The notes beneath the pieces were generated by a model that did not search any database, was not told where the DNA came from, and saw only the letters and a program-made list of their open reading frames with translations. DNA of 64,000 nucleotides from Novosphingobium sp. FSW06-99 (lineage in GTDB: Bacteria; Pseudomonadota; Alphaproteobacteria; Sphingomonadales; Sphingomonadaceae): contig NZ_KQ954254.1 of NCBI RefSeq assembly GCF_001519065.1, positions 324,730-388,729 on the forward strand. The letters run 5' to 3'. Each line of letters opens with the position of its first letter. The stretch's first letter is position 1. Positions 1 to 64,000 of this stretch are shown here, piece after piece. Position numbers and translations under genes: made by a program.

Positions 1-26
1 GCGCTGTTCCCTTCCAAGGATATTGC

Positions 27-764
27 ATGACCCGCCTGCGCGATTTGCCGTACCCCGATCATTTGCCCGCGTTGAAGCCGCAATACGCCCATCGTCGCCC
101 CGCATTGGGGCTGGCCGCGTTGGAGCCACCGCCGCGGATACTGCTGCTTTACGGCTCGCTGCGCGAACGGTCCTATTCGCGCCTCGCCGTGGAAGAGGCC
201 GCGCGCCTTTTGCAGTGGTTCGGCTGCGAGACACGCATTTTCGACCCTGCTGATCTACCACTGCCAGACCAGGTGGCCGGCGATGATCACCCGGCGGTGG
301 AGGAACTGCGTCAGCTCTCGCTTTGGTCAGAAGGCCAGGTCTGGTGCAGCCCGGAACGCCATGGTCAGATCACCGGCATCATGAAGACACAGATCGACCA
401 TCTGCCGCTAGCGTATAAAGGTCTGCGCCCAACGCAAGGTCGCACGCTGGCAGTGATGCAGGTCAGCGCAGGATCGCAGTCGTTCAATTCGGTCAACACC
501 TTACGTGTGCTGGGTCGATGGATGCGGATGTTTGTAATTCCCAACCAGTCATCGGTCGCCAAGGCCTATGACGAGTTCGACGAAGCCGGCCGGATGAAGC
601 CGTCGGCCTATTACGACCGCATAGTCGATGTGATGGAGGAACTGGTCCGCTTCACCGTGCTGCTCCGTCCGCACGCCGACCAACTGGTCGATCGCTATTC
701 CGAGCGGGTCGAGCGCGACTGTCCCGTCGCGACGCCAGTCGAGAAGGCTGGACTGGCAATCTGA
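27..764 (+). CDS. arsH: ArsH, NADPH-dependent FMN reductase (organoarsenical oxidase)
   Basis: The 245-residue protein is a flavodoxin-fold FMN reductase of the ArsH family. It has the FMN phosphate-binding loop [11 protein letters not shown] at about residues 42-52 and the family-typical segments [25 protein letters not shown] and [16 protein letters not shown]. Family members oxidise trivalent methylarsenicals or reduce FMN with NADPH in the cytosol. Length is normal for the family. The ATG at 27 has an AAGGA ribosome site just upstream. ArsH normally ends an ars operon, so the rest of that operon probably lies left of the window. It converges on the recombinase operon to its right, which suggests it is cargo of that element. 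Family assignment is firm; cargo status is inferred. Confidence 0.93.
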
Positions 765-783
765 CGAAGCGATGATCGCCCGG

Positions 784-1215
784 TCAGTCTGCACCGGTGG
801 ACGGCGGTGGCGCTTGCCGTAGGCACGCTGCCAGTCGTGCTTCTGCCGTGCGGGCACGATGCAACAGAGTGAGATTTTCGCTGGCCAGATCACGTTTCTC
901 AGCTGCGTGCGTGCGTGCTTCGGCGCGCAGTCGCGCGAGATCGGATTCCAGCTGCAACACGCGATCCGCCAGATCGCTCGCAGGCGTGGCGCCTCCTGAG
1001 GCCACTTCGATTTCCTCGAGGATGGCTCGGTGGGTGGTATAAAGGGGGTTGCGGCTGCGCCCGGCTTCGCGGGCCACCGATGCCGGCGTGATCCGCACAA
1101 TCTGCCCGGCATGATCGGGATGGCGTCCTTCGCCGCGAACCAGCCTGGCCAGCGCAGCACGATAGCTTTGAGACACTGTGTTGTTGCCGTGCTGTGCGTC
1201 AGCCTTGCTCACCAT
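784..1215 (-). CDS. TnpC-like small accessory protein of a Tn554-type recombinase module (DUF6262-like)
   Basis: This is the last gene of the four-gene recombinase operon and overlaps the end of the preceding recombinase gene. The N-terminal part contains a helix-turn-helix-like stretch (ITPASVAREAGRSRN). The C-terminal half is a heptad-rich coiled coil (about residues 75-130). Small proteins of this shape follow the recombinases in Tn554-like elements (TnpC) and assist or orient transposition. The ATG at 1215 is preferred over an upstream TTG at 1233 because a GGAG lies just before it. Function is inferred mainly from position and architecture. Confidence 0.65.
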   Translation of the reverse strand: MVSKADAQHGNNTVSQSYRAALARLVRGEGRHPDHAGQIVRITPASVAREAGRSRNPLYTTHRAILEEIEVASGGATPASDLADRVLQLESDLARLRAEARTHAAEKRDLASENLTLLHRARTAEARLAACLRQAPPPSTGAD

Positions 1216-3028
1216 CGTCTCCAATCTTTGCAAGTATGCCGTCGCATTGGCCTATTGCCTCGTTCAGCACTTCCGCAGTCATGGGAATGGCATTGGGCAG
1301 CAGCGCAGCGTTGCGCGCCCGCCGATCCTGCCAATACGCGCGATGCCTGGCTTCAACCACCATGTTTGAACAGGTGAGGCACACCGCTGGCGTGCGCCGC
1401 GCCTCATCAGGTGCGCTCTCACCGCCGCAGCGGGCGGTTTCGGGTTGGAACACGCACCAGCCATAATCGCAGGCATGAATGCGCAAGTCCGTCTCATCAA
1501 GGACGAACGCGATATAATCGCGCCTGACTTGCTCACCGGCGCGGCCATGGAAGCGTGCGTTTCCGGCGATGATGCGCTCGCCCATCTTGCCGCCGAGCCG
1601 TTTCGCGGTCAGCAACCTGTCCAGTGCAGACGCCGTCTCGGCGCGGGCCTCATGATCGATGAGGCTGTGAAGATCGAAGTCGTTGCCCACATAGCCGCGC
1701 GCCGTCATCGCCACCGAGGCATGCTTGAAGTGATCGGCAAGCCCGAGCAGTTGCGTGCGATCGCGACGTGCGATGAACCGCGCAAAAGTCTTGCGGAACT
1801 GGTGCGTGCTGAACGGCCACGGCTTGCCTTCGTGATCGGGGATGCCGACATGTCGCGCGAAGTCGTTGATCCGCCATCCGATGTGCATGAGAGTTACCGG
1901 GACGATTTCGCCGTATTGCGTGTTCTTCACCAGGAACAGCTCGGTCCGTCCTGAGGCTTCGCGCATGGGCGCGCTCAGCAGTTCGAGAATTTCGACTGCG
2001 CGAACGACGGGCTCCGGAGCCACCCAGCGCTCGAGACGCCCTGCGGGGTCGTCGACTGTCTTGAACAGCCGCGCTACCAGATAGGCCTGTTCCAATCCAG
2101 TTTCGCCGATCGGTCGATATTCGATCGCGCCAACCTGGATCGACAGGATTTCACTCACCCTCATGCCAACAAAGCCTGCGATCAGGATGAAGCAGGCCTC
2201 AACCAGATGGACCGCGGCAGCCCGCACCGCATAGGCGCCGGCCAAGGTCTGGCCGAGCGGGCAGGCTAGTGCCGCTCGTCTGAGGGCTCTTCTCACGTAA
2301 CGCGACCCGAGCCTTGTTTCGCCGCGCGACAATCCCAGAGCGCGGGCCTCCCGGCGGATGTTTTCAACCAACACAATCGTTTCGCCATGGTCCTCGACCC
2401 AACGCAGCGATTCGCTCAGGATCGCGATGGCGATCGGATCGGGGATAAATGGTATCGTGCCTTTGGACGCACGGGTGTGGCCTGCCGCCTCATACGTCGT
2501 TTCGAGGGGCAGCGGATCGACGACAGGCGCATCATCCAGCTTTGCGCGCTGGCGATAGAGATCTTTGATAGCGAGCATGTAACCGATGAAGGTCCCCGAC
2601 CTCATTCGGCCATCGTTGCGGTTGGTCTCGCGATTGCGCAGCCAGACACACAAGCGCTCGACTGCGGGCGGGTCGATGTCGGCAAAACGCGATAGTCCAT
2701 CGGTCGCCATCCATCCAATGATTGCACGCAAGACCATCGCTTTCGCGTGGATCGAAGTCGGTGCCAAGCGCTTGCGCCCGTTTGGTGGGTCGATCTGCAT
2801 CGACCACAGGAACTGCTTTGCGGAGCGGATCAACCGCGAATGCTCGTCCCCGCCGATCAGGGCGTTTTCGGGTGGGGCCGCGGCCCAACTGAACCGGTTT
2901 TGGTCAGCGCGTCGGCCGGCAGTACGGATATCGAGGCGCCATTCATCTTCGCCGAACTGGCTCCAGGGTGAGACCGGGGCACTTTCCCATGATGACGAGA
3001 CCATGAGCAGGGACTTGCTGGTGGTCAT
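1199..3028 (-). CDS. Tyrosine recombinase, third gene of Tn554-like trio
   Basis: The 609-residue protein has a complete tyrosine recombinase C-terminal catalytic domain: first Arg in GFVGMRVSEILS, the HxxR box in HQFRKTF, a downstream His in ADHFKHASVAM and the terminal Tyr in RGYVG. A cysteine-rich tail follows (pairs in CDYGWC and CLTC), plausibly a zinc-binding finger. The start codon overlaps the stop of the preceding recombinase by 4 nt (ATGA), so the genes are translationally coupled. It probably acts with its two partners in cutting and joining element ends. It is much longer than a classical phage integrase because of the extended N-terminus and the tail. Confidence 0.85.
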   Translation of the reverse strand: MTTSKSLLMVSSSWESAPVSPWSQFGEDEWRLDIRTAGRRADQNRFSWAAAPPENALIGGDEHSRLIRSAKQFLWSMQIDPPNGRKRLAPTSIHAKAMVLRAIIGWMATDGLSRFADIDPPAVERLCVWLRNRETNRNDGRMRSGTFIGYMLAIKDLYRQRAKLDDAPVVDPLPLETTYEAAGHTRASKGTIPFIPDPIAIAILSESLRWVEDHGETIVLVENIRREARALGLSRGETRLGSRYVRRALRRAALACPLGQTLAGAYAVRAAAVHLVEACFILIAGFVGMRVSEILSIQVGAIEYRPIGETGLEQAYLVARLFKTVDDPAGRLERWVAPEPVVRAVEILELLSAPMREASGRTELFLVKNTQYGEIVPVTLMHIGWRINDFARHVGIPDHEGKPWPFSTHQFRKTFARFIARRDRTQLLGLADHFKHASVAMTARGYVGNDFDLHSLIDHEARAETASALDRLLTAKRLGGKMGERIIAGNARFHGRAGEQVRRDYIAFVLDETDLRIHACDYGWCVFQPETARCGGESAPDEARRTPAVCLTCSNMVVEARHRAYWQDRRARNAALLPNAIPMTAEVLNEAIGQCDGILAKIGDDGEQG

Positions 3029-4800
3029 TCGACTGGCGGCAGTGCGGGCAGCGTCGCCGTTTCCGCCCGTGCCAACATGGCGTCCGGGAACTTTGGCAGA
3101 ATGTCGCGCTCAAGGATCTCCAGCTTGGGCGCATAAAGCAATCGCCAGCGTTCCGGAGCCATGCCCGTTCGACCGGCTGTGAGTGCAGCCTTTGTCGCGA
3201 GCAGTCTGATCAGCATGTCCTCGTCGAGCGGGATCACTGCATTGAGGCAGGTGAAGCAGCCGAGCCATGCCGTGCACAACTCGCCGGCGCGCTGACCTTC
3301 GGCGATGCCGGACAGCGGATCGCGGCAGATAAAGCCCGCGGTGGTCGCGTTTCGCAGATCGACACCTGATTTCGGCGCAACGGTCGGCTCGGCCGTGCCT
3401 CGTACCATTTCGACGAAGCGGGCCTGAAGCCCGCCAATGACCACGGCCTGAGCTTTGCGGACCCGCGGATTGTCGACGTATCGTTGCGTGGTGTCTGGCG
3501 TTGCATGGTTGGCAAGCGCCTGTGTCTTGAGAATATCGAACCCGGAACGCTCGTGCGCAAGCGTCAGACCCGACACGCGCAGCGAACCGAGCGACAATCT
3601 CAGCACATTGCCGCTGTCGTCACGCAGCTTGTGGCGTTGAACAAACCGTCTCGTCAGTGATGCAGCCAGATATCCCGGAATGATGCCAACGGTCCGCGAC
3701 GCCTGGACCCCGCCGGTGAGGAACAAGAGATCGCGATCGCGCTGCGGCGCGTGCGACAAAAGCCTCTCGGTCAGAGCCAACACCTGATCAATCAGCGCCG
3801 GGACCGAGAAACTCTTGTCCCTCAAAAAGCTGCGCCGTTGCTCCCGGCCAGCACGGCCTTTGTGCCAGCTCACCAGTACCCGTCCTTCGAGCAGCAGGTG
3901 TTCGCTCATGCAATCACGGCGCAGCATTCTGAGCGCTTCGGCATTGGCATATGTCTGCGCGCCAATGGCTATCATGTAGGCGACGATCGTTTCGGGTGGT
4001 GCAAACAGCCGGGATGCGACGCCAGCGATGCCACCGGATCGGGTGATCGCCAGATTGAGCCGGTTGAGCCCGGCGCCCTTGCGGACCATATCGAGGACCT
4101 TGGGAGGCAGGCCGCCGAAGCGATCTTCGATGACGGCGAGCATCACCCCGAGGTCCCGAAGATTGAGCCTACCAAGATCCGGCTCTGCCGCAATCGCCTC
4201 GCGATCGACGCGAGCCAGTGCTTTTTGGCCTTCCTTGAACAATGTCCAGGCGTTTTCGATCTCCATTCGAGCTGCGGCGAGAACCCGTTCCATTTCCTGG
4301 CGGCTCAGCGCTTCGCGCGGGCGCGACTCTGCATTTTTTCGGGGGAAGGCGTTGAACGGGATCTCAAGGTCGGGATTTACGAGATCAGGCCGGTTGCGTT
4401 GCAGCCATCCAAGATGCTGTTTGGCGATCGACCAGGCAGAATAGCGTGTGCTCTTGCTCCACGGTTTGGTCCCGAGCCATGCGATAAATGCGCCCAGAAC
4501 CGCCGTGTCGATGTCGCGCGTGGCGACAAGGGGCTCGCTGAAGTCGGCAACAAATTCAAACCAGAACTTTATCCGGTTGAATGCCTGGTAGCGGCTAACC
4601 GGGCTCAGGTCCGCATAGTGCTGGCGGAATGCGAGCGCCCATTCCACGGCCATTTCGGCATGCTTGGTGAACACCGAGAAGTCGTAGGACTCTTCCGGTT
4701 CTCCGCCCGGGCCGATGATATTGACTATGAGCGCGTCCGGATTGCCAGGCACGGGTTCGGGTGTCGCGACGACCCGATAATCCTTGCGGGGTCGACCCAT
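3025..4800 (-). CDS. Tyrosine recombinase-like protein, second gene of trio (degenerate catalytic site?)
   Basis: The 591-residue protein resembles the TnpB type of large recombinase. The C-terminal fold is recognisable from the His-Tyr region (ANHATPDTTQRYV). However, the usual first Arg position reads TYANAEALRML and the HxxR box reads LGSLRVSG, so the first Arg and the box His are not evident. The HxxR arginine itself is kept. The C-terminus again carries a small Cys cluster (LCTAWLGCFTC). Its start shares one base with the stop of the upstream recombinase gene. It could be a structural partner rather than a fully active recombinase; that is an inference from motifs read by eye. Confidence 0.78.
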   Translation of the reverse strand: MGRPRKDYRVVATPEPVPGNPDALIVNIIGPGGEPEESYDFSVFTKHAEMAVEWALAFRQHYADLSPVSRYQAFNRIKFWFEFVADFSEPLVATRDIDTAVLGAFIAWLGTKPWSKSTRYSAWSIAKQHLGWLQRNRPDLVNPDLEIPFNAFPRKNAESRPREALSRQEMERVLAAARMEIENAWTLFKEGQKALARVDREAIAAEPDLGRLNLRDLGVMLAVIEDRFGGLPPKVLDMVRKGAGLNRLNLAITRSGGIAGVASRLFAPPETIVAYMIAIGAQTYANAEALRMLRRDCMSEHLLLEGRVLVSWHKGRAGREQRRSFLRDKSFSVPALIDQVLALTERLLSHAPQRDRDLLFLTGGVQASRTVGIIPGYLAASLTRRFVQRHKLRDDSGNVLRLSLGSLRVSGLTLAHERSGFDILKTQALANHATPDTTQRYVDNPRVRKAQAVVIGGLQARFVEMVRGTAEPTVAPKSGVDLRNATTAGFICRDPLSGIAEGQRAGELCTAWLGCFTCLNAVIPLDEDMLIRLLATKAALTAGRTGMAPERWRLLYAPKLEILERDILPKFPDAMLARAETATLPALPPVE

Positions 4801-5933
4801 TAAAGCAACGCCGCATAAAGATCGTCCACTGACGTCTCGATCACCGACAGGTCGGTTTCCACAACGCGCAGATAGATTGCCGTGGTTGCAAGATCGGCAT
4901 GCCCCATCAACACTTGCAGCGTGAGTAGCGGATTGATTTCGGGATTGGTCGCGGCCTCGCGTTGCAGAAACCGCAGCATCGCTGCGGCAAATGTGTGTCG
5001 CAGGGCGTGAAACGTCGCCGGCACACCGGCATTCTCCGCGGCTACCTTGAACATGGCGCCCACCCTGCGGGCTCCCATCGGTTTACCCCGATTGGTCAGG
5101 AAGATCGCGTGGGGATCAATTTTCGAGCTCGCTCCGCGTGCTTTGCGCAAATCGACGGCCCGCTCTTCACGGATGTAGGCCCGGGTTCGCTCAATTAGCG
5201 GCGAGGACGGATAGACAATGCGCGAACGGCCGCCTTTGGTCTGGTCGATTTGCACCGGGGTCATCGGCTCCAAAGCTGTTCCCCGGAGCTGATGTATGGA
5301 TAGGCCCGCAACTTCCATACGACGGATGCCGGTTGTCACCGCCCACTCGATGATCAGCCTGTCCCGTGCCGATAGGCCTGTCATGATGCGCCTGATCGCG
5401 TCCGGCGACAGGGGGCGTGGCAACATCGGTACGTGTCGCACCGTGAGTTCATTAACCCGCTGGTGACCGCCACTGACGTCGATATGGGCAAGGAAACCCT
5501 GCGGGCGGTTTCGCGACAACGCCAGGTCTTGTGTTGCGAACGGGATTTGCTCGATCAAGCCCATCCCCAGGCACCACCGGTAGAACCGGCCTATTGTCCG
5601 CAATCGGCCATTGATCGTGCTTCGGGCCAGCGGCTTTCCGGTGACGCCCTGGGGCCGGAGCATCTGGTTGCGGTACGCTGCCATTTCGCCGGGGCCCACC
5701 GAATCCCATGTCCAAGCGTTCGCCTCAATCGTCTGCCACCAGTCGTAGAGCGCTTCGCCATACGTTCGCCAGGTCTGGCTGCTTCGCGTTCGGCCTCGCA
5801 CCAGGGCAACATGCATCAGCCACGCGCAAGCCGGCTCGATCAGCCGCATCCCGGCGTCGAGAAGGATCGGGGCGCCCTCTACGGATGTGCCGCCCGGTCG
5901 GAACGCCGGCGTCGAGAACAAAAGCTGCGCCAT
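4800..5933 (-). CDS. Tyrosine recombinase, first gene of trio (TnpA-like)
   Basis: About 377 residues with a SAM-like N-terminal core-binding domain (TWRTYGEALYDWWQTI) and a canonical catalytic domain: Arg in TTGIRRMEVAGL, HALRHTFAA for HxxR, His in LMGHADLATT and Tyr in AIYLRV. It is the first gene of the recombinase operon, coupled to the next gene. The start is uncertain: ATG at 5933 or TTG four codons upstream at 5945, neither with a strong ribosome site. A perfect 17-bp inverted repeat sits immediately upstream (5954-5989). The likely role is strand exchange at the element ends. Confidence 0.87.
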   Translation of the reverse strand: MAQLLFSTPAFRPGGTSVEGAPILLDAGMRLIEPACAWLMHVALVRGRTRSSQTWRTYGEALYDWWQTIEANAWTWDSVGPGEMAAYRNQMLRPQGVTGKPLARSTINGRLRTIGRFYRWCLGMGLIEQIPFATQDLALSRNRPQGFLAHIDVSGGHQRVNELTVRHVPMLPRPLSPDAIRRIMTGLSARDRLIIEWAVTTGIRRMEVAGLSIHQLRGTALEPMTPVQIDQTKGGRSRIVYPSSPLIERTRAYIREERAVDLRKARGASSKIDPHAIFLTNRGKPMGARRVGAMFKVAAENAGVPATFHALRHTFAAAMLRFLQREAATNPEINPLLTLQVLMGHADLATTAIYLRVVETDLSVIETSVDDLYAALL

Positions 5934-5953
5934 GCCGGGTTCCAAGATTTCGA

Positions 5954-5989
5954 CCGGACAGGGAGGGCCCTCGGGCCCTCCCTGTCCGG
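5954..5989. repeat. Perfect 17-bp inverted repeat with 2-bp centre upstream of the recombinase operon
   Basis: Positions 5954-5970 (CCGGACAGGGAGGGCCC) are perfectly complementary to 5973-5989 with TC between. It lies between the first recombinase gene and the remnant of the antirestriction gene, so it may mark the element end, serve as a recombinase or regulator binding site, or form a transcript hairpin. There is no T-tract next to it. Confidence 0.8.
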
Positions 5990-6055
5990 CAGAGAAGAGG
6001 GGGCCAAGGATATGTGTCCTATTTGATCATTGGGAAAGGACAGAAAGGACGCGAT

Positions 6056-6382
6056 ATGGATGAGACCTACCATGAGGTCACCCACGCGAGTGGACATGTG
6101 GACAGGTTAGCTCGTGAGACGCTGCGCGACTATCACAAGGAACGCAGCATCCGCGCCCGCGAGGAGCTCGTGGCCGAGCTCGGCGCATCCTACCTCATGG
6201 CCGACCTCGGCCTTGCCTATACTCCGCGCCCCGATCACGCTGCTTACCTGGCGAGTTGGCTCGGCGCATTGCGCCACGATCCCAAGGCGATCTTCACAGC
6301 AGCGGCACAGGCGCAGGCAGCTGCCGACTGGATCCACGCCGCGCACAAGGCTGCCGCCGACCCGCTGCCATTGGCAGCCTGA
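6056..6382 (+). pseudogene. Truncated ArdC-like antirestriction protein (C-terminal zincin part only)
   Basis: The surviving 108 codons match the C-terminal metallopeptidase-like part of ArdC-type antirestriction proteins: the HExxH zinc motif is present (HEVTHASGH, third glutamate helper in REELVAELGA), followed by HAAYLASWLGAL and AIFTAAAQAQAAADW. The N-terminal single-strand-DNA-binding domain is missing. Homology starts close to the divergent recombinase operon, which suggests the element inserted into the gene. An AAAGGA precedes the ATG at 6056, so a short product could still be made. ArdC protects incoming DNA from host restriction during conjugation; this copy is probably inactive. 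Confidence 0.75.
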
Positions 6383-6424
6383 GCAAGGCGCACTTTGCGC
6401 ATTTTCCTCTTTGCGGAGAACTCC

Positions 6425-6808
6425 ATGACCAGACGACCGACCCCCGGCGATTGGCAAGCGGGCGCCTTGCGCCGCAGCACTGCCGATTGGCCCTTCGACT
6501 GGGTGGGAGACATCACTTCGGGTGATCCCATCCAGCATGATCGCGCCTTCATCGCGACCGTGCGCCAAAGCGGCGCCCGGCCTTTCGAGGAAGCGCTTAC
6601 GAATCTGAACGTGATGGCGCGTGCGCCGACCCTGCTGCGCCTGATCGAGGACGTTGTCCACGTCCTCGACATGAGCGATCCCGATCATCCGACCTTCGCC
6701 GATAGCGCGGCAGATTGTCTCGACGCGCTGCTCGAACATGAGGCGCCGCTGCGCGCAATTCTCGCCGAACTTCGCGCGAGCAGACCTTTCGTCCCCATTG
6801 CATCCTGA
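6425..6808 (+). CDS. Hypothetical protein, first gene of the accessory run after the transposon
   Basis: A 127-residue acidic soluble protein without a recognised domain. It has a helical stretch (ARAPTLLRLIEDVVHVLDM) and no signal peptide or membrane segment. The ATG at 6425 is used because the ORF upstream of it has poor coding character. It starts 42 bases after the ardC remnant and ends 14 bases before the next gene, in a same-strand run of small genes of unknown function that extends to 9273, typical of element housekeeping modules. Confidence 0.7.
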   Translation: MTRRPTPGDWQAGALRRSTADWPFDWVGDITSGDPIQHDRAFIATVRQSGARPFEEALTNLNVMARAPTLLRLIEDVVHVLDMSDPDHPTFADSAADCLDALLEHEAPLRAILAELRASRPFVPIAS

Positions 6809-6822
6809 CGAGGACACCGACC

Positions 6823-7518
6823 ATGGCTGATTACTACACCCAGACCGCATTCGCGCTGAGGGTCGATGCGGCGGAAGCCAAAATCCTGCCCGAGATCGAC
6901 GATGTGATTGACGCGATCCAGACGGGCTTCGAAAATCCCGAGGAAGCCCTGGCATTCTGGGCATCCTGCTCCCAACGCTTCCGGCAATTGTTTCCCGCCA
7001 ATGATCCCCGCCAGCCCTTCGAGCGCTTCACCACCCTGTTCAGTGACGAGACCTATCCGAGCCATGGCGCGGAGATCACCTGCTCGCCTGATCCCGCGAA
7101 CGAAGGCGGTGCGATCCTCGACGTCAGCGGCGATAGTGTCGATCCCTATGCCATGGCAGGGCTGCTCCGCATCCTGCTGCCATCGGGACTGCCATTCCGG
7201 TTTGGCTGGGCGGAAACCTGTTCGCGGATGCGCGTCGATTCCTTCGGCGGTGGCTTTGTCGAAGTGAATGCCGAACGCATTGTTCCGCTGCACAGTCTTG
7301 GTCAGGATCTCGATCGTCAGCATCTGGTCGCCGTGGTCAAAGACCCGGCTTGCGGCCTGCTTTTCTGGAACAACGCGGAAGGCTTCGGGCCGCTCAAGGC
7401 GGCCACGGTCTTCACCCAGCGCGAGGCTGATGCGGTGCGTCTTCCTTACACAGGTAGCGTTGCGCCCGGATGGCTCGAACTCCCACCGCTTGGCGCGCTG
7501 CTGGGAGAAATCGCGTGA
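6823..7518 (+). CDS. Hypothetical element-conserved protein
   Basis: A 231-residue soluble protein of mixed alpha/beta composition; no catalytic motif or membrane segment is visible. The N-terminus (MADYYTQTAFALRV) is followed by acidic helices, and the C-terminal half contains a GFGPLKAATVFTQREAD segment. It overlaps the following gene by one base (TGATG), so it is translationally coupled. I do not recognise a named family, although the composition and neighbourhood match conserved hypothetical proteins of conjugative elements in alphaproteobacteria. Confidence 0.78.
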   Translation: MADYYTQTAFALRVDAAEAKILPEIDDVIDAIQTGFENPEEALAFWASCSQRFRQLFPANDPRQPFERFTTLFSDETYPSHGAEITCSPDPANEGGAILDVSGDSVDPYAMAGLLRILLPSGLPFRFGWAETCSRMRVDSFGGGFVEVNAERIVPLHSLGQDLDRQHLVAVVKDPACGLLFWNNAEGFGPLKAATVFTQREADAVRLPYTGSVAPGWLELPPLGALLGEIA

Positions 7519-7907
7519 TGGAGGGCTATCTCGCCTATCGCTGCCCGCATTGCGGCAGCGACCGCTGTGGCAACGACGCCAACGCGGGTTGGGATGTCGT
7601 CCTCCAGCAGAGCGTCCTCCTCGGCGAATTCGACAACCAGTGGTGCAATGACTGCGGCGATGTCACCCTCGAGGAACTCACGATCACCGACCCCATCGAG
7701 ATCGCCCGCATCGACGCTGTGCGCGCGGACCTGCGCATTCAGCAAGCGGCCTCGCGACTGCTTTCGGCGGGTGAAGCTGTCCTTGCGGTCCGACATGGCC
7801 CCGACGCGGCCAGATCAGCCGCATTCGATCAGTTGCACAGTGCCATCTCCGCCGCTCGATGCGGAAGAGGAGCGGGATCGGGAGGGCGAGCATCTTCGCT
7901 CGCCTAA
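7518..7907 (+). CDS. Small zinc-ribbon-like hypothetical protein
   Basis: A 129-residue protein that opens with a two-knuckle zinc-ribbon-like module: CPHCGSDRC near residues 8-16 and CNDCGD near residues 42-47. The remainder is helical and Ala-rich. Its ATG overlaps the stop of the upstream gene (TGATG). The last codons run into a GC-rich hairpin (7885-7904) that also precedes the ribosome site of the next gene. Such ribbons often bind nucleic acid or protein partners, but no specific role can be named. Confidence 0.72.
   Translation: MEGYLAYRCPHCGSDRCGNDANAGWDVVLQQSVLLGEFDNQWCNDCGDVTLEELTITDPIEIARIDAVRADLRIQQAASRLLSAGEAVLAVRHGPDAARSAAFDQLHSAISAARCGRGAGSGGRASSLA
7885..7904 (+). repeat. Intercistronic hairpin, copy 1
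   Basis: GGCGAGC (7885-7891) pairs with GCTCGCC (7898-7904) around a 6-nt loop. The preceding bases AGCGGGATCGGGAG recur almost unchanged before a second hairpin at 8199-8216. Each copy stands just upstream of a gene start (7920 and 8235) and is followed by AAAGG, so they may tune translation or mRNA stability. Confidence 0.7.
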
Positions 7908-7919
7908 AGGAGCACCGCC

Positions 7920-8159
7920 ATGCCCAGCCTGGAAGTCCGCGGCATTCCGCTCGCCACGATCGAGCGCCTGAACCGGGAAAGGACCATCCCGCTTGATCGC
8001 TATCAGGCCGACGGGGCAATCGACCGGTTCGGCTATCTGGAAACCCTGGCCCTGGATCACGGGGTCGATTTCGAGACGATCCTGACCATGACTGATGTGC
8101 TCGGGCCAGACGAGGATTTCGACGGGCTGGTGACCAGCCTTGAAGATTTCCCGCTGTAA
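7920..8159 (+). CDS. Small hypothetical protein (79 aa)
   Basis: A 79-residue acidic protein with no recognised domain; it has no signal peptide or transmembrane segment. AAAGGAG lies 9-10 bases upstream of the ATG, directly after the first GCGAGC hairpin. It sits within the same-strand run of small accessory genes and is followed by 75 bases holding the second hairpin copy. Coding character (high third-position GC, clean ORF, ribosome site) supports a real gene. Confidence 0.7.
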   Translation: MPSLEVRGIPLATIERLNRERTIPLDRYQADGAIDRFGYLETLALDHGVDFETILTMTDVLGPDEDFDGLVTSLEDFPL

Positions 8160-8198
8160 CTGCGTGCGGCCAATCGAGAGGAAAGCGGGAGCGGGAGG

Positions 8199-8216
8199 GC
8201 GAGCAATTCCGCTCGC
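8199..8216 (+). repeat. Intercistronic hairpin, copy 2
   Basis: GCGAGC (8199-8204) pairs with GCTCGC (8211-8216) around a 6-nt loop, with the same upstream GCGGGAGCGGGAGG context as copy 1. The gene at 8235 begins 19 bases after it. Confidence 0.65.
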
Positions 8217-8234
8217 GCCAAAGGTCTCGACGTC

Positions 8235-8585
8235 ATGCTGACTGACAGTGAACGCTTCGCCTTTCTCGCCCGCCGCTATCACGGCTTTGCCAGCACGGGT
8301 AACGCCTATGATGCAACCCAAACCGACGAGCGGATCGACAGCGGCGATACACTGCTGATCCTGCCTGAGGGCATCGTCGGCGTTGCAAATTGCTGGCCAT
8401 TTGCCGTCACGGCTGCCGCTGGTCAGCTCCACGGCATCAATCCCAAGCCCGACGATACTCTGGCCGCCTTTGCGGCATCGTTCTCGCTTGCCGATGCTGA
8501 CATCGAGGCGGCTGTCGAACTGGCGAGTGCGCTCGGCTTCGCCATCGACCCTGCCGTCTCCGACCTGCTCACGCGGGTCGGCTGA
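8235..8585 (+). CDS. Hypothetical protein (116 aa)
   Basis: A 116-residue soluble protein beginning MLTDSERFAFLARRYHGF. The middle part is hydrophobic but not a membrane helix, and the C-terminal third is helical and Ala-rich. No family is recognised. A weak AAAGG lies about 10 bases upstream of the ATG. It is part of the plus-strand accessory run and is followed 23 bases later by the DUF3768 gene. Confidence 0.72.
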   Translation: MLTDSERFAFLARRYHGFASTGNAYDATQTDERIDSGDTLLILPEGIVGVANCWPFAVTAAAGQLHGINPKPDDTLAAFAASFSLADADIEAAVELASALGFAIDPAVSDLLTRVG

Positions 8586-8608
8586 CTTCCATCTCACGGA
8601 GATCCACC

Positions 8609-8986
8609 ATGCTTGCCACCGCCACGCCAGCGGACGCAGTCCTGCGTCTCGAACAGATCGCCCGCCTCAACGACCGGGCCCGTCTCGGCCTCGATCGCAC
8701 CGCGCGCACGGTCATTACCCGCAATTGCCTCGAACGGCTTGCCGAAGCCGAAGGCGCGCCGAAGGAGCCGATCCTGTTGCAGGCGCAGTTGATGGCGGCG
8801 TTCCGCCATTGCACCTTTTCGGACGATAGCCCCGAGCGCGATTTCGCGGTGATCGAGTTCCTGGGGCACAAGGTCTGGCTCAAGATCGATTATTTCGATG
8901 CAGCCATGGAGTTCGGCTCGGAGGATCCGGCCGATGCTGCGCAGACCACGCGCGTCATCACCATCCTACTGCCGGAGGACTATTGA
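8609..8986 (+). CDS. DUF3768 family protein
   Basis: The 125-residue protein matches the DUF3768 pattern: N-terminal RIEQ-like segment IARLNDRARLG, the central DFAVIEFLGHKVWLKIDY and the C-terminal EFGSEDPADAAQTTRVITI with LLPEDY at the end. The family is common on conjugative elements and plasmids of alphaproteobacteria; its function is unknown. Its length is normal. Its stop overlaps the start of the next gene (TGATG). A CGGAGA ribosome site lies before the ATG. Confidence 0.88.
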   Translation: MLATATPADAVLRLEQIARLNDRARLGLDRTARTVITRNCLERLAEAEGAPKEPILLQAQLMAAFRHCTFSDDSPERDFAVIEFLGHKVWLKIDYFDAAMEFGSEDPADAAQTTRVITILLPEDY

Positions 8987-9273
8987 TGGGCGCGTTCCTT
9001 GCGGTCGACCGCAAGGCGGAACGGTTCGGTGCCGCGGTCACCATCGCCGATCTTGCGGTCTATTCATTCCCTGAGCATTTCAGCGATCTCGTGAATGTCT
9101 ACGAGGTTTGGGATGTGCTGGAGCGGGACTGGCAGTTCGAACTCGACCGGGCCGCCTCGGAAACCGAATACGCGGTCGGGGTCACCGCCCGCTTTCGCGA
9201 CGGATCGGCCCTGCACATCAGTGCCTGGGCCGATTGCTGCGACGGGTCAGGCTGTCGGCACTGCCGGAATTGA
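8986..9273 (+). CDS. Small hypothetical protein coupled to DUF3768
   Basis: A 95-residue protein whose ATG overlaps the DUF3768 stop codon. The C-terminus is Cys-rich (WADCCDGSGCRHCRN), which could bind a metal. No other motif is recognised. It closes the plus-strand accessory run and converges on the toxin-antitoxin pair, with only 3 bases between the two stop codons. Confidence 0.7.
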   Translation: MGAFLAVDRKAERFGAAVTIADLAVYSFPEHFSDLVNVYEVWDVLERDWQFELDRAASETEYAVGVTARFRDGSALHISAWADCCDGSGCRHCRN

Positions 9274-9276
9274 GTT

Positions 9277-9666
9277 CTAGCGGATCACCACGATCTTTGC
9301 GCCAACCGCATCGGCGATTGTCCGCCACTGCTTGTCGGCAGTAAGCGCGGGCAAGCCATCGCGCTCCGCAAGCGCGAGGCAGAAGCGGTCGCCAAGCGAC
9401 AGTCCGGCCGAGGCCGTGACACCGCGAAGGCGCCCCGCGATCCTGGCCAGTCCATCATCAGCCGCGATCACAGTGACCGGCAGCGGATGGAGCATCGCGT
9501 CAACCTCATGAGCCGGCATGCCGAGGTGGATGAAATGGCTCACCACTTCCGCCAGATTGACCGCGCAAATACGGCCGCCCGCCAGCACATCGGCAACCTT
9601 GGCGGCGCCGGGTTCGTCATGGAGCAGCGCCAGCAGGGCCGACGCGTCGAGAACGACTTTGCTCAT
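9277..9666 (-). CDS. vapC: VapC-type PIN-domain toxin ribonuclease
   Basis: The 129-residue protein is a PIN-domain nuclease: first acidic residue in VVLDASALLALL (D7), Glu in NLAEVVSHF, and the C-terminal pair in LSLGDRFCLALA and GLPALTADKQW. VapC toxins cleave structured RNA, often initiator tRNA or the 23S rRNA sarcin-ricin loop. The start codon overlaps the antitoxin stop by 4 nt. Here it most likely stabilises the mobile element. Confidence 0.92.
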   Translation of the reverse strand: MSKVVLDASALLALLHDEPGAAKVADVLAGGRICAVNLAEVVSHFIHLGMPAHEVDAMLHPLPVTVIAADDGLARIAGRLRGVTASAGLSLGDRFCLALAERDGLPALTADKQWRTIADAVGAKIVVIR

Positions 9667-9905
9667 TCGCCGCTGTCATCCTTGCGCGCGGCGAGGAACG
9701 CGTCGACCGAAGCCGCCGGCTGCCTGGCATATTTGCGCGCCAGTCCTTGCGCATGCGCGATCGACTGCGCGACCGTCCGCAAGATCACGCCATCGGGGGT
9801 TTCCTCGACCACCAGAGTGCCGCCACCGGCAACGCCGAGCCGCTTGCGGATCTCGGCGGGCAGACTCATCCGGCCGTTGGGCGTGATGCTGACCTGTTGG
9901 TTCAT
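9663..9905 (-). CDS. vapB: VapB-type antitoxin with AbrB/SpoVT DNA-binding fold
   Basis: An 80-residue protein with an N-terminal swapped-hairpin AbrB motif (QVSITPNGRMSLPAEIRKRL) that would bind the operator, and a C-terminal helical tail ending ARKDDSGE that would clamp the toxin. The ATG at 9905 is chosen because the domain begins at once; longer upstream extensions have no coding character. It is upstream of and coupled to vapC, the standard order, and presumably autoregulates the pair. Confidence 0.9.
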   Translation of the reverse strand: MNQQVSITPNGRMSLPAEIRKRLGVAGGGTLVVEETPDGVILRTVAQSIAHAQGLARKYARQPAASVDAFLAARKDDSGE

Positions 9906-9992
9906 GGCGGGACTCCAACGCACCCCGTGTGGCGCAATGGCGATCATTTGCCACAAATATTGAATCGTGTCACGAATTCTCAGATTTGCCAC

Positions 9993-9997
9993 GGAGG
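9993..9997 (+). promoter_or_regulatory. Shine-Dalgarno site that fixes a TTG start
   Basis: GGAGG at 9993-9997 lies 7 bases before TTG at 10005, supporting TTG as the start of the Toprim gene rather than any upstream codon of the same frame, which would run back through the vapB promoter and gene. Confidence 0.7.
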
Positions 9998-10004
9998 CTT
10001 CATC

Positions 10005-10862
10005 TTGGAGTACGTTCCGACCCCCAGCACTTTGGCGCTTGTCCAGCAGCTCGGTGGGCGCTGGCACGGGCGCTACGCCATGGTTCGTTGCCCGGCCCAT
10101 CTGGATCACGAGCCCAGTCTTTCGATCCGCCAAGGGCGCGAGACCATTCTCGTCCATTGCTTCGCTGGCTGCGACGGCGCGCAAGTGATGCGGGCGATCC
10201 GCGAGGTTATGGGCGTGCCGCTCCCGCGTTCCGTCGCCGTGCCACGGCCACCGCGCGCCCACGACACGCCGTTCCGCCGGCTTTGGAACCGGGCCGGGCC
10301 CATCGCCGGCACACTTGCCGAGCGCTACCTGCGCGATCAGCGCGGGATTGATTTTCTGCCGCCCGATGTCCGCTTCCTGGATCAATGCCCCGTGGGCAAA
10401 GGGCGTGCGGTCCGCTTTCATCCGGCATTGCTGGTGGGGGTGTTTCGCGGCGATACGTTGATCGCGATCCAGCGGCTCCTCCTTGATCCTGATACCGCCG
10501 AGCGGACCGGACGGATGATGCTCGGCGCATCACGAGGCGGGACGTGGCCATCGCGGCAGACCGGACCCACCCTGTTCATTGCCGAAGGCTTCGAAACCGC
10601 CTGCGCCTTCTGGCAACTCACCGGTCGCGGTGCCGGCACTTGTTTTGGCCTGCGCAATTTTACCGGCTTCGACATCGGCTTGGGCACTGATGCACTCGTA
10701 CTGCTGCCCGACAACGACATCGAGGGACGCATGGCCGCGCGCACCGCCGTGGCGCGGCGGCGCACGGCGGGCGATTCTGCGTCGCTCTATCCCTGTCCGC
10801 TGCCCTATGCGGACTGGGGCGAGATCGTGCGGCCCAAGCCCACGTCGAGCGCGCGCGGCTGA
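10005..10862 (+). CDS. Toprim-domain primase-like protein (DUF7146-type)
   Basis: A 285-residue protein. Near residues 27-52 there is a zinc-finger-like motif of primase type (CPAHLDHEPS then HCFAGC). The Toprim catalytic motifs follow: the Glu in LFIAEGFETACA and the DxD in LLPDNDIEGR. Toprim proteins of this build on mobile elements are thought to prime synthesis on transferred single strands. The TTG start has a well-placed GGAGG. Family assignment is good; the role in the recipient is inferred. Confidence 0.85.
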   Translation: MEYVPTPSTLALVQQLGGRWHGRYAMVRCPAHLDHEPSLSIRQGRETILVHCFAGCDGAQVMRAIREVMGVPLPRSVAVPRPPRAHDTPFRRLWNRAGPIAGTLAERYLRDQRGIDFLPPDVRFLDQCPVGKGRAVRFHPALLVGVFRGDTLIAIQRLLLDPDTAERTGRMMLGASRGGTWPSRQTGPTLFIAEGFETACAFWQLTGRGAGTCFGLRNFTGFDIGLGTDALVLLPDNDIEGRMAARTAVARRRTAGDSASLYPCPLPYADWGEIVRPKPTSSARG

Positions 10863-10924
10863 CCGAGCGGGCCAAAGGAGAGAGGGGAAGCGCGGTGCGC
10901 ATTCACTCTGGAGGTCCAAAGCCC

Positions 10925-11881
10925 ATGTACAGCGCTCCCGCGTTTCCCGCCGCCGCTCACGGCGTTACGGCCGAGCAATTCCTTGCAACCGAAGCCGGCT
11001 CACGCTGGCTCGGCGATCTTGCCGAGGCCTTTCCGCACACGCGCTACTGGCGCAACCGGTCCGATTGCTGGTCGCTCAAATCCCTGAACGCGCTCGCCGC
11101 ACGCATCATCGATGCCCATTACGACGGCGACGCCATCGAGGACGCCATGGAGGCGGAATTCCCCCCGGCCGAGTTCTGGTCCACTTGGTATCACGAGGTC
11201 TCCGGGCCGCTGCGCGAGGGTCTGGCCGAGGCGCAGCAGTGCGGTGATCTCGACGATGCCCTCGATCTGATCCGTGAAGGCTGGGAAGAGGCGGCATGCA
11301 TGCGCGACAACAGCTCCGTCGCTGATCTCTTCGCCAGCCATGATCGCTGCGAACTGCTATTTCGCTTCACCTGCGAGCGCTGGCTCGATGACAGCCTGAT
11401 CACCTCCCACCGACCGTGGCCCGATGCCGGCGAACTGGTCATCGATCGCAACCTGCAATTCGCGCTCGCCAGTCTCGGCTACACGATGACCCAATTTCGC
11501 CAACTGGCGCGCAACCGGCATGCGGCGTGGAGGCCCCTGGCACCCGGGCTACGGCGCCGGCGTGCGCCGATTGTTACGCCCGAACAGCTGGTCGAGCTGA
11601 TCGACAACGCCTGTTCGACATCGTTCCTCTTCTGTCTCTACGCGGTTGTGCCGATCCCCGACCTTGTCGGGCTCGACCTGAACCGGCCGGTGACTTTCGA
11701 GACCTGCTGGGTCGCCACCCTCGATCCGATCAACGGCACCTTTCATGACGTTGCCGCGGTGGGCGCTGTCACCGTCGTGCCAAGCGAGGGCCGGTTCCTG
11801 TCGGGCGGCCACCTGCGCTGGTCGCCCGAAAACATCTGCTGCCTCCACACGCCCCATTACCATGCGCGCGTGCGCAATTGA
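10925..11881 (+). CDS. Hypothetical element-conserved protein (318 aa)
   Basis: A 318-residue soluble protein. The N-terminal 90 residues (AEQFLATEAGSRWLGDL then TRYWRNRSDCWSLKSL) look like a helical domain, and the C-terminal part is beta-rich with several Cys. No catalytic motif is identified. ATG 10925 is preferred over GTG 10895 because GGAGG lies 10 bases before it. It follows the Toprim gene on the same strand with a 62-base gap, so it may be co-transcribed. No function can be named. Confidence 0.75.
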   Translation: MYSAPAFPAAAHGVTAEQFLATEAGSRWLGDLAEAFPHTRYWRNRSDCWSLKSLNALAARIIDAHYDGDAIEDAMEAEFPPAEFWSTWYHEVSGPLREGLAEAQQCGDLDDALDLIREGWEEAACMRDNSSVADLFASHDRCELLFRFTCERWLDDSLITSHRPWPDAGELVIDRNLQFALASLGYTMTQFRQLARNRHAAWRPLAPGLRRRRAPIVTPEQLVELIDNACSTSFLFCLYAVVPIPDLVGLDLNRPVTFETCWVATLDPINGTFHDVAAVGAVTVVPSEGRFLSGGHLRWSPENICCLHTPHYHARVRN

Positions 11882-12028
11882 GCGATCCCAGCTGCTATCC
11901 CGCTGATGCGGGAAGGGCGAAGAGGGGGAGCTGATGTGGTGGCGAGGGCGTGGGCCAAAGCTTGCACTTTCGCACTCCCGGCAACCGCATTTACGGAGCC
12001 AGTGCACATTATCAAGGAGTTCCATCAC

Positions 12029-12493
12029 ATGAATATCGGCACTATTCGCGCCACCGACAACGGCGTCCTCACCGGCAATATCGCTACGCTTTCGGTCGCC
12101 ATGCGCTTCGCGCTGCGCCCGGTTTCGTCGCTGAGCCCCAAGGCACCCGCCTTCGAGCTTTGCGCCCGCAATCCCGCTGGCGCGACTGTCCAGATTGGCG
12201 CGCTGTGGGAGCAAACCTCGAAGGCTACCGGCGAATGCTTCCTGCAAGGACGGATCGACGATCCATCCATGCTGCATCCCCTGGCGATCAGCGCCTTCCG
12301 CCAGAATGATGGCAGCTACAACGTTGCCTGGGCGCGTCGGGCCGCCGTCGGAGCGGGGCCTTCCCGGATCACGCCAACGATAACCGGGATTTCCCGCGCG
12401 CGGCCTGACGCTTGCCCGTCCTTTCGCACGTTCCTCGGCGACACGGTTTCGAGGACAGTCTCGCGGCAGGCCTGCCGCGGCGGGGGAGCGTGA
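12029..12493 (+). CDS. DUF736 family protein, copy 1 with divergent tail
   Basis: The first 105 residues match the DUF736 family: MNIGTIRATDNGVLTGNI at the start, the region ALRPVSSLSPKAPAFELCA and the final DGSYNVAWARR. The family is frequent on alphaproteobacterial plasmids and ICEs; function is unknown. From about residue 106 the sequence turns into a basic, low-complexity tail unlike copy 2, possibly read-through after loss of the original end. AAGGAG lies 9 bases before the ATG. A second DUF736 gene follows at 12600, so this is a tandem pair. Confidence 0.85.
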   Translation: MNIGTIRATDNGVLTGNIATLSVAMRFALRPVSSLSPKAPAFELCARNPAGATVQIGALWEQTSKATGECFLQGRIDDPSMLHPLAISAFRQNDGSYNVAWARRAAVGAGPSRITPTITGISRARPDACPSFRTFLGDTVSRTVSRQACRGGGA

Positions 12494-12599
12494 GGTGGAA
12501 GGGGATGAGTGTCGAAGGCGAAGTCGCCGAAGACAGCAGTGTGAACCCCATCGGCGCCCAAGCAGCAAGAGGGTGCCGTCATCCGAGGAGACTAAGGAC

Positions 12600-13052
12600 A
12601 TGAATATCGGTCAGCTGAAGCAGAATGCCGCCGGTGCCTATCTGGGCAAGATCCAGACTGCCGCGCTCGATCTCACCGTGGGCCTGCGTCCCGTCCAGTC
12701 CAGCAATCCCGCCGCCCCCAAGTTCGACGTCATGGTGCGGGGCCAGAGTGGCCAGTTCCTGGCCGTCGGCGGCCTGTGGGAGAAGACCGCGACCAACGGT
12801 GGCAGCACCTTCCTCCAGGGCCAGATCGACGATCCGAGCTTCGAGGCGCCGCTTTCGATCGCGCTGTTCGCGCAGGACGACGGTTCGCTCAACGTCGCCT
12901 GGTCGCGGCCGCGTCGCCGCGTCACCAGCATGTTCAGCGACGGCATGACGGCAGGAGCGGCCAACGACGGCTTCGCGGGCGACGATGCCGGCTTCGGCGA
13001 GGATGCTTCCCCGTTCGGGTCTGTCGAACCCGGCTCTGCCAAAGCGGCCTGA
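12600..13052 (+). CDS. DUF736 family protein, copy 2
   Basis: A 150-residue DUF736 protein: MNIGQLKQNAAGAYLGKI start, LDLTVGLRPVQSSNPAAP and PKFDVMVRG in the core, then DDGSLNVAWSRPRRR. The tail (residues 112-150) is acidic, Gly/Asp-rich and probably disordered. The start is fixed by the conserved MNIG. It is followed by an intrinsic terminator at 13083-13113, so it ends a transcription unit. Similar N-terminal halves of copies 1 and 2 indicate an old tandem duplication. Confidence 0.88.
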   Translation: MNIGQLKQNAAGAYLGKIQTAALDLTVGLRPVQSSNPAAPKFDVMVRGQSGQFLAVGGLWEKTATNGGSTFLQGQIDDPSFEAPLSIALFAQDDGSLNVAWSRPRRRVTSMFSDGMTAGAANDGFAGDDAGFGEDASPFGSVEPGSAKAA

Positions 13053-13082
13053 TCGCCGCGAATTTCGAATGCTTGATGCCTG

Positions 13083-13113
13083 GGCGGCCCGTCTTGCGAC
13101 GGGTCGCCTTTTT
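13083..13113 (+). terminator. Rho-independent terminator after DUF736 copy 2
   Basis: An 11-bp stem (13083-13093 with 13098-13108, one G-T pair), TTGC loop and five T at 13109-13113. It lies 30 bases past the DUF736 stop codon and between convergent genes. Confidence 0.85.
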
Positions 13114-13148
13114 CATTTTGCTCGATGCGCTCGGGGAGCAGGGCGCCG

Positions 13149-13367
13149 TCAGGCGTCGGCATCTGGCCGCACCAGTTCGACATGGCTTACGCCAAGGGCG
13201 CGCGCCAGTTCATAGAGCGTGATGATCGTCGGGTTCCGTCGGCCACGTTCGAGGCCGCTCAGATATTGCTGACTGAAGCCCGAACGCTCCTCGACCTGCT
13301 CCTGAGTCAGACCTTGGTCTCGACGCAGGCGCGCGAAATTCCGGCCAACCAGTTTACGCATGTCCAT
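13149..13367 (-). CDS. Xre-family helix-turn-helix regulator (72 aa)
   Basis: A single-domain Cro/C1-type protein: NFARLRRDQGLTQEQVEERS, SQQYLSGLERGRRNPTI, then TLYELARALGVSHVEL, covering all five helices. It lacks any effector domain, so it acts as a dimeric repressor. It is transcribed from a divergent region that contains a 7-bp inverted repeat (TTACATA and TATGTAA) 19-53 bases upstream of its start, which is a good candidate for its own operator. Confidence 0.93.
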   Translation of the reverse strand: MDMRKLVGRNFARLRRDQGLTQEQVEERSGFSQQYLSGLERGRRNPTIITLYELARALGVSHVELVRPDADA

Positions 13368-13385
13368 GCGCCGGACGATCGACCG

Positions 13386-13420
13386 TTACATACTTTGAGT
13401 TTATCAACTATAATATGTAA
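13386..13420. promoter_or_regulatory. Candidate operator/promoter for the Xre regulator
   Basis: TTACATA (13386-13392) and TATGTAA (13414-13420) form a perfect 7-bp inverted repeat separated by 21 AT-rich bases, in the 225-base divergent region between the Xre gene and the small gene at 13593. The AT-rich core includes TATAAT-like hexamers on both strands. Half-site distance (28 bp centre to centre) would suit two dimers or a looped pair. Confidence 0.5.
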
Positions 13421-13592
13421 GCAACATTCCATCCAACGACTTGGGCACCACTGTGCCGTGGTGCCGGTTGTCGGATCGACGAACGATTGCAGGCTACGGT
13501 GCGTTAACCCACCAAGGGGCATTTAATGAACCTTCGTAATGTTAGGGCAATATGCCGTATATTCTCACCGAATCCGCCAAAGGTTGCCTCCT

Positions 13593-13775
13593 ATGACTGA
13601 GCCTCAAAGACCGCTCACACCATCGGAAAGACTGGCCGCTACCCAGTCGCTTGCCGTGCTGAACGCGCGGCTTAAGGAGGCCGGGGAACTCCTGGCCGCC
13701 GTACACATCGAGCATGCGTTGCAATGCCTCGACCCGGACGATCCGATTAACAATCAGACCGCCGCAAGGGGCTGA
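13593..13775 (+). CDS. Small hypothetical protein (60 aa)
   Basis: A 60-residue, mostly helical protein beginning MTEPQRPLTPSERLAATQS. No known domain is recognised. It is divergent from the Xre gene, whose presumed operator lies in the shared upstream region, so the two could be co-regulated. There is only a weak ribosome site before the ATG (GGTTGCC region). Codon choice resembles neighbouring real genes. Confidence 0.5.
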   Translation: MTEPQRPLTPSERLAATQSLAVLNARLKEAGELLAAVHIEHALQCLDPDDPINNQTAARG

Positions 13776-14315
13776 ACTGCGACAGCCGGCACGCTGATTC
13801 TGGCAGCATGGTTCGGCCAAACTGTCGTCCAGTGGCCGCACCGATCCGGCGACCAATCCACTTTGCCACTCTGGTCGCCGATCAGCTTGGCCGCAGGCGG
13901 CCCTTGTTCATGAGTTGATCGCAGATCTCGGGTGCAGAGCCATGCTCCGGACCCCGGTCTGGCGCCGTCTGACCGGCCCCGGGTCCGAGAACCCCGAACA
14001 ACAAATCCTTGGTATCGGAACAGGTGACGCAGTGAGCGCGTGGGCGACCTGAGGGAGCCTGACCCTTGTTGGCATCTCCGGGCGACCCGACCGGCAATCC
14101 ATCCCGCCAGAGAAGGGATGAACACTACGCCCGCGCGGGGGCGCGGCAACCCCCATTTGTCGACCGAGTTACCGGCCTTTCAGGCCGGCGCCCGCACCAC
14201 TCGAAAAATGGAGGTTCCCCTCCGCTTTGCTCCGGTGCCGCGCCCCCTCAATCGCGGGCTGCGCTTCAGTTCATCCCGGCGGGAAAGGCTCGCCGGTAAG
14301 ATCTGGAGACTTCCC
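13776..14315. other. 540-base non-coding stretch with hairpins
   Basis: No convincing gene on either strand. It contains a large hairpin at 13948-13987 (outer stem CGGACCC with GGGTCCG, inner stem CCGGTC with GACCGG) and a second perfect hairpin at 14172-14188 (CCGGCC, 5-nt loop, GGCCGG). The last 130 bases form the leader of ssb. It could hold a long regulated leader, a small RNA or a replication/transfer site; nothing decides among these. Confidence 0.5.
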
Positions 14316-14645
14316 ATGAACAAGGTTTTCCTCTCGGGCCGCATCACCTCCGACATCACCCGCTTCGGCACCGATACCAAGGGCGGGGTCAGCTTCTCCC
14401 TCGTCACCTCACGCCCGGTCATCAAGGACGGCCAGGTGGTCAAGGGCGAGGATGGCTATCCCGAAACCTACGACCAGTTCCACACCATCAAGGCCTTCAA
14501 CGGTTTGGCCAAGTCGATCGCCAACCACAAGAAGAAGGGCGACAAGCTGCTGGTCACCGGGGAGATCCGCTACACCAAGAACGAGAAGGATGGCCGCACC
14601 TTCTACAACACCGACATCGTCGCCGACGAGATCGAGTTCCTCTGA
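14316..14645 (+). CDS. Short single-stranded DNA-binding protein (OB fold)
   Basis: A 109-residue OB-fold protein: MNKVFLSGRITSDITRF, then FSLVTSRPV, FHTIKAFNGLAKSIANH and KKGDKLLVTGEIRYTKNEKD. It lacks the long Gly-rich linker and acidic C-terminal tip of housekeeping SSB, so it probably does not recruit host repair proteins in the usual way. Element-borne SSBs protect transferred single strands. The ATG is preceded by TCTGGAGAC. It is followed by a 9-bp hairpin. Confidence 0.88.
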   Translation: MNKVFLSGRITSDITRFGTDTKGGVSFSLVTSRPVIKDGQVVKGEDGYPETYDQFHTIKAFNGLAKSIANHKKKGDKLLVTGEIRYTKNEKDGRTFYNTDIVADEIEFL

Positions 14646-14653
14646 CCCCTGAC

Positions 14654-14675
14654 GGGCGGCCCGGATGGGCCGCCC
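14654..14675 (+). repeat. Strong GC hairpin after ssb
   Basis: GGGCGGCCC (14654-14662), GGAT loop, GGGCCGCCC (14667-14675): a perfect 9-bp stem directly after the ssb stop codon, without a T-tract. It probably protects the mRNA 3' end or partially terminates. Confidence 0.7.
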
Positions 14676-14710
14676 CCAAGGTTGTCAAGCACCCTTCAGG
14701 AGCACGGCCC

Positions 14711-15040
14711 ATGTTGCACTTCTCGAACTTCGATGACGTCGCCTGCATCACCAACGGCATCACCGTCACCAACCCTGCCATGGTCGCCCGCATCCGGGCG
14801 CAATCGGCTCATCTCACCGATTACGATATCGCCGCGCATCTCGGCAATGCCATCGCCTCTTCCACCGACGCCGCGCACAGCCTCGCCTGGGAAGAAAGCC
14901 AGTTCGGCGAAGCCCGCGCCGAAACCCTCGTCGATGCCGAATATTTCGACGACCTGGTCGCCGCCTGGAGCCTGATTGCCAGCGAGCGCGGGATCGACAG
15001 CCTGGATGGTCTGCTCATCGACGTGGTTGCGGTGCATTGA
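14711..15040 (+). CDS. Hypothetical acidic protein (109 aa)
   Basis: A 109-residue acidic, helical protein (MLHFSNFDDVACITNGI at the start). AGGAGC stands about 8 bases upstream of the ATG. No domain is recognised. It lies between two perfect intercistronic hairpins (14654-14675 and 15051-15080) in the ssb transcription unit. Similar small acidic proteins are common next to element ssb genes, but no role can be assigned. Confidence 0.72.
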   Translation: MLHFSNFDDVACITNGITVTNPAMVARIRAQSAHLTDYDIAAHLGNAIASSTDAAHSLAWEESQFGEARAETLVDAEYFDDLVAAWSLIASERGIDSLDGLLIDVVAVH

Positions 15041-15050
15041 ATGCGCCGCC

Positions 15051-15080
15051 GGTGGGTGGCTCCTGACGGAGCCACCCACC
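15051..15080 (+). repeat. Perfect 13-bp hairpin
   Basis: GGTGGGTGGCTCC (15051-15063), TGAC loop, GGAGCCACCCACC (15068-15080), starting 10 bases after the stop codon at 15040. There is no T-tract, so it is a transcript-end or stabilising hairpin rather than a clear terminator. Confidence 0.75.
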
Positions 15081-15169
15081 TGGTCAACAGACAACGCTCC
15101 CATCCTTGACCTGCTGGACAAATGGACTCGGCCCTTGCTCCTGCTGCTCGAGAATTGCTGGGCGGACGC

Positions 15170-15712
15170 TCATGCCGTCGGCGGGGTGATTGAACCCCGA
15201 CCGCCCCAATCCACCTGGAGGCGGGGCAGGCCTTCGTGATCCTGCACCTCCTCGGCTGCGCGCCTGACCTGGGCACGGCTCACCATGCGCTGCCCGGAGA
15301 AAGTCTCGGGCAAGTGTCGCGTTACATAATGTTCCGGCCCGTTGTACGCGACCGTCCCCCTCGCATTCTCGAAATCGAGGCAGGAAAACAGCAGGTAATG
15401 CGCTCGCGTTTCTGTTTTGCGGAACACCGGGCCACGCTTCGTCCCGGTTGCCTTGACCTGAACCGTGCGGCCATCCGCCGCGTAGCCATCGATCCCTTCG
15501 GTCGATTTGGCTGCGACCAGCGTCACCCCGAACAGTTCGGCTGCGATGGCTTCACCGATGTCGCCAACCAGATTGCCGTCGAGGGTGAACTTCAGTTCGA
15601 CGTGGCTTCCCTGCTTGCGCAAAATCCCCTCATAGTGCTGGCGAACGCTGTTTCTGGCCTTGAGCAAGCGAGCAATGGCGGGGGGCAGCTCGAAGGTCTC
15701 CATGGCTTTCAT
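15170..15712 (-). CDS. DUF6998-like protein with PD-(D/E)xK nuclease-type core
   Basis: A 180-residue protein. The core reads VGDIGEAIAAELFGVTLV, then GIDGYAADGRTVQVKATG, which follows the GE...D...QxK layout of PD-(D/E)xK nucleases, and continues with HYLLFSCLDFENARGTVAYNGP. I associate it with the DUF6998 family. The ATG at 15712 has AGAGGG 11 bases upstream; an in-frame GTG-type extension to 15787 looks non-coding. It is convergent with the ssb unit. Substrate is unknown. Confidence 0.7.
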   Translation of the reverse strand: MKAMETFELPPAIARLLKARNSVRQHYEGILRKQGSHVELKFTLDGNLVGDIGEAIAAELFGVTLVAAKSTEGIDGYAADGRTVQVKATGTKRGPVFRKTETRAHYLLFSCLDFENARGTVAYNGPEHYVTRHLPETFSGQRMVSRAQVRRAAEEVQDHEGLPRLQVDWGGRGSITPPTA

Positions 15713-16220
15713 CTGGATATTGGCCCTCTGTCGAATTGATCTGCTGTCAGTTTGACGGACGCCTGCCCGCGCCCGCGGCACGGTCACCGCGCTCTATTCC
15801 GCCCGCGAGCGGGCTCCACCGAGCCCCTTGTCGGGTCTCGGCCCTATCGGGTGACGATCGACTGGCGCGGGTTGCCCGAGGCACCGTAGTGTTTTCCTCA
15901 TAACCAACAACACACTCTCTCGTAGTCCTAGTTTGGCAAACCGGCCTGGCGCTTGCTCAAGGATGCGCGGTTCCCCCAATTTTGCGGCGGGCCAGCCCAC
16001 CACAAAATCGGCTCCCCCACGCCCCGCTTCGCGGCGTCAACCGGGGTCTGGCTGCGCTTCGTGGTCGCATCGCTGATGCCAAAAACCGGTCCCCACTTTC
16101 TGGCGCGATGCTCCACCGCAGCCAGCTTCCCGGTCAACGTCCCTGACAAGCTGGTCCGGTTCGCCCCCCGACCTCCCGTCATCACGAAGATGACGAACAA
16201 GAAACCTTCTGGAGGTCACC
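15713..16220. other. 508-base divergent intergenic region
   Basis: No gene is supported. The region separates two divergent genes and so should contain both promoters. It holds a 6-bp hairpin (GCCCGC, GA, GCGGGC at 15801-15814) and an 11-bp palindrome GTTTGGCAAAC at 15931-15941 in the most AT-rich part (15895-15945), a reasonable operator candidate. A GGAGG at about 16211 serves the gene at 16221. Confidence 0.5.
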
Positions 16221-17180
16221 ATGACGCAAGCATTCGCCAGCTTTGAAGCTCTCTCCGCTTTCTACCGCGAGCAGATCGAAACCCCTGGCTTTGACACAGC
16301 ATTCGCCGAGCAGGGCTCGATGGCTCAACTCTCGGTCCACGAAGAACCCATGGCTACCGATATGCCCGATCCGCAGGCCGCGCGCGGTGCGATGGAGATG
16401 GCGATCGGCACCATCTTCGATCTCTTGCGCAGCACCCGCATGGAGGAATTCGCTCAGGACATCGTCTGGGGCTTCGTCAACAGCTTCCACGTCACCGCGC
16501 AGCGCATCGAGAAGCGCGAGGATGAAGCCAGCAAGAAGCTCGGCGACATGGCCCGCGCCTTCGACCCTTCGGAAATCTATGCCGTCGAACTCGAAGAGAC
16601 GCAGCGCATCTGCCAGACCTTGATGGACTGCCGCGAGGCGATGGAAGCCATGCGCGACTACGCAGGCGAGATCTACCGCGTCGAGACCGGCCGTCCGTTT
16701 TCGACCGTCAGGGGCAGCCGGGTCTCATCGGGCCTTACCGCCAGCCAGATTGACGCCCGCGACTTCCTCGCCGCCCGCTCTGCCAAGCGCCGGGAGGATC
16801 ACGCGCCGACCGGCCCGGTGGTGATCTTCTCTGGTGGCACCGACTGGCACGACCACGAACTGCTCTGGGATGCGCTCGACGAAACCCATGTCCGCATTCC
16901 CAACTTGATCCTGGCGACCACCGCCCAGCATAAGGGCTGCGATCAGATCGCTCACGCCTGGGCAGCGGCACGTGGCGTCAAGACCGTTCGCTTCACCCTC
17001 AACCGGGCGCTGGGCAAGCGTGCGGGCTTTCTGCGCAACGAGCAACTGATGAACCTGAAGCCAGTCCACGCCATGGTCTGCGAAGGCTCCGGCATCCAGG
17101 CGAACCTGCTCACCCGCGTGCGTGAGGCGGGCGTGCCCCACCACGCCTTTGGCCTGCGCCACCAGCGCGTCGCTGCCTGA
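16221..17180 (+). CDS. DUF2493 (SLOG-fold) protein
   Basis: A 319-residue protein with a helical N-terminal region (residues 1-170) and a C-terminal DUF2493/YspA-like SLOG domain: VVIFSGGTDWHDHELLWDAL, then HKGCDQIAHAWAAARGVKT, and KRAGFLRNEQLMNLKPVHAM. SLOG domains bind nucleotide-derived ligands; in this family the ligand is unknown. The ATG has TGGAGG 7-8 bases upstream. A very strong terminator follows at 17185-17226. The family is common on alphaproteobacterial plasmids. Confidence 0.9.
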   Translation: MTQAFASFEALSAFYREQIETPGFDTAFAEQGSMAQLSVHEEPMATDMPDPQAARGAMEMAIGTIFDLLRSTRMEEFAQDIVWGFVNSFHVTAQRIEKREDEASKKLGDMARAFDPSEIYAVELEETQRICQTLMDCREAMEAMRDYAGEIYRVETGRPFSTVRGSRVSSGLTASQIDARDFLAARSAKRREDHAPTGPVVIFSGGTDWHDHELLWDALDETHVRIPNLILATTAQHKGCDQIAHAWAAARGVKTVRFTLNRALGKRAGFLRNEQLMNLKPVHAMVCEGSGIQANLLTRVREAGVPHHAFGLRHQRVAA

Positions 17181-17184
17181 AGAC

Positions 17185-17226
17185 AGATGGAGGGCGCCGC
17201 TTCGGCGGCGTCCTCCATCTCTTTTT
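17185..17226 (+). terminator. Strong rho-independent terminator after the DUF2493 gene
   Basis: A 16-bp stem (17185-17200 with 17205-17220, one G-T pair) closed by a TTCG tetraloop and followed by CTTTTT. It starts 5 bases after the stop codon. Confidence 0.92.
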
Positions 17227-17303
17227 CCGATGGCAGGAGGTACGCGGCGTAGGGGCGGGGCAAGCCCACCCCATGCCGCGCACCTGCCGCGATGCGGCTT
17301 GTA

Positions 17304-17492
17304 TCAGGAGCCGTTTCCCGTCCCGGCGGTCAGGTTTTCAGCAACGCCGTTGATCACGCCCAGGCACAAAGCCGCCTCCCCGCGTGAGAGCTCGATCCGC
17401 TCTGCCGAAGGATCGGCGAGCTTGGCCTCGAGCACGCTCGTCAGCGCCCGCGCAATCTCCAGCGGGCTTGGCATGGATGTCTTTTCCCGCAC
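17304..17492 (-). CDS. Small hypothetical protein (62 aa)
   Basis: A 62-residue helical protein (LEIARALTSVLEAKLADPS) with a Gly/Thr/Asn-rich end. The start is GTG at 17492 or ATG at 17474; GGGAG lies 8 bases before the GTG. No family is recognised. It lies alone on the minus strand between the DUF2493 terminator and the oriT region. Confidence 0.5.
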   Translation of the reverse strand: MREKTSMPSPLEIARALTSVLEAKLADPSAERIELSRGEAALCLGVINGVAENLTAGTGNGS

Positions 17493-17685
17493 CGTGTGTC
17501 TCCCGGAAACAATGGTTCTGCCGACACCGTTCGACCGCCGATGTATCGGCCGACGAGGATATTACCGGATCGCTCGGGAGCCGTCGATTCCACGCTACGG
17601 CGGGCACCGCCCCATCCGTCCGTTTCCGTGGAGAGCCAACCCGGCGGTGTTGAATGACATTGTCGCCGGTGCCTATGGGCGGCCG

Positions 17686-17889
17686 ATGAGCATCATCGCA
17701 ACGATCAGGAATTCGGCCACCGGCCAGCCCATCCAGAAGATGACCTTCCAGCGGATGCCCAAGCCCTGGGTGACGTTTCATCTCGCCACCGGCGAGATGG
17801 TCACCGCCGACCGAGTCAACGTCGGCAAACCCGCGCCGGGCAAGTTCATCGCGCCGGTCGAGAACTGGGTCACGCCCAAAAGCGCATAA
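17686..17889 (+). CDS. Small hypothetical protein (67 aa)
   Basis: A 67-residue basic protein (MSIIATIRNSATGQPIQKM) rich in beta-forming residues, ending in VENWVTPKSA. The longer open frame upstream has no coding character, so the ATG at 17686 is chosen, although its ribosome site is weak. It is the last gene before the candidate oriT. Function unknown. Confidence 0.5.
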   Translation: MSIIATIRNSATGQPIQKMTFQRMPKPWVTFHLATGEMVTADRVNVGKPAPGKFIAPVENWVTPKSA

Positions 17890-18102
17890 CTGTCCCCTGG
17901 CGATCGTGCCAAATCGGCGGGCGAAAACGCACGCATGGGCACCGCCTCACGGCGGGCCTGCGCCGCCGCGCCACCCCGTTTCCAACATGCGGGCGCTGAG
18001 CCCCCGGCATCAATCGAGACCGACCCGAGTTCCTATTGACGCAGCACACCCTACGCGGGCTCCCGCAAAACAAATAGGCAGAGAGCGTATAAAAAACATT
18101 TC

Positions 18103-18119
18103 TATATTGCAGCAATATA
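18103..18119. repeat. 17-bp perfect palindrome in candidate oriT
   Basis: TATATTGC (18103-18110), A, GCAATATA (18112-18119). It is AT-rich and lies at the left border of the palindrome cluster; a regulator, IHF-type or relaxase-accessory site is possible. Confidence 0.75.
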
Positions 18120-18127
18120 TGGCGATC

Positions 18128-18298
18128 ATTCCTCATCAGGAATACCAAAAAATCATTATTCCTGCTGGAGAATAATTCGTCGTGACAGCCTCTTTGACGG
18201 ACTTTGTGCTTCTATGATCGCCTAGATATCTGATTTACATTGCTAAAATCTATTCCGCCTGAGGAATGGCATAAAGGGCTCCATTCCGGCTCCGGTAT
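18128..18298. repeat. Four spaced ATTCC/GGAAT palindromes
   Basis: Sites: ATTCCT-N4-AGGAAT (18128-18143), ATTATTC-N8-GAATAAT (18155-18176), ATTCC-N6-GGAAT (18252-18267) and ATTCCGG-CT-CCGGTAT (18283-18298, one mismatch). Centres lie about 30, 94 and 31 bp apart, so they form two pairs, each separated by about three helical turns. They are probable operators for the adjacent small DNA-binding protein. Confidence 0.7.
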
Positions 18299-18381
18299 GA
18301 CCATGGCCTTGCAGAAATGGTGGGGCGGCTGTAAGATTCTCAGGCGATAACCGGATCAGGCTGCTCTTTTAAGGAGCCGCC

Positions 18382-18678
18382 ATGGCGCGCCTTGTTCAAT
18401 GTGGGCTGAGCATCAGTCCGTCGCAATACCAGCGTATCAAAGCCCTCGCCAAGCAGCAGCGCAAGCCCCAAGCCTTCGTGGTTCGAGGCTTGATCGATAT
18501 CGCGCTGCCATTTGCCGAGAATGGGCACCGGATCAATTTTGCCCGCATTCTCACCATCCTCGAGTTCACCAGCCTGGCGCTCGATACGGTGATCGCCAAG
18601 CTCGCGCCGGAAGACTCCGACCGTCTCCTCGACCTCGCTGTCGACCATCTGAAGAAGTTCCATGCCTCGGAAGGATGA
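18382..18678 (+). CDS. Ribbon-helix-helix-like oriT accessory protein (TrwA/TraY analogue)
   Basis: A 98-residue protein. The first 45 residues (CGLSISPSQYQRIKALA then KPQAFVVRGLIDIAL) fit the strand-helix-helix layout of ribbon-helix-helix DNA-binding proteins. The C-terminal half is helical and could oligomerise. It stands between the palindrome-rich oriT candidate and traD/traI, the position of trwA in R388, and overlaps traD by 17 bases. TAAGGAG precedes the ATG. It probably binds the ATTCC/GGAAT sites, helps the relaxase and represses the unit. Function is inferred from position and fold. Confidence 0.65.
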   Translation: MARLVQCGLSISPSQYQRIKALAKQQRKPQAFVVRGLIDIALPFAENGHRINFARILTILEFTSLALDTVIAKLAPEDSDRLLDLAVDHLKKFHASEG

Positions 18679-21100
18679 CATCCGCTTCGACCGTCGAGCG
18701 GTCGTTGTCGAGCACCAGTCCGCGCGCGGCGAAGTCGTGCGCAACGTGGGGGCATTCACCCGAGGATCCCAGCTCATTCGCCTGCGCTACATGATGATGA
18801 TGGAAGGCTTGCGCTGGCCGATCGTCGCAGCGCTCGCCAGCTTTTCGCTGTTCTTCGTTCTCCTGCTCGCATTCCTGATGCACGAGCACGAAGTGCAACT
18901 CGTCGAGATGCGCATCTTCGCGGGTTTCTGGAGCCTGGTCGATCTCGACCCAACGCATGTCGTGAACCTCACTCTGCCCGACAACACTCTGGTCCCCATG
19001 GCGATCGGCGATGTGCCAGATTACCCCGATGTCGCCTGGGCCTGGACCAAGTTTCTGCGGTGCATTGTCGTCGCTTTGGGTGCCGCCGGTTTTCTGACCA
19101 GCCCGCTGGCGACCTGGTTCGTCAAGCTGTCCCAGCAGATCGGCACTGACATCCTCAAAGAGCGCCACGAGCGCGGGGCCATGCTGTTGCCCAGCGACGT
19201 CCTGGCCAGAGAAATCTCTGCGCACAATGATGCGGAATTCAGGACTGAGCTTGCGGCTTCGCATCCTGATCTGGATCCGGCTTCGGTTGCGGCACTGCCG
19301 ATAAGCGCCCGGACGGCTCTGGGTATCCACGTCCCCTATACGATAGCCGGCGTTCCCTATCCCTGGCGGCTTGAGCAGACCCACGCGATGCTGATCGGCA
19401 CGACCGGCGCGGGCAAGACGACGCAGCTGCGCAACATCGTCGTTGAGGCCCGGGAGCGCGGACAGCGCTGCGTGATCTTCGATCTTACCGGTGCGTTCGT
19501 GGAGGCCTTCTATCGCCCGGAGACCGACCACATCCTCAACCCGATGGACAAGCGGTGCCCGCCGTGGACCATCTTCAACGATTGCCAGAACTACGCCGAC
19601 TATATTTCGGCCGCCGCCGCGCTCGTCCCTAGCGATGGGGCCAACGCTGAGCCCTTCTGGGCGATGGCGGCGCGCACGCTGTTCGTCGAAATGTGCATCA
19701 AGCTGGCGGCGAGCGGCGAGACCTCGAACGGCGCTATCGCCCACCACCTGATGGAAGCCGATCTCAAGGAAGTGCATCGCCGGCTCGCCAATACCATCGC
19801 CAGTCCGCTGACAGCGGTAGAGGCGGCGCGTATGGCAGAATCAATTCGCGCGGTGTTCAACACCAATGCGCAGGCTATCCGTTTCCTGCCTGACCCGGTC
19901 CCGGGTGGCCCGCCCTCCTTCTCGATCCGACGCTGGGTGCAGGGCGATACTCCCCCTGGCTCGATCCTTTTCATTACATCGACCCACGGCGATCTTACCC
20001 TCAATCGGGCTCTGTTGACGTTGTGGATGGACCTTGCGGTCAATTCGCTGATGGGGATGACGCGTACCCGGAACTTGCGCATGTGGTTTCTCTTCGACGA
20101 GGTCCATGCGCTTCACCGATTGCCGGCCATCGAGCACGGCCTGCAAACTGCGCGCGGCTTTGGCGGTGCTTTCGTCCTTGGCATGCACAGCTTCGACAAA
20201 CTCTCGGAGACCTATGGCAAGGAAGGGGCAGTCAACCTTGCCTCGCTGGCTCGCACCAAGCTGATGCTGGTTACGGCGGACAAGACCACCGCTGAATTCT
20301 GTTCGGACGTCATTGGTTCTCACGAGCTACGCGAGACCGACGAGGCCTATTCGATCGGCGCGAGCCGGTCGCGCGATGCCGCGACCATCACCCCGCGCAC
20401 CGACATCAAGCCGCTCGTGATCGCTGACGACATCATGAATCTTCCCTCGCTCCACGGCTTCGTGAAATTCCCTGAAGGTTTCCCGGCGGGGCAAATCAAG
20501 CTCGAATGGACCGACTATCCCGCGATCGCCGAGCCCTTCCAGCGCAAGTCTGAAATGCAGATCGCGGCCTATGTGCCGCAGCAAGAAAGTCAGCCGGCAG
20601 ATGGCGGTGATGGCGGCCCGGCTCCAGTCGCGACCTCGCTGCGCGACAAAGGCGCGGCCGCGGTCGATGGACAAGCCGCCGATCAACGCACTTCCGACAG
20701 TGACGCCGCTGCTTCAATCAGCGCGAGGGAGATCACGGCCACCGACCAGCAAATGGACACACGCGCCGAGGGGCCAGCCACACCGCGAAACGAGGATGAA
20801 ACGCCAACAGCCAAGCCTCCCGAACGCGAATGGAGAGACATCCAGCGGCAGAATCGGCGCTTGGGCGCGCACGATGGTCGTGACCGCATCAAAGATGAAG
20901 ATGACCGCCAAACCGAGGTCGGACCAAAAGATGCCTCGCAAGCTTCAAGTCGGCGAGAGCAGCAGATCACGATCGAGGAACGCACCGGCCAGGCCTATGC
21001 CGACCCCGCCGAGCGACCAGCGCATCACCGTCCAGCGGCGGGAATCGACGGTCCACAGTCGGCACCCGGCATCGACGACGATCTGGACATGGGAATGTAG
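18662..21100 (+). CDS. traD: Type IV secretion coupling protein TraD
   Basis: An 812-residue hexameric ATPase that links the relaxosome to the secretion channel. Two N-terminal membrane segments are visible (about residues 55-75 and 130-155). The Walker A motif LIGTTGAGKTTQL is at about residue 244 and Walker B MWFLFDEVHAL at about 474-484. The domain ends near residue 600; the remaining 200 residues are hydrophilic, rich in Asp, Gln, Arg and Ala, and probably disordered, as in F-type TraD where the tail docks the relaxase. It is followed 3 bases later by traI. Confidence 0.95.
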   Translation: MPRKDDIRFDRRAVVVEHQSARGEVVRNVGAFTRGSQLIRLRYMMMMEGLRWPIVAALASFSLFFVLLLAFLMHEHEVQLVEMRIFAGFWSLVDLDPTHVVNLTLPDNTLVPMAIGDVPDYPDVAWAWTKFLRCIVVALGAAGFLTSPLATWFVKLSQQIGTDILKERHERGAMLLPSDVLAREISAHNDAEFRTELAASHPDLDPASVAALPISARTALGIHVPYTIAGVPYPWRLEQTHAMLIGTTGAGKTTQLRNIVVEARERGQRCVIFDLTGAFVEAFYRPETDHILNPMDKRCPPWTIFNDCQNYADYISAAAALVPSDGANAEPFWAMAARTLFVEMCIKLAASGETSNGAIAHHLMEADLKEVHRRLANTIASPLTAVEAARMAESIRAVFNTNAQAIRFLPDPVPGGPPSFSIRRWVQGDTPPGSILFITSTHGDLTLNRALLTLWMDLAVNSLMGMTRTRNLRMWFLFDEVHALHRLPAIEHGLQTARGFGGAFVLGMHSFDKLSETYGKEGAVNLASLARTKLMLVTADKTTAEFCSDVIGSHELRETDEAYSIGASRSRDAATITPRTDIKPLVIADDIMNLPSLHGFVKFPEGFPAGQIKLEWTDYPAIAEPFQRKSEMQIAAYVPQQESQPADGGDGGPAPVATSLRDKGAAAVDGQAADQRTSDSDAAASISAREITATDQQMDTRAEGPATPRNEDETPTAKPPEREWRDIQRQNRRLGAHDGRDRIKDEDDRQTEVGPKDASQASSRREQQITIEERTGQAYADPAERPAHHRPAAGIDGPQSAPGIDDDLDMGM

Positions 21101-21103
21101 GCG

Positions 21104-24100
21104 ATGCTGTCGGTCGCTCCCGTGCGCTCCGCTGGCGGTGCCGCCTCCTACTTCGCCAAGGACGACTATTACGTCGGCGAACACTCCAGCGAGGTCAGCG
21201 CCTGGGGCGGACTGGCAGCGGCTGAGCTCGGCCTGGTTGGCGAAGTGGACAAGCTGGCATTCGAAAACCTGCTCAACGGCCGGCTGCCCGAAGGCCAGCA
21301 GGTTGGCGATCCCGAGCGCCGCCGCGCCGGTATGGATCTCACATTCTCGATGCCCAAATCCGCCAGCGTGCTCGCCTATGTGGGTGGTGACCATCGTCTG
21401 CTCGACGCGCACTTGCAAGCGGTCCGCCAGACTATGGGCTGGGTCGAGAAGAACTTCGCCGAGGGGCGGGTCTATACCGAGAACCCCAAGGGTGATCCGG
21501 TCCAGACCGGCAATCTTGCCTATGCGATCTTCCAGCACGACACGAGCCGCAAGCTCGATCCACAGGCGCACCTCCATGTCGTCATTGCCAACCTGACCAA
21601 GGTGGGCGAGCGATGGCAAGCGCTCCACAACGATCAACTCTGGAAGAACAATTCGATCATCGGCAGCGTCTATCATGCGGCGCTGCGCACCCTGGTAGAA
21701 GAGCTTGGCTACCGCACCGAACTCACCGGCAAGCACGGCCAGTTCGAAATCGATGGCGTGCCGCTGGCTGTCATTCGGGAATTCAGCCAGCGGCGCGAAG
21801 AGGTGCTCGCCAAGGCTGCCGAGATCGGCATCGCCACACCCCAAGGACGCGATGCGGTTGTCGTCAGAACACGCGACGCCAAGGTCAATCTCGAAGACCG
21901 AGGAGCCCTTCGCGCGGAATGGGGGGAGCGAGCGGCCGGGCTTGGTTTTGATGGGCAGGCGCTGGTGGCCGAGGCTCAGGCGCAGGCTGCGGATGCGGGC
22001 CGAGGGGCTGGCGGGCTCAATGCCATCCGGCAGATCGGGGCCGTGCTCGCACAATGGGCCGAGCGGCTGTCCGAGTGGTTGGGCCCGGGCGATCCGTTGG
22101 TCACCAGCGGCATCGCTCGCCTCGGCATGTCCGCCTCGCAGGTTGGGGCTGAAATGGCTGTGGCATCAGCCATCAGGATCCTTGGCCAGCGCGAGGCGGC
22201 CTTTCCGATCCATGAGGTGTCTCGAACTGCGCTCGACCTCGGCATCAAGGGCGTCACCATCGAGGCGGTCGAGGCGCGCGTCCAGCAGCTGGCGGACAAG
22301 GGCCAGCTTGTCTTTGGCAAGTCCGCCCGCAGCGACGGCGCCATCACGCATGTCACGACGCCTGAGCACATCGCCGAAGAACGTCGGTTGCTCGCCGGTA
22401 TCGATGCTGGCCGAGGCAGCAGTCAACCGATCATGGCTGCGGATGTCGCAGCCACCCGCCTGCAGGACAAGGCCGGGGAGCGGCCGCTCGGCCAGGAACA
22501 GTTGGACGCCGGTATTCTTGCCCTGGCGAGCCAGGACCGGGTGGTCGTGATCCAGGGCGTCGCTGGTGCTGGCAAGACAACCCTCATTTCGGCGATGGCC
22601 GCGGCATTGGGAGAGGACGGGAAACAGGTGATTGGCCTCGCGCAGGCCAACAAGATGGTCACCATGCTGAAGGACGAAGCAGGGATCCCGGCCCAGACAC
22701 TGTCGTCCTTCGTCAATGATCATCTGCGCGGGGCACTTGCTGGCAAAGGTGAAGCCTTCGAGGCCTCGAAAGCCACGTTGCAGGACACGGTTCTCGTTCT
22801 CGACGAAGCCTCGCTGGTCGCCAACAAGCAGATGAATGACCTCGTGACCATCGCCAACACGATGGGCGTGAGCCGCCTGGTGATGATCGGTGATCGCGCC
22901 CAGTTGCAGCCAATCGATGCGGGCAAGGCCTTCAGCCTGGTCCAGGCCAATCGTCCCGCCATGGCCCGGATGGATGTCAGCCTGCGCCAACGCACCGAGC
23001 ATATGAAGGCTGTCGCCGCTATGACCCGCACGGGTCATTTTGGTGGCGCCTTTCGCGTGCTGGGCGAGCGGGTGGTAAGCGCAGGGGTAGACTTTCGCGA
23101 GGCGGCGGCGCGCAAATGGCTCGAATTGTCCGCCGAAGACCGCACCCGCACCGCCCTCTACGCGTCGGGCCGCGACACCCGGGCATTCCTCAATAATTTC
23201 GTGCAAGACGGCCTCAGGGCTGAGGGAACGCTCCGTGGCGAGGGACTTGAACTTGCGCGCGTCGAAAGCGTCAATGTCACCCGCGAGGAACTGCGGTACG
23301 CCAGGACCTATCGGGCGGGGCTGCTTCTTGATGTCAGCGGCAACGCTCGGCCCGGCGGTCTCGAGCGCGGGCAATACCGGATTGTCGAGGTCACCAAGAC
23401 CGGGCGTGTCGTCCTGCGCGACGAAGACGGACGGCGCCACAGCTTCCGCCCTGACCGGCTCGATCCCAACGACAAGCGGGAGTCGCTCAGCCTGTCAGAG
23501 CGCGAGACGATCCGCATCCACGAAGGCGAGCGCGTCCGCTGGACCGCCAACGACAAGACGCGCGGGATGTTCAATTCCGCGGAGGCCGAGATCGTCGGCA
23601 TCACACGTGAGGGTGTGGAGGTTCGGACAAGTGAAGGTGTGAACATGTTGCTCGCGCACGGCGACAGGATGCTCTCACGAATGGGGCTCGCCTACGCGAT
23701 CAACATGCACCAGGCACAAGGTATGACCACCGATCAGGGCATCGGGGTCATGCATTCTGCGGAACGGCAGTTGTCCAGTCAGCGCCTGACCCATGTGATG
23801 GCCACCCGCGTTCGCGACGACATCACCATTTTCACCAACGATCGCGACCAGTTGCTTCGCTCGATCGAGGCCAATCCCGGCGACAAAGCCAGCGCACTCG
23901 AACACATCGGCGAAAAGGCGGTTGATTTGCCCGGCCAAGCCAACCGGACCGCGAAAGGTGCAGGCGAGGCCGCGTCAACGCACACGACTAATCGCGCCGA
24001 TCCCTTCGCCATCGATCCCGCTTCGCTGCGGGTCGAGCCTGAAAAGCATGGCTCAGCGCCCAAGCCACAACTCACCCATGTCCCTGAAAAAACCATCGAA

Positions 24101-24112
24101 CTCGGATTGTGA
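21104..24112 (+). CDS. traI: MobF-family relaxase/helicase TraI (TrwC-like)
   Basis: A 1002-residue bifunctional protein, close to TrwC in length (F TraI is much longer). The N-terminal relaxase has the tyrosine cluster AASYFAKDDYYVGE (Y16, Y22, Y23) that cuts oriT, and the metal-binding histidines in FQHDTSRKLDPQAHLHVV at about 143-160. The C-terminal helicase has Walker A GVAGAGKTTLI near 487, GDRAQLQPIDAGKAF near 596 and MHQAQGMTTDQG near 866. The tail (950-1002) is hydrophilic. It nicks and unwinds DNA for transfer. Confidence 0.96.
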   Translation: MLSVAPVRSAGGAASYFAKDDYYVGEHSSEVSAWGGLAAAELGLVGEVDKLAFENLLNGRLPEGQQVGDPERRRAGMDLTFSMPKSASVLAYVGGDHRLLDAHLQAVRQTMGWVEKNFAEGRVYTENPKGDPVQTGNLAYAIFQHDTSRKLDPQAHLHVVIANLTKVGERWQALHNDQLWKNNSIIGSVYHAALRTLVEELGYRTELTGKHGQFEIDGVPLAVIREFSQRREEVLAKAAEIGIATPQGRDAVVVRTRDAKVNLEDRGALRAEWGERAAGLGFDGQALVAEAQAQAADAGRGAGGLNAIRQIGAVLAQWAERLSEWLGPGDPLVTSGIARLGMSASQVGAEMAVASAIRILGQREAAFPIHEVSRTALDLGIKGVTIEAVEARVQQLADKGQLVFGKSARSDGAITHVTTPEHIAEERRLLAGIDAGRGSSQPIMAADVAATRLQDKAGERPLGQEQLDAGILALASQDRVVVIQGVAGAGKTTLISAMAAALGEDGKQVIGLAQANKMVTMLKDEAGIPAQTLSSFVNDHLRGALAGKGEAFEASKATLQDTVLVLDEASLVANKQMNDLVTIANTMGVSRLVMIGDRAQLQPIDAGKAFSLVQANRPAMARMDVSLRQRTEHMKAVAAMTRTGHFGGAFRVLGERVVSAGVDFREAAARKWLELSAEDRTRTALYASGRDTRAFLNNFVQDGLRAEGTLRGEGLELARVESVNVTREELRYARTYRAGLLLDVSGNARPGGLERGQYRIVEVTKTGRVVLRDEDGRRHSFRPDRLDPNDKRESLSLSERETIRIHEGERVRWTANDKTRGMFNSAEAEIVGITREGVEVRTSEGVNMLLAHGDRMLSRMGLAYAINMHQAQGMTTDQGIGVMHSAERQLSSQRLTHVMATRVRDDITIFTNDRDQLLRSIEANPGDKASALEHIGEKAVDLPGQANRTAKGAGEAASTHTTNRADPFAIDPASLRVEPEKHGSAPKPQLTHVPEKTIELGL

Positions 24113-24120
24113 GGTCAACG

Positions 24121-25659
24121 ATGAATGAAAGTCTGCGCGCTCCCGGCAATCTGCTGACGAATGGCCCTGCAGGAACAGTCGCCGTGGCGCGGACGGTTGG
24201 ACAACAACGTCAGGCGAGGCTGTGGTTCGCGCGGATCGGTGTGTTCTGCCTGGCGTTCTCGGGGGCGCCCGCCGTGGCGCAGACACAGATTAGCGCCTCG
24301 GTGCCCGACGAATTTCCGCATGTGAGCTTCGGCGCCCCAGCGCGTGTTGCGACAACCAGGGTGGATACAGCGCTCGGCGCGACCATCGTGACCTTCACCA
24401 CCGGCGCGCGCCTGATCGTCAAATCCACGCGCTCGGCACCGGGCCAGGTCGTTGTGATCGCATCTTTCGGCGCAGGGCGGTCGGGTGTGCCCGATCACTT
24501 GGTCCACGCGCTTTGGGCGACGACGCTCATGCCACTCGGCGGAACTACGAAGCTCTCCTACGCGGATCTCGATCAATGGCAGAAGACCTCAGGGCACCCC
24601 GTCAACGTGACGTTTGTGGCTGGGGTCTCCGCTTTTCAATTGCAGGGCGATGCGCCGTCCAGTGACTTGAGGACCGAACTGGCTCTGCTGACCGCCTATG
24701 CCCGCGATCCCGGGTTCGGGCCGGAAATGAGCGAGAAGATCGCGATGGTGGGGCCGATGATTGCCACGCAGATCGAGGGCGATCCGGCCGCGGAGTTTGC
24801 GCGTGCTGTGCAGCACGTCATGGTGGGCCTGCGCTACCAGGAACTGCCTGGGCGCGCGGACATCGCAGCGACGACAGGGAAGGAATTGCCTGAACTGCTC
24901 AGGGCATCGCTGGCGATGGCCCCTGATGTCGCGGTGGTGGGAGACATTTCAGTCGAGGACGCCATATGGGCGACCGCAGATACCCTGGCCGCCGGCGATC
25001 TACGGCCAACTGGGCGATGGGTGCGAGCATCGGTCATGCCTCCGCCGCCTAGGCGTGAACCGATCATTGTGGAGCATCGGCGCGCGGAAGGGGATGGATG
25101 GTTCGGGGAATATTGGCGCCTGCCTGATGAAGTCAGAAAGCCGCGCCTTAGCGCGGTGGCAGAGGTCGCCGCAGCGGTCGTCCAGGATCGCTTGCAACGC
25201 GAGGCCAAACTCAATTCATCGCCTGCAACGCAACCGGTTGTCAGTGCTTCGGTGCCGATTGAACTCGCGGGGGGTGCTGCATTCGGCATAGCGATCAAAA
25301 TCCCCCCGTCGGCCGTGACCGCGACCCGAAATCGCATTACCTGCATCGTCGGTGAGCTTGCGCGTGGCTCGATCGAATCAGAACTGTTCAAACGCGCACG
25401 CCTCGCCGTGATCGCCAGCAGGGTCGCCGAGCAAAGCTCCAATGCATGGGCGGCGCGCCAGCTCACCTTGGTCCTGCGTGCTCCCGGCATGACCCAGGTC
25501 ATCCCTCAGGAAAGCGACGTCACCTCGATTACGCCGGCAGCGGTCTCGCGCTTCCTCAAGACCTATCTACTCGGCCAACGGCCGCGTGTAATCACTGCCT
25601 TTCCCGAGGTGCGCGTAGCAATTGCATACGTTTCAAATCCTCCAGGCCGCAAGCCCTGA
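24121..25659 (+). CDS. Exported M16-peptidase-like protein without zinc motif
   Basis: A 512-residue protein with an N-terminal extension, a hydrophobic signal segment (IGVFCLAFSGAPAVA) ending at an AQ cleavage site, then a region resembling an M16 (pitrilysin-type) domain: TFTTGARLIVKSTRSAPGQV, ASFGAGRSGVPDHLVHAL and TLMPLGGTTKLSYADL. The HxxEH zinc motif of active M16 peptidases is absent, so it resembles the inactive C-terminal half of the family. GAGG precedes the ATG. It ends the oriT-traI unit; a periplasmic role in transfer or envelope passage is possible but unproven. Confidence 0.65.
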   Translation: MNESLRAPGNLLTNGPAGTVAVARTVGQQRQARLWFARIGVFCLAFSGAPAVAQTQISASVPDEFPHVSFGAPARVATTRVDTALGATIVTFTTGARLIVKSTRSAPGQVVVIASFGAGRSGVPDHLVHALWATTLMPLGGTTKLSYADLDQWQKTSGHPVNVTFVAGVSAFQLQGDAPSSDLRTELALLTAYARDPGFGPEMSEKIAMVGPMIATQIEGDPAAEFARAVQHVMVGLRYQELPGRADIAATTGKELPELLRASLAMAPDVAVVGDISVEDAIWATADTLAAGDLRPTGRWVRASVMPPPPRREPIIVEHRRAEGDGWFGEYWRLPDEVRKPRLSAVAEVAAAVVQDRLQREAKLNSSPATQPVVSASVPIELAGGAAFGIAIKIPPSAVTATRNRITCIVGELARGSIESELFKRARLAVIASRVAEQSSNAWAARQLTLVLRAPGMTQVIPQESDVTSITPAAVSRFLKTYLLGQRPRVITAFPEVRVAIAYVSNPPGRKP

Positions 25660-25864
25660 CACTTAATTTCAAAAGTTAGATCTGACCTCGTGCCAGCGCT
25701 GTCGCGCCCGGCGAATTCGCGCGAATGGCCCAAGGGTGGCAACGATGTAGGGATTTAATTTTAGGCAGCTTAAGGAAGGGACTGAACGTAGACGAAGTTG
25801 GGGCGATTCGGCGGACGGGTCACGTTTAGCGGCAGGCAAGAGCCGAAGTTCTCGGGGGGATCGG

Positions 25865-26872
25865 ATGAAGGGTAATCAGGAGTATTTAGCTGTCGATCTG
25901 GTTGAGCTTGATCGGGAGAACCCGCGCATTCGCCGCTTCCTGGAGGACTACGAGGGCGAGCTCAATGACGACCGAATCGCGCTTGCGCTCGACGTGGGTG
26001 CCGATACGGGCGAGGACGGCGCGGGCGCCACCTCGCCAGACAAGCTGCGTAACTCGATCCTGGCCAACAAAGGGATCATGCAGCCGATCATCGTGAACCG
26101 CCTCGCCGACGGAAGGCTGGTGCGCATAGAAGGCAACACGCGCCTTTGGATTTATCGTGACTTCAACGCCTCAGGCATTGAGGGCGACTGGTCGTCGATA
26201 CCAGCCATCGTCCATGACGGGCTCGAGGGCTTTGAAGTTGATGCGATCCGCCTTCAGGCGCATCTCGTGGGGCCGAGGGCGTGGGACGCCTACTCGAAGG
26301 CGAAGTACCAGTGGGAGCTGCACTATAAGCACCTGATGCCGCTCGACCGGCTTGTCGACCTTTGCGGCGGCGACCGTCGCGACGTGCAGCGGTCTATCAA
26401 TGCCTACGCCGACATGGAAAACCACTTCCGCAAGCTGTTCGAGCCAGGAGAGGACTACAAGACCGAGCGCTACAGCGGCTTCGTCGAACTTCAGAGCCCC
26501 AAGGTGAAGACAGCTATTCTTAAGGCCGGCTTCAACCTCGACGACTTCGCGGCATGGATTAAGGACGAGCGCATCAAGGGATTGATCAACGTGCGGCAAC
26601 TGCCGCGCGTGCTGGCCGATAAGAAGACACGCGACATCTTCGTCAAGCGCGGCATCAGGGCCGCGCTTGACGCGATCGAGAAGCCCGAGGTAAATTCCAC
26701 CCTGCGCGAGGCGAGCATAGGTCAGCTGGCGCGCGTCCTCAGCGAGAAGCTCGATGCTGTGCAGTGGGCGGATATTAAACGCATGCGGGAAAGCGTTGAG
26801 GACGACACCCTGCGTTATCTATTCGACGCGCAGGACGGGCTGGCGAGTTTCCTGGCGGACTTTGAGAAATAG
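25865..26872 (+). CDS. ParB/Srx-like domain protein 1 (cargo island)
   Basis: A 335-residue protein. The N-terminal part reads like a ParB N-terminal (Srx-fold) domain: LVELDRENPRIRRFLEDY, then ANKGIMQPIIVNRLADG and VRIEGNTRLWIYRDF at about 69-105. The remainder is helical with a possible HTH but without the canonical ParB parS-binding pattern. No ParA is nearby, so partition is unlikely. It is the first gene of the coupled operon 25865-34018; a GGGGGGA ribosome site precedes the ATG. In modification systems such domains act as CTP/ATP-dependent switches or nucleases; which applies here is unknown. Confidence 0.8.
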   Translation: MKGNQEYLAVDLVELDRENPRIRRFLEDYEGELNDDRIALALDVGADTGEDGAGATSPDKLRNSILANKGIMQPIIVNRLADGRLVRIEGNTRLWIYRDFNASGIEGDWSSIPAIVHDGLEGFEVDAIRLQAHLVGPRAWDAYSKAKYQWELHYKHLMPLDRLVDLCGGDRRDVQRSINAYADMENHFRKLFEPGEDYKTERYSGFVELQSPKVKTAILKAGFNLDDFAAWIKDERIKGLINVRQLPRVLADKKTRDIFVKRGIRAALDAIEKPEVNSTLREASIGQLARVLSEKLDAVQWADIKRMRESVEDDTLRYLFDAQDGLASFLADFEK

Positions 26873-27274
26873 GTGTCGGGTGAATCAGCGCTTCACATTC
26901 GGCTCGTCGAGTGCCTTGAACGGCACGTGCACGAACGCCACCCGACCGAGCGCGGGCTGCTGATGCTGTTGGACCACGACAGCTACGGGCGCGACCGGCC
27001 GCACCGCGTAAACGGCTACTGCCCAGATCTGTTTGCGTCGGACCTGCCCGCCACATTCGAGATCCTCGGCGAGGCGAAGACCGGGCCGGATCTCGAGCGT
27101 CCCCGTTCGCACGCCCAGATAGCAGCGTTCCTCGACCACCTGTCGCTGCAGGCCTGCGGCTGGTTCTACCTGTGCGTGCCGCCGCTTTCCGTCGGGCGCG
27201 GTCGCCAGCTCCTCAAGCGTCTCCGCACTCCGTCCCGCGCGCTGGTGAACGTGGAGGTCATTACGCTTGGCTGA
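26873..27274 (+). CDS. Small PD-(D/E)xK nuclease-like protein
   Basis: A 133-residue protein starting with GTG directly after the stop codon of the ParB-like gene. The core YCPDLFASD (D52) followed by FEILGEAK (E67, K69) fits the D...ExK active site of restriction-type nucleases, with a helix (HAQIAAFLDHLSLQA) after it. The size suits a single-domain endonuclease. It overlaps the following SNF2 gene, so the two products are likely partners. Nuclease activity is inferred from the motif only. Confidence 0.65.
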   Translation: MSGESALHIRLVECLERHVHERHPTERGLLMLLDHDSYGRDRPHRVNGYCPDLFASDLPATFEILGEAKTGPDLERPRSHAQIAAFLDHLSLQACGWFYLCVPPLSVGRGRQLLKRLRTPSRALVNVEVITLG

Positions 27275-28757
27275 GGGTCCATTACGCATGCGCCGGGACG
27301 ACCGCCTCAACCTAGCTGCGGTCCACAGTGGCTTTACCTACCAGCTCCAGGCTGTCGAGGCAGTCAAGGACATGGAGTATGCCGCCCTCTTTCACGAGCA
27401 GGGCCTAGGCAAGACCAAGATCGGCATCGACCTGGCTCTTGGATGGCTGAAGGAGGACGTCATCGACACCATCCTGTTCGTCACCAAGCGCGGCCTTATC
27501 GCCAACTGGTCGGAGGAGATGCAGGCGCACTCACACCTCAGGCCCCGCATTCTGGACCAAAACCACTCGTCGAACTTCTTCGCGCTGAACAAGTCGCTTC
27601 CGGTCCTGCTGACGCACTACGAGGTGTTGAAGTCGGAGGAGAGGCGGCTGGCGTTGTATCTCCGGACCCGCCGTGTGGGCGTGATCCTTGACGAGGCGCA
27701 CAAGATCAAGAATCCCGACACCGACATCGCGAAGGCGCTGCACCGGCTAGGTCCCTCGTTCGTCCGTCGCGTGATCATGACAGGCACGCCGGTCGCCAAC
27801 CGACCCTACGACATCTGGTCGCAGATATACTTCCTCGACCACGGCGAGGCGCTCGGCGGCGACTTCGAGGAGTTCAAAGCGGACCTCGACCTCACCAATG
27901 ACCTATGGAAGGACGAGGGCCGACGTGATGCGTTTGCGCGAGCGGCCGGCGCCGTGTTTGGCAGAATCTCGTCATTCTCCGTCCGGGAGACCAAGGCTAG
28001 TGCCGGGATCGAGCTGCCCGAGAAGGTGATCGAGAACGTTCCGGTCGAGCTCGCACCGCGCCAGCGCGAGATCTACGACGAAATCGCGAAGTCCCTTCGG
28101 ACAGAGGTCGTGGTCGACGGTCGCCTTGTGGAGGACGACGCGGAGTCGATCCTTAAGCGCCTGCTGAGACTCGTGCAGGTCGCGTCCAATCCGCGGCTGA
28201 TCGACGAATCCTACGACGAGACCCCTGGGAAGCTACCCGTGCTGGAGCGGCTCCTCGAGCGTGCTGTCCAGGTTGAGGACGGGAAGGCCATCGTCTGGAC
28301 CAACTTCATCGAGAACGCCGACTGGCTGCAGCGCAAGCTCGACCGCTACTCGCCCGTGAAGGTGCACGGAAAGGTCGAGATGGAGGATCGCAACGCGGCG
28401 ATAGCCCGCTTCAAGGGTGATCTGGCGTGCCGCGTCCTCATCGCGACGCCTGGTTCCGCGAAGGAGGGACTGACGTTGACAGTCGCGAACCACGCCATCT
28501 TCTACGATCGCGGCTTCAGCCTCGACGACTACCTCCAAGCGCAGGACAGGATCCACCGGATCTCGCAGCAGCGGACCTGCTACGTCTGGAACCTCGTCGG
28601 CGAACGCACCGTCGACGAATGGGTGGACGCGCTGCTGGGCGCCAAGCGTCTAGCGGCGCAGCTGGTGCAAGCGGACGTTGATCAGGCCCATTACGACGCG
28701 GCGGCCGATTACGACTTCGGCCGGATCGTTCAGCAGGTGCTTGGGGGACAGCATTGA
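27267..28757 (+). CDS. SNF2-family DNA translocase/helicase
   Basis: A 496-residue superfamily 2 ATPase: Walker A HEQGLGKTKIG (about 43-53), DEAH box ILDEAHKIKNP (142-145), IMTGTPVANRPYD, motif V region ATPGSAKEGLTLTVANH, and motif VI QAQDRIHRISQQR (about 425-437). SNF2 proteins translocate on duplex DNA; in BREX-, DISARM- and Dpd-type systems they couple DNA sensing to modification or cleavage. The start is TTG 27267 (GGAGG 9 bases upstream) or ATG 27288. Overlaps link it to both neighbours. Confidence 0.92.
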   Translation: MAEGPLRMRRDDRLNLAAVHSGFTYQLQAVEAVKDMEYAALFHEQGLGKTKIGIDLALGWLKEDVIDTILFVTKRGLIANWSEEMQAHSHLRPRILDQNHSSNFFALNKSLPVLLTHYEVLKSEERRLALYLRTRRVGVILDEAHKIKNPDTDIAKALHRLGPSFVRRVIMTGTPVANRPYDIWSQIYFLDHGEALGGDFEEFKADLDLTNDLWKDEGRRDAFARAAGAVFGRISSFSVRETKASAGIELPEKVIENVPVELAPRQREIYDEIAKSLRTEVVVDGRLVEDDAESILKRLLRLVQVASNPRLIDESYDETPGKLPVLERLLERAVQVEDGKAIVWTNFIENADWLQRKLDRYSPVKVHGKVEMEDRNAAIARFKGDLACRVLIATPGSAKEGLTLTVANHAIFYDRGFSLDDYLQAQDRIHRISQQRTCYVWNLVGERTVDEWVDALLGAKRLAAQLVQADVDQAHYDAAADYDFGRIVQQVLGGQH

Positions 28758-29770
28758 TGGGGACTGACGGCTTTGCCGGGATGATGCGGCTGCGCGGGAT
28801 GGAGGTGCCGACGGTCACGCGCGAGGTCCCTGTCCGGGAACTGACCTTTTATCCCGAGAACCCCCGCATCTACTCGATCGTCTACGCCGACGGGCAGAAG
28901 CCGTCCCAAGCCGATATCCTGACGCGATTGCAGGCGCTCGAGCACGTGCGCCAGCTCGTCCAGGACATACGCGCGAACGGCGGGCTCATCGATCCGCTGA
29001 TCGTGCGCCAGGGTGACATGGTCGTTCTGGAGGGCAACAGCCGCCTAGCCGCCTATCGCCACCTCGCGAAGGAGGACCCGATCAAGTGGGCGGAAGCGAC
29101 CTGCACCCTCCTCCCTGCGGACATCGACGAGAACCTCGTGTTCGCCCTGCTCGCTCAATACCATGTGAAGGGGAAGAAGGACTGGGCACCATACGAGAAG
29201 GCGGGGTTCATCTACCGGCGCTTCAAGCAGCAGAACGTCGACCTGCAGGTCGCCGCGCCGGAGCTCGGGATCACGCGCGAGGAGGCCAAGCATCTCATCG
29301 CGGTCTATGAGTACATGATCGGCAGCGATGACCAGGACCCCGCACACTGGAGCTACTATGACGAGTTCCTGAAGTCCCGTAAGATCAAGAAGGCGCGTGA
29401 CGAGGTAGCCGGCTTCGATGAGTTCGTTGTCCGTGAGATCAAGTCGGGTCGCATGGGCAAGGCGATGGACCTTCGTGACAAGCTCCCCGTAATCTGCGCC
29501 GGGCAGCCCAAGATCCTCAAGCGCTACATTTCCGGCGCATACGATCTCACCGAAGCCTACTCGCACGCGGTGACCGCAGGCGGCGAGCACCACGCGCTCA
29601 ACCGGCTGAAGCGCTTCCGCAAATGGCTCGCGGATACGGAGACCGAGGACGACCTCCTTGAGGCGCCTAAGGCAATTCGCGACAGCATGCAGTACGAGCT
29701 TAAGGAGATCGAGCGAAAAACAAAGAAACTCAAGGAGCTGATCGAAAAGAAAAAGTTCGACATCGAATGA
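28757..29770 (+). CDS. ParB/Srx-like domain protein 2 (cargo island)
   Basis: A 337-residue protein whose ATG overlaps the SNF2 stop codon (TGATG). It contains a ParB-type N-terminal domain: ELTFYPENPRIYSIVYAD, then IRANGGLIDPLIVRQGD and VVLEGNSRLAAYRHLAKED. The C-terminus is a basic coiled coil (ELKEIERKTKKLKELIEKKK). It shares the EGN(T/S)RL signature with ParB-like protein 1 but is otherwise divergent, so the operon holds two different Srx-fold proteins. The coiled coil suggests dimerisation. Role unknown. Confidence 0.8.
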   Translation: MGTDGFAGMMRLRGMEVPTVTREVPVRELTFYPENPRIYSIVYADGQKPSQADILTRLQALEHVRQLVQDIRANGGLIDPLIVRQGDMVVLEGNSRLAAYRHLAKEDPIKWAEATCTLLPADIDENLVFALLAQYHVKGKKDWAPYEKAGFIYRRFKQQNVDLQVAAPELGITREEAKHLIAVYEYMIGSDDQDPAHWSYYDEFLKSRKIKKARDEVAGFDEFVVREIKSGRMGKAMDLRDKLPVICAGQPKILKRYISGAYDLTEAYSHAVTAGGEHHALNRLKRFRKWLADTETEDDLLEAPKAIRDSMQYELKEIERKTKKLKELIEKKKFDIE

Positions 29771-29869
29771 GGCGCTTGCGGCCAGCCGTGCATCGGTCGG
29801 GATCGACAGAGGCGTTCGCCATTGCTATTTGCATTCCTGTGCTGCAGTTTCGGCAGTATGGGGGTGCGG

Positions 29870-30880
29870 ATGATTCACGAGACCACATTACCGTGCATGC
29901 GCGGACGCTCGCTTGACCGAACGGTCCTGCTAGGGTTTGCGACAGCGCGCGCTTTGCACTCGGCGAGCTTTGCAGACGTCCTCGACGAGGCTTCTGGGCG
30001 CGGCTATCAGCGTCGGCTCAACTCGCGCCACAGTCTCGACTTCCGGCGCTATGTGCAGGGTCCGGGCAGCGCCACCATACCGCTCACCTTCAACCTCCGC
30101 GGTAAGGACGGTGACGGCTGGCGCGTAGAGGCGCGCGACGGCTCGACGCTGTTGCATCTTCATGATGGCGCCCGGCCACTAGCGCAGGTCGACTGCCAGC
30201 ACCGCCTCGGACATCTCTCCGACCTAGAAGTCGAGCTGCCATTCATGACTTTCATCGGCCTGTCCGAGCGCGAGGAAATGGAAATCTTCGGCGTCATCAA
30301 TGGCAAGGCTAAGGGGCTGTCCAACAGCCTGCTTGACTTCCACGATGCTCAACTGTGCTCGGATATCGCCAGCGAACGGCCCGAGCTCTTGGTTGCCCTG
30401 CACCTCAAGAACGAGCCGAGCTCGCCTTGGTACAACCGGCTTGATCTGGGCGGGAACCAGGTGTCCGGACTTGAGCGCCGCGCCTCTTTGCGAACGATGC
30501 AAAAGGCTTGCCGTATACTTACCAAGCGACTTAAACCCGCGGCTGCGGATGAGGTGGCCCGCATCGCGCACGACTTTTGGCGCGCAGTCGCGCTCGTGAT
30601 GCCCGACGCCTTTTCGAAGCCTCGCAGGAGTCTCGTGACGAAGGGCATCGGCGTCTACGCCCTTTCTGAGCTGGCAGCCGATTTCGTTCAAGAGGCTCCC
30701 GCTGGCACAAGGTGCGACGTGGCCTACTTCACAGCGATTATAGGCGATCTCGCCCCCCTTCTCGACTGGAGCAACGACGGGCCGCTCGGGGGTTTGGGTG
30801 GCGAGGGCGGCGCAACCCGTGCCGCCGACATCCTGCGCCAGCTCCACCGCCGTCCTCGTCTGGCGGTGGCCAATGGCTGA
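29870..30880 (+). CDS. DGQHR-domain (DndB-like) protein
   Basis: A 336-residue protein with the DGQHR-family signature in the form QVDCQHRLGHL (residues 106-116; Gly changed to Cys), followed by LPFMTFIGLSEREEMEIFGV and INGKAKGLSNSLLDFHD, all typical of DndB-like proteins. DndB regulates phosphorothioation in Dnd systems, and related proteins occur in other DNA-modification loci. The ATG at 29870 follows a GGGGG; ATG 29858 is an alternative. It overlaps the radical SAM gene by 8 bases. No dndA/C/D/E gene accompanies it. Confidence 0.8.
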   Translation: MIHETTLPCMRGRSLDRTVLLGFATARALHSASFADVLDEASGRGYQRRLNSRHSLDFRRYVQGPGSATIPLTFNLRGKDGDGWRVEARDGSTLLHLHDGARPLAQVDCQHRLGHLSDLEVELPFMTFIGLSEREEMEIFGVINGKAKGLSNSLLDFHDAQLCSDIASERPELLVALHLKNEPSSPWYNRLDLGGNQVSGLERRASLRTMQKACRILTKRLKPAAADEVARIAHDFWRAVALVMPDAFSKPRRSLVTKGIGVYALSELAADFVQEAPAGTRCDVAYFTAIIGDLAPLLDWSNDGPLGGLGGEGGATRAADILRQLHRRPRLAVANG

Positions 30881-32489
30881 TCGAAATATCCTCCTCATTG
30901 AGCCCGACTACAAGAATAAGTATCCCCCGCTAGGTCTGATGAAGATCGCGCAGTATCACGGGCCAAACGGCAAGCGGGACAATGTGCGCTTCGTAAAGGG
31001 GCGCGACCGGTCGGCGCTGAACCAGGCGTGGGACCGCATCTACGTTACGACGCTGTTCTCGTTCGAGTATCCGAAGATCGCGGAGACGATCGATTTCGCC
31101 CTGCAGGTCGCGAACGGACAAGCGGACAAGGTTTTCGTCGGCGGCATCGCCGCGTCGCTGATGCACCAGCGCTTCCTAGACGAGCGCCGCTGGCATGGCG
31201 TGCGCTTCATCAAGGGTCTCCTGACGGCACCGCCGGCCCAGTCGCTACAGCTGGACGATTTCGCCGAGGAACTCTATTCCGATGACCTGTCGGGTAAGCC
31301 AATCGAGGATTTGATCCCGGACTACTCCATCCTCGACCAAGTCGAGTATCGCTACCCTGTCCGCGACGCCTACTTCGCCTACACCTCGCGCGGCTGCATC
31401 AGGAAATGCCATTTCTGCGGCGTGCCCAAGCTCGAGGGGATGCAGAGGGACACGGACTCTCTTACCGCTACGGTGCGCGCCATCGACGAACTCTACGGCC
31501 CGCGCAAGGACCTCATTTTGATGGACAACAACGTGGTGGCGTCACCGCGTTTCAAGGAGATCATTGCCGAGATCCGCGACCTAGGCTTCACGCCTGGCGC
31601 GAAGCTTCTACGTCCCGGCACGCGGGTTCCGGTCCAGCGCCGCGTCGATTTTAATCAGGGGGTCGATGCGCGGATCTTATGCAAAGATAAGATGTATCTC
31701 CGCGAGCTTTCGTCGATCGCATTGCGCCCGCTAAGGATTGCCTTCGACCACCTCGGCGTCCGCAAGCCGTATGAGCAGGCGGTAAGGTATGCGCACGAGT
31801 TCGGACTGCATGAGCTGTCCAACTACATGCTCTACAACTTCCACGACGGTCCTGACGACCTGTTCGAGCGGATGCGCCTCAACGTCACGCTAAACGAGGA
31901 GCTCGGGATCCGCATCTGGTCGTTCCCGATGCGCTTCCAGCCGACGGACCGCCCGGACCGCGGACATATCGGAGACAAGTGGACGCGGTTCCAGCTCCGG
32001 TCGATGCAGATCATCCTGCAGGCGACCCACGGCGTTGTCAGCGGCGAGCCGGAATTTTTCAAACGCGCTTTCGGTGACACGTTCGCCGACTACGAGCGGA
32101 TACTTGCGATGCCGCACGACATCATCTTCAACCGCGAGTATTACGAAAACGGCCCCGGTCGGGCTGAATTCACCGACTTCCAGCGGGCGTTCAACCGCCT
32201 TTCGGAGACCGACCGCGCCGAACTTCTTGGTCTCCTGTCATCGCGGGACCCGCGGCATTTCCATACGCTCCGAGACGATGCCGATTCCGACGCCTTGCGC
32301 GCCGTCCTGCCGTTCTACGTGCCGCGGCCGAAGGAGGAGTGGCTGACAGTCTGGCAGAGCAAGCGGGACGCCGTCTCGGCCGAGGTCAACAGCGGCTTGG
32401 CCGAGGAAGAGCGGGTCGAGGATGCAGGGCTCGACTACGAGGACACCTCCGAGACACCTGACGCAGTGATGGCCCCGATTGCTGCTTGA
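30873..32489 (+). CDS. Radical SAM protein with B12-binding-like N-terminal domain
   Basis: A 538-residue protein. The N-terminus (NILLIEPDYKNKYPPLGLMK) and VFVGGIAASLM look like the Rossmann-type cobalamin-binding domain of class B radical SAM enzymes. The 4Fe-4S cluster motif CxxxCxxC is exact: SRGCIRKCHFCGVP (C175, C179, C182). The TIM-barrel continues with LILMDNNVVASPRF and NFHDGPDDLFERM. An Asp/Glu-rich tail of about 60 residues ends it. Within an operon of DNA-processing proteins, a radical modification of DNA bases is an attractive inference, but the substrate could also be RNA or protein. Confidence 0.85.
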   Translation: MADRNILLIEPDYKNKYPPLGLMKIAQYHGPNGKRDNVRFVKGRDRSALNQAWDRIYVTTLFSFEYPKIAETIDFALQVANGQADKVFVGGIAASLMHQRFLDERRWHGVRFIKGLLTAPPAQSLQLDDFAEELYSDDLSGKPIEDLIPDYSILDQVEYRYPVRDAYFAYTSRGCIRKCHFCGVPKLEGMQRDTDSLTATVRAIDELYGPRKDLILMDNNVVASPRFKEIIAEIRDLGFTPGAKLLRPGTRVPVQRRVDFNQGVDARILCKDKMYLRELSSIALRPLRIAFDHLGVRKPYEQAVRYAHEFGLHELSNYMLYNFHDGPDDLFERMRLNVTLNEELGIRIWSFPMRFQPTDRPDRGHIGDKWTRFQLRSMQIILQATHGVVSGEPEFFKRAFGDTFADYERILAMPHDIIFNREYYENGPGRAEFTDFQRAFNRLSETDRAELLGLLSSRDPRHFHTLRDDADSDALRAVLPFYVPRPKEEWLTVWQSKRDAVSAEVNSGLAEEERVEDAGLDYEDTSETPDAVMAPIAA

Positions 32490-32491
32490 GA

Positions 32492-34018
32492 ATGAGTAAG
32501 ATGGCACCACACGAAAACCCGACCGCCAGCGACGTCCGCGTGGGCAAGGACCTACTCGAGCTCGTCTCGTCGGCGATGTATGTCGAGCCGTTGACTGCCT
32601 ATCGCGAGTACCTGCAGAACGCGGCGGACTCGATTGACGAGGCGCGACGAGTCGGGCTGCTCGGCGCGGGTGAACCCGGCCGTGTAAACATTTTCCTCGA
32701 TCAGGCGGCGCGTGTCGCCCGCATACGCGATAACGGTGCCTCGATTCCGGCGGAGGAGGTCGTCGGCCGGCTGCTCGCTCTCGGCGGCAGCAGCAAGCGT
32801 GGCACCGATGCCCGCGGTTTTCGGGGCGTTGGCCGGCTCGCCGCTCTTGGATATGCCCAGTATCTCACTTTCCGCGCTCGCGCCCAGGGCGAGGATACCA
32901 TCACCGAAATCACATGGGATGGTCGCCGTCTGCGCTCTGCTCTCGCCGACGCTGGTTCCGGCGACCTCGCGTCGGTAGTCGCAGCGGTCGTCGATGTGCG
33001 TACTCTTCCGGCCGGGGACGAGGAGCTGCGGTTCTTCGAGGTCGAGATCGGACGGATCGTTCGCCAGCGCGGCGACCGGCTCCTCGATCCGTCGGCTGTC
33101 GAGGGCTACTTGGCCCAGATCGCGCCGGTGCCGTTCGCAGACGAGTTTCATCATGGCGCCGCCATCGCAGACGCTATCCGTGCGGCCGGTCCGCTCGGGG
33201 AGCTGGAGGTCACGGTCGACGGGGGCGCGCCGATAAAGCGTCCGCACCGGGACGCCATTCCGCTCGGGGGCAGCGTATCCACGATTCACGAACTCACCCT
33301 GTTTGAGGTGCCTGGGATGGACGGCGGCTTGGCAGCCGTCGCCTGGTTTGCGCACCACGACTACAAGGGTGCCATTCCTTCGGGGGCGCTTGTGAAGGGA
33401 GTCCGTGTCCGGGTCGGCAACATTCAGATCGGTGATCAAGCCATCCTGGAGCAGATTTTCCCAGAAAGCCGCTTCAATTCGTGGACGATCGGCGAGGTGC
33501 ATGTTCTCGACCGCCGTATCGTGCCAAACGGTCGTCGTGATCAGTTCGAAGCTAATGCCCACTACGCAAATCTGGTGAATCAACTCTCGCCGGTCGGTCG
33601 TGACGTCGCAAGACGTTGCCGCACGAGTTCGAACCTTCGGTCCAAGTTGCGGGACTTTGAACTTGCAGTCGGGGACGCACAGGGGCGGATCGCCATCATC
33701 GGACAGGGGGCCATGTCGGCTGGCGCTCACGCCGCGGAGATCGGCCGGGTGCATCAATCCGTCCTGCGCATGCGCAAAGCGATGGAGGCCGACGGAATTG
33801 AGGAAACCGTTCGCGATAGCATGGCAAGCAGGATCGCGGCCGTCGAGGCGGAACTCGATCGGGTTACCGTGGGCGTTACTACCGATCCACTCGATGTCAT
33901 TGCCGAGGGCGAGCGCGATACCTACCGGCAGGTCTTTAACCTGATCTACGAGTGTTCTGCGAACCGGGTGGCCGCTAAGTCTCTTGTCGACAAAATTATA
34001 CAGCGGCTCGCCGCTTAG
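32492..34018 (+). CDS. GHKL/Hsp90-like ATPase, plus-strand copy
   Basis: A 508-residue protein with a clear N-terminal GHKL ATPase fold: N-box YREYLQNAADSIDEARR (E39, N43), G1 box RIRDNGASIP (D80, G82), and G2 box GFRGVGRLAALGY (109-121). The middle part resembles Hsp90/MutL S5-like folds. ATP-driven clamping around a partner or DNA is the family's usual behaviour. It is the last gene of the plus-strand operon, starting 2 bases after the radical SAM stop. A second, minus-strand GHKL gene converges on it with a 23-base gap. Confidence 0.87.
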   Translation: MSKMAPHENPTASDVRVGKDLLELVSSAMYVEPLTAYREYLQNAADSIDEARRVGLLGAGEPGRVNIFLDQAARVARIRDNGASIPAEEVVGRLLALGGSSKRGTDARGFRGVGRLAALGYAQYLTFRARAQGEDTITEITWDGRRLRSALADAGSGDLASVVAAVVDVRTLPAGDEELRFFEVEIGRIVRQRGDRLLDPSAVEGYLAQIAPVPFADEFHHGAAIADAIRAAGPLGELEVTVDGGAPIKRPHRDAIPLGGSVSTIHELTLFEVPGMDGGLAAVAWFAHHDYKGAIPSGALVKGVRVRVGNIQIGDQAILEQIFPESRFNSWTIGEVHVLDRRIVPNGRRDQFEANAHYANLVNQLSPVGRDVARRCRTSSNLRSKLRDFELAVGDAQGRIAIIGQGAMSAGAHAAEIGRVHQSVLRMRKAMEADGIEETVRDSMASRIAAVEAELDRVTVGVTTDPLDVIAEGERDTYRQVFNLIYECSANRVAAKSLVDKIIQRLAA

Positions 34019-34041
34019 TTGCGGCAGCCCGCCGCGGCAGG

Positions 34042-35730
34042 TCAGGTCTGCCGTCGTGCCAGCTCCTCTTCGATGCGGCGCCGTACGCGGCGGTAGAGTG
34101 CGGGGTCGAGCATATCGGCCAGTGTCTCGTAGACAACAGACATCGCGTCGGCGGGCGACATGGTGATTGCGGTCTCGCCCGGACGAACGACCTCCACGTC
34201 CTCGATCCGCCGTCTCGTCGAGTTGACCCGCGCGGTCAGCGCCGTCAGGGCTTCCGCGTCTTCCGCCGAAATGAGGTCTTGGCTGGCCGCGTCCGCGATC
34301 TCACCGCTGACGACACGGGCCTCTGCGATCAGCTCCTGCTGCTCGTCCATAGTGATCGTCGGCCCGATCGCTTGTGACGCCGCTGCCAGGTAGGTCTCTA
34401 CCTTTTCTGCCAGCTTCTTGATCTTGGAGCGGCCGCTGGAGGCCTTGTATGTCTTCGACGCCAGGTCCTTCAGCGTGGGCGACAATTCCGCCTGGATCGC
34501 GAGCCAGGTGGCGTTTTCCTCGAAGCCGTCCCGGCGCGCGTTCGGGATTGCGTCGGCGCAGACGACATGTATCTCGCCGATGTGCCACTCGTTGAAGCGC
34601 GCGTATGTCGGCCTGATCGAAGCGAACATGCCATCTGTGATGACGGTGCCGTCGATCTGGATGTCGCGCACGCGGACGCGCAGGCCCCGGCCTTCGTCGG
34701 TGAGCGCTCCGAGCACCTGATGCGTTCCGATCCAGCCCCACCATTTCGGTGGCGTCGCCTCGTCGCGTATGCCGCGGATATTCTGGAGCTTGACGGCGTT
34801 CCGATTGGCTGGCTTCACCGAACTTAAGTAGGGCTTTCGAATCTCGTAGGTGTCGATGGTGATCGCCGGCTGTGGCGGCGCGCCGTAGCCTGACCCAACC
34901 TCCTCGAGTGGATCATCCGCGACGTCGAGCCCATCTTCAGTCTGGCCCCCCTCGTCAATCCTCCTGTGCACGAGGTTGATCTCAATTGGCTCGAGTGGCT
35001 GGCCGGCGTCGATGGCCAGCGCGCGGATCCGCTCGGTGAAGGGGAAGTCCTTGTTGAAGTCTGCAGGGGAGGTCTGGACCAAGTAGGTTCGCAGCAGGGC
35101 GACGTCCGTGATCTCCTCAGGAGCCTCGCTGAGCCCATCCATGATCACCCGCATGTAGTGGCTTGGCGCTTCCGATGGCGGGACCGCCCGAGGCTTGTCG
35201 GTGACCGCTGCCGCTAAAAGGTCCTGGATGTCCTCACCGGCGCTGCGGTCGGGGTCCATCGCCGCGCGCAGCCGTACGCAGTCGAATGTGACCGTCGTCT
35301 CGGTCGTCTCCCCGGCGTATTTCGTCACGAAACGCAGCTCGTCGCAATAGGCAATGCCCGCCAAGCGGCCGATGCCGCGGAAGCCAGCCTGCTGCCGGCG
35401 ATCCTTGCTCGATGCGCCCACCGAGGAGAGCACGCTCCAGGCCGTCGCCGCTGAGATGCCTGTGCCGTCGTCCTCGATCGTCAAGGTGCTGGCGAGGTCG
35501 TCCAGGGTGATGGTCACGGATCCCTTGGCCGGCTCCAGCCACTTGCTCCGTCTTGCCCGCCGAATCGAATCATACGCGTTCTGGATATATTCCCTGATGG
35601 CGTGCCGTGGCTCACCGTACATGCCGACAGTGAGCGTTTCGAGCACGTAGCTGCCGATGTGGGCGCGCCGAACCACCGGCTGGGCGCCCGATGCGGCGGC
35701 AGGTGCCGTAGGTTGCTGGGTGGTAGTCAT
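34042..35730 (-). CDS. GHKL/Hsp90-like ATPase, minus-strand copy
   Basis: A 562-residue protein with the same domain order as its convergent neighbour: N-box IREYIQNAYDSIRRARR (47-63), G1 IEDDGTGISAATA (86-98), G2 GFRGIGRLAGIAYCD (116-130), then a long middle domain and a coiled-coil C-terminus. The ATG at 35730 overlaps the stop of the upstream PIN gene (ATGA), so that start is preferred over 35760. Sequence identity to the plus-strand copy is limited to the ATP-binding boxes and nearby residues, so the two are distant paralogues rather than a recent duplication. Confidence 0.87.
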   Translation of the reverse strand: MTTTQQPTAPAAASGAQPVVRRAHIGSYVLETLTVGMYGEPRHAIREYIQNAYDSIRRARRSKWLEPAKGSVTITLDDLASTLTIEDDGTGISAATAWSVLSSVGASSKDRRQQAGFRGIGRLAGIAYCDELRFVTKYAGETTETTVTFDCVRLRAAMDPDRSAGEDIQDLLAAAVTDKPRAVPPSEAPSHYMRVIMDGLSEAPEEITDVALLRTYLVQTSPADFNKDFPFTERIRALAIDAGQPLEPIEINLVHRRIDEGGQTEDGLDVADDPLEEVGSGYGAPPQPAITIDTYEIRKPYLSSVKPANRNAVKLQNIRGIRDEATPPKWWGWIGTHQVLGALTDEGRGLRVRVRDIQIDGTVITDGMFASIRPTYARFNEWHIGEIHVVCADAIPNARRDGFEENATWLAIQAELSPTLKDLASKTYKASSGRSKIKKLAEKVETYLAAASQAIGPTITMDEQQELIAEARVVSGEIADAASQDLISAEDAEALTALTARVNSTRRRIEDVEVVRPGETAITMSPADAMSVVYETLADMLDPALYRRVRRRIEEELARRQT

Positions 35731-37496
35731 AGGCGTCGAAAGCCTTTCGTGTTCGACCATTTCAGTTTGGAGGCGTCCGGCTCATCGAAGTTCAGCCAGT
35801 CCTCTGGGACGGAGTATCTTGCAGCCACGACGCTCCTGAGGGCGGCCACGGTTCCACGGCCGAAGCCGTCGTCCCCCTCCTGCGGAATCAGCACACTCAG
35901 GGTATCCGCATCCCCTGCCTCGATGTCTTCCAGAAGGTCACGCTCGGCGACGCGCATCCCGAGCAGCACGGGCGAGCGCCCGCGCACCCGCTCGAGGTCG
36001 AGGGTGACCGCGATGGCGGGCCGACTGCCAGCGAGGGGAAGCGCCAAATACCGTTCGACGTCCGCTTGCAGCGCTTCCACGATAAGCGCCACGGCGGGAC
36101 CCAGGGATTGGCGCTCGGCGGCCGAGAGCGCTGCTTCCGCCCCTAGGCCGAGCGGCAGGCGTCGACGCTTGCCGGCCGGCTCGAAGTAGATGCCGTGCAA
36201 CACTCCGGCGAAGAACGCGAGGGCCTCCGCGGAGGCCGCCCCATCGACGGAGGTGTTCGCTATAAGATTCAGGGCACTCTGGAGGCCGCCGAGCGCAGCC
36301 TCGCGCACCGACTTGCCCAGCGCAAACCATTCCGAGGGGGTGAACGGCGGATCCCGCTGCTCCCCTAGTCCGGCGATCGCCGCCTCCTGACGAAAGGGAT
36401 CGGCCGAGGCGAGGTCTGCCAACGTGGCTGCGAACACCGGATTTGGCTGTGCAGGCGGCGCCATCAGCTCTGCGAGCGCCGAGATCGCTGCTTGCTGCGC
36501 ACCGCCTTGGTGTTTCGCCGCGTCGTGTTCGGCGTTCGGCGGTGGACGCCTCCTTGGCGTTCTGGCGGCGAGCTCCTCGGCGGTGGGCGCCATCAGTGGC
36601 TGCACGGCCCTGAAGAGCTGCGGCACCGGCAGCCGTGCGAACCGGTGCATGACCACGATCAGCATCTCGACACTGACGACGTGCAGCTCGGTCATATTGG
36701 TATGTGTCTTCAGCTCGTGGAGCAGTAGCGGCGAAGGCAGGACCGTCTCGAATTCGCGCTGGTTTCCTTGGCGACGACCGGCGGCGTCCAGAATCCCCGC
36801 GGGCCTATAGACCCAGTCGTCCTTGTTGTCGTTCGTAAGCACGATCACTGAGCCCGCGGCCTTGCCATGGCAGTGATTGACGACCTCGTTCCAGAGCATG
36901 CGGTCGCCAAAGCGGTTCTCAGGCTTATTGTGGTCGGCGAACCCGGGCGGTATCCGACCCTCGACGCGCGCGGCGACCTCGGTATCTATCCACTGCAGGA
37001 TCGGGAATATGTTACTGTCGAGGACGTGATCGTTGATGAAAGGTAGGATCTCGGCTGCGAGGTCCTCCCAACCGGTCGCGGGCGTCATCCCGCATAACCG
37101 CATCAACTCCTGGCCGAGACGATCGATCTCCGCCTGGTAGGTCGCGAGATTGGCGAAACCGCGCACCTGCCGGTCGTCAGCCGCCATCGCGACATGCGCC
37201 TTAGCCTGCTCGATCGACTGCTGCAGACTTTTGATTGCCGCCTTCAGGGGCGTGAGGGCCGCCTGGTTCGATCTTAGATAACCGTAGAGCTCGTGGGCCG
37301 CCCACACCGGGACGAGGAAGCGCGTTCCGAGCATTGCGACCCAGTCGAAGAACTCTCTGCGAGGCTCCCTCCCGAGACTGAACAGCCAGAACAGGACATT
37401 CGTGTCCACAAACACCAGCGTGGTTGGTTCGGCGATCGCGTCTGCGATCTCCTGAAACAACTCGTGCTGGGCGATCGTCGTCGGGTGGAGCTTCAC
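35727..37496 (-). CDS. PIN-like (DUF4935-type) protein
   Basis: A 589-residue protein whose N-terminal domain is PIN-like: LVFVDTNVLFWLFSLG (D31), acidic Glu in VPVWAAHELYGYLR, and IVLTNDNKDDWVYRP near residue 218, a pattern known from the DUF4935 family. The remaining 350 residues have no identified domain; they include an Ala/Pro-rich linker and a helical region. GGGGAGG precedes the ATG. It is coupled by a 4-base overlap to the GHKL ATPase gene. An RNase effector controlled by the GHKL partner is a reasonable inference. Confidence 0.78.
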   Translation of the reverse strand: MKLHPTTIAQHELFQEIADAIAEPTTLVFVDTNVLFWLFSLGREPRREFFDWVAMLGTRFLVPVWAAHELYGYLRSNQAALTPLKAAIKSLQQSIEQAKAHVAMAADDRQVRGFANLATYQAEIDRLGQELMRLCGMTPATGWEDLAAEILPFINDHVLDSNIFPILQWIDTEVAARVEGRIPPGFADHNKPENRFGDRMLWNEVVNHCHGKAAGSVIVLTNDNKDDWVYRPAGILDAAGRRQGNQREFETVLPSPLLLHELKTHTNMTELHVVSVEMLIVVMHRFARLPVPQLFRAVQPLMAPTAEELAARTPRRRPPPNAEHDAAKHQGGAQQAAISALAELMAPPAQPNPVFAATLADLASADPFRQEAAIAGLGEQRDPPFTPSEWFALGKSVREAALGGLQSALNLIANTSVDGAASAEALAFFAGVLHGIYFEPAGKRRRLPLGLGAEAALSAAERQSLGPAVALIVEALQADVERYLALPLAGSRPAIAVTLDLERVRGRSPVLLGMRVAERDLLEDIEAGDADTLSVLIPQEGDDGFGRGTVAALRSVVAARYSVPEDWLNFDEPDASKLKWSNTKGFRRL

Positions 37497-37661
37497 GCGC
37501 TACCACCTCCCCACTGATGTGGCAGGCTTGCTGCACTGTCGATCAACATCCGATCATCTTTCGCGACCCCCCACCTGCCCATACCGAGAAGTTGCCCTTA
37601 TCCCAACTGCTGTCGATCCAATCCTGACACTTCGACCCGGGCCGCCCGGTGCAGCATCGAT

Positions 37662-38348
37662 CTAGGAGAAGTTTTCCATGCGCTTGTTCAAGAGGTCATT
37701 AGCGAACGCCCGGATCAGCAGCGATTCCAACTGCCCGATCATGCCATCCGCAACCTCGTAGGCGCTGACGTATGTGGCTAGCTCGTGCAGTCGGACATTC
37801 ACCGTTCGAATCTGGCGGCGCAGCTCGTCCGATGTGCGGAAATCCTGACGGCGCTCGGGGTGGTTCACCCGCCGGATATTCTGCAGTTGGCGGTCCCGAT
37901 TGAACACCAAGTTAATCTCTTTCCAAAGCGATTGGCTCCTCGCCTTGCCCGCGTACAGCGCACGGCCCCGGCTATCGTGGAAGATGTAAATGCCATGGTG
38001 GGCCTCCAGCTCCTTGCGCAGCCCCAAAAGATATGGGTGCTCGAAGCCGTCCACCTTTGCCTGGAAGATACAGTAGTTCTCCCCGGAGCCAATCCGAGCC
38101 GGGGTCAACTCGAAAAACTCTACGATCGGACGCAAGGCCGACAACTGAGTTCGATTGGCCGATACAGACTCGACCTTGAGTATAAGGCCCGCCATCTGGT
38201 CCGCAGTGACCTCGTCGCGCGCTTCCCAGTTTGATAACGCCTGAACGGTTACGCCTAACCTCGCCGCTATGGCGGCCTTGGTTGGCTGTTTGCCAAGCTC
38301 GCGCTCCATCCGCTTTCGGATGCTCGCAATAAATTGAGCGCCAGTCAT
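37662..38348 (-). CDS. Helix-turn-helix and GIY-YIG nuclease-like fusion protein
   Basis: A 228-residue protein. Residues 1-60 form an Xre-type HTH (KAAIAARLGVTVQALSNWEA), and residues 117-150 match a GIY-YIG nuclease core: HHGIYIFHDSRGRALYAGKA with a downstream KEINLVFNRD. The C-terminus is helical. The combination suggests a DNA-binding protein that either cleaves at its site or uses the GIY-YIG fold for binding. ATG 38348 is chosen because GGAGG lies 8 bases upstream; ATG 38363 and an ATG at 38417 are alternatives. It is separated by 165 bases from the PIN gene and may regulate the island. Confidence 0.7.
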   Translation of the reverse strand: MTGAQFIASIRKRMERELGKQPTKAAIAARLGVTVQALSNWEARDEVTADQMAGLILKVESVSANRTQLSALRPIVEFFELTPARIGSGENYCIFQAKVDGFEHPYLLGLRKELEAHHGIYIFHDSRGRALYAGKARSQSLWKEINLVFNRDRQLQNIRRVNHPERRQDFRTSDELRRQIRTVNVRLHELATYVSAYEVADGMIGQLESLLIRAFANDLLNKRMENFS

Positions 38349-38733
38349 TTTCTCCGCCTCCATACCGTGAGTGCCACATCGTCGGCGCAAATCAAGATTT
38401 GTATTCGTGATCTGCATTGAACGCTGCGAGCACGCCGGCCTAAGACAGTGATCCGTAGTAGATCGGCCAATGTATCTACGCTGCTATGCAGTTTGGTTCG
38501 TCGCTTCGGTCCTCCGTGGCCTGCGCCAGGAAGCGCGCGAGGGCGCCCTTACATTGGCGCGTCGCGAAACACACCCAGCCCGCTGTTCGTTGTGTAGATG
38601 GTTGCGGGGGTGATCCTCAACATGACAAGCCCGGGTAATACGTTCGCCGTCGCAATCGCTGAAAAAAGCTGTATTTAAGGTGCTTGCCGGTCATCTTGTT
38701 TGCGTTTCGTTCCAACAATGCTATTGGAACAGT
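38349..38733. other. 385-base boundary region between cargo island and tra operon end
   Basis: No gene is supported. It should contain the promoter of the HTH/GIY-YIG gene (minus) and that of the small membrane-protein gene (plus). It has an inverted repeat GTAGAT-N10-ATCTAC (38458-38479) and a perfect operator-like repeat at 38709-38730. It is the likely right edge of the cargo island. Confidence 0.5.
38709..38730. promoter_or_regulatory. Operator-like inverted repeat before the 38734 gene
   Basis: GTTCCAA (38709-38715), 8-base spacer, TTGGAAC (38724-38730): a perfect 7-bp inverted repeat ending 3 bases before the ATG at 38734. A protein bound there would block ribosome access or elongation. 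Which regulator binds is unknown. Confidence 0.6.
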
Positions 38734-39081
38734 ATGACCAATGATCCTCAAATCACCCGCCTCCAGCAGCAAGTTCACGCCCTCAGCGCCGAAAACGTCG
38801 CTCTGCGCGAGGGCAATTTTCGCGGCTCGAAAGCCGAAGCGCTGCTGGCATTCGAATACGACCGCATCCCCGACGCGATGAAGACCCCGCGCGCGGTCGC
38901 CCTCCAGCGCCGGGTCGCGACTGTGGTGATAATTCTAGTCCCGATTTTACTGGTCGCGGTCGCCGTCATTGGCGGGTTCAATGCCTATCGAGATCACCAG
39001 CAGAGTGTCGAAATGCAGAAGAGGTTGAGCGACTTTGGCGACACAATCGACCGAGACGTCCGGCGGGCTCTTCCTCACTGA
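38734..39081 (+). CDS. Small single-pass membrane protein with coiled coil
   Basis: A 115-residue protein: an N-terminal coiled coil (ITRLQQQVHALSAENVALRE), one transmembrane helix (VVIILVPILLVAVAVIGGF, about 72-90) and a short C-terminal helix. The gene overlaps the 3' end of traG by 7 bases in convergent orientation. No ribosome site is strong; the start sits directly after the operator-like repeat. An envelope role in transfer, or surface exclusion, is possible, but nothing shows it. Confidence 0.6.
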   Translation: MTNDPQITRLQQQVHALSAENVALREGNFRGSKAEALLAFEYDRIPDAMKTPRAVALQRRVATVVIILVPILLVAVAVIGGFNAYRDHQQSVEMQKRLSDFGDTIDRDVRRALPH

Positions 39082-41849
39082 CCTACCTCGCGCTTGGTTT
39101 TCGCGTCCTGTTGGTCAGCTTTCCGCGCCGCCGAGCCGAACTTAACCTTCGACGCCGCATCTTCATCAGCGACATCAGCCGCTCCTCGCGCAATCGCCTC
39201 GCGCGCCGCGTCGTCTCCTGGCGCTTTCTGCGCCGTGGTGCCTTCCGCTGACCCGCTTTGCCCGCCCGCGCGATGCCCGTGTCGGCTGCCGGCCGGCGGC
39301 GCCACCGGCGGATCGGACAGGTGAACAGGCCCCGGGCCTTTGACGGTGCCCATTGTTGCGATGGGGTCCCCCAGCATCGCCTCAACCGGCTGCGTTCCGT
39401 TTGCTGCATAGTCCTCAAGGATCTTCGACACGATCATATTGCGGACTTCGCGCTGATGGGGGGTGGGCGTGGTGTTGGTGAGTGATGGCGCGCCGAGGTC
39501 GCGGAATTCCGGTGACGATGCCATTTGCGCATATCGGGATGCCACGACCTGGCTCATGTCGTCCGAGATCTGGAAGCCGTGGGCTTGAGAGTAGGACGCT
39601 ATGCGTTCGAGCCGAGCGCCCACCTCGTCCGATTGCGAGGCCTGGCGTTCCAGCGATTGCGCTTCTGAGAAGTCGCGCTCGACGGCGTGTCGCTTTTCGC
39701 CGAAATTCTCGACCCGACGAAATGTGCCATCGCGCCAGTAACCGCCGGCAGTGAGCGTGATGTCGGCGCCATTGGCATGATATTTGGCGACATTGGTGCT
39801 CTGGTTTTCGCTCTGCGCATCGCTGGCGTTGCGGCCTTCCTGATCGGCCGTGTTTTTGGTCCACTTGTGGTCCCAGCTCCCCCCGGCCGATGCACCAAGC
39901 TCGGCTCCCAGCACCTTGCCACCGACGCCTGCCTTTGCACCTGTGTTGACGCCGAAGGTATTAGTCTCAGAATGGCCGAGTGAACGACCCGACGAGAGAG
40001 TGTCGCCAATCGTTCGGTTCGAGCCAGTCTGGCTCTTGGCATCGGTTCCCTGACGGTCGAACTGGCTGGACGTGTTGCCGCCCTGAGCGCCGGTCGATTC
40101 TTCGCTGCCCGAAGCGTGTCGCGATCCCGACGATAGCGAGTCCAGTGTGCGCATGCCTTCGGACCAGCGTTCGCTCGATGCGCTGCGCAGTTGATTCGCG
40201 CGGGAATGGTACTGCGCGCCGCTCTGCTGGAGATTGGCGGTCACGCTCTGCATCTCGCTTGGGCTGAAACCGAAATGGCTGATGCCTGGCGTGGTGTTGT
40301 AGACTGTGGACCCGTCCGGCATCGTGCTGGTGATCGTGCCGTTGGCGCCGCGCATGTTGACTTGAGGGGCTCCGCTTGAGGCGAGGGTCCAGGTCGGCGC
40401 GGTGTTGACTTGCTGCCCCGTCACATTCTGGAAGTGCTCATTCCCGTAGGAATAGTTTCCTGTCGTGCGTTCGACCGCGGCCGCTTCGGCGGCCTGCATG
40501 GCAGGTGCCAGCATAGACCCGGTGCTGGAAGCAATCGACATCGCGCCCTTGGCCATGCCGGCGGCGAGCACGGGCACGAACATGAGCATGTAACCAGCCA
40601 GCGTTTCCATGTTCTGGTCGATGGTATCGATGCCTGCCATCGTCCTCATTGTCATGCCGCCCGGTGCCATGGCGGCAAGCTGCGAGGCCGAATATTGGGT
40701 GATGAACATATGGAGCACCGCATAGATCGGCCCCCACGAGGCGAGATAGAAAAAGCCGGTGAGATAGCCCTTCAAGAGCGCCGGCCCAGTCTGGGGGAAC
40801 AGGAATAGCGGAAAAACCACAGGGAACATCGCGTAGAAGACGATGGTGAGGACGAGGTTCAGCACAGGCACCCATGTCATCGCCTGGCGCGCCGCTGACA
40901 TATAGGAGTTCTGGGCTTGAACATCGGCGTGGAGCGCTGCGAAGGTATCGCCGCCGCCGGCACCGAAATTCGCCCGAGCTTCCATGAAGGCGTTCACCAG
41001 CGACCGCTGCTGGAAGATCTGCTGCGCGCTCATGCCCGTCCCGCCATAGAAAGTCTGGACCATGGTCGGCAGGTCGTTCTGGAGTTGAGTGACCGCGCTC
41101 GTGGATGGCAAGTTGGGATAGAATGCCGGCGCAGTAGCCTTGATCCCGGCAGTGCTTAGCGCCGGGTAAGCATTGGCGATATTCTGATAAGCGGTCTGGC
41201 AGCCGATGATCGACGCGGTGCCGCCGCCCGCCGGAATCCATGTCGTCGATCGCGCGGCCGAGCCCGGCCCCAGCGCGGTCAGCAGGTCGGTGGAGCTTGC
41301 CAGCGTCGCCCACCCGTTACCTTGGCCAAGCAAAATATCGTAGAAGGTGCACTGCCCGAGGAAGTTCTCGACGTTGGCCTTCATCACCGGATCGGCAATC
41401 GTGAACTGCTGCGTCAAATCGTTGAGGCGCGTGGGATAGATCATCCCGCCCGCGGTGTATTCGAGAGACGCCGGCATCGTGAAAACGCTCTCGGCGGTGT
41501 TCGTCAGCCAGTTGTTCACCTGGCTCGAAAAGGACGCGACCACCGCAAGCCCCAATGGGACGTTGGCGACCGCGCCATTGCCAACCGTTGGGTTGATCGT
41601 GTCGGACACCACTACCGTCGCCGTCGGCACGATCATGCACATGTACATCGCGGTTGCGGACAGGAACCAGTTGAACAGCACCCGCCAGTTCAGCGAAAAG
41701 GCCATGATGAGGAGGCAGTAGCCGAGCCCCATCACCATCACCACCTGGAGCATCGAGCGAAAGCCGCCGCCACCGGTCCAGGCCGCGACCGCATTCAGAA
41801 CATTGACGATGTACTGGCCACCGCCACTGGTGATCACATTGACGGTCAT
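39075..41849 (-). CDS. traG: TraG, mating-pair stabilisation membrane protein
   Basis: A 924-residue inner-membrane protein. The N-terminal TraG domain has several membrane helices (MVMGLGYCLLIMAFSL near residue 40, then LVLTIVFYAMFPVVFPLFLF and later VPVLAAGMAKGAMS). The C-terminal half (from about residue 500) is Ser/Gln/Asn-rich and periplasmic or cytoplasmic, as in F TraG, where it contributes to mating stabilisation and entry exclusion. ATG 41849 is chosen because GAGG stands about 8 bases upstream. It is the last gene of the tra operon. Confidence 0.93.
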   Translation of the reverse strand: MTVNVITSGGGQYIVNVLNAVAAWTGGGGFRSMLQVVMVMGLGYCLLIMAFSLNWRVLFNWFLSATAMYMCMIVPTATVVVSDTINPTVGNGAVANVPLGLAVVASFSSQVNNWLTNTAESVFTMPASLEYTAGGMIYPTRLNDLTQQFTIADPVMKANVENFLGQCTFYDILLGQGNGWATLASSTDLLTALGPGSAARSTTWIPAGGGTASIIGCQTAYQNIANAYPALSTAGIKATAPAFYPNLPSTSAVTQLQNDLPTMVQTFYGGTGMSAQQIFQQRSLVNAFMEARANFGAGGGDTFAALHADVQAQNSYMSAARQAMTWVPVLNLVLTIVFYAMFPVVFPLFLFPQTGPALLKGYLTGFFYLASWGPIYAVLHMFITQYSASQLAAMAPGGMTMRTMAGIDTIDQNMETLAGYMLMFVPVLAAGMAKGAMSIASSTGSMLAPAMQAAEAAAVERTTGNYSYGNEHFQNVTGQQVNTAPTWTLASSGAPQVNMRGANGTITSTMPDGSTVYNTTPGISHFGFSPSEMQSVTANLQQSGAQYHSRANQLRSASSERWSEGMRTLDSLSSGSRHASGSEESTGAQGGNTSSQFDRQGTDAKSQTGSNRTIGDTLSSGRSLGHSETNTFGVNTGAKAGVGGKVLGAELGASAGGSWDHKWTKNTADQEGRNASDAQSENQSTNVAKYHANGADITLTAGGYWRDGTFRRVENFGEKRHAVERDFSEAQSLERQASQSDEVGARLERIASYSQAHGFQISDDMSQVVASRYAQMASSPEFRDLGAPSLTNTTPTPHQREVRNMIVSKILEDYAANGTQPVEAMLGDPIATMGTVKGPGPVHLSDPPVAPPAGSRHGHRAGGQSGSAEGTTAQKAPGDDAAREAIARGAADVADEDAASKVKFGSAARKADQQDAKTKREVGQ

Positions 41850-41859
41850 GGCCACGACC

Positions 41860-43302
41860 TCACTGCAACGGGTGCTGGCCCAGCACCTTCTCGAACTGAA
41901 GAGCCGCCGACATCTGCGGCGACATGGCATTGCGCAGCGTGCCCTCGATGCGGATGGTCCGATCAAGGATCTGCTCGGTGCGGGTCAGCCGCTCGGAATT
42001 GTGGATCACTTGCGCATCGAGCGTGTGGGTAACCTCGCGCAGTTGGTCCTGCCACTGCTTCAGGGTCATCGGATCGGCGTTCTGGAACGACGACTGCCCA
42101 TCGGTGACCATTTTGTAGAACTGCTGAACGACCGTCTCGAGGAGATCGACCGACGTGATTTCGGCGAGCTCTGACAGGTCGGCCGTGTTCATGCCGCCGA
42201 AGCTGGCCGCCGCGTTGACCACCATGATCTTGTAGAGCGGAATTGTCGTTGCGCCGAGGAGGCCGATCTCTTCGCTGGTCAGCTGCTGGTTGCCCTGGAT
42301 TCGCCCGGCGATATCGATGAGCAGGTTGTAGACCCGGGTCTTCAACGCGCTGGCGCTCGAAACCGTAAGTGTCGATTGCGTCGGGTTGAGGCACTGGTCG
42401 GTGTTGTCGCAAGTGAAGACCTGTGCGCTGCTGCCGCCATCGAGGAGCGCGGTGATCAGCGCGGGATCGCCCTGGCCCAGGAATTTGTAGGTTGGACCTT
42501 GGGTATCGCTGGTGCCGGGTTGATAGATTACCGTGCCGACAAGGCTCATAAGATACTGTTTGAACGCGGTGTCGAAACTCGGGTATTTCTGGGTGAGCAT
42601 GGACCAGGTGTAATTGTAGGGCCCGGAGGGAATCGTCTTGTCTGCGTTCGAGGAGAGCGTCGACGTCTGGCTGCCACCAGTCCCGCACCCTTGGGCAGAC
42701 GCCGCCCAATCCGAAAAGATCCCCTGGCTGTTGCCGATCGTTTGGCAGAAGTGGGAATCGCGCGCGCCGACCATGCCTGCCAGGCCCGCTGCCGCCTGTT
42801 CGCCAGCCTGGCAGGCATTGAGGCTGTGCTGGGTGAACTGCTGGAGCTTCTGCATGACCTTCTCGATCGATGAGCCGATCTGCGAGGAGATGGCGTTGAT
42901 CGCGAGGTCGAAGACGAAGGCGAGCGCGCCGTTCGCCGCAGCCTTCATGGCGGCGACGATCTGGTCGGTGTTGATGAACGAGAAGCTGCCAGTGAAAATG
43001 TCGATTCCGCCACAGCCGGCCTTGACGCTGGGCATCTGGAGCGATCCCAACGAGTAGGTCTGCTGGGCAGGGAAACGCACCCAGAGATTTCCGCCGCTGT
43101 AATATCCGCCCTGCTGCCCATTGTAGGCGACTGGGCCAGTGACGTTGGCCGAGCCGCCCAAGCTGCTGAAGAAGGAACCCAACTGGCCGTTGACGTCGGC
43201 CTGAGCCGTTTGGACGACAACCAGGTTTGTCGCTGCGAGCAGGGTCAGCCAAAGGCCGAGGACCCGCGGGAGCCGACGGATGGATCCGGGTTGTGCACAC
43301 AT
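41860..43302 (-). CDS. traH: TraH, F-pilus assembly protein
   Basis: A 480-residue exported protein with signal peptide (LGLWLTLLAATNLVVVQTAQA) and the TraH landmarks GCGGIDIFTGSFSFINTDQI and AGEQAAAGLAG. A coiled-coil tail (HTLDAQVIHNSERLTRTEQI) closes it. Several Cys pairs fit periplasmic disulfides. TraH supports pilus extension with TraF, TraW, TraU and TrbI. Start ATG overlaps the TraF stop (TGATG). Confidence 0.95.
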   Translation of the reverse strand: MCAQPGSIRRLPRVLGLWLTLLAATNLVVVQTAQADVNGQLGSFFSSLGGSANVTGPVAYNGQQGGYYSGGNLWVRFPAQQTYSLGSLQMPSVKAGCGGIDIFTGSFSFINTDQIVAAMKAAANGALAFVFDLAINAISSQIGSSIEKVMQKLQQFTQHSLNACQAGEQAAAGLAGMVGARDSHFCQTIGNSQGIFSDWAASAQGCGTGGSQTSTLSSNADKTIPSGPYNYTWSMLTQKYPSFDTAFKQYLMSLVGTVIYQPGTSDTQGPTYKFLGQGDPALITALLDGGSSAQVFTCDNTDQCLNPTQSTLTVSSASALKTRVYNLLIDIAGRIQGNQQLTSEEIGLLGATTIPLYKIMVVNAAASFGGMNTADLSELAEITSVDLLETVVQQFYKMVTDGQSSFQNADPMTLKQWQDQLREVTHTLDAQVIHNSERLTRTEQILDRTIRIEGTLRNAMSPQMSAALQFEKVLGQHPLQ

Positions 43303-44267
43303 CAGAAGTCGCTCCCCGGCTTGACGCTGGTCAGGTAGAATATGCGTTGCAGCACCTCATCCTCGGCCATGACCCCGTAACCGATCGGGATCGGCTTCTT
43401 GAGGTAAGTGTCGAAGAGCACGAGCGCCGGCACCTGTCCGCCCTCAAGCCCCATCTTCTCGTACTGACCGCGATTGACGACAAAGCGCGGAAAAGCCGGG
43501 TTTGCGCCGCCGTCCATCGAGACTGGAAGCACCGAGAGGTGGTACTTGTCGGCGAGCGAGCGCACGACCGGTGAAAACACCTCGCAAGCGCCACAGGAGC
43601 CTGAGTAGAAGAAGAACAGGCCGTAGCGCTCGGACAGCGTCGCGATCGTCGCCTCGCGGTCGGTTTTGCGCTGTTCGAGCCAGGCACTTTTACCGAGCGT
43701 GTTGACGGGCCGCTGCAAGGTATAGTCGAGGTCGGGATGCTGCCAGATCGCCCGTTCCCAGACATCGGCGAACATCGATGCACGATCGAGTTGCTCGCGC
43801 TGGTAGCGGACATAGGCGATGATATTTGCTGGCGAAGGCTCCAGCACGGCCTTCGCCTTCAGCTCTTCGAGGCGTGCCCCGATCCGGTCGAGACGCTGGC
43901 GATAGGATTCCGCTGCCAACGTTGGAGCCGATCCTTTGCGATCAGCGGGTTTCGGACGCTCACAGTAGAACCAGGTGCCTAGCTTGCGTTGACCACAATA
44001 GAAGGGATCCTGACCAGGCGCGACAACCGCATCGTCCTGGTTGGACGTGGCCGGCTGCGTGGAATTGTCACCGGTCACGTCGCTGGCAGCAACTGCCTCC
44101 TCGACCGACGGGCTGCTGTCGGGTGTGGGAGGGGCAGTTGCCGCCCAAACTGGCATGCCGAGCAGCGTCAGCGCGGCAATGCCGCCGATACCCAATGCGG
44201 CGCGGCCGCTTGTCAAACGTCCGATCATCGCCGGGCTCCTTGTCATATGGAATGGCTGCCGGGTCAT
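43302..44267 (-). CDS. traF: TraF, periplasmic thioredoxin-fold assembly protein
   Basis: A 321-residue exported protein; hydrophobic signal segment at about 25-43. The C-terminal thioredoxin-like domain has LFFFYSGSCGACEVFSPVV with the redox motif C225-G-A-C228; F-plasmid TraF lacks these cysteines, so this version may be redox-active. Upstream a Cys pair (YCGQRKLGTWFYCERP) is typical of the TraF N-terminus. The ATG overlaps the traN stop by 4 bases. It works with DsbC and TraH/U/N in disulfide-rich assembly. Confidence 0.93.
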   Translation of the reverse strand: MTRQPFHMTRSPAMIGRLTSGRAALGIGGIAALTLLGMPVWAATAPPTPDSSPSVEEAVAASDVTGDNSTQPATSNQDDAVVAPGQDPFYCGQRKLGTWFYCERPKPADRKGSAPTLAAESYRQRLDRIGARLEELKAKAVLEPSPANIIAYVRYQREQLDRASMFADVWERAIWQHPDLDYTLQRPVNTLGKSAWLEQRKTDREATIATLSERYGLFFFYSGSCGACEVFSPVVRSLADKYHLSVLPVSMDGGANPAFPRFVVNRGQYEKMGLEGGQVPALVLFDTYLKKPIPIGYGVMAEDEVLQRIFYLTSVKPGSDF

Positions 44268-47200
44268 TGTCCTGTCCCCGGGCCATGCGTTTGATAATAG
44301 GATTGGACCTTCTGCTGGATCTCGGTCGAGGTCTGGAGCGAGTTCGGCAGCGACACCGCACTGGTGAAATCGGCAAAGACTTCCGAGAAATCCATTTTGG
44401 AAAGATCGAGGTGCGAGAACTGGTCGATCGTAAAGCCCGCGCAGTTGGGGCTTTTCGCGTTACCGAAATCCAGTCCCAATTGCGCACGACCCTGTTCCTG
44501 GATCACGCGCGCCAGCTTGGATTGATAGCAGCAGTAGGTCTTGCGCTCGGTCGAGCAGACGAAGAGGAAATGTGACGAGCAATATTCGCCTACGTAATGG
44601 CACAGGCCGAGGCGATCCTTGACGTCGAGCAGCATCTCCTCCCTCGAGCACAGGAAAAGCACGAGGAACTGGGTCACCATGCCGAGCAGGAAGGCATAAT
44701 TTCCAGAAAGCAGGCCAGCGAGGGCCAGCCCGGCCGATGCTCCCGTCAGCAGCCCGGACACTTTGCCGGCGCAACAGTTGACTAGGCCGAACAGCGGCTT
44801 GTGGCAGCCGGTTGCATTGCCCGCGAAGATGGTCAGCGCTTGCGCATTGAATTGGCTCTTCGCATCGTTCATGGCGTTCATCGCCACGAGCGCCTTGGCC
44901 AGATCTGGCGATGGGTCGCGCGGCAGCTGGGTGCAGCTGCCATCGAGGCAGTAGACATCGCCGCTGCATGAATAGGTGGGGCTGCCCGTGCTCGCCGCTG
45001 GCGTCGTGCATTTGTAGACCTCGCTCTTGACCTGGCACGGCCCGTTTTGGGGGTCGTCGAGGCAGACCTCGTGGTCGAAGCTGCAATTGCTTTTGGACTG
45101 GAGCGTGGAGCAGTCGTTGGCGCTCGATAACGTTCCGCAGTTGTAAGTCGCCTGCCATTGCCAGCAATCGTGGGTGACCTGAACGCCAGCGACGGTCCGG
45201 GTCGCAGGCGATGAATCGACACAAACCTCGGTCGGCGGCATGCAGGCCATTCCGCCCGCACCGCCGGAACTCGATGCTGGGACAGTCGCTATGCAGTTGG
45301 TGCCCGAGACCGTGGTCCCCGATGGGCAGGAATAGGAGGGGGCCGCCGCCTGGGTCTGGTTTTGGGTGCAGGTCGAGCCATCGACGATAAACCCCGCCGG
45401 GCACGTATAGGCGGGTGAGGCTGCCTGGCTCGTGACGCATTGCGTGCCCGACAATGTCATTCCCGAGGGGCACGCATAAGCCGGCGTCGCCGAAACAGTC
45501 GTGGTGAGGCTGCAAGCCGTCCCGCTCAGGGTCCAGCCAGCGGGGCAGGCATAAGTGACGCTGGCCACTTGTGTACCCGTCCCGGTGCAGGTCGTTCCGG
45601 ACAGGGTATAGCCGGTTGGGCAGCCATAGCTGACACTCGCGGGCTGAGTACTGGTGCCAACGCACTGGTTTCCAGAAAGTGTGGTCCCGGCCGGGCAACT
45701 GTAGGAGGCTGTCGCGCCTTGGCTCAAAGTCTCTGAGCAGGTGGTGCCGCTGAGCGTGAATCCGATCGGGCACGTATAAAGCACGCTGGCCGCTTGCGAT
45801 GTGCTGGTCGTACAATTCTGCCCCGATACCGTACCTCCTGAGGGGCAGGAATAGCTGACATCGGCCGGTTGGGTGCTGCTGGTGATGCACGTCGAGCCCG
45901 AGAGCGTGCCGCCTGATGGGCAGCTGTAGGTCGGGGTTGCGGCTTGGCTTGCCGATCCCGTGCAGGTGGCGCCGAGGTAGTTCGAACCCGGCACCCCCGG
46001 GATGCCGGCCACGCCGGTTTCATCGAAGCAATAGCTGGCGCCAAGACAATAGGTGTTCGACGCTCCAGTCCCGAAATTTGTCGAACCCGAGCAGGAATAG
46101 ACGTAATCGGTTTGCGTGAACGAACTGCCGATGCCGTAGGCTGAGCCCCAAGTGATTTGCGGGGGTTGTTGGCTTTGGGAGACCTGGCTGCAAGTGGGCT
46201 CGACGGCAAAGGAACCGCAGTCCGATAGGGTCGTGAGCAGAGTGGTCTGGCTGCTGTAATCAAAAACGAGGTCCCATTCCGACGAGTGACAGGCATAGCG
46301 GAATTGGCTCGCGGTGCCACCGGACGGGCAGGAATAGGTCGATGTCGCGTAGTTGACCGGTTGCGAACAGGTGGTGCCAGACAGCGTCCAGCCCGCAGGG
46401 CAGGACCAGCTTGCGTTGGCAGCATAGCTCGATTCTTGCGTGCAGGTCGTGCCAGACAGCGTCATCCCGGAGGGGCACGAATAGTTCGGCGTTGCTGCGT
46501 AAGACGAGGCCTGGATGCAATTCGATCCGGAAAGGCTGTCACCGGCGGGGCAACTGTAGGTTGGGCTCGCCGCCTGGGTCAGCACCTCCTGGCAGACCGA
46601 ACCGCTCAGCGTATAACCCGTCGGGCACGAATAGGTCGGACTTGCAGCCTGGCTCGTCGACTGCGTGCAATTGGTGCCGGCAAGCGTCCACCCTGCGAGG
46701 CACGTATATTGTGAGCCCGCCGATTGGGTGACCGGGCCGTTGCAACTGGTCCCGGAGAGAGTCCAACCCGCAGGGCACGAATAAGTCGGTGCCGCGGCCT
46801 GCGTCTGGTTGCTGGTACAACTGGTGCCCGACAGCACGTAGCCCGCAGGACAGGAGTATCCCGACGCGGTAGCGGCCTCAGTCTCGGTACACGTGGTCCC
46901 GGACAGGCTGAAGCCGGACGGACAGGTGTAGCCGGTGAGGCTTGCTGCCTGGACGGTGACGAGGCTGCACTGGTTTCCGGCAAGGTTCCAACCCGGCGGG
47001 CAGGAATAGGTCACGATGGCCGCTGTGGTCTGGACGCATTCGTTGCCCTGCTGGACATAGCCCGATGGACAAGCGGCGGCCGTGCCGAGCTTGGCGTTGC
47101 AATCAGAACTGTCGACCGACGAACCCTGATAAGTTTGGACAGGTCCGTTGTCGGTTGCACCCGGGACGCCCGGCGCCTGGTCCAGCGGTGGCGGCACGAA

Positions 47201-48007
47201 GCACCACGAGGTGTGATTTATGCAGTAGTTGCTTGAGGCCGGCGTGCCGAAATTTGTCTGGCCGGTGCAATTGTAGGTCGTGTCGGTTTCGGTGAAGTTG
47301 AGCCCGATCCCGGCGCCCGAAGGCCAGGTCGTTTGCGGGGCCTTGGTGGTTTGCGCAACCTGACTGCATGAAGACTGGCTGGCGAAGGAACCGCAATCCG
47401 ATACCTGTGCCAAATAGAAGGTCTGATTGACGCTGGGATTATAGATGTCCCATTCGGAGGTGTGGCAGGTGAACTGATGGGCGCTGGATAGCTGGTTGCT
47501 CCAACCGATGGTGCAGGTGAAACTGCTATCCACTTCGGCCTGCCCGATCTGGCAGGAATCGTAATAGGTGCTGGGCGCACCCGCACTCGGCGGCAATTGC
47601 TGACAATTGCCCTGACTTCCGCCGGCTCCCGTCCCACCGGAGAAACTGTTCGGGTTGGCTTCGACCGTCTTCGCATTGGAGAGCCCGAGCGTCGAGGTAT
47701 CGACCGTGGGCCGATTGGGATTGGTGACGATCGCGTAAGGCTCGCTGGTCGTCGCTTGGACCGCACCGTCGTTGGCAAGGAGATCCGGGCGGGCCATGTA
47801 ATTGCCCTGAGGCAAATCTGCGCCGCTGTAGCCGGGCACGCTATTGGGCGCGCTTTGGCTGGTCACGATACCGTTGAGTTGGCCCTGCAATTGCCCCGCA
47901 ACAGCCGTTGCCGCCGCTTTGGGATCAACGCTCTGTGCATCGAGCGTCGAGGTCGCGAACGTCGCGAGGGCGCCAGCGAGGCAAGCGAGGGCGGAGAACC
48001 TGCTCAA
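44264..48007 (-). CDS. traN: TraN, Cys-rich outer-membrane mating-pair protein with long repeat arrays
   Basis: A 1247-residue protein (F TraN is about 600), with signal peptide SALACLAGALATFATSTLDA. A Cys-rich module (about 172-300: CHTSEWDIYNP, SDCGSFASQ, NFGTPASSNYC) recurs at about 565-680 (CHSSEWDLVFD, SDCGSFAVE, NFGTGASNTYC). Each copy is followed by an array of about 23-residue repeats of the form YSCPxGxTLSGTxC; I count about 10 in the first and 9 in the second. The C-terminal 300 residues are the TraN family domain. TraN contacts the recipient outer membrane, so repeat number may set receptor reach or specificity. Confidence 0.93.
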   Translation of the reverse strand: MSRFSALACLAGALATFATSTLDAQSVDPKAAATAVAGQLQGQLNGIVTSQSAPNSVPGYSGADLPQGNYMARPDLLANDGAVQATTSEPYAIVTNPNRPTVDTSTLGLSNAKTVEANPNSFSGGTGAGGSQGNCQQLPPSAGAPSTYYDSCQIGQAEVDSSFTCTIGWSNQLSSAHQFTCHTSEWDIYNPSVNQTFYLAQVSDCGSFASQSSCSQVAQTTKAPQTTWPSGAGIGLNFTETDTTYNCTGQTNFGTPASSNYCINHTSWCFVPPPLDQAPGVPGATDNGPVQTYQGSSVDSSDCNAKLGTAAACPSGYVQQGNECVQTTAAIVTYSCPPGWNLAGNQCSLVTVQAASLTGYTCPSGFSLSGTTCTETEAATASGYSCPAGYVLSGTSCTSNQTQAAAPTYSCPAGWTLSGTSCNGPVTQSAGSQYTCLAGWTLAGTNCTQSTSQAASPTYSCPTGYTLSGSVCQEVLTQAASPTYSCPAGDSLSGSNCIQASSYAATPNYSCPSGMTLSGTTCTQESSYAANASWSCPAGWTLSGTTCSQPVNYATSTYSCPSGGTASQFRYACHSSEWDLVFDYSSQTTLLTTLSDCGSFAVEPTCSQVSQSQQPPQITWGSAYGIGSSFTQTDYVYSCSGSTNFGTGASNTYCLGASYCFDETGVAGIPGVPGSNYLGATCTGSASQAATPTYSCPSGGTLSGSTCITSSTQPADVSYSCPSGGTVSGQNCTTSTSQAASVLYTCPIGFTLSGTTCSETLSQGATASYSCPAGTTLSGNQCVGTSTQPASVSYGCPTGYTLSGTTCTGTGTQVASVTYACPAGWTLSGTACSLTTTVSATPAYACPSGMTLSGTQCVTSQAASPAYTCPAGFIVDGSTCTQNQTQAAAPSYSCPSGTTVSGTNCIATVPASSSGGAGGMACMPPTEVCVDSSPATRTVAGVQVTHDCWQWQATYNCGTLSSANDCSTLQSKSNCSFDHEVCLDDPQNGPCQVKSEVYKCTTPAASTGSPTYSCSGDVYCLDGSCTQLPRDPSPDLAKALVAMNAMNDAKSQFNAQALTIFAGNATGCHKPLFGLVNCCAGKVSGLLTGASAGLALAGLLSGNYAFLLGMVTQFLVLFLCSREEMLLDVKDRLGLCHYVGEYCSSHFLFVCSTERKTYCCYQSKLARVIQEQGRAQLGLDFGNAKSPNCAGFTIDQFSHLDLSKMDFSEVFADFTSAVSLPNSLQTSTEIQQKVQSYYQTHGPGTGQ

Positions 48008-48756
48008 TCGCCGTTTCTCAAGTTCTTGAGTGCAAGTCGTGCCACCGGCGAGCCCGGTCCTTGTCCCTCGGCGAAGGTTTCGAGCGCAAAGCTAGTGGTG
48101 ACGTTCCCTGCGAGCCGGTCATAAGCTGGCGGCTCACTCGTGCAGTCTGTGCCCGAGCACAGCGCAAAGCTCGACGAGGCGGCGACATAGGTCGGCACCG
48201 CTTCGACGCGAAAGGCGCGAAACAGGCGCGGATCGATGCTGATACGGACAGGCGCGCCTGGGGGGACGACCTTGCGAAGCTGGTCCATGAAGGCGTGGCC
48301 ACCTCCGCTGGAGAACCCCCGAAATACGACCATGCCGCCAGCCTTGGTGACATCGGCGATCAGGTGATGCAGCGAATCCTCGGGCATCGAGAGGCTGGCG
48401 AATGCGATGAACATTGGCGCCGAGCGGTCCTCCGGCTTCATCGTTTGCGCGGCCTGGCTCACCAGCGAGTCGAGATCGACGCCGCCTGGTACCGGATAGG
48501 CGGGGGTCGGCTTGAGCGCCGCGACATTGCTGGCAGCCGCCTCGACCATGCGCTCGACCGTCGCACGCTGCTCGGCGTTGGCCTTGGCTTGGGCGTGAAG
48601 CACCTGCGTTACGAACTGCGATAGATCGGCAGCCCCCGCGTGCGCGCGCTTGTCGATTGCTTCGAGGTCGAGCCCATCAACACTGGTTTGCGCGATCGCG
48701 GCACCAACACCGATCCCGGCGATGGCGATGCCGATGAGGAGGAAGCGCTTGGTCAT
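48004..48756 (-). CDS. trbC: TrbC, pilin assembly/mating protein
   Basis: A 250-residue exported protein (signal FLLIGIAIAGIGVGAAIAQ) with the TrbC-type TraW/TrbC domain: MFIAFASLSMPEDSLHHLI and GGMVVFRGFSSGG, then PRLFRAFRVEAVPTYV. GGGGGAG precedes the ATG at 48756. Its stop overlaps the traN start by 4 bases. In F, TrbC pairs with TraW in the periplasm and is required for pilus assembly. Confidence 0.93.
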   Translation of the reverse strand: MTKRFLLIGIAIAGIGVGAAIAQTSVDGLDLEAIDKRAHAGAADLSQFVTQVLHAQAKANAEQRATVERMVEAAASNVAALKPTPAYPVPGGVDLDSLVSQAAQTMKPEDRSAPMFIAFASLSMPEDSLHHLIADVTKAGGMVVFRGFSSGGGHAFMDQLRKVVPPGAPVRISIDPRLFRAFRVEAVPTYVAASSSFALCSGTDCTSEPPAYDRLAGNVTTSFALETFAEGQGPGSPVARLALKNLRNGD

Positions 48757-48766
48757 GGCTCCCCCA

Positions 48767-49774
48767 TCAGAACGCGCAGCAATTACGCTTGCGCCACACA
48801 AGGTAGCCGACATCCTCGCCAACCACCGGGTAGGTATGGGAGGTCAATTGCAGCACGGTCGAGCCGCCAGGCGGTTGACAGGCATAGCGCCCGGACGTCG
48901 CTGGAAGCGGGTTCACCATCTGCAGGCGGTACTGCTGCTTCTGCATGATCGGCATGAGGTATTTGCCGCAGAGGCCCTGACTGCCCATGGTTCCCCAGGC
49001 GAGCGCGGTGCGGTGCATCTTGTAGACCATGCGTTCGGCCGCGAGCCGCATCGACTGGTCCATGGTCGAGTTGTTCCCGATGTTCCCGGTCATCGGATAC
49101 ATCGAACCGTTGCAGCCCGCGCACCAGAACAGAGAGTCGAGCGGCAAAGCCGCAGTCGCCGCCACGCAGTCCGCGGCGCAAGCCACCTGTGCCAGCGGAA
49201 AATCGAACACCACCGTCTCGGGAAAGACGAGCGCGGCCAGCGTATCGTCCTGCCAAGTCGGGTCGAGTTCGGTCATGTAGGCGAGGTCGAACGAGGCCTG
49301 TTCGAAACAGATGAAATCCGCGAGCAACTCCAGGAGGTAGAACAGCGGATAGACGTAATAGTGCGCCTGATACTGGGCGGTCATCTCGGTGTTCCCGCCC
49401 TTTTGCGAGGCAGCCGAGACATGACCGTTGCCAACATACATGCCGGGGTTGATCGTGATCCCGCCAAGGTTCGGGAAGCAGAACGGCTTGGTCGTCACAT
49501 CGACGAGCCGCACCGGCTCCCAAAAGCCGAACGACAGGCCTGGCCTGAGGCCACACAGGCACACCGGCAGCGAAGGATTTGGCGGATCGGGCTTGTCGCC
49601 GGGCCACAAATCGAAGCCTCCGATCGATAGCGGGAAGAAGCAGTCCCAGCAGATGTCGGTGATCGGGTTTGGGAAATGCCCATGGCAAGTCGCCGATCCC
49701 TCGGCATCGGCGGTTTCAGCCAATCCCAAACCGACGATAGCCAGCAGTGCGGCGAGGAGGCGGCGCCGCATCAT
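48767..49774 (-). CDS. traU: TraU, periplasmic pilus/DNA transfer protein
   Basis: A 335-residue Cys-rich exported protein with signal peptide (LAALLAIVGLGLAETADA) and typical TraU blocks: FPNPITDICWDCFFPLSIGG, FWEPVRLVDVTTKPFCFPN, and GSQGLCGKYLMPIMQKQQYR. Many Cys residues imply DsbC-dependent folding. It overlaps the small membrane-protein gene upstream by 4 bases. Confidence 0.96.
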   Translation of the reverse strand: MMRRRLLAALLAIVGLGLAETADAEGSATCHGHFPNPITDICWDCFFPLSIGGFDLWPGDKPDPPNPSLPVCLCGLRPGLSFGFWEPVRLVDVTTKPFCFPNLGGITINPGMYVGNGHVSAASQKGGNTEMTAQYQAHYYVYPLFYLLELLADFICFEQASFDLAYMTELDPTWQDDTLAALVFPETVVFDFPLAQVACAADCVAATAALPLDSLFWCAGCNGSMYPMTGNIGNNSTMDQSMRLAAERMVYKMHRTALAWGTMGSQGLCGKYLMPIMQKQQYRLQMVNPLPATSGRYACQPPGGSTVLQLTSHTYPVVGEDVGYLVWRKRNCCAF

Positions 49775-50079
49775 TCGTCATGATCCCGTGCTGCCCAAGC
49801 ATCATCGGCGCGGAGTTTCAAAACGAGCCAGCGGGTGCCGACCATGAGCGCGTTCAGGGCAAGTACCAGCCAGACATGTGTTGCGATCCTTCCCATGCGG
49901 CTAGCAGCGATCGGCTCCCATGCCGCGGTCAGGAGCCCAAGGGCCACAAGCTGGACGATCAGCGCGACCCGGAAACTGCGCAGTTGGGGTGTCTCGGGAG
50001 CGGCCATCGGCGCCGGCAGCCGGTCTGCGAGCGCACTCTTCCATCGGTGCAAAGCCGGGATGATTCGCCAACCCATCAT
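49771..50079 (-). CDS. Small two-helix membrane protein between traW and traU
   Basis: A 102-residue inner-membrane protein with two helices (FRVALIVQLVALGLLTAAW and IATHVWLVLALNALMVGTRW) and a charged C-terminus ending ARDHDE. It has no F-plasmid counterpart I recognise. It is coupled to both neighbours by 4-base ATGA overlaps, so it is made with the pilus assembly proteins and probably acts with them. Confidence 0.75.
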   Translation of the reverse strand: MMGWRIIPALHRWKSALADRLPAPMAAPETPQLRSFRVALIVQLVALGLLTAAWEPIAASRMGRIATHVWLVLALNALMVGTRWLVLKLRADDAWAARDHDE

Positions 50080-50732
50080 GGCGTTGCCCCGACATGCGAG
50101 AGTGCGACTTCACGGATATCGAGTGCCTCGCCCTTCTGGCTGAGCAGTGCGGGCGTGTGCTCGATGCCGAAGCGCGAGGTCAACACGCCTTGCTGGTCGA
50201 AATAGAAGCGCCGCTTCATCTCTTTCATGCGGGCCGTGGGCGAGCCCTTCACCAGCACGATCCAGAGCTTGTCCGGCGCGCCCTGTTTCATCGCCCAGGA
50301 CAGTTCTGCAGTGTTGTCGCCATCGACGAAGGCAAAAGCATGGGCCATGCCTACCACGCGCAGAGGGTTGAACTTTTGCCCCTTCGCGGCGATCAGATTG
50401 CCGCGCGCGTCGCGGATATCGTCCGCGATAGTAACGGTCGGATCGAAGCTCCAATGTCGATCCACGATCGCCGGGCCAATGCCGGCGACGGGGTGGGGCC
50501 GGTGAACGCTGGCTTGGGCCGCCTCGACGAATTTCTGGTTCATCGCGGCGAGCGCCCCGCTCAGCTGCGCCGACTGCAAACGCGCCCGGATTACCGCGAG
50601 CAGATCTGGTTCCGCGATGGCCCAGGTCGATCCGAGCGTGCCGTAATCCTTTGCGCTCGCCACCGGAACCGGGCTCAGGCTGCCAAGAGCCAGGACAAGC
50701 AGCACTTCGAGCCGGATGCCTACCCAATTCAC
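50076..50732 (-). CDS. traW: TraW, pilus assembly protein
   Basis: A 218-residue exported protein, signal EVLLVLALGSLSPVPVASA, then KDYGTLGSTWAIAEPDLL as in TraW. The region KGQKFNPLRVV and FIDG-like AFAFVDGDNTAELSWA belong to the TraW/TrbC-type fold; the end reads GIEHTPALLSQKGEALDIRE. The start is GTG at 50732, overlapping the S26 gene stop (GTGA) and preceded by GGGGAG. Confidence 0.93.
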   Translation of the reverse strand: MNWVGIRLEVLLVLALGSLSPVPVASAKDYGTLGSTWAIAEPDLLAVIRARLQSAQLSGALAAMNQKFVEAAQASVHRPHPVAGIGPAIVDRHWSFDPTVTIADDIRDARGNLIAAKGQKFNPLRVVGMAHAFAFVDGDNTAELSWAMKQGAPDKLWIVLVKGSPTARMKEMKRRFYFDQQGVLTSRFGIEHTPALLSQKGEALDIREVALSHVGATP

Positions 50733-51274
50733 AAGATCGGCTCCCCGACACCAATCAGATGATGCCCGCAAACGAAGCCGATCGCGGAATAGCGACTGTC
50801 GAACCCGTCCTTGTGCGGGCTTGCCGCAAAGATGCAGCCGGTCGGCACAACTCCAGTCGGTCCGGGAACAAGCCTCTCGCCTTGCCGTGTCAACGGCTTG
50901 AGCCGCGCAACCTCGTGGCCATTGACCAGCACGCGCTCTGCGGAGCGCGAAACCACATCGCCGGGGACACCATAAGCGATCTTGGCGAAGGGCTTGGGAG
51001 TGGCCCCAAAATGTTTGACCACCAGCGGATCGCGGCCGGGATCAAAGACGACATAATCGCCGCGCTTTGGGAAACGCCCGGCCTCAACGAGGAGCGCCCA
51101 ATTGGGCAGCGACTCGCTCGCGTTGATGAAGATCGCGTGGGTGTCGTGCCAGGCCGCAAGCGATTGCAGACCAAAGTACCCTGAGACAAAGATGGCCGCG
51201 CCCACGAACCCCTTGGCCCAGGGTCGCATCGCGCGGTTGCGCCTTGTCTGGCAGGCCTCACTTGCCGTTGCCAT
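50729..51274 (-). CDS. S26-type signal peptidase of the conjugation operon (TraF/TrhF-like)
   Basis: A 181-residue protein with one N-terminal membrane segment (GFVGAAIFVSGYFGLQSLAA), the S26 nucleophile region FINASESLPNWALL, and the lysine region PFAKIAYGVPGDVV, followed by the box SRYSAIGFVCGHHLIG. S26 enzymes of conjugation operons mature or cyclise pilin; here traA is an obvious candidate substrate. ATG 51274 has GGAG 7 bases upstream and overlaps trbI. Confidence 0.87.
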   Translation of the reverse strand: MATASEACQTRRNRAMRPWAKGFVGAAIFVSGYFGLQSLAAWHDTHAIFINASESLPNWALLVEAGRFPKRGDYVVFDPGRDPLVVKHFGATPKPFAKIAYGVPGDVVSRSAERVLVNGHEVARLKPLTRQGERLVPGPTGVVPTGCIFAASPHKDGFDSRYSAIGFVCGHHLIGVGEPIL

Positions 51275-51764
51275 TCGCAGCTCCATTGGCGTCAAAGAAC
51301 TGCTTCATCTGCGGCGTCATGCCCTGCGGCTGACCCGGCTGCGGATGGGGAAAGCGGGCATAGACTTCCTGCCGGACGGTCATGGTAATGTCGGGGACCG
51401 CGCCATCGACGACGGCATTGGCGAGCAACACCACGGTGCCACCATGGGCATGGGCGCTGACCGTTTCATTGAGCGCCTTCAGGTAGGCAGTGGTCTGCGC
51501 CGAAACCTGATCGGCAGATGCGCCCGATCGGGCTTGGGCCTGCACATATTCTTGCACGAGGCCCGCCAATTGTACTTTGACGATATGGGGCGAGGCTCGC
51601 TTGATTTCGCAGATGGAATGGGTGGCCCAGGTCGCCCACAGCAGTGCGAGGCCTGCGACAACAAACAGAACGGGTTGCCGGAAATCGCGCGATGCCGGCG
51701 CTGGGGATCGGTCAGGAAGAGGCACCGCGGCCGAGCGCGTGCCTGCATCAATATCATTGTCCAT
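51258..51764 (-). CDS. trbI: TrbI, inner-membrane pilus assembly protein (F type)
   Basis: A 168-residue protein with an N-terminal Pro-rich cytosolic tip, one membrane helix (PVLFVVAGLALLWATWATHS) and a periplasmic region with VVLLANAVVDGAVPDITMTV as in F-type TrbI. ATG 51764 lies within the end of the upstream gene (11-base overlap). TrbI modulates pilus retraction in F. Confidence 0.85.
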   Translation of the reverse strand: MDNDIDAGTRSAAVPLPDRSPAPASRDFRQPVLFVVAGLALLWATWATHSICEIKRASPHIVKVQLAGLVQEYVQAQARSGASADQVSAQTTAYLKALNETVSAHAHGGTVVLLANAVVDGAVPDITMTVRQEVYARFPHPQPGQPQGMTPQMKQFFDANGAANGNGK

Positions 51765-52080
51765 GATCGTTCTCGGGCGAGGTGAGAGCACGCACCATTC
51801 CGGCGCGCCGAAAAAAGGAGACTGCGACGAAGGCCGCCGCGAACCCAAGCGTGACGATGTGGTTGAACTGGTCCTGCCGAGCGCCGCTCGCGACCACATA
51901 ACGGTCCGTCAGGTTGGCGAGCTGCGCCATGGTCAAGGGCAGCGAAAAGCTCCCCAGCGCGAAGGCGGCAAGCGCGATAATACCGGCTGCCGCGAGCGCA
52001 TTGACGGCAAGCCAGCCAAGCAGACGCAAGGTGCCGGCAGCGATTGCGCCCCAATCGGGGTAGTTTCGACGCACCGTCAT
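51754..52080 (-). CDS. Small membrane protein between traC and trbI
   Basis: A 108-residue protein with two predicted membrane helices (LLGWLAVNALAAAGIIALAA and VTLGFAAAFVAVSFF) separated by a polar segment. Start overlaps the traC stop by 4 bases. No F counterpart is recognised. It likely supports the secretion channel or pilus base, judging only from its place in the coupled operon. Confidence 0.75.
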   Translation of the reverse strand: MTVRRNYPDWGAIAAGTLRLLGWLAVNALAAAGIIALAAFALGSFSLPLTMAQLANLTDRYVVASGARQDQFNHIVTLGFAAAFVAVSFFRRAGMVRALTSPENDHGQ

Positions 52081-54626
52081 TGTGCCGCCGCCTTCAGGGG
52101 CGCGGCGCTTGCCGAATAGGCGACCGCCTCGATTGCCTCGGCCATCGAAAGGCCCCGCTCGACCTCGGCCTCAATGCGGGCGTAGGTCTGCGGACTCGAT
52201 GAATAGAGCGTCGCCGAGAAGGGATCGAGCACGAGCCGGCAAACGGTCTGGGTGTCGGGACCTCGGATCAGGATATCCGAATAATCAGTTCCGTTGCGCT
52301 TCAGCGACCGCAGCAGCGCGTCGGTGAAATTGTCCATCTCGAAGCGGTCGGACTTGCGAAAATCGGCGATGGTCTCGGGCTTTTGCTGGAGCACCACCAT
52401 CCAGTCGGAGTTCTCGAGCGCGGCCTTGGACCCACCAGATTTGTAAAAATCGTTGATCGATTGCGTGGCAGTGATCAGCGAGGAGCCATATTTGCGGCAG
52501 GTCCGTGAATAGGTCTCGACGAAATCGGCCATCGCGCCGCCTTTCAGCATCTGCCAAGCCTCATCGATGATGAGCGCCTTGGGGATCTGGCGATCGAGTT
52601 TGCGCATCGTTTGCGAGGCGACGAACATGATCGCCGTCAGAACGACGCTGCGCAGTTCCTCGCGCGAGGAGAGATCCGACAGTTCAAAGACCGTGAGATC
52701 GGCCGACATGTCGAGATTGGTGTCGCCGAGGAAAAAGGGTCCGTAGGTCCCTTTCGCTGAAAACGGCAGCAGAGCGGTGGCAAGATCGTCGGCCTGGGGA
52801 TGCCCCGCCTCGTGCAGGAGCGCCATCACACCATCGACAGTTCCATCCCGACCATCGCGCTCCCACACCGCATTTACGGCAGCATCGATCAGGCCCCGCT
52901 CAGTGTCGTCGAGGCGGTTTTCATAGCGGGCCATTTGCGAGACGATGGCCTTGAGCATCGCCATGCAATCGACGAGGTAATCCTCGTCTTCGTGGGCAAG
53001 GGTGAGGTCGATCATCCGAAAGGGGTTGATCGAGATGCCTGACGACAGCTTGAACTCGGTGAAGGTCCCGCCGAGCGCCTTGGCCATGTGCTCGAACGAG
53101 CGGCCGTCGTCGATGACGATTGTCTTGGCGCGCACGCCGGCCAGACTGGCGGTCAGGTCTTGCAGCAGCACCGATTTGCCCGAGCCCGATTTCCCGGCGA
53201 TCGCGACGTTGTGGTTCCCGGCACCATTCTGGAAGGGCGACCAGAACTGCGGCTGTCCGCGCCTGCCGATGAAGAGCAGGTGCGGAATGTGGCCGCCATT
53301 GTATTCGCCCTGCACCGGGGCGAGCGACGCGACGTTGGCAGAAAGCACCGTGCGGAACCGGCGCATTCGCGCAAGGTCGATCGAGAGGCCATCGGCCAGC
53401 ATCAGTGGAAACGAAGCCATGAGACCGCCCAGTTGCAGGTAGGTCTCATCGATCAGGTCCCATCCTGCGGCCTTGTAGATCGCCTTCAGCGTCCGCTCAT
53501 TGACGTCACCACGACCAGCAGGGGAGACCATGGTCACGCTGTAATAGATCTGCACCAGCTTCTGGCCGAGCCGGACCTGCTGCTGGACATGTTGCCATTC
53601 GGCCGACTGGGTCTTGAGCGACGGCACCAGCTTGGCGGCTTTGCCATCGGCGAGCGAGGTCGTGCGGGTGAACTTCCACCCGGCTTTCGCCTCCGAAACG
53701 TCGGCGGCGGGAATTTTACCCGAGATCGACTGAAGGACCGGGCACGGCAGGCAGAGTTTCGGATTGAAGACGTCGCCGATGACCTTCTGGGTGTCCCAGG
53801 GTGCCCAGCGCTCAGGGAAATAACGCACCGACATGGTGCGAACGTCGAATTCGTGCGGCGAATAGTCGGCCAACTCTGGCGCACCGTCTACGATCACGCC
53901 GGAAGGGCGCAGCGAAGGGGCCTGGAGGATCAGCCGGTCCCGCTCGACGCGGGTGACGAGATCGCGCCGCACGCATTGCTCGTTGATCGGATCGAATGGG
54001 CTGTAGTCAGGGGCGTCGTCGCCTGCGCCTGTCGAGGGGCATACTACATCGTCAATGAAGCGGATGAGGTCCGTTGGTTCAACCACGCGGCTCGCGACGT
54101 TGATCGAATCGAAAGCAGATATGATCCCCTCGCGTACTGAGCCCAATTGCTCGGAACTGATGCTGGCGCCCTGGCCAACGCCAACCGCGAAGAGCACTCG
54201 AAAGTGCCGCAGGTGAAACGGGCCATCGCCGGCAAGCGTGGTCCAGGCGCCCTTGCGAAGCAGTTCGAGCCGATATCGCGCGAGCTTGTCGAACACCTGT
54301 CCTGCCCGCACCCGCGGCAGAGCCCATTCTTGCAGCTTCTCGGCAATCCTGGGCGACGCATAATTGATGATCTGGAATTCGCAGCCGGGCAGCAGCACGT
54401 CCGAAAAGATCGAATTCAGAATGTCGGAAATACGCTCGTCGGCACCGATCAGCGGGGCCAGTTCAAGAATGAAGCCCTTGGAGCGGGTCAGGTGGAAGAG
54501 CTGTTCGGTCGGATTGTAGGCGCGATACCCCAGGAAATTGGCGAGCATCGGCACCTCCCGAGCTCCCGGCCTGCGCTCGGGCGTTTGGTCATCACCCGTC
54601 ACCAATTCAACAAAGCGCGAAAGCAT
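52077..54626 (-). CDS. traC: TraC, VirB4-class ATPase of the secretion channel
   Basis: An 849-residue cytoplasmic ATPase required for pilus assembly. The N-terminal TraC domain is followed by the P-loop VAIAGKSGSGKSVLLQDL at about residue 480, then Walker B ALIIDEAWQMLKGG at about 683 and a VirB4-type YSRTCRKYGSSLITATQS motif. Its start is 6 bases from the traV stop. Length is normal. Confidence 0.96.
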   Translation of the reverse strand: MLSRFVELVTGDDQTPERRPGAREVPMLANFLGYRAYNPTEQLFHLTRSKGFILELAPLIGADERISDILNSIFSDVLLPGCEFQIINYASPRIAEKLQEWALPRVRAGQVFDKLARYRLELLRKGAWTTLAGDGPFHLRHFRVLFAVGVGQGASISSEQLGSVREGIISAFDSINVASRVVEPTDLIRFIDDVVCPSTGAGDDAPDYSPFDPINEQCVRRDLVTRVERDRLILQAPSLRPSGVIVDGAPELADYSPHEFDVRTMSVRYFPERWAPWDTQKVIGDVFNPKLCLPCPVLQSISGKIPAADVSEAKAGWKFTRTTSLADGKAAKLVPSLKTQSAEWQHVQQQVRLGQKLVQIYYSVTMVSPAGRGDVNERTLKAIYKAAGWDLIDETYLQLGGLMASFPLMLADGLSIDLARMRRFRTVLSANVASLAPVQGEYNGGHIPHLLFIGRRGQPQFWSPFQNGAGNHNVAIAGKSGSGKSVLLQDLTASLAGVRAKTIVIDDGRSFEHMAKALGGTFTEFKLSSGISINPFRMIDLTLAHEDEDYLVDCMAMLKAIVSQMARYENRLDDTERGLIDAAVNAVWERDGRDGTVDGVMALLHEAGHPQADDLATALLPFSAKGTYGPFFLGDTNLDMSADLTVFELSDLSSREELRSVVLTAIMFVASQTMRKLDRQIPKALIIDEAWQMLKGGAMADFVETYSRTCRKYGSSLITATQSINDFYKSGGSKAALENSDWMVVLQQKPETIADFRKSDRFEMDNFTDALLRSLKRNGTDYSDILIRGPDTQTVCRLVLDPFSATLYSSSPQTYARIEAEVERGLSMAEAIEAVAYSASAAPLKAAAQ

Positions 54627-54632
54627 GGCCGA

Positions 54633-55376
54633 TCAGCTCCCCTTCGGTGGGAAACTGGCACCGGTCTGATCTGGCGCGGGACCGGACTTCGGTGCGTCAG
54701 CCTGCGCCGGTGGTATCTTCGTAGTCGACAGGATCTGTTTGACCTGGTCCTTGATCGTACCCAGTGGATCTGGCGCGCCAGCATCAGCTGCTCGTCCTGC
54801 ACCAACAAGTGTGGCATCCGGGTTGACGATGCTTTGGGCGTGGCGGTTTCCCGGCACCACAGCCCGTGGAGCCGAACTGAGAAGACCGTTATCCGGCGCC
54901 ATCTCGGCAACACCGAGCAAGCTGGTGCTTTCGCCAGCGCCCAACTGGCGTGCGCTAAACGGTATCGCTGTGGTCACCTGCATCGGCGGAAGATCGACGG
55001 CTGCATAGGCCGCCGTTCGGGGATGGACCTGCCCCAAACTGTCGCGCCAGGCTGGAAAAACAACCTTAATTGTCGGACGCACCCCCGGAACGAAGATCGC
55101 ACCTTTGCCGGTTCCAGACTTCGTCGCGACCGCCTGCGTCGGCCTTGCCGATTCAGAATATGTCGCGGCCGACGCTTCACCACCGTCTCCGGGCCGGACA
55201 TCCTGGCCGCCGATCGCGCGGATCGCATCATCGTCGATCGTCGTCGATGGCGCGCATGTTCCATGCGGAGCGGCGCAGACAAAGCCGCCCTTGATGTTAG
55301 AGTGCAGGAGCGAGCAGCCCGACAGGGCGCTTGCACCGATCAATAGGAGAGTGAGCCTGCCACGCATGTGTGTCAT
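54633..55376 (-). CDS. traV: TraV, outer-membrane core-complex lipoprotein
   Basis: A 247-residue protein with a lipoprotein signal peptide (LTLLLIGASALSGCSLL, lipidated Cys about residue 21) and a second conserved Cys pair (GGFVCAAPHGTC). The rest is Pro/Ala/Ser-rich. TraV joins TraK and TraB to form the channel spanning the periplasm. Its start overlaps the dsbC stop by 4 bases. Confidence 0.92.
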   Translation of the reverse strand: MTHMRGRLTLLLIGASALSGCSLLHSNIKGGFVCAAPHGTCAPSTTIDDDAIRAIGGQDVRPGDGGEASAATYSESARPTQAVATKSGTGKGAIFVPGVRPTIKVVFPAWRDSLGQVHPRTAAYAAVDLPPMQVTTAIPFSARQLGAGESTSLLGVAEMAPDNGLLSSAPRAVVPGNRHAQSIVNPDATLVGAGRAADAGAPDPLGTIKDQVKQILSTTKIPPAQADAPKSGPAPDQTGASFPPKGS

Positions 55377-56206
55377 GCGCCTCCCTTCAGCCAGGCTTCC
55401 AGAAACTCGCGAGGCCGAAAGCCGAGAACGACGGCCCCGTCGTCGCGAACGATCACCGGCGTTCCACTGAACCCGTGCGTTCCGGCGAAACGCTCGTTGG
55501 CATCAAGCCCGCTGGTATCGCAGGCCCGCTTGGGCACATCCTGATCGCTGTAAGCCTTGTCGACTGCGTTTGCCCGGTCCTCGGCGCAGATCACCGCATC
55601 GGAGATCGCGCGCGTGCCAAGCACCGAGATCGGCCGCTCGCTGACGCGAACACCCATAGTCTTCAAAGTCTGGTGCAGCATGCGGCAATAGCCGCAATGG
55701 AAATCGCTGAAGACAGTCACGTGCGGGCCCGCTCCGCCCCACTCGATGGCCCCTGATGCTGGAAGTTCGGTCACCGAAACCTTCTGCGCCGGGCTTTGCA
55801 CAGGGGATGGGGTTGTGCCGCTGCGGGGCTGGGGGGCATAGGCGGCGTCTTCGGCCGAACCATGGACTGATGCCGCACCGCCAAGAAGCAGATCCGGGTT
55901 GATTTCGAGCAACCTAGCCGCCGTAATGTCCTGGCGGGTTTCCATGTCATAGACCCGTCCCACGATCAGATATCGAGCGGACGGATCGACGTAGAAGACG
56001 TTGCTGCCTGCCTGCACCTCGCAGATGCCGGGTATCTTCGCACAATCCACATTCGAGACCTGCGTGCGCGGCAGCCGCGCGGCTATCGCGTGACCGACCG
56101 CCTGCGCGTTCATTGTCCCGGCCAGGTTCGGTCCAGCAAGACTCGGTGACGAATGCGTTGCCAGTGCGGCAAACGCGGTGAGGCCAAGGAATTTCAAACC
56201 TGTCAT
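55373..56206 (-). CDS. dsbC: DsbC-type periplasmic thiol-disulfide isomerase
   Basis: A 277-residue exported protein with signal peptide (LKFLGLTAFAALATHSSPSLA), an N-terminal dimerisation domain including DPSARYLIVGRVYDMETRQD, and a thioredoxin domain with FSDFHCGYCRMLHQ (C171-GY-C174) and cis-Pro in GFSGTPVIV. It would reshuffle disulfides in TraN, TraU, TraH and TraF, all Cys-rich products of the same operon. Confidence 0.95.
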   Translation of the reverse strand: MTGLKFLGLTAFAALATHSSPSLAGPNLAGTMNAQAVGHAIAARLPRTQVSNVDCAKIPGICEVQAGSNVFYVDPSARYLIVGRVYDMETRQDITAARLLEINPDLLLGGAASVHGSAEDAAYAPQPRSGTTPSPVQSPAQKVSVTELPASGAIEWGGAGPHVTVFSDFHCGYCRMLHQTLKTMGVRVSERPISVLGTRAISDAVICAEDRANAVDKAYSDQDVPKRACDTSGLDANERFAGTHGFSGTPVIVRDDGAVVLGFRPREFLEAWLKGGA

Positions 56207-56218
56207 GGCAAACTTCCC

Positions 56219-57562
56219 TCAGTTGCGGATGAACACGCCGTCGAGGAACACCACCTCGACATCGAGGCCGGTCGGCATTTCGACGACTGGCTGGTACTGC
56301 TCGGCGCGCTCGATCAGATATTTGGAGACCATATCGGCGGACTGGGCGACGCCCTGGCCGAGGCCGCCTTGGGCGATGTCGGTCGGCGACAATGTCGAAC
56401 GCTGTCCATTCACATTGACCGAAGGCGCGGTCAGAAGGCTCTGCGAATTGGCGGAAAATCCGCGCCCGAAACCGCCAAGTGCACCGGCGACAAAGGCCTG
56501 GGTCACGAGGTTGCCCGATCGGCTCACAACCCGTCCGCGTACGCCGGTCTTGCCGCCGAAGGCGATGAAGCCTTTGACCTCGCTCACCGCCACACGCCCG
56601 CCTGGCTGCGGGCAGGTCATGCGCTGGAGCTTCACGTAAACCTTCTCGGAGCTGAGGTCCGCCATGGCGGCGCCATTGACCATGCAGCCAACGATATTGG
56701 TCTTGAGCAGCTTGCCCTGCGCATAGACTGACCTGGCCTGCCCGGTGATCCGCAGGACCACCGGCAAGGGATCGGTCTGGCTCTTGGTGTTGGCCGTCGC
56801 ATCGACGCCCACCACCACTTTTGCCGTCGCGATCGAGTTCGGCGGCAGATAATTCTCGCTGTCGGTGAACTGCGTGGTTTTCGCAGGGACCATGCGCGTG
56901 GCCGTTCCCGACGCATCACCGCTAAATGCGATCAGCCGGACTTCGCTTGCTCGCGTTGCCGGCGAAGCTGCCAATGGTTCCGCGCCCGCGGCTGGACCCC
57001 CGGGCCCTTGTGGCGCAGTACCAGCACGCTGATACGTGCCGGGCGCACCAGCACCATAGAGCGACGTCGGCCCGGCAGTTGCACGCTGCATTTGCGTCGA
57101 GAGCGCAGAAATTTGGGAGCGCAATTGGTCGTTTTCGGTCTGGTAGGCCGAGAGAACCTTCGTGCCGTCGGTCTTGAGCGACTGGTTCTGACCCTGAAGA
57201 TCCTGAATCTGCTTTTGCAGTTGGTCGATGCGAGTGCTGTCGCTCTGGAGCGATTTGATCTCGGACCCTTGGGTGCTGATCTGGTTTTCCGAGAGCGCCA
57301 TCCACTCCTTGTCGGCCATGGAGCGATTGACCATGTCGTCGGTGGAAATCTTCACCGACTTCGTCTGGTCGGTTTGTGCCGTCTGCGTCGGCTCGCTGGA
57401 CGGCGTGCCAGTAATCCACCAGATGCCGGCAAGAACGAGTGTCCCGCCGAGCGCATACATCGCGATCCGCTGGCGCTTTCGGGTAACCGCGTTGCGATCG
57501 AGATCATCGCTTACCGAGGGCGCAGCTGTGTCGGCCAAACCTTTTCCGAGAGAATTCTTCAT
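56219..57562 (-). CDS. traB: TraB, channel scaffold protein (VirB10-like)
   Basis: A 447-residue protein anchored by one N-terminal helix (IAMYALGGTLVLAGIWWITG), then a coiled coil (about 90-165, QIQDLQGQNQSLKTDGTK) and a Pro/Gly-rich stretch. The C-terminal VirB10-type domain contains TQFTDSENYLPPNSIATAKV and EVVFLDGVFIRN. TraB spans both membranes. Start overlaps the traK stop by 4 bases. Confidence 0.95.
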   Translation of the reverse strand: MKNSLGKGLADTAAPSVSDDLDRNAVTRKRQRIAMYALGGTLVLAGIWWITGTPSSEPTQTAQTDQTKSVKISTDDMVNRSMADKEWMALSENQISTQGSEIKSLQSDSTRIDQLQKQIQDLQGQNQSLKTDGTKVLSAYQTENDQLRSQISALSTQMQRATAGPTSLYGAGAPGTYQRAGTAPQGPGGPAAGAEPLAASPATRASEVRLIAFSGDASGTATRMVPAKTTQFTDSENYLPPNSIATAKVVVGVDATANTKSQTDPLPVVLRITGQARSVYAQGKLLKTNIVGCMVNGAAMADLSSEKVYVKLQRMTCPQPGGRVAVSEVKGFIAFGGKTGVRGRVVSRSGNLVTQAFVAGALGGFGRGFSANSQSLLTAPSVNVNGQRSTLSPTDIAQGGLGQGVAQSADMVSKYLIERAEQYQPVVEMPTGLDVEVVFLDGVFIRN

Positions 57563-58392
57563 GGCCGATCTCCCGAACCGGCAGAGCGGACGATGACGAA
57601 GGCGGTTGTTTCCTGGCCTGCCTCAAGTTTTGGATTGGTGATGCTTACCGCAACCGCGTCGGCGGGTGCGACTTGATCTTCGCTCAGCACAATCGGTTTG
57701 CCGCTAGTGTTGGCAATTTTGAGCAGCTTGCCGGTGAACGAGGCCCCGGCATATTGCCCAACCAGTTGCACCTTGGTCGCCCCCATATTGACAGGGGCAA
57801 GCACGCGCCACGTGATGTCGTAGCCTTCGACGGGCTTCTGAGCATACATCGCCGCGATCAGCCGCGCTGCCGTCTCTTGAGCGGAAAGGTTGGCAGGCCA
57901 ACGCTCACCGATGGATGCCGGCTGTTCGCTATCGGCATTGGCGACGAAGACCTGTTTGGCGTCAGCACCGGCAACGGTGCAGACGAATTTGTAGACGAAG
58001 CCTTTGCGCGTGGTGCCGAAGAACGAGATCGACGGCTTGGAGAAGCCCGAGCCCACCGACAGATAAATGTCACCGCGCAGCGGCTCGTTGACGACCTGGA
58101 AATCCTCGGCGGGATTGCCAGTCTGAACCTTTGATACCGAAGCGAACTGATCATCCTTCAAGGTGACGCGCGTCAGATCCTTGAGCGACGCATCGCAATG
58201 GACGGTGCCATTGTCTGCGGCGAGGACATTCTGATCGGCAAAGGCGGGCTCTGCCATTCCGCCCAAACCCAAACCCAATAGCGACACACCGATCAGGCTT
58301 GCGCGACACTTGACCCGGGCGGCAAGCGCCGTTCCGGCAGAAATTTCCAGCGATGCCATGAGGTTCAACCCTTGTGCGGTTCCGGCCGTCAT
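57559..58392 (-). CDS. traK: TraK, secretin-like channel protein (VirB9-like)
   Basis: A 277-residue exported protein (signal SLIGVSLLGLGLGGMAEPAFA), then beta-rich TraK domain with FQVVNEPLRGDIYLSVGSGF and FVYKFVCTVAGADAKQVFVA. It binds TraV and TraB at the outer membrane. The ATG at 58392 overlaps the traE stop (ATGA); an internal ATG at 58359 would shorten the leader. Confidence 0.93.
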   Translation of the reverse strand: MTAGTAQGLNLMASLEISAGTALAARVKCRASLIGVSLLGLGLGGMAEPAFADQNVLAADNGTVHCDASLKDLTRVTLKDDQFASVSKVQTGNPAEDFQVVNEPLRGDIYLSVGSGFSKPSISFFGTTRKGFVYKFVCTVAGADAKQVFVANADSEQPASIGERWPANLSAQETAARLIAAMYAQKPVEGYDITWRVLAPVNMGATKVQLVGQYAGASFTGKLLKIANTSGKPIVLSEDQVAPADAVAVSITNPKLEAGQETTAFVIVRSAGSGDRP

Positions 58393-58952
58393 TTTGCCGG
58401 GTCCGCCTTTGCAATCATGCCGAAGCCGACGAGTTTCAGGGACACGCCGTTATAGGACCAGGTGAAGCGGAAGGTCCGATGCGCGTTTGTGACCTCCTTG
58501 GAGGCAACGACAGTATGCACGGTGCCGCCCACGTCGCTTTGAAGATGGGCCGGGTCGACTTGCAGCATATCCGGTGTGAAAAACTGGGTGATTTGTGAGC
58601 CTTGTTGCTCAGCAACGATCTTCATCAGGTCCTTCTTGACCTGCCCTCGCGCCCGCTCGTCGGTCAGATCGAGGATGGAATTCATCCACCAGGCCAGCGA
58701 TTCCGGCGAGCGGTTGAGCGCAACCGCGGCGACGTCCCGGGTGACCATCTCAAGGTATGCGGGCGAAACCGCCACGCTGCTCAGCGTCACCGGCGTGCGT
58801 AAGGTTGGCACCAGCACAATCTCACGGTCGCGCCGCTGCGCGACCACGAATGTCCCTGCCAGCAGCAGGCCGAGAGCGAGCGCAGCCACTGCCAGTGCAT
58901 TGCGTTGCCGCAGTACGCGCTGTGCATGGCCGTGGGCGAGATCGAGATCCAT
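58389..58952 (-). CDS. traE: TraE, channel protein (VirB5/8-like position)
   Basis: A 187-residue protein with an N-terminal membrane helix (ALAVAALALGLLLAGTFVVA) and the TraE region SSVAVSPAYLEMVTRDVAAV, SPESLAWWMNSILDLTD, then a periplasmic beta-rich end (FRFTWSYNGVSLKLVGFG). It starts 3 bases after the traL stop. Confidence 0.95.
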   Translation of the reverse strand: MDLDLAHGHAQRVLRQRNALAVAALALGLLLAGTFVVAQRRDREIVLVPTLRTPVTLSSVAVSPAYLEMVTRDVAAVALNRSPESLAWWMNSILDLTDERARGQVKKDLMKIVAEQQGSQITQFFTPDMLQVDPAHLQSDVGGTVHTVVASKEVTNAHRTFRFTWSYNGVSLKLVGFGMIAKADPAK

Positions 58953-58955
58953 GGC

Positions 58956-59240
58956 TCAGCCGGCCAGGACGCGAAGATGTGACGGGGGCAAACACTTCAG
59001 GCCGAAGAACTCACCCGGCAGATGCCAGTACCCAAAATGCAGGATCCAGGACATCGACCTGCCAGCTCGTAGCTTGCGATAACCGAACCAGGCCGCGGTG
59101 GAGATGATCAGCCCGATAACGATATGCTGGGCCATGATCCCCCAGACAAAGGGGATGACCATCACGAGGAATTCATCAAGCGTCCAGAACCCGATCAACT
59201 CGGGATCATCCAGATGCTTGGGAATAGCATAGCGTTCCAT
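58956..59240 (-). CDS. traL: TraL, small inner-membrane channel protein (VirB3-like)
   Basis: A 94-residue protein: MERYAIPKHLDDPELIGFW start, two membrane helices (FLVMVIPFVWGIMAQHIVIG and LIISTAAWFGYR) and the family end LHFGYWHLPGEFFGLKCLPP. It is separated from traA by 85 bases that contain a hairpin. Length is standard for the family. Confidence 0.96.
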   Translation of the reverse strand: MERYAIPKHLDDPELIGFWTLDEFLVMVIPFVWGIMAQHIVIGLIISTAAWFGYRKLRAGRSMSWILHFGYWHLPGEFFGLKCLPPSHLRVLAG

Positions 59241-59279
59241 TGCTGCCCGCCGTCACATGAGTTTCGTGGGGGAAGGTGA

Positions 59280-59319
59280 GCCCGGTCCAGCCTCTGGGGG
59301 GGAAGGCGACTGGCCGGGC
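59280..59319 (-). repeat. Hairpin between traA and traL
   Basis: On either strand, 59280-59290 (GCCCGGTCCAG) pairs with 59310-59319 (CTGGCCGGGC) with one bulged base and a 19-base loop. It starts 6 bases past the traA stop. A hairpin after the pilin gene would protect the pilin mRNA from 3' decay and lower downstream expression, fitting high pilin demand. Confidence 0.6.
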
Positions 59320-59325
59320 TTCTTG

Positions 59326-59646
59326 TCAGATGGTGGCAGTCACCATGGCGGTGACGATCGGCACGCCGGTGCCGGCAGCGACACCAGTGCCAACGGGCAC
59401 GGCAACTTGGCCGAGCGAGAAGCGACCGGACGCGAGGCCCACGATGCCCCCGGCGAGGCTGAGCACAGTGATCACCTTGCCGCCCGAACCCGAAAGGAAG
59501 TTCGTGAACTGGGTGAGCGCGGTGCCAAACGTGGTGTCGGTGCCGGCATAGGCCGCCGGCGCGATCATGACTGCCGCCACAACGGCAGGCACGAGGTAGC
59601 TCAGGAGCGATGCGCGATTTCGCGCATCCAAAGACGCAGTCGACAT
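59326..59646 (-). CDS. traA: TraA-type pilin precursor
   Basis: A 106-residue precursor with a leader (LLSYLVPAVVAAVMIAPAAYA, cleavage after AYA at about residue 35), giving a mature peptide of about 70 residues with two hydrophobic helices (VITVLSLAGGIVGLASG and VAVPVGTGVAAGTGV), the F-pilin layout. AAAGGA precedes the ATG at 59646. It is the first gene of the tra operon. Confidence 0.9.
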   Translation of the reverse strand: MSTASLDARNRASLLSYLVPAVVAAVMIAPAAYAGTDTTFGTALTQFTNFLSGSGGKVITVLSLAGGIVGLASGRFSLGQVAVPVGTGVAAGTGVPIVTAMVTATI

Positions 59647-59931
59647 GGGAATGTCCTTTCGGGGTTGAATGGCGGCATCACTCGTCTGCCGATCCCGAAA
59701 TTCCGTTCGCCCGTGCCTATCCGGCAAGGTCGTGAGTCCTATTAAGATAATTATTTCGCCGAAAATTGTAGGATAAGCCTTCAACTGCTCGACTCGGCCC
59801 ACCGCTGCGCGCGTTGCGCGCAACTCTGGGCGATGAGGGCCACCAAGGGCGCGCATAGCGCCCGCTACTGGGCGCAAAGCGCCCACCAATGGGCAGAAAA
59901 GGCATCACACGAAACAACTGGGCAGAGGCGT
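59647..59931. promoter_or_regulatory. Divergent tra promoter region with GGGCG repeats
   Basis: The region separates traA (minus) from a regulator-like gene (plus). A possible traA promoter on the minus strand is TTATCC (59771-59776) and TAATTA (59748-59753) with a 17-base spacer. Further upstream, two perfect palindromes GGGCGC-N5-GCGCCC (59847-59863) and GGGCGC-N3-GCGCCC (59870-59884) lie 22 bp apart, and single GGGC(G/A) boxes at 59828, 59891 and 59920 flank them. This is a likely operator array. Confidence 0.55.
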
Positions 59932-60324
59932 ATGGGAAAGGGTGTTTCGAACGCAAAATCCCACGCGGCGGCCCCAGCCCAGGCGACACATCGCGTGCAC
60001 GTAAACGCGCTGACATTTCGGGCACTCAGCGAAGCGCTGTTCAATATTTCCGTGCATGAGCATGTCACGTGTTCCCCACGACGGTTGCTCACCAAGGTTC
60101 TGACTGATCCCGACAATCACATTTTCAATCTGTCGGTCAATGAGTTGGAGGACATTTGCAATGCTGATGCGCTCATCGGCACGATCCGCCTCAACATTCG
60201 AATCGATTCCATCGTCAACGATCGGCTGCGCGAATTTCGTGAATATGCCGAAGCGCAACTTGGCCGCCCGGCCAGTGTGCTCGAAGCCATCAATGCCTGT
60301 ATCTACGTGACCAACCGCAACTGA
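59932..60324 (+). CDS. Probable DNA-binding regulator next to traA (ribbon-helix-helix-like end)
   Basis: A 130-residue basic protein. The C-terminal 55 residues (IRLNIRIDSIVNDRLREFRE then GRPASVLEAINACI) look like a strand followed by two helices, as in ribbon-helix-helix regulators. The N-terminal part has no recognised domain. The ATG at 59932 has AGAGG close upstream. Because it is divergent from traA and next to a palindrome array, it is a good candidate regulator of the transfer operon. Confidence 0.6.
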   Translation: MGKGVSNAKSHAAAPAQATHRVHVNALTFRALSEALFNISVHEHVTCSPRRLLTKVLTDPDNHIFNLSVNELEDICNADALIGTIRLNIRIDSIVNDRLREFREYAEAQLGRPASVLEAINACIYVTNRN

Positions 60325-60415
60325 TATTTGCTGCGAATATGGACCGTTAACAGTCTTGACAGACCCGTCACGTGATCCCGACTTTGGCTCACGGGGCGAG
60401 GAGGCGAGGGGTTTT

Positions 60416-60925
60416 ATGGGCGAAGACAGACTGCCTGATTCCAAAAAACATACTATAGTATGCAATGAAGCCGAAACGCACAGAACGCCAGATGCGCGAG
60501 CCGATGCTTACCTTGCCCTGATCAATCACCATGTCGAGAAAGACCCTCGGCCGCATTGCGAAATTGCCGAGCTGCTGGGCGTCAGTCGGCGACAACTCGG
60601 GCGTATGCTTGGCGGTCAACGGCCGTTGCGACTTGCCGAACTGAAGGCCCTGACCGAGATGTTCGAGATAGATCATGCCCGCGCCACGATTGCCATCGAG
60701 GTGATGGGCGATTGGGAAAGCTATGACGACCCCGCCCTCAGCCTCGTCATCCGCCTGCTAAAACCCGTCGTGCTGAAACTTGGCGAGCGGGCCGATTTCC
60801 CGGTCGAGCCATTGACCAACCCGGCGCAGGACACGCTATCGGACTGGCTCGCGAACACGATCATCGCCAATGAAGAACAGATCCGCAATCGACGCGATGG
60901 CTTCATCAAGCTGCCGGAAATCTAG
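60416..60925 (+). CDS. Helix-turn-helix regulator-like protein
   Basis: A 169-residue protein with an Xre-like HTH in the middle (CEIAELLGVSRRQLGRML then GQRPLRLAELKALTEMF) and a helical C-terminal part (LVIRLLKPVVLKLGERADF). GAGGCGAGGGG precedes the ATG at 60416. It follows the regulator-like gene by 91 bases on the same strand. It may control transfer genes or react to host signals; no known family is assigned. Confidence 0.7.
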   Translation: MGEDRLPDSKKHTIVCNEAETHRTPDARADAYLALINHHVEKDPRPHCEIAELLGVSRRQLGRMLGGQRPLRLAELKALTEMFEIDHARATIAIEVMGDWESYDDPALSLVIRLLKPVVLKLGERADFPVEPLTNPAQDTLSDWLANTIIANEEQIRNRRDGFIKLPEI

Positions 60926-60968
60926 CCATCCGCCTAACCGCGACCACTTTGCGAACATGGATCCGTCA

Positions 60969-61793
60969 TCATGGCCGGATGTTCAAGAGGTTGCGATCGC
61001 CGCCCTCGAGCCGACGCCTGAACTGGTCGCGCATGGTCATAAGAATGGACGAGACGTAATTTACGGTCTCCCGAATGTGAGGTACCTGGCGAGCAGCACG
61101 CACCCGGGCTTCGCCGGCGTTGTAAGCGGCAAGTGCCAGATCATATCGGCCGAATTCATTGAGGAGCGCCCGCAGATAACGAGCGCCGCCGCGCATATTC
61201 TCGATGGGATTCCACACGTTGCGCACGCCTAATATGTGCGCACTCGATGGCATCAATTGCGCCATTCCTGCTGCGCCTTTTGAGCTTGCCGCCACAGGAT
61301 TGTAGCCGCTCTCCTGAATGATGAGGGCGTCGAACAATGCCACGGGAAGGCCCGCTTCGCATGATACCGAAGCCATGGCGGAATACCACGTCGCCCGGCG
61401 GCGTTCTGCCGCCATTGAAAGGGCAGGGTTGGGCATGTATTCCTCATTCGGGCAGCCGTCGGACCACGCCGGTGCAGCCAAGGGCATGGCGTATGCCTGC
61501 ACCGCCAGATTGCGTTGGCGCGGCCGAACCGTGTCGGGCAAAAAGTTTGACGATGGCTCGGACGCAGGAACCGGTTGTTGGGCCGATTCTTCGCCCATCG
61601 CCACGAATTCTGTGGTCAGATCATGGTCACCACGGACGCGTATGTCCGGTGCTTCATCTGATTGAGGCGGCGTGCCAAGCACAAAGCTCGATCGCTTTAG
61701 CTGGCCAAAGTCCTGATATTCGACTCCGCGCGCATCGCTCATAATCGGCCAGGCTGCAGCAGCAGCCGCAAATCCTAAAATCAGAGTTTTCAC
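60969..61793 (-). CDS. VirB1-like lytic transglycosylase
   Basis: A 274-residue exported protein (signal TLILGFAAAAAAWPIMSDA) whose C-terminal SLT domain carries the catalytic Glu in LIIQESGYNPVAASSKGAAG, then MAQLMPSSAHILGV, and ALAAYNAGEARVRA. It opens peptidoglycan for the conjugation channel. A 100-residue Pro/Ser-rich linker separates signal and domain. It lies outside the main tra operon. Confidence 0.93.
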   Translation of the reverse strand: MKTLILGFAAAAAAWPIMSDARGVEYQDFGQLKRSSFVLGTPPQSDEAPDIRVRGDHDLTTEFVAMGEESAQQPVPASEPSSNFLPDTVRPRQRNLAVQAYAMPLAAPAWSDGCPNEEYMPNPALSMAAERRRATWYSAMASVSCEAGLPVALFDALIIQESGYNPVAASSKGAAGMAQLMPSSAHILGVRNVWNPIENMRGGARYLRALLNEFGRYDLALAAYNAGEARVRAARQVPHIRETVNYVSSILMTMRDQFRRRLEGGDRNLLNIRP

Positions 61794-61951
61794 GTCGTCA
61801 GTCCCGTTCTTGCGACCGGGCCTGGCTCAGTTATCGCGCAGCCACTGTTCTCCAGATTTCCAGGCTGCACAAGGGCTGGTGTTTTGGCGGGTAATAGGCG
61901 CGACTGATCAACGGGAGCCAGCTGGGCTGTTAAGGCGAGCTGTGAGCCGAC

Positions 61952-62683
61952 CTAAGCCGCCAGTACCCATTCTGCCGAAGCCAATCCCTGCGGATCGATA
62001 ATCAGCCCGGGTCCAGAAAACGAGTAAAGCGACCGGATGCACTTACCGTCCCATACGAAGCGGAAGTGATCGCCCTGGACCGCGCGTGCCAGTGCCCCCG
62101 CGTTGAGAATAGCGAAGCACTTCGCGCTCGGTCGCTCTGGGGGATTGTATAAAAGCCCGTCAATCGGTGTCGTTATATCTGCAATACGGCGGCCGACGGC
62201 AATACGCGCGTCGCGATCCAGATTGGGATCGAGATGTCGAAGGTCCGCGAACCGACCCGTGACCTTTCTGCTGAGAACACGCATATCGAGGTTGGTTCTG
62301 GCCTCGTCTGTACGGGAGAGGAAGGTTTCGCGCTTGCGTACGGAAATAGCGAGCGCGGTCTGCAGATCGTCTGCCAGTTCCAGAACCGCGGACTCTGGGC
62401 CGAAATAGCGGCTTCCCTCCGGATTCCGATAGGTGAACGGCGCGTGATTCCAGTTCTGGTATCGGGGCGCCGTCACATCGACGGCTTCGGTCTGCAAGGC
62501 GCGCTGACGATCGCGGAGGCGCGGGTTTGTGATTGTTTCGATCCGGGCGACGGCCGCGCCCTCGTCGTCGTTTGCGATCCGCTCGAAGAGGTCTATCGGC
62601 GGGAAACGGGAGGGAATGAGAGTATAACAGGTGTCGTCAATGTCGACGATCTCGATATCATCCGCCTCGCTGAGCATCGACAT
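61952..62683 (-). CDS. RES-domain toxin of an Xre-RES module
   Basis: A 243-residue protein with the RES-family pattern: an early Arg in PSRFPPIDLFERIAND, then RYQNWNHAPFTYRNPEGSRY and AVLELADDLQTALAISV. RES toxins degrade or ADP-ribosylate NAD+-linked targets and deplete NAD. It overlaps the upstream antitoxin gene by 26 bases on the same strand, the usual order (antitoxin first). It is slightly longer than typical RES toxins. Confidence 0.82.
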   Translation of the reverse strand: MSMLSEADDIEIVDIDDTCYTLIPSRFPPIDLFERIANDDEGAAVARIETITNPRLRDRQRALQTEAVDVTAPRYQNWNHAPFTYRNPEGSRYFGPESAVLELADDLQTALAISVRKRETFLSRTDEARTNLDMRVLSRKVTGRFADLRHLDPNLDRDARIAVGRRIADITTPIDGLLYNPPERPSAKCFAILNAGALARAVQGDHFRFVWDGKCIRSLYSFSGPGLIIDPQGLASAEWVLAA

Positions 62684-63050
62684 ACTCCCGAACCTTGAAG
62701 AGATCGACTACCTGACCGCCCATCATCACGTCCAGTGCCGACCGTTCGCCAAAGTAACGATTTGGTCGTTTAATCCACGAGTTCGCGCTTTCCGGGTTGG
62801 GAAGAAGGATCTCGAGCGCCTTATAGATGCCGAATATGTAAGAAAGGCGTTCCAAGGTATCTCTCGGCGCGGATGACACCTCCTTTTTCCATTTGAAGAA
62901 CGTCGATCGTCCTGGGGATCCCAGCAGACGGATCTGCTCGTCGGTGTTCAAACCCCACGCATCCGCTAGCCTGAAGAAGACGTCGAACGCGGTTTGAATC
63001 GGCATCGGCCCCTCGCCGTCTTCGACGAGTGGCTCACGGTTGGCCATCAT
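62658..63050 (-). CDS. Xre/MbcA/ParS-type antitoxin
   Basis: A 130-residue protein: N-terminal HTH-like part (EQIRLLGSPGRSTFFKWKKE) and the C-terminal DUF2384-type end (SANSWIKRPNRYFGERSALD with MMGGQVVDLFKVREYVD). This is the standard partner of RES toxins. ATGATG at 63050/63047 follows a GGAG. Upstream palindromes at 63092-63111 probably act as its operator. Confidence 0.9.
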   Translation of the reverse strand: MMANREPLVEDGEGPMPIQTAFDVFFRLADAWGLNTDEQIRLLGSPGRSTFFKWKKEVSSAPRDTLERLSYIFGIYKALEILLPNPESANSWIKRPNRYFGERSALDVMMGGQVVDLFKVREYVDAQRGG

Positions 63051-63091
63051 TGGTCTCCTAGTCCAGAATCAACCTTGATTGACGCTATTGG

Positions 63092-63111
63092 TCCATATAT
63101 GGATGATCCAT
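63092..63111. promoter_or_regulatory. Overlapping palindromes in the antitoxin-multiubiquitin divergent region
   Basis: TCCATATATGGA (63092-63103) is a perfect palindrome, and ATGGAT-G-ATCCAT (63099-63111) is a second one that overlaps it, giving three TCCAT/ATGGA half-sites. A plus-strand promoter TTGATT (63075-63080), 17-base spacer, TATGGA (63098-63103) would be covered by a bound repressor. The site lies 42-61 bases upstream of the antitoxin start and 81-100 bases upstream of the multiubiquitin start. Confidence 0.6.
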
Positions 63112-63191
63112 ATCGAGACTCATTCCTCTTCCTAGTCCCCGAATCGAGGGCGCGCAAGAGTCGGCGGGTCGGGCATGAGGAGTGAATTACG

Positions 63192-63875
63192 ATGGCGAAA
63201 AACAGTAAGTTCGAATTCGAAGTCGAGGGGGTGGACTACCTGACTGGCGATCCAAAGGTGAAAGGGCGCGATATTCGCACGATGTCGGACCATAATCCGG
63301 CGGCGAAGTACCGTCTGATCGAAGTGATGGACCGCTACACGACCTCGGTCGGCCTTGAAGATCCGATTGAGTTCGTGGAGGGTGAGAAGCGGATCTTCCG
63401 CATCGCCGAAGGCGATCGAGATTTCGATTTCACTGTCGAAGATCTCGGCTGGGAATGGTGTAGCGGCTCGATCAACGAGGCGGATGTCCGCAAGTATGGT
63501 CGTATTGCCGACGATCGCGAACTGTTCATCGAGGGCCCCGTCGAACGCGTGGTACCGCGCGGTGGAACCGTCGACCTGACCGGTGACGACGTCGAGCGCA
63601 TCTATTCGCGCCCGGCGGCGAAGCCGACCCATATCGAGGTGACCTTCATCATCAACGGCGAAGGTCATGCAGTGAAGGCGATGCCCGATGATCGCCTTGT
63701 CGACGTCCTTAACGAAGCGTTAAAGGAGACCGAGAACACGGGCCGTCCGGTGACGGACTGGATCGTGACGACTCAGCCGGGCGCAGTGCTCGACGTCGAG
63801 AAAACCCTCACCGAGCTTGGGATCGTCGACGGAACGTTGCTAGTTGCCAGCCTCAAGACGGGAGAGGCGGGTTGA
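63192..63875 (+). CDS. Multiubiquitin-domain protein (bacterial ubiquitin-like)
   Basis: A 227-residue protein built of repeated ubiquitin-like folds: KFEFEVEGVDYLTGDPKVKG at the start, a second unit beginning RIFRIAEGDRDFDFTVEDLG at about 67, and a third from about 146 (HIEVTFIINGEGHAVKAM then LGIVDGTLLVASLKTG). The first two fit the multiubiquitin family; the third looks like DUF2604-type. The C-terminus is EAG, not a free Gly-Gly. Such proteins sit in operons with E1, E2 and JAB-like proteins in bacteria. It overlaps the next gene (TTGA). Confidence 0.85.
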   Translation: MAKNSKFEFEVEGVDYLTGDPKVKGRDIRTMSDHNPAAKYRLIEVMDRYTTSVGLEDPIEFVEGEKRIFRIAEGDRDFDFTVEDLGWEWCSGSINEADVRKYGRIADDRELFIEGPVERVVPRGGTVDLTGDDVERIYSRPAAKPTHIEVTFIINGEGHAVKAMPDDRLVDVLNEALKETENTGRPVTDWIVTTQPGAVLDVEKTLTELGIVDGTLLVASLKTGEAG

Positions 63876-64000
63876 CCCAAGTCGCCGATCCGGCGGTGAG
63901 CCGTCGCAAGTTCGATGCTGAGGTCGGTAATCTCCGCGCCAACCAGGCCATGATGATCGACCGCGGCATCTGGATCATGAACGCTACCTTCCCATACGTG
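63872..64000 (+). CDS. Start of next gene in multiubiquitin operon (partial)
   Basis: The first 43 codons from TTG at 63872, overlapping the multiubiquitin stop (TTGA). The sequence (SRRKFDAEVGNLRANQAMM then DRGIWIMNATFPYV) is open to the window end. Position and the opening residues fit an E2-like or E1/E2 fusion protein of bacterial ubiquitin-like operons, but too little is visible to be sure. GGGAGAGGCGGG upstream provides a ribosome site. Confidence 0.6.
   Translation, partial: MTQVADPAVSRRKFDAEVGNLRANQAMMIDRGIWIMNATFPYV

What the first reader, a model, noticed from the sequence alone, without database searches (positions are those of the whole stretch)
25865..38348. Candidate undescribed DNA-modification/defence island: ParB-like, nuclease, SNF2, ParB-like, DGQHR, radical SAM and two GHKL ATPases
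Seven plus-strand genes, mostly overlapping or nearly abutting (the largest gap, about 100 bases, precedes the DGQHR gene), encode a set with Srx/ParB folds, PD-(D/E)xK, SNF2, DndB-like, radical SAM and Hsp90-like ATPase proteins. A converging minus-strand set adds PIN, GHKL and HTH/GIY-YIG proteins. Each class is known in restriction, phosphorothioation or Dpd-type systems, but I know of no named system with this combination; the core partners of Dnd (DndA, C, D, E), BREX (PglX, BrxC) and DISARM (DrmA, B) are not seen. The island lies between transfer genes, a usual cargo site.
Basis: partly seen in the sequence, partly recalled or inferred. Interest (0 to 1): 0.93.

Follow-up and report, generated by a model that had tools for sequence, protein, structure and literature searches.

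The report
Radical-SAM-centred modular DNA defence island
This mobile DNA carries a gene set, found in many bacterial phyla and matching no named system in our searches, that likely guards bacteria against foreign DNA and is predicted to mark its own DNA with a radical-chemistry enzyme instead of the usual methyltransferase.

Summary
Genes A-I (25865-37496) are real and recur. They form three modules: EFG (DGQHR, radical SAM, Hsp90/MORC-like ATPase), ABCD (ParB, PD-(D/E)xK, SNF2, ParB) and HI (GHKL ATPase, PIN). In 90 non-redundant loci fetched by F, G lies beside F in 84. Gene distances correlate inside modules (F-G 0.83, C-A 0.92, H-I 0.91) and little between them (F-C 0.18, F-I 0.04): modules are exchanged. 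Of 12 plasmid records with full-length F, 7 carry ABCD genes, 5 a nuclease-DGQHR protein (K), none both. Key clue: where K occurs without F-G, 7 of 8 loci have a D12 DNA-adenine methyltransferase beside it and the eighth an F-family rSAM; a PD-Lambda-5-type ParB has a D12 methyltransferase nearby in 5 of 6 genome loci, and an F-family rSAM in two viral contigs. F thus sits where a DNA-modifying enzyme sits. I infer a restriction-modification-type defence with a radical-SAM-made mark. No modification, cleavage or phage resistance is shown, and rSAM-linked K copies lack the usual catalytic lysine. PADLOC, Pfam and NCBIfam match domains only. Gene J is not part.

The parts
25865..26872 (+). A: ParB/Srx-fold protein (EGNTR motif), module ABCD
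   Evidence: ParB_N E 8e-4; G90 N91 T92 R93 at least 93% conserved in an alignment of 46; 7 of 7 plasmid records with an A match also carry F
26873..27274 (+). B: small PD-(D/E)xK nuclease, module ABCD
   Evidence: no library match; P51-D52, E67-A-K69 at least 93% conserved in an alignment of 51
27267..28757 (+). C: SNF2-type helicase/translocase, module ABCD
   Evidence: SNF2-rel_dom E 7e-26, Helicase_C; GLGK and DE box conserved in an alignment of 52
28754..29770 (+). D: second ParB/Srx-fold protein (EGNSR motif), module ABCD
   Evidence: weak match to PD-Lambda-5_A, E 1e-6; E93 G94 N95 R97 conserved in an alignment of 63; 7 of 7 plasmid records with a D match also carry F
29822..30880 (+). 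E: DGQHR (DndB/DpdB-like) protein; the start may be 29858 or 29870
   Evidence: TIGR03187 102 bits; DCQHR conserved in an alignment of 44; distance correlation with F 0.57
30873..32489 (+). F: radical SAM enzyme with a B12-binding-type N-terminal domain; core gene
32486..34018 (+). G: Hsp90/MORC-like GHKL ATPase; core gene
34042..35760 (-). H: second GHKL ATPase, module HI
   Evidence: HATPase_c_3 E 8e-11; distance correlation with I 0.91
35727..37496 (-). I: PIN_8-domain nuclease-like protein, module HI
   Evidence: PIN_8 E 5e-26; D31, E69, D198, D223, D227 conserved in an alignment of 27

Best explanation
The island consists of three separately inherited gene modules with a radical-SAM enzyme (F) and an Hsp90/MORC-like ATPase (G) as the constant pair, and it likely works as a restriction-modification-type defence in which F would mark the carrier's DNA and the ParB/nuclease/SNF2 and PIN/ATPase modules would attack DNA that lacks the mark. 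Shown: the gene set, its recurrence, the module exchange, the conserved active-site motifs of F, G, B, C and I, and the exchange of F-family rSAM with D12 DNA-adenine methyltransferases beside two kinds of ParB-superfamily partner. Inferred: that DNA is F's substrate; that E (DndB/DpdB-like) and G help F find or open DNA, as DpdB is said to help DpdA; that SNF2 (C), guided by ParB NTP switches (A, D), scans DNA and calls nuclease B; that HI is a second or back-up effector. The mark's chemistry is open. F has no conserved cysteines beyond the rSAM triad and has a B12-binding-type domain, so a methyl or other carbon-centred change is likelier than sulfur insertion.
For: G beside F on the same strand in 84 of 90 non-redundant loci, all fetched by F; distance correlations F-G 0.83 (n 84), C-A 0.92 (39), C-D 0.89 (44), C-B 0.85 (44), H-I 0.91 (19), against F-C 0.18 (45), F-H 0.23 (29), F-I 0.04 (19), C-H -0.16 (8). 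The 12 plasmid records with full-length F are the 12 with full-length G; 7 of them match A and D, the other 5 hold full-length K. K without F-G: D12 methyltransferase with DPPY beside it in L203-L207 and L209 (L203 and L204 are 96% alike) and in L359, a genome hit searched for after the idea was formed; L208 has an F-family rSAM instead. PD-Lambda-5_A-like ParB: D12 beside it in 4 and one gene away in 1 of 6 genome loci (3 of the 5 found by the D12 HMM, all 5 homologous at E 1e-72 or better); F-family rSAM beside it in L103 and L104. PD-Lambda-5 protects E. coli from phages and is called an RM+Abi-like system (passages, PMC9519451). A wide D12 HMM hits none of the F loci (L001-L109 and window) except L104, about 7 kb from the pair. 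Folds.
Against: No modified base or phage phenotype has been measured. Slot exchange is shown for K and a PD-Lambda-5-type ParB, in few loci, largely viral contigs, and not for ABCD, whose nearest case is L120 (ABCD beside a divergent rSAM, no G). One of the six PD-Lambda-5_A-like genome loci (L247) has no D12. D12-linked K copies keep ECK (5 of 5 aligned); rSAM-linked ones have ECT or ECR (8 of 8), so K may not cut in that setting. Twelve of 90 loci show F-G, with or without E, and none of ABCD, H or K; some are on cut contigs or have other modules. PIN gene I matches 5 plasmid records without F, one of them over 73%. Between-module correlations are low but not all zero (F-A 0.44, F-D 0.33). 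Distant phage relatives of F lie near terminase genes or in rSAM tandems. The best structural neighbours of F act on protein, tRNA or small molecules, not DNA.
Confidence: 0.55

Rival explanations
1. F modifies something other than DNA (tRNA, a protein, or a nucleotide made into an antiviral, viperin-like), and the other modules are sensors and effectors of an abortive-infection response.
For: Best structural neighbours of F act on tRNA, proteins or small molecules; PIN domains often cut RNA (recalled); Hsp90-like G could be a chaperone; rSAM-linked K lacks the usual nuclease lysine.
Against: F-family rSAM takes the place of a DNA-adenine methyltransferase beside two kinds of ParB-superfamily partner; the ABCD module is DNA-directed by its domains (SNF2, PD-(D/E)xK, ParB).
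Confidence: 0.2
2. A modification-dependent (type IV-like) system: F-G and the ParB proteins sense or strip foreign DNA modifications, and no self mark exists.
For: GmrSD, a type IV enzyme, joins ParB and a nuclease domain (passage in PMC12839542); DGQHR-domain proteins occur on 30 plasmid records that lack full-length K.
Against: A constant enzyme in the modification slot with exchangeable partner modules resembles R-M, Dnd and Dpd layouts; the D12 enzymes that take the same place would be plain DNA methyltransferases.
Confidence: 0.12
3. Plasmid or conjugation housekeeping (partition, entry exclusion or regulation), since the island lies between transfer genes and has ParB domains.
For: Location between a TrwC-type relaxase and TraG/H/F/N/U.
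Against: Relatives lie on plasmids, in genome contigs of many phyla and in viral contigs; presence is sporadic: 3 of 298 other genomes of the phylum sample, 1 of 198 of the family, 0 of 384 of the class at E 1e-60.
Confidence: 0.06
4. A chance or loose defence-island assembly with no common function.
For: Modules are exchanged, and flanks hold some other defence genes.
Against: F beside G in 84 of 90 loci and very high within-module correlation; ABCD or K, never both, on the 12 plasmid records.
Confidence: 0.03

Closest known systems
MORC/paraMORC restriction-modification systems (Iyer 2008, PMC2292703; abstract and passages seen)
   Same: GHKL-S5 ATPase with SWI2/SNF2 helicase and restriction-type nuclease; proposed ATP-driven DNA looping
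   Different: Those neighbourhoods include DNA methylases; the term radical SAM does not occur in that paper's text; here F is taken to fill the modification place
Dpd (7-deazaguanine) systems
   Same: DGQHR partner (DpdB-like match for E and in K) and SNF2 helicase resembling DpdE
   Different: No DpdA match among the ten proteins; E scores 41 bits against the DpdB cut-off of 300
Dnd phosphorothioation
   Same: DndB-like DGQHR protein; modification module decoupled from the restriction module (abstract and passages of PMC10853773)
   Different: No DndA, C, D or E match among the ten proteins; F is a true radical SAM fold
PD-Lambda-5
   Same: ParB-type protein beside a modification enzyme; D weakly matches PD-Lambda-5_A
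   Different: PD-Lambda-5 has a methyltransferase; here radical SAM plus GHKL and further modules
Cobalamin-type and MTTase-type radical SAM enzymes (AprD4, MgmA, TsrM, MiaB)
   Same: Rossmann-type N-terminal domain plus rSAM barrel
   Different: 13-16% identity in those four alignments; no conserved cysteines for a second cluster; defence-like gene context

Membership tests
Radical SAM superfamily | CxxxCxxC cluster motif and rSAM barrel | tested here: met
Cobalamin-dependent radical SAM | binds cobalamin in the N-terminal domain | not testable with these tools
   fold is of that type; a Pfam B12-binding match (E 1e-6, below its cut-off) only for the relative in L208
Dnd phosphorothioation | DndC PP-loop enzyme with DndD and DndE | tested here: not met
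   no such match among the ten proteins of the island in PADLOC; rest of the genome not searched
Dpd | DpdA tRNA-guanine-transglycosylase-like enzyme | tested here: not met
   none among the ten proteins; DpdB equivalog cut-off missed, 41.4 of 300 bits
BREX | PglX, PglZ, BrxC | tested here: not met
   none among the ten proteins; only weak or helicase-domain BrxB/BrxH matches
DISARM | DrmA, DrmB, DrmC | tested here: not met
   only helicase-domain similarity of C to DrmD
Zorya | ZorA-ZorB motor pair | tested here: not met
   only helicase-domain similarity of C to ZorD
Classical R-M | SAM-dependent DNA methyltransferase | tested here: not met
   no methyltransferase match among the ten proteins; no D12 hit in the F loci L001-L109 and window except L104; other methyltransferase classes were not sought in those loci
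PD-Lambda-5 | A (ParB-type) plus B (D12 methyltransferase) | tested here: not met
   D matches A weakly at 25.6 bits; no B among the ten proteins
MORC/paraMORC R-M | GHKL-S5 ATPase with SF2 helicase and nuclease | tested here: met
MORC/paraMORC R-M | DNA methylase in the operon | tested here: not met
   none among the ten proteins
R-M-type logic (works like) | self mark made by the system itself | not testable with these tools
   needs nucleoside LC-MS/MS; slot exchange supports it

The most novel reading that the evidence does not exclude
A new class of restriction-modification: the self mark on DNA is made by a radical-SAM enzyme, giving a carbon-centred base change that no methyltransferase can make, with an Hsp90/MORC-like ATPase as its DNA-handling partner and with plug-in restriction modules (ABCD, K, HI, HerA-type) that all read the same mark.
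Probability: 0.42. Interest if true: 0.93.

Novelty: new variant of a known kind. Interest (0 to 1): 0.8.

Why it matters
In the defence-paper passages I read, the modification enzymes are methyltransferases, deazaguanine-inserting enzymes or sulfur-inserting enzymes. A radical-SAM maker of an epigenetic DNA mark would add a new chemistry, probably a new modified base, and a family of marker and reader modules spread over many phyla. It also gives a concrete function to test for DGQHR, ParB-fold and Hsp90-like proteins in defence islands.

Tried and rejected
Rejected: J (HTH/GIY-YIG) as a part. It has 328 homologues at E 0.001 or better, but among the 110 sequences searched it was found in the window alone. 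Rejected: one indivisible seven-gene system. Rejected: membership in Dnd, Dpd, BREX, DISARM, Zorya or PD-Lambda-5. Tried with little gain: two viral scans for PD-Lambda-5_A-like ParB gave only the contigs already known. Searches returned 8, 80 and 31 loci; I mapped 33 of these 119 (all 8, the first 17 and the first 8), and the SNF2 hits beyond the first nine loci carry no other gene of the set. Phage rSAM neighbours near terminase genes or in tandem did not settle the substrate. The defence-flank test was modest: 130 flank ORFs (of 140 picked from 366) gave PADLOC matches at E 1e-30 of eight kinds, at most nine members among the 25 of 33 families shown; 130 control ORFs (all that were picked, from 198) from 19 single stretches of related genomes gave two kinds, two members; the control is not matched by taxon. 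Papers opened for other leads and found unrelated: PMC13391042, PMC10250203 (passages). A DUF5131/TcmP search gave mostly unrelated papers.
Full report
OBSERVATION. Searches list the frames; searches give domain-level matches only. I call the genes A (ParB), B (small nuclease), C (SNF2), D (ParB), E (DGQHR), F (radical SAM), G (GHKL), H (GHKL, minus), I (PIN, minus) and J (HTH/GIY-YIG, minus). A-G overlap or abut except for a gap of about 50-100 bases before E, depending on E's start. The surroundings are F-type transfer genes: TrwC-type relaxase and TrwB-type coupling protein to the left, TraG, TraH, TraF, TraN and TraU to the right. The window lies in a 440,894-base contig of a 4.79-Mb genome in which F occurs once.

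RECURRENCE. A protein search with F scored 7,998 candidates, of which 7,887 pass E 0.001; the 120 listed are 75-93% identical to F. A scan of genome contigs found 243 relatives among 277 pattern matches; the best 80 loci were kept, and record titles name Pseudomonadota, Acidobacteriota, Verrucomicrobiota, Nitrospirota, Dehalococcoidia, Gemmatimonadota, Latescibacterota, Binatia and Acidimicrobiia (many are MAGs). Viral contigs gave 14 loci. Presence is sporadic: 3 of 298 other genomes in a phylum sample at E 1e-10, 1 of 198 in the family, 0 of 384 in the class at E 1e-60.

MODULES. HMMs built from the window genes and from K of plasmid pNL1 were run on 110 sequences, the window and L001-L109. 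Five short duplicate loci and two with only partial F were left out, and 103 loci were thinned to 90 (F under 92% identical). Since all were fetched by F, F is present by construction. G lies beside F on the same strand in 84 of 90; the six without G are two remote plasmid relatives (L007, L008), a contig end (L056), a remote viral relative (L109), and L103 and L104. Partners: 44 loci have the ABCD set or its BCD variant with several ParB copies, 13 have K, 15 have H with or without I and neither of the others, and 12 have F-G (with or without E) and none of these. Distance correlations are high inside modules (F-G 0.83, C-A 0.92, C-D 0.89, C-B 0.85, H-I 0.91), middling for F-E (0.57) and F-K (0.62), and low between modules (F-C 0.18, F-H 0.23, F-I 0.04, G-C 0.15, G-H 0.19, C-H -0.16; F-D 0.33 and F-A 0.44 are the highest for ABCD). 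On plasmids, 17 of 72,556 records match F, 12 of them over at least 80%. The same 12 are the ones with full-length G; 7 of them match A and D and the other 5 hold full-length K; all 12 match I, over 32-99% of its length; 11 match H, the twelfth record's only H match being the G gene itself. Outside them, I matches 5 further records, the best (Pseudomonas luteola, 73%) beside a transposase and without H or F, and H and G match a few over at most 25%. Several of the 12 records are versions of one plasmid, so the independent cases are fewer. Further gene clusters recur around F-G: a HerA/DndH-like ATPase with H (L039, L058, L068, L071, L072), a DUF5131 protein in three of these and in L022, and two other proteins upstream of H or G (L012, L052, L085, L087, L105, L106).

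SLOT EXCHANGE. A viral scan with K returned 31 loci, seven with full-length K; none of the seven has a detectable G. Six (L203-L207, L209; L203 and L204 96% alike) have a D12, Dam-type DNA-adenine methyltransferase with DPPY directly beside K; the seventh (L208) has an F-family rSAM beside K, then an integrase. As a fresh test I searched 398 genomes with these K proteins: one hit at E 1e-60, and it too has a D12 methyltransferase directly upstream. L103 and L104 hold a ParB protein, matching PD-Lambda-5_A at E 4e-32 for L103, directly upstream of an F-family rSAM. The PD-Lambda-5_A model found 6 of 299 genomes; a D12-type methyltransferase lies beside the ParB gene in four and one gene away, in the opposite direction, in a fifth; the sixth (L247) has none. 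Three of these five were found by the D12 HMM; the other two were first seen by their DPPY motif and are homologous to them at E 1e-72 or better. A wide D12 HMM finds nothing at E 1e-4 in L001-L109 and the window except one gene in L104, about 7 kb from its ParB-rSAM pair. Two kinds of ParB-superfamily partner thus go either with a DNA methyltransferase or with an F-family rSAM. This is my main ground for placing F at the DNA-modification step. Both sets are small, and the rSAM cases come from viral contigs.

AGAINST. In D12-linked K the nuclease stretch ends in ECK (5 of 5 aligned); in rSAM-linked K it ends in ECT or ECR (8 of 8). The K nuclease may be changed or dead in rSAM loci, or its lysine may have moved. 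The window itself has ABCD, not K; for ABCD the nearest exchange case is L120, where ABCD sits beside a divergent rSAM with CxxxCxxC and no G. Remote phage relatives of F lie beside terminase genes or in rSAM tandems.

LITERATURE. Searches: DGQHR with radical SAM (1 paper, ProPhylo, listing only), DGQHR alone (6, listing), anti-phage/radical SAM/ParB/GHKL (4), radical SAM/DNA modification/defense system/SNF2/DndB (5), radical SAM/Hsp90-like ATPase/anti-phage (25, 20 listed), PD-Lambda-5 (3), thymidine hypermodification with radical SAM (1), MORC/R-M (24, 10 listed) and a last mixed search (21, 12 listed). Nothing in these listings describes this gene set. I read passages, not whole texts, of PMC10853773, PMC12839542, PMC9519451 and PMC2292703. 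Subscription papers are mostly not held, and DefenseFinder was not available.

VERDICT. An undescribed (by these searches), recurrent, modular defence-type island with a radical-SAM/GHKL core; R-M-like working is inferred, with slot exchange as the strongest sign. It resembles R-M, Dnd or Dpd in layout but is a member of none by the tests run.

Noticed in passing
window 37662-38417: J: HTH plus GIY-YIG-type protein of a widespread family (328 homologues at E 0.001), found beside F-G in no other locus mapped.
   Followed up: partly
L203-L207, L209, L359: A compact two-gene pair of D12 DNA-adenine methyltransferase and a PD-(D/E)xK-DGQHR protein of about 770 aa, which looks like a simple R-M pair with a ParB-fold restriction partner.
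   Followed up: partly
L039, L058, L068, L071, L072: F-G with a HerA/DndH-C-terminal-like ATPase cluster (annotated in L039), with a DUF5131 protein in L039, L058 and L071 (annotated in L058): another partner module.
   Followed up: partly
L012, L052, L085, L087, L105, L106: F and G preceded by a protein of about 580 aa (weak mads_8 match in L012) and one of about 385 aa without library match; H also in the first four.
   Followed up: no
L267, L290: Viral contigs with two radical SAM genes in tandem, the second 62% identical between the two.
   Followed up: no
L029 16.4-18.0 kb (same contig as L015); also L018, L025: PD-T7-1 family anti-phage gene close to the island (E 1e-171 in L029; same sequence cluster in the others).
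   Followed up: no
window 24109-25659: 516-aa gene between relaxase gene and island with no Pfam match at E 0.001.
   Followed up: no
window 44264-48007: TraN-like protein of 1247 aa with many repeats of a YSCPxGxxLSGxxC type unit before the TraN domain.
   Followed up: no
L005 (Roseomonas mucosa p2-AD3): Modules EFG and ABCD converge, while HI-type genes lie about 90 kb away on the same plasmid.
   Followed up: no
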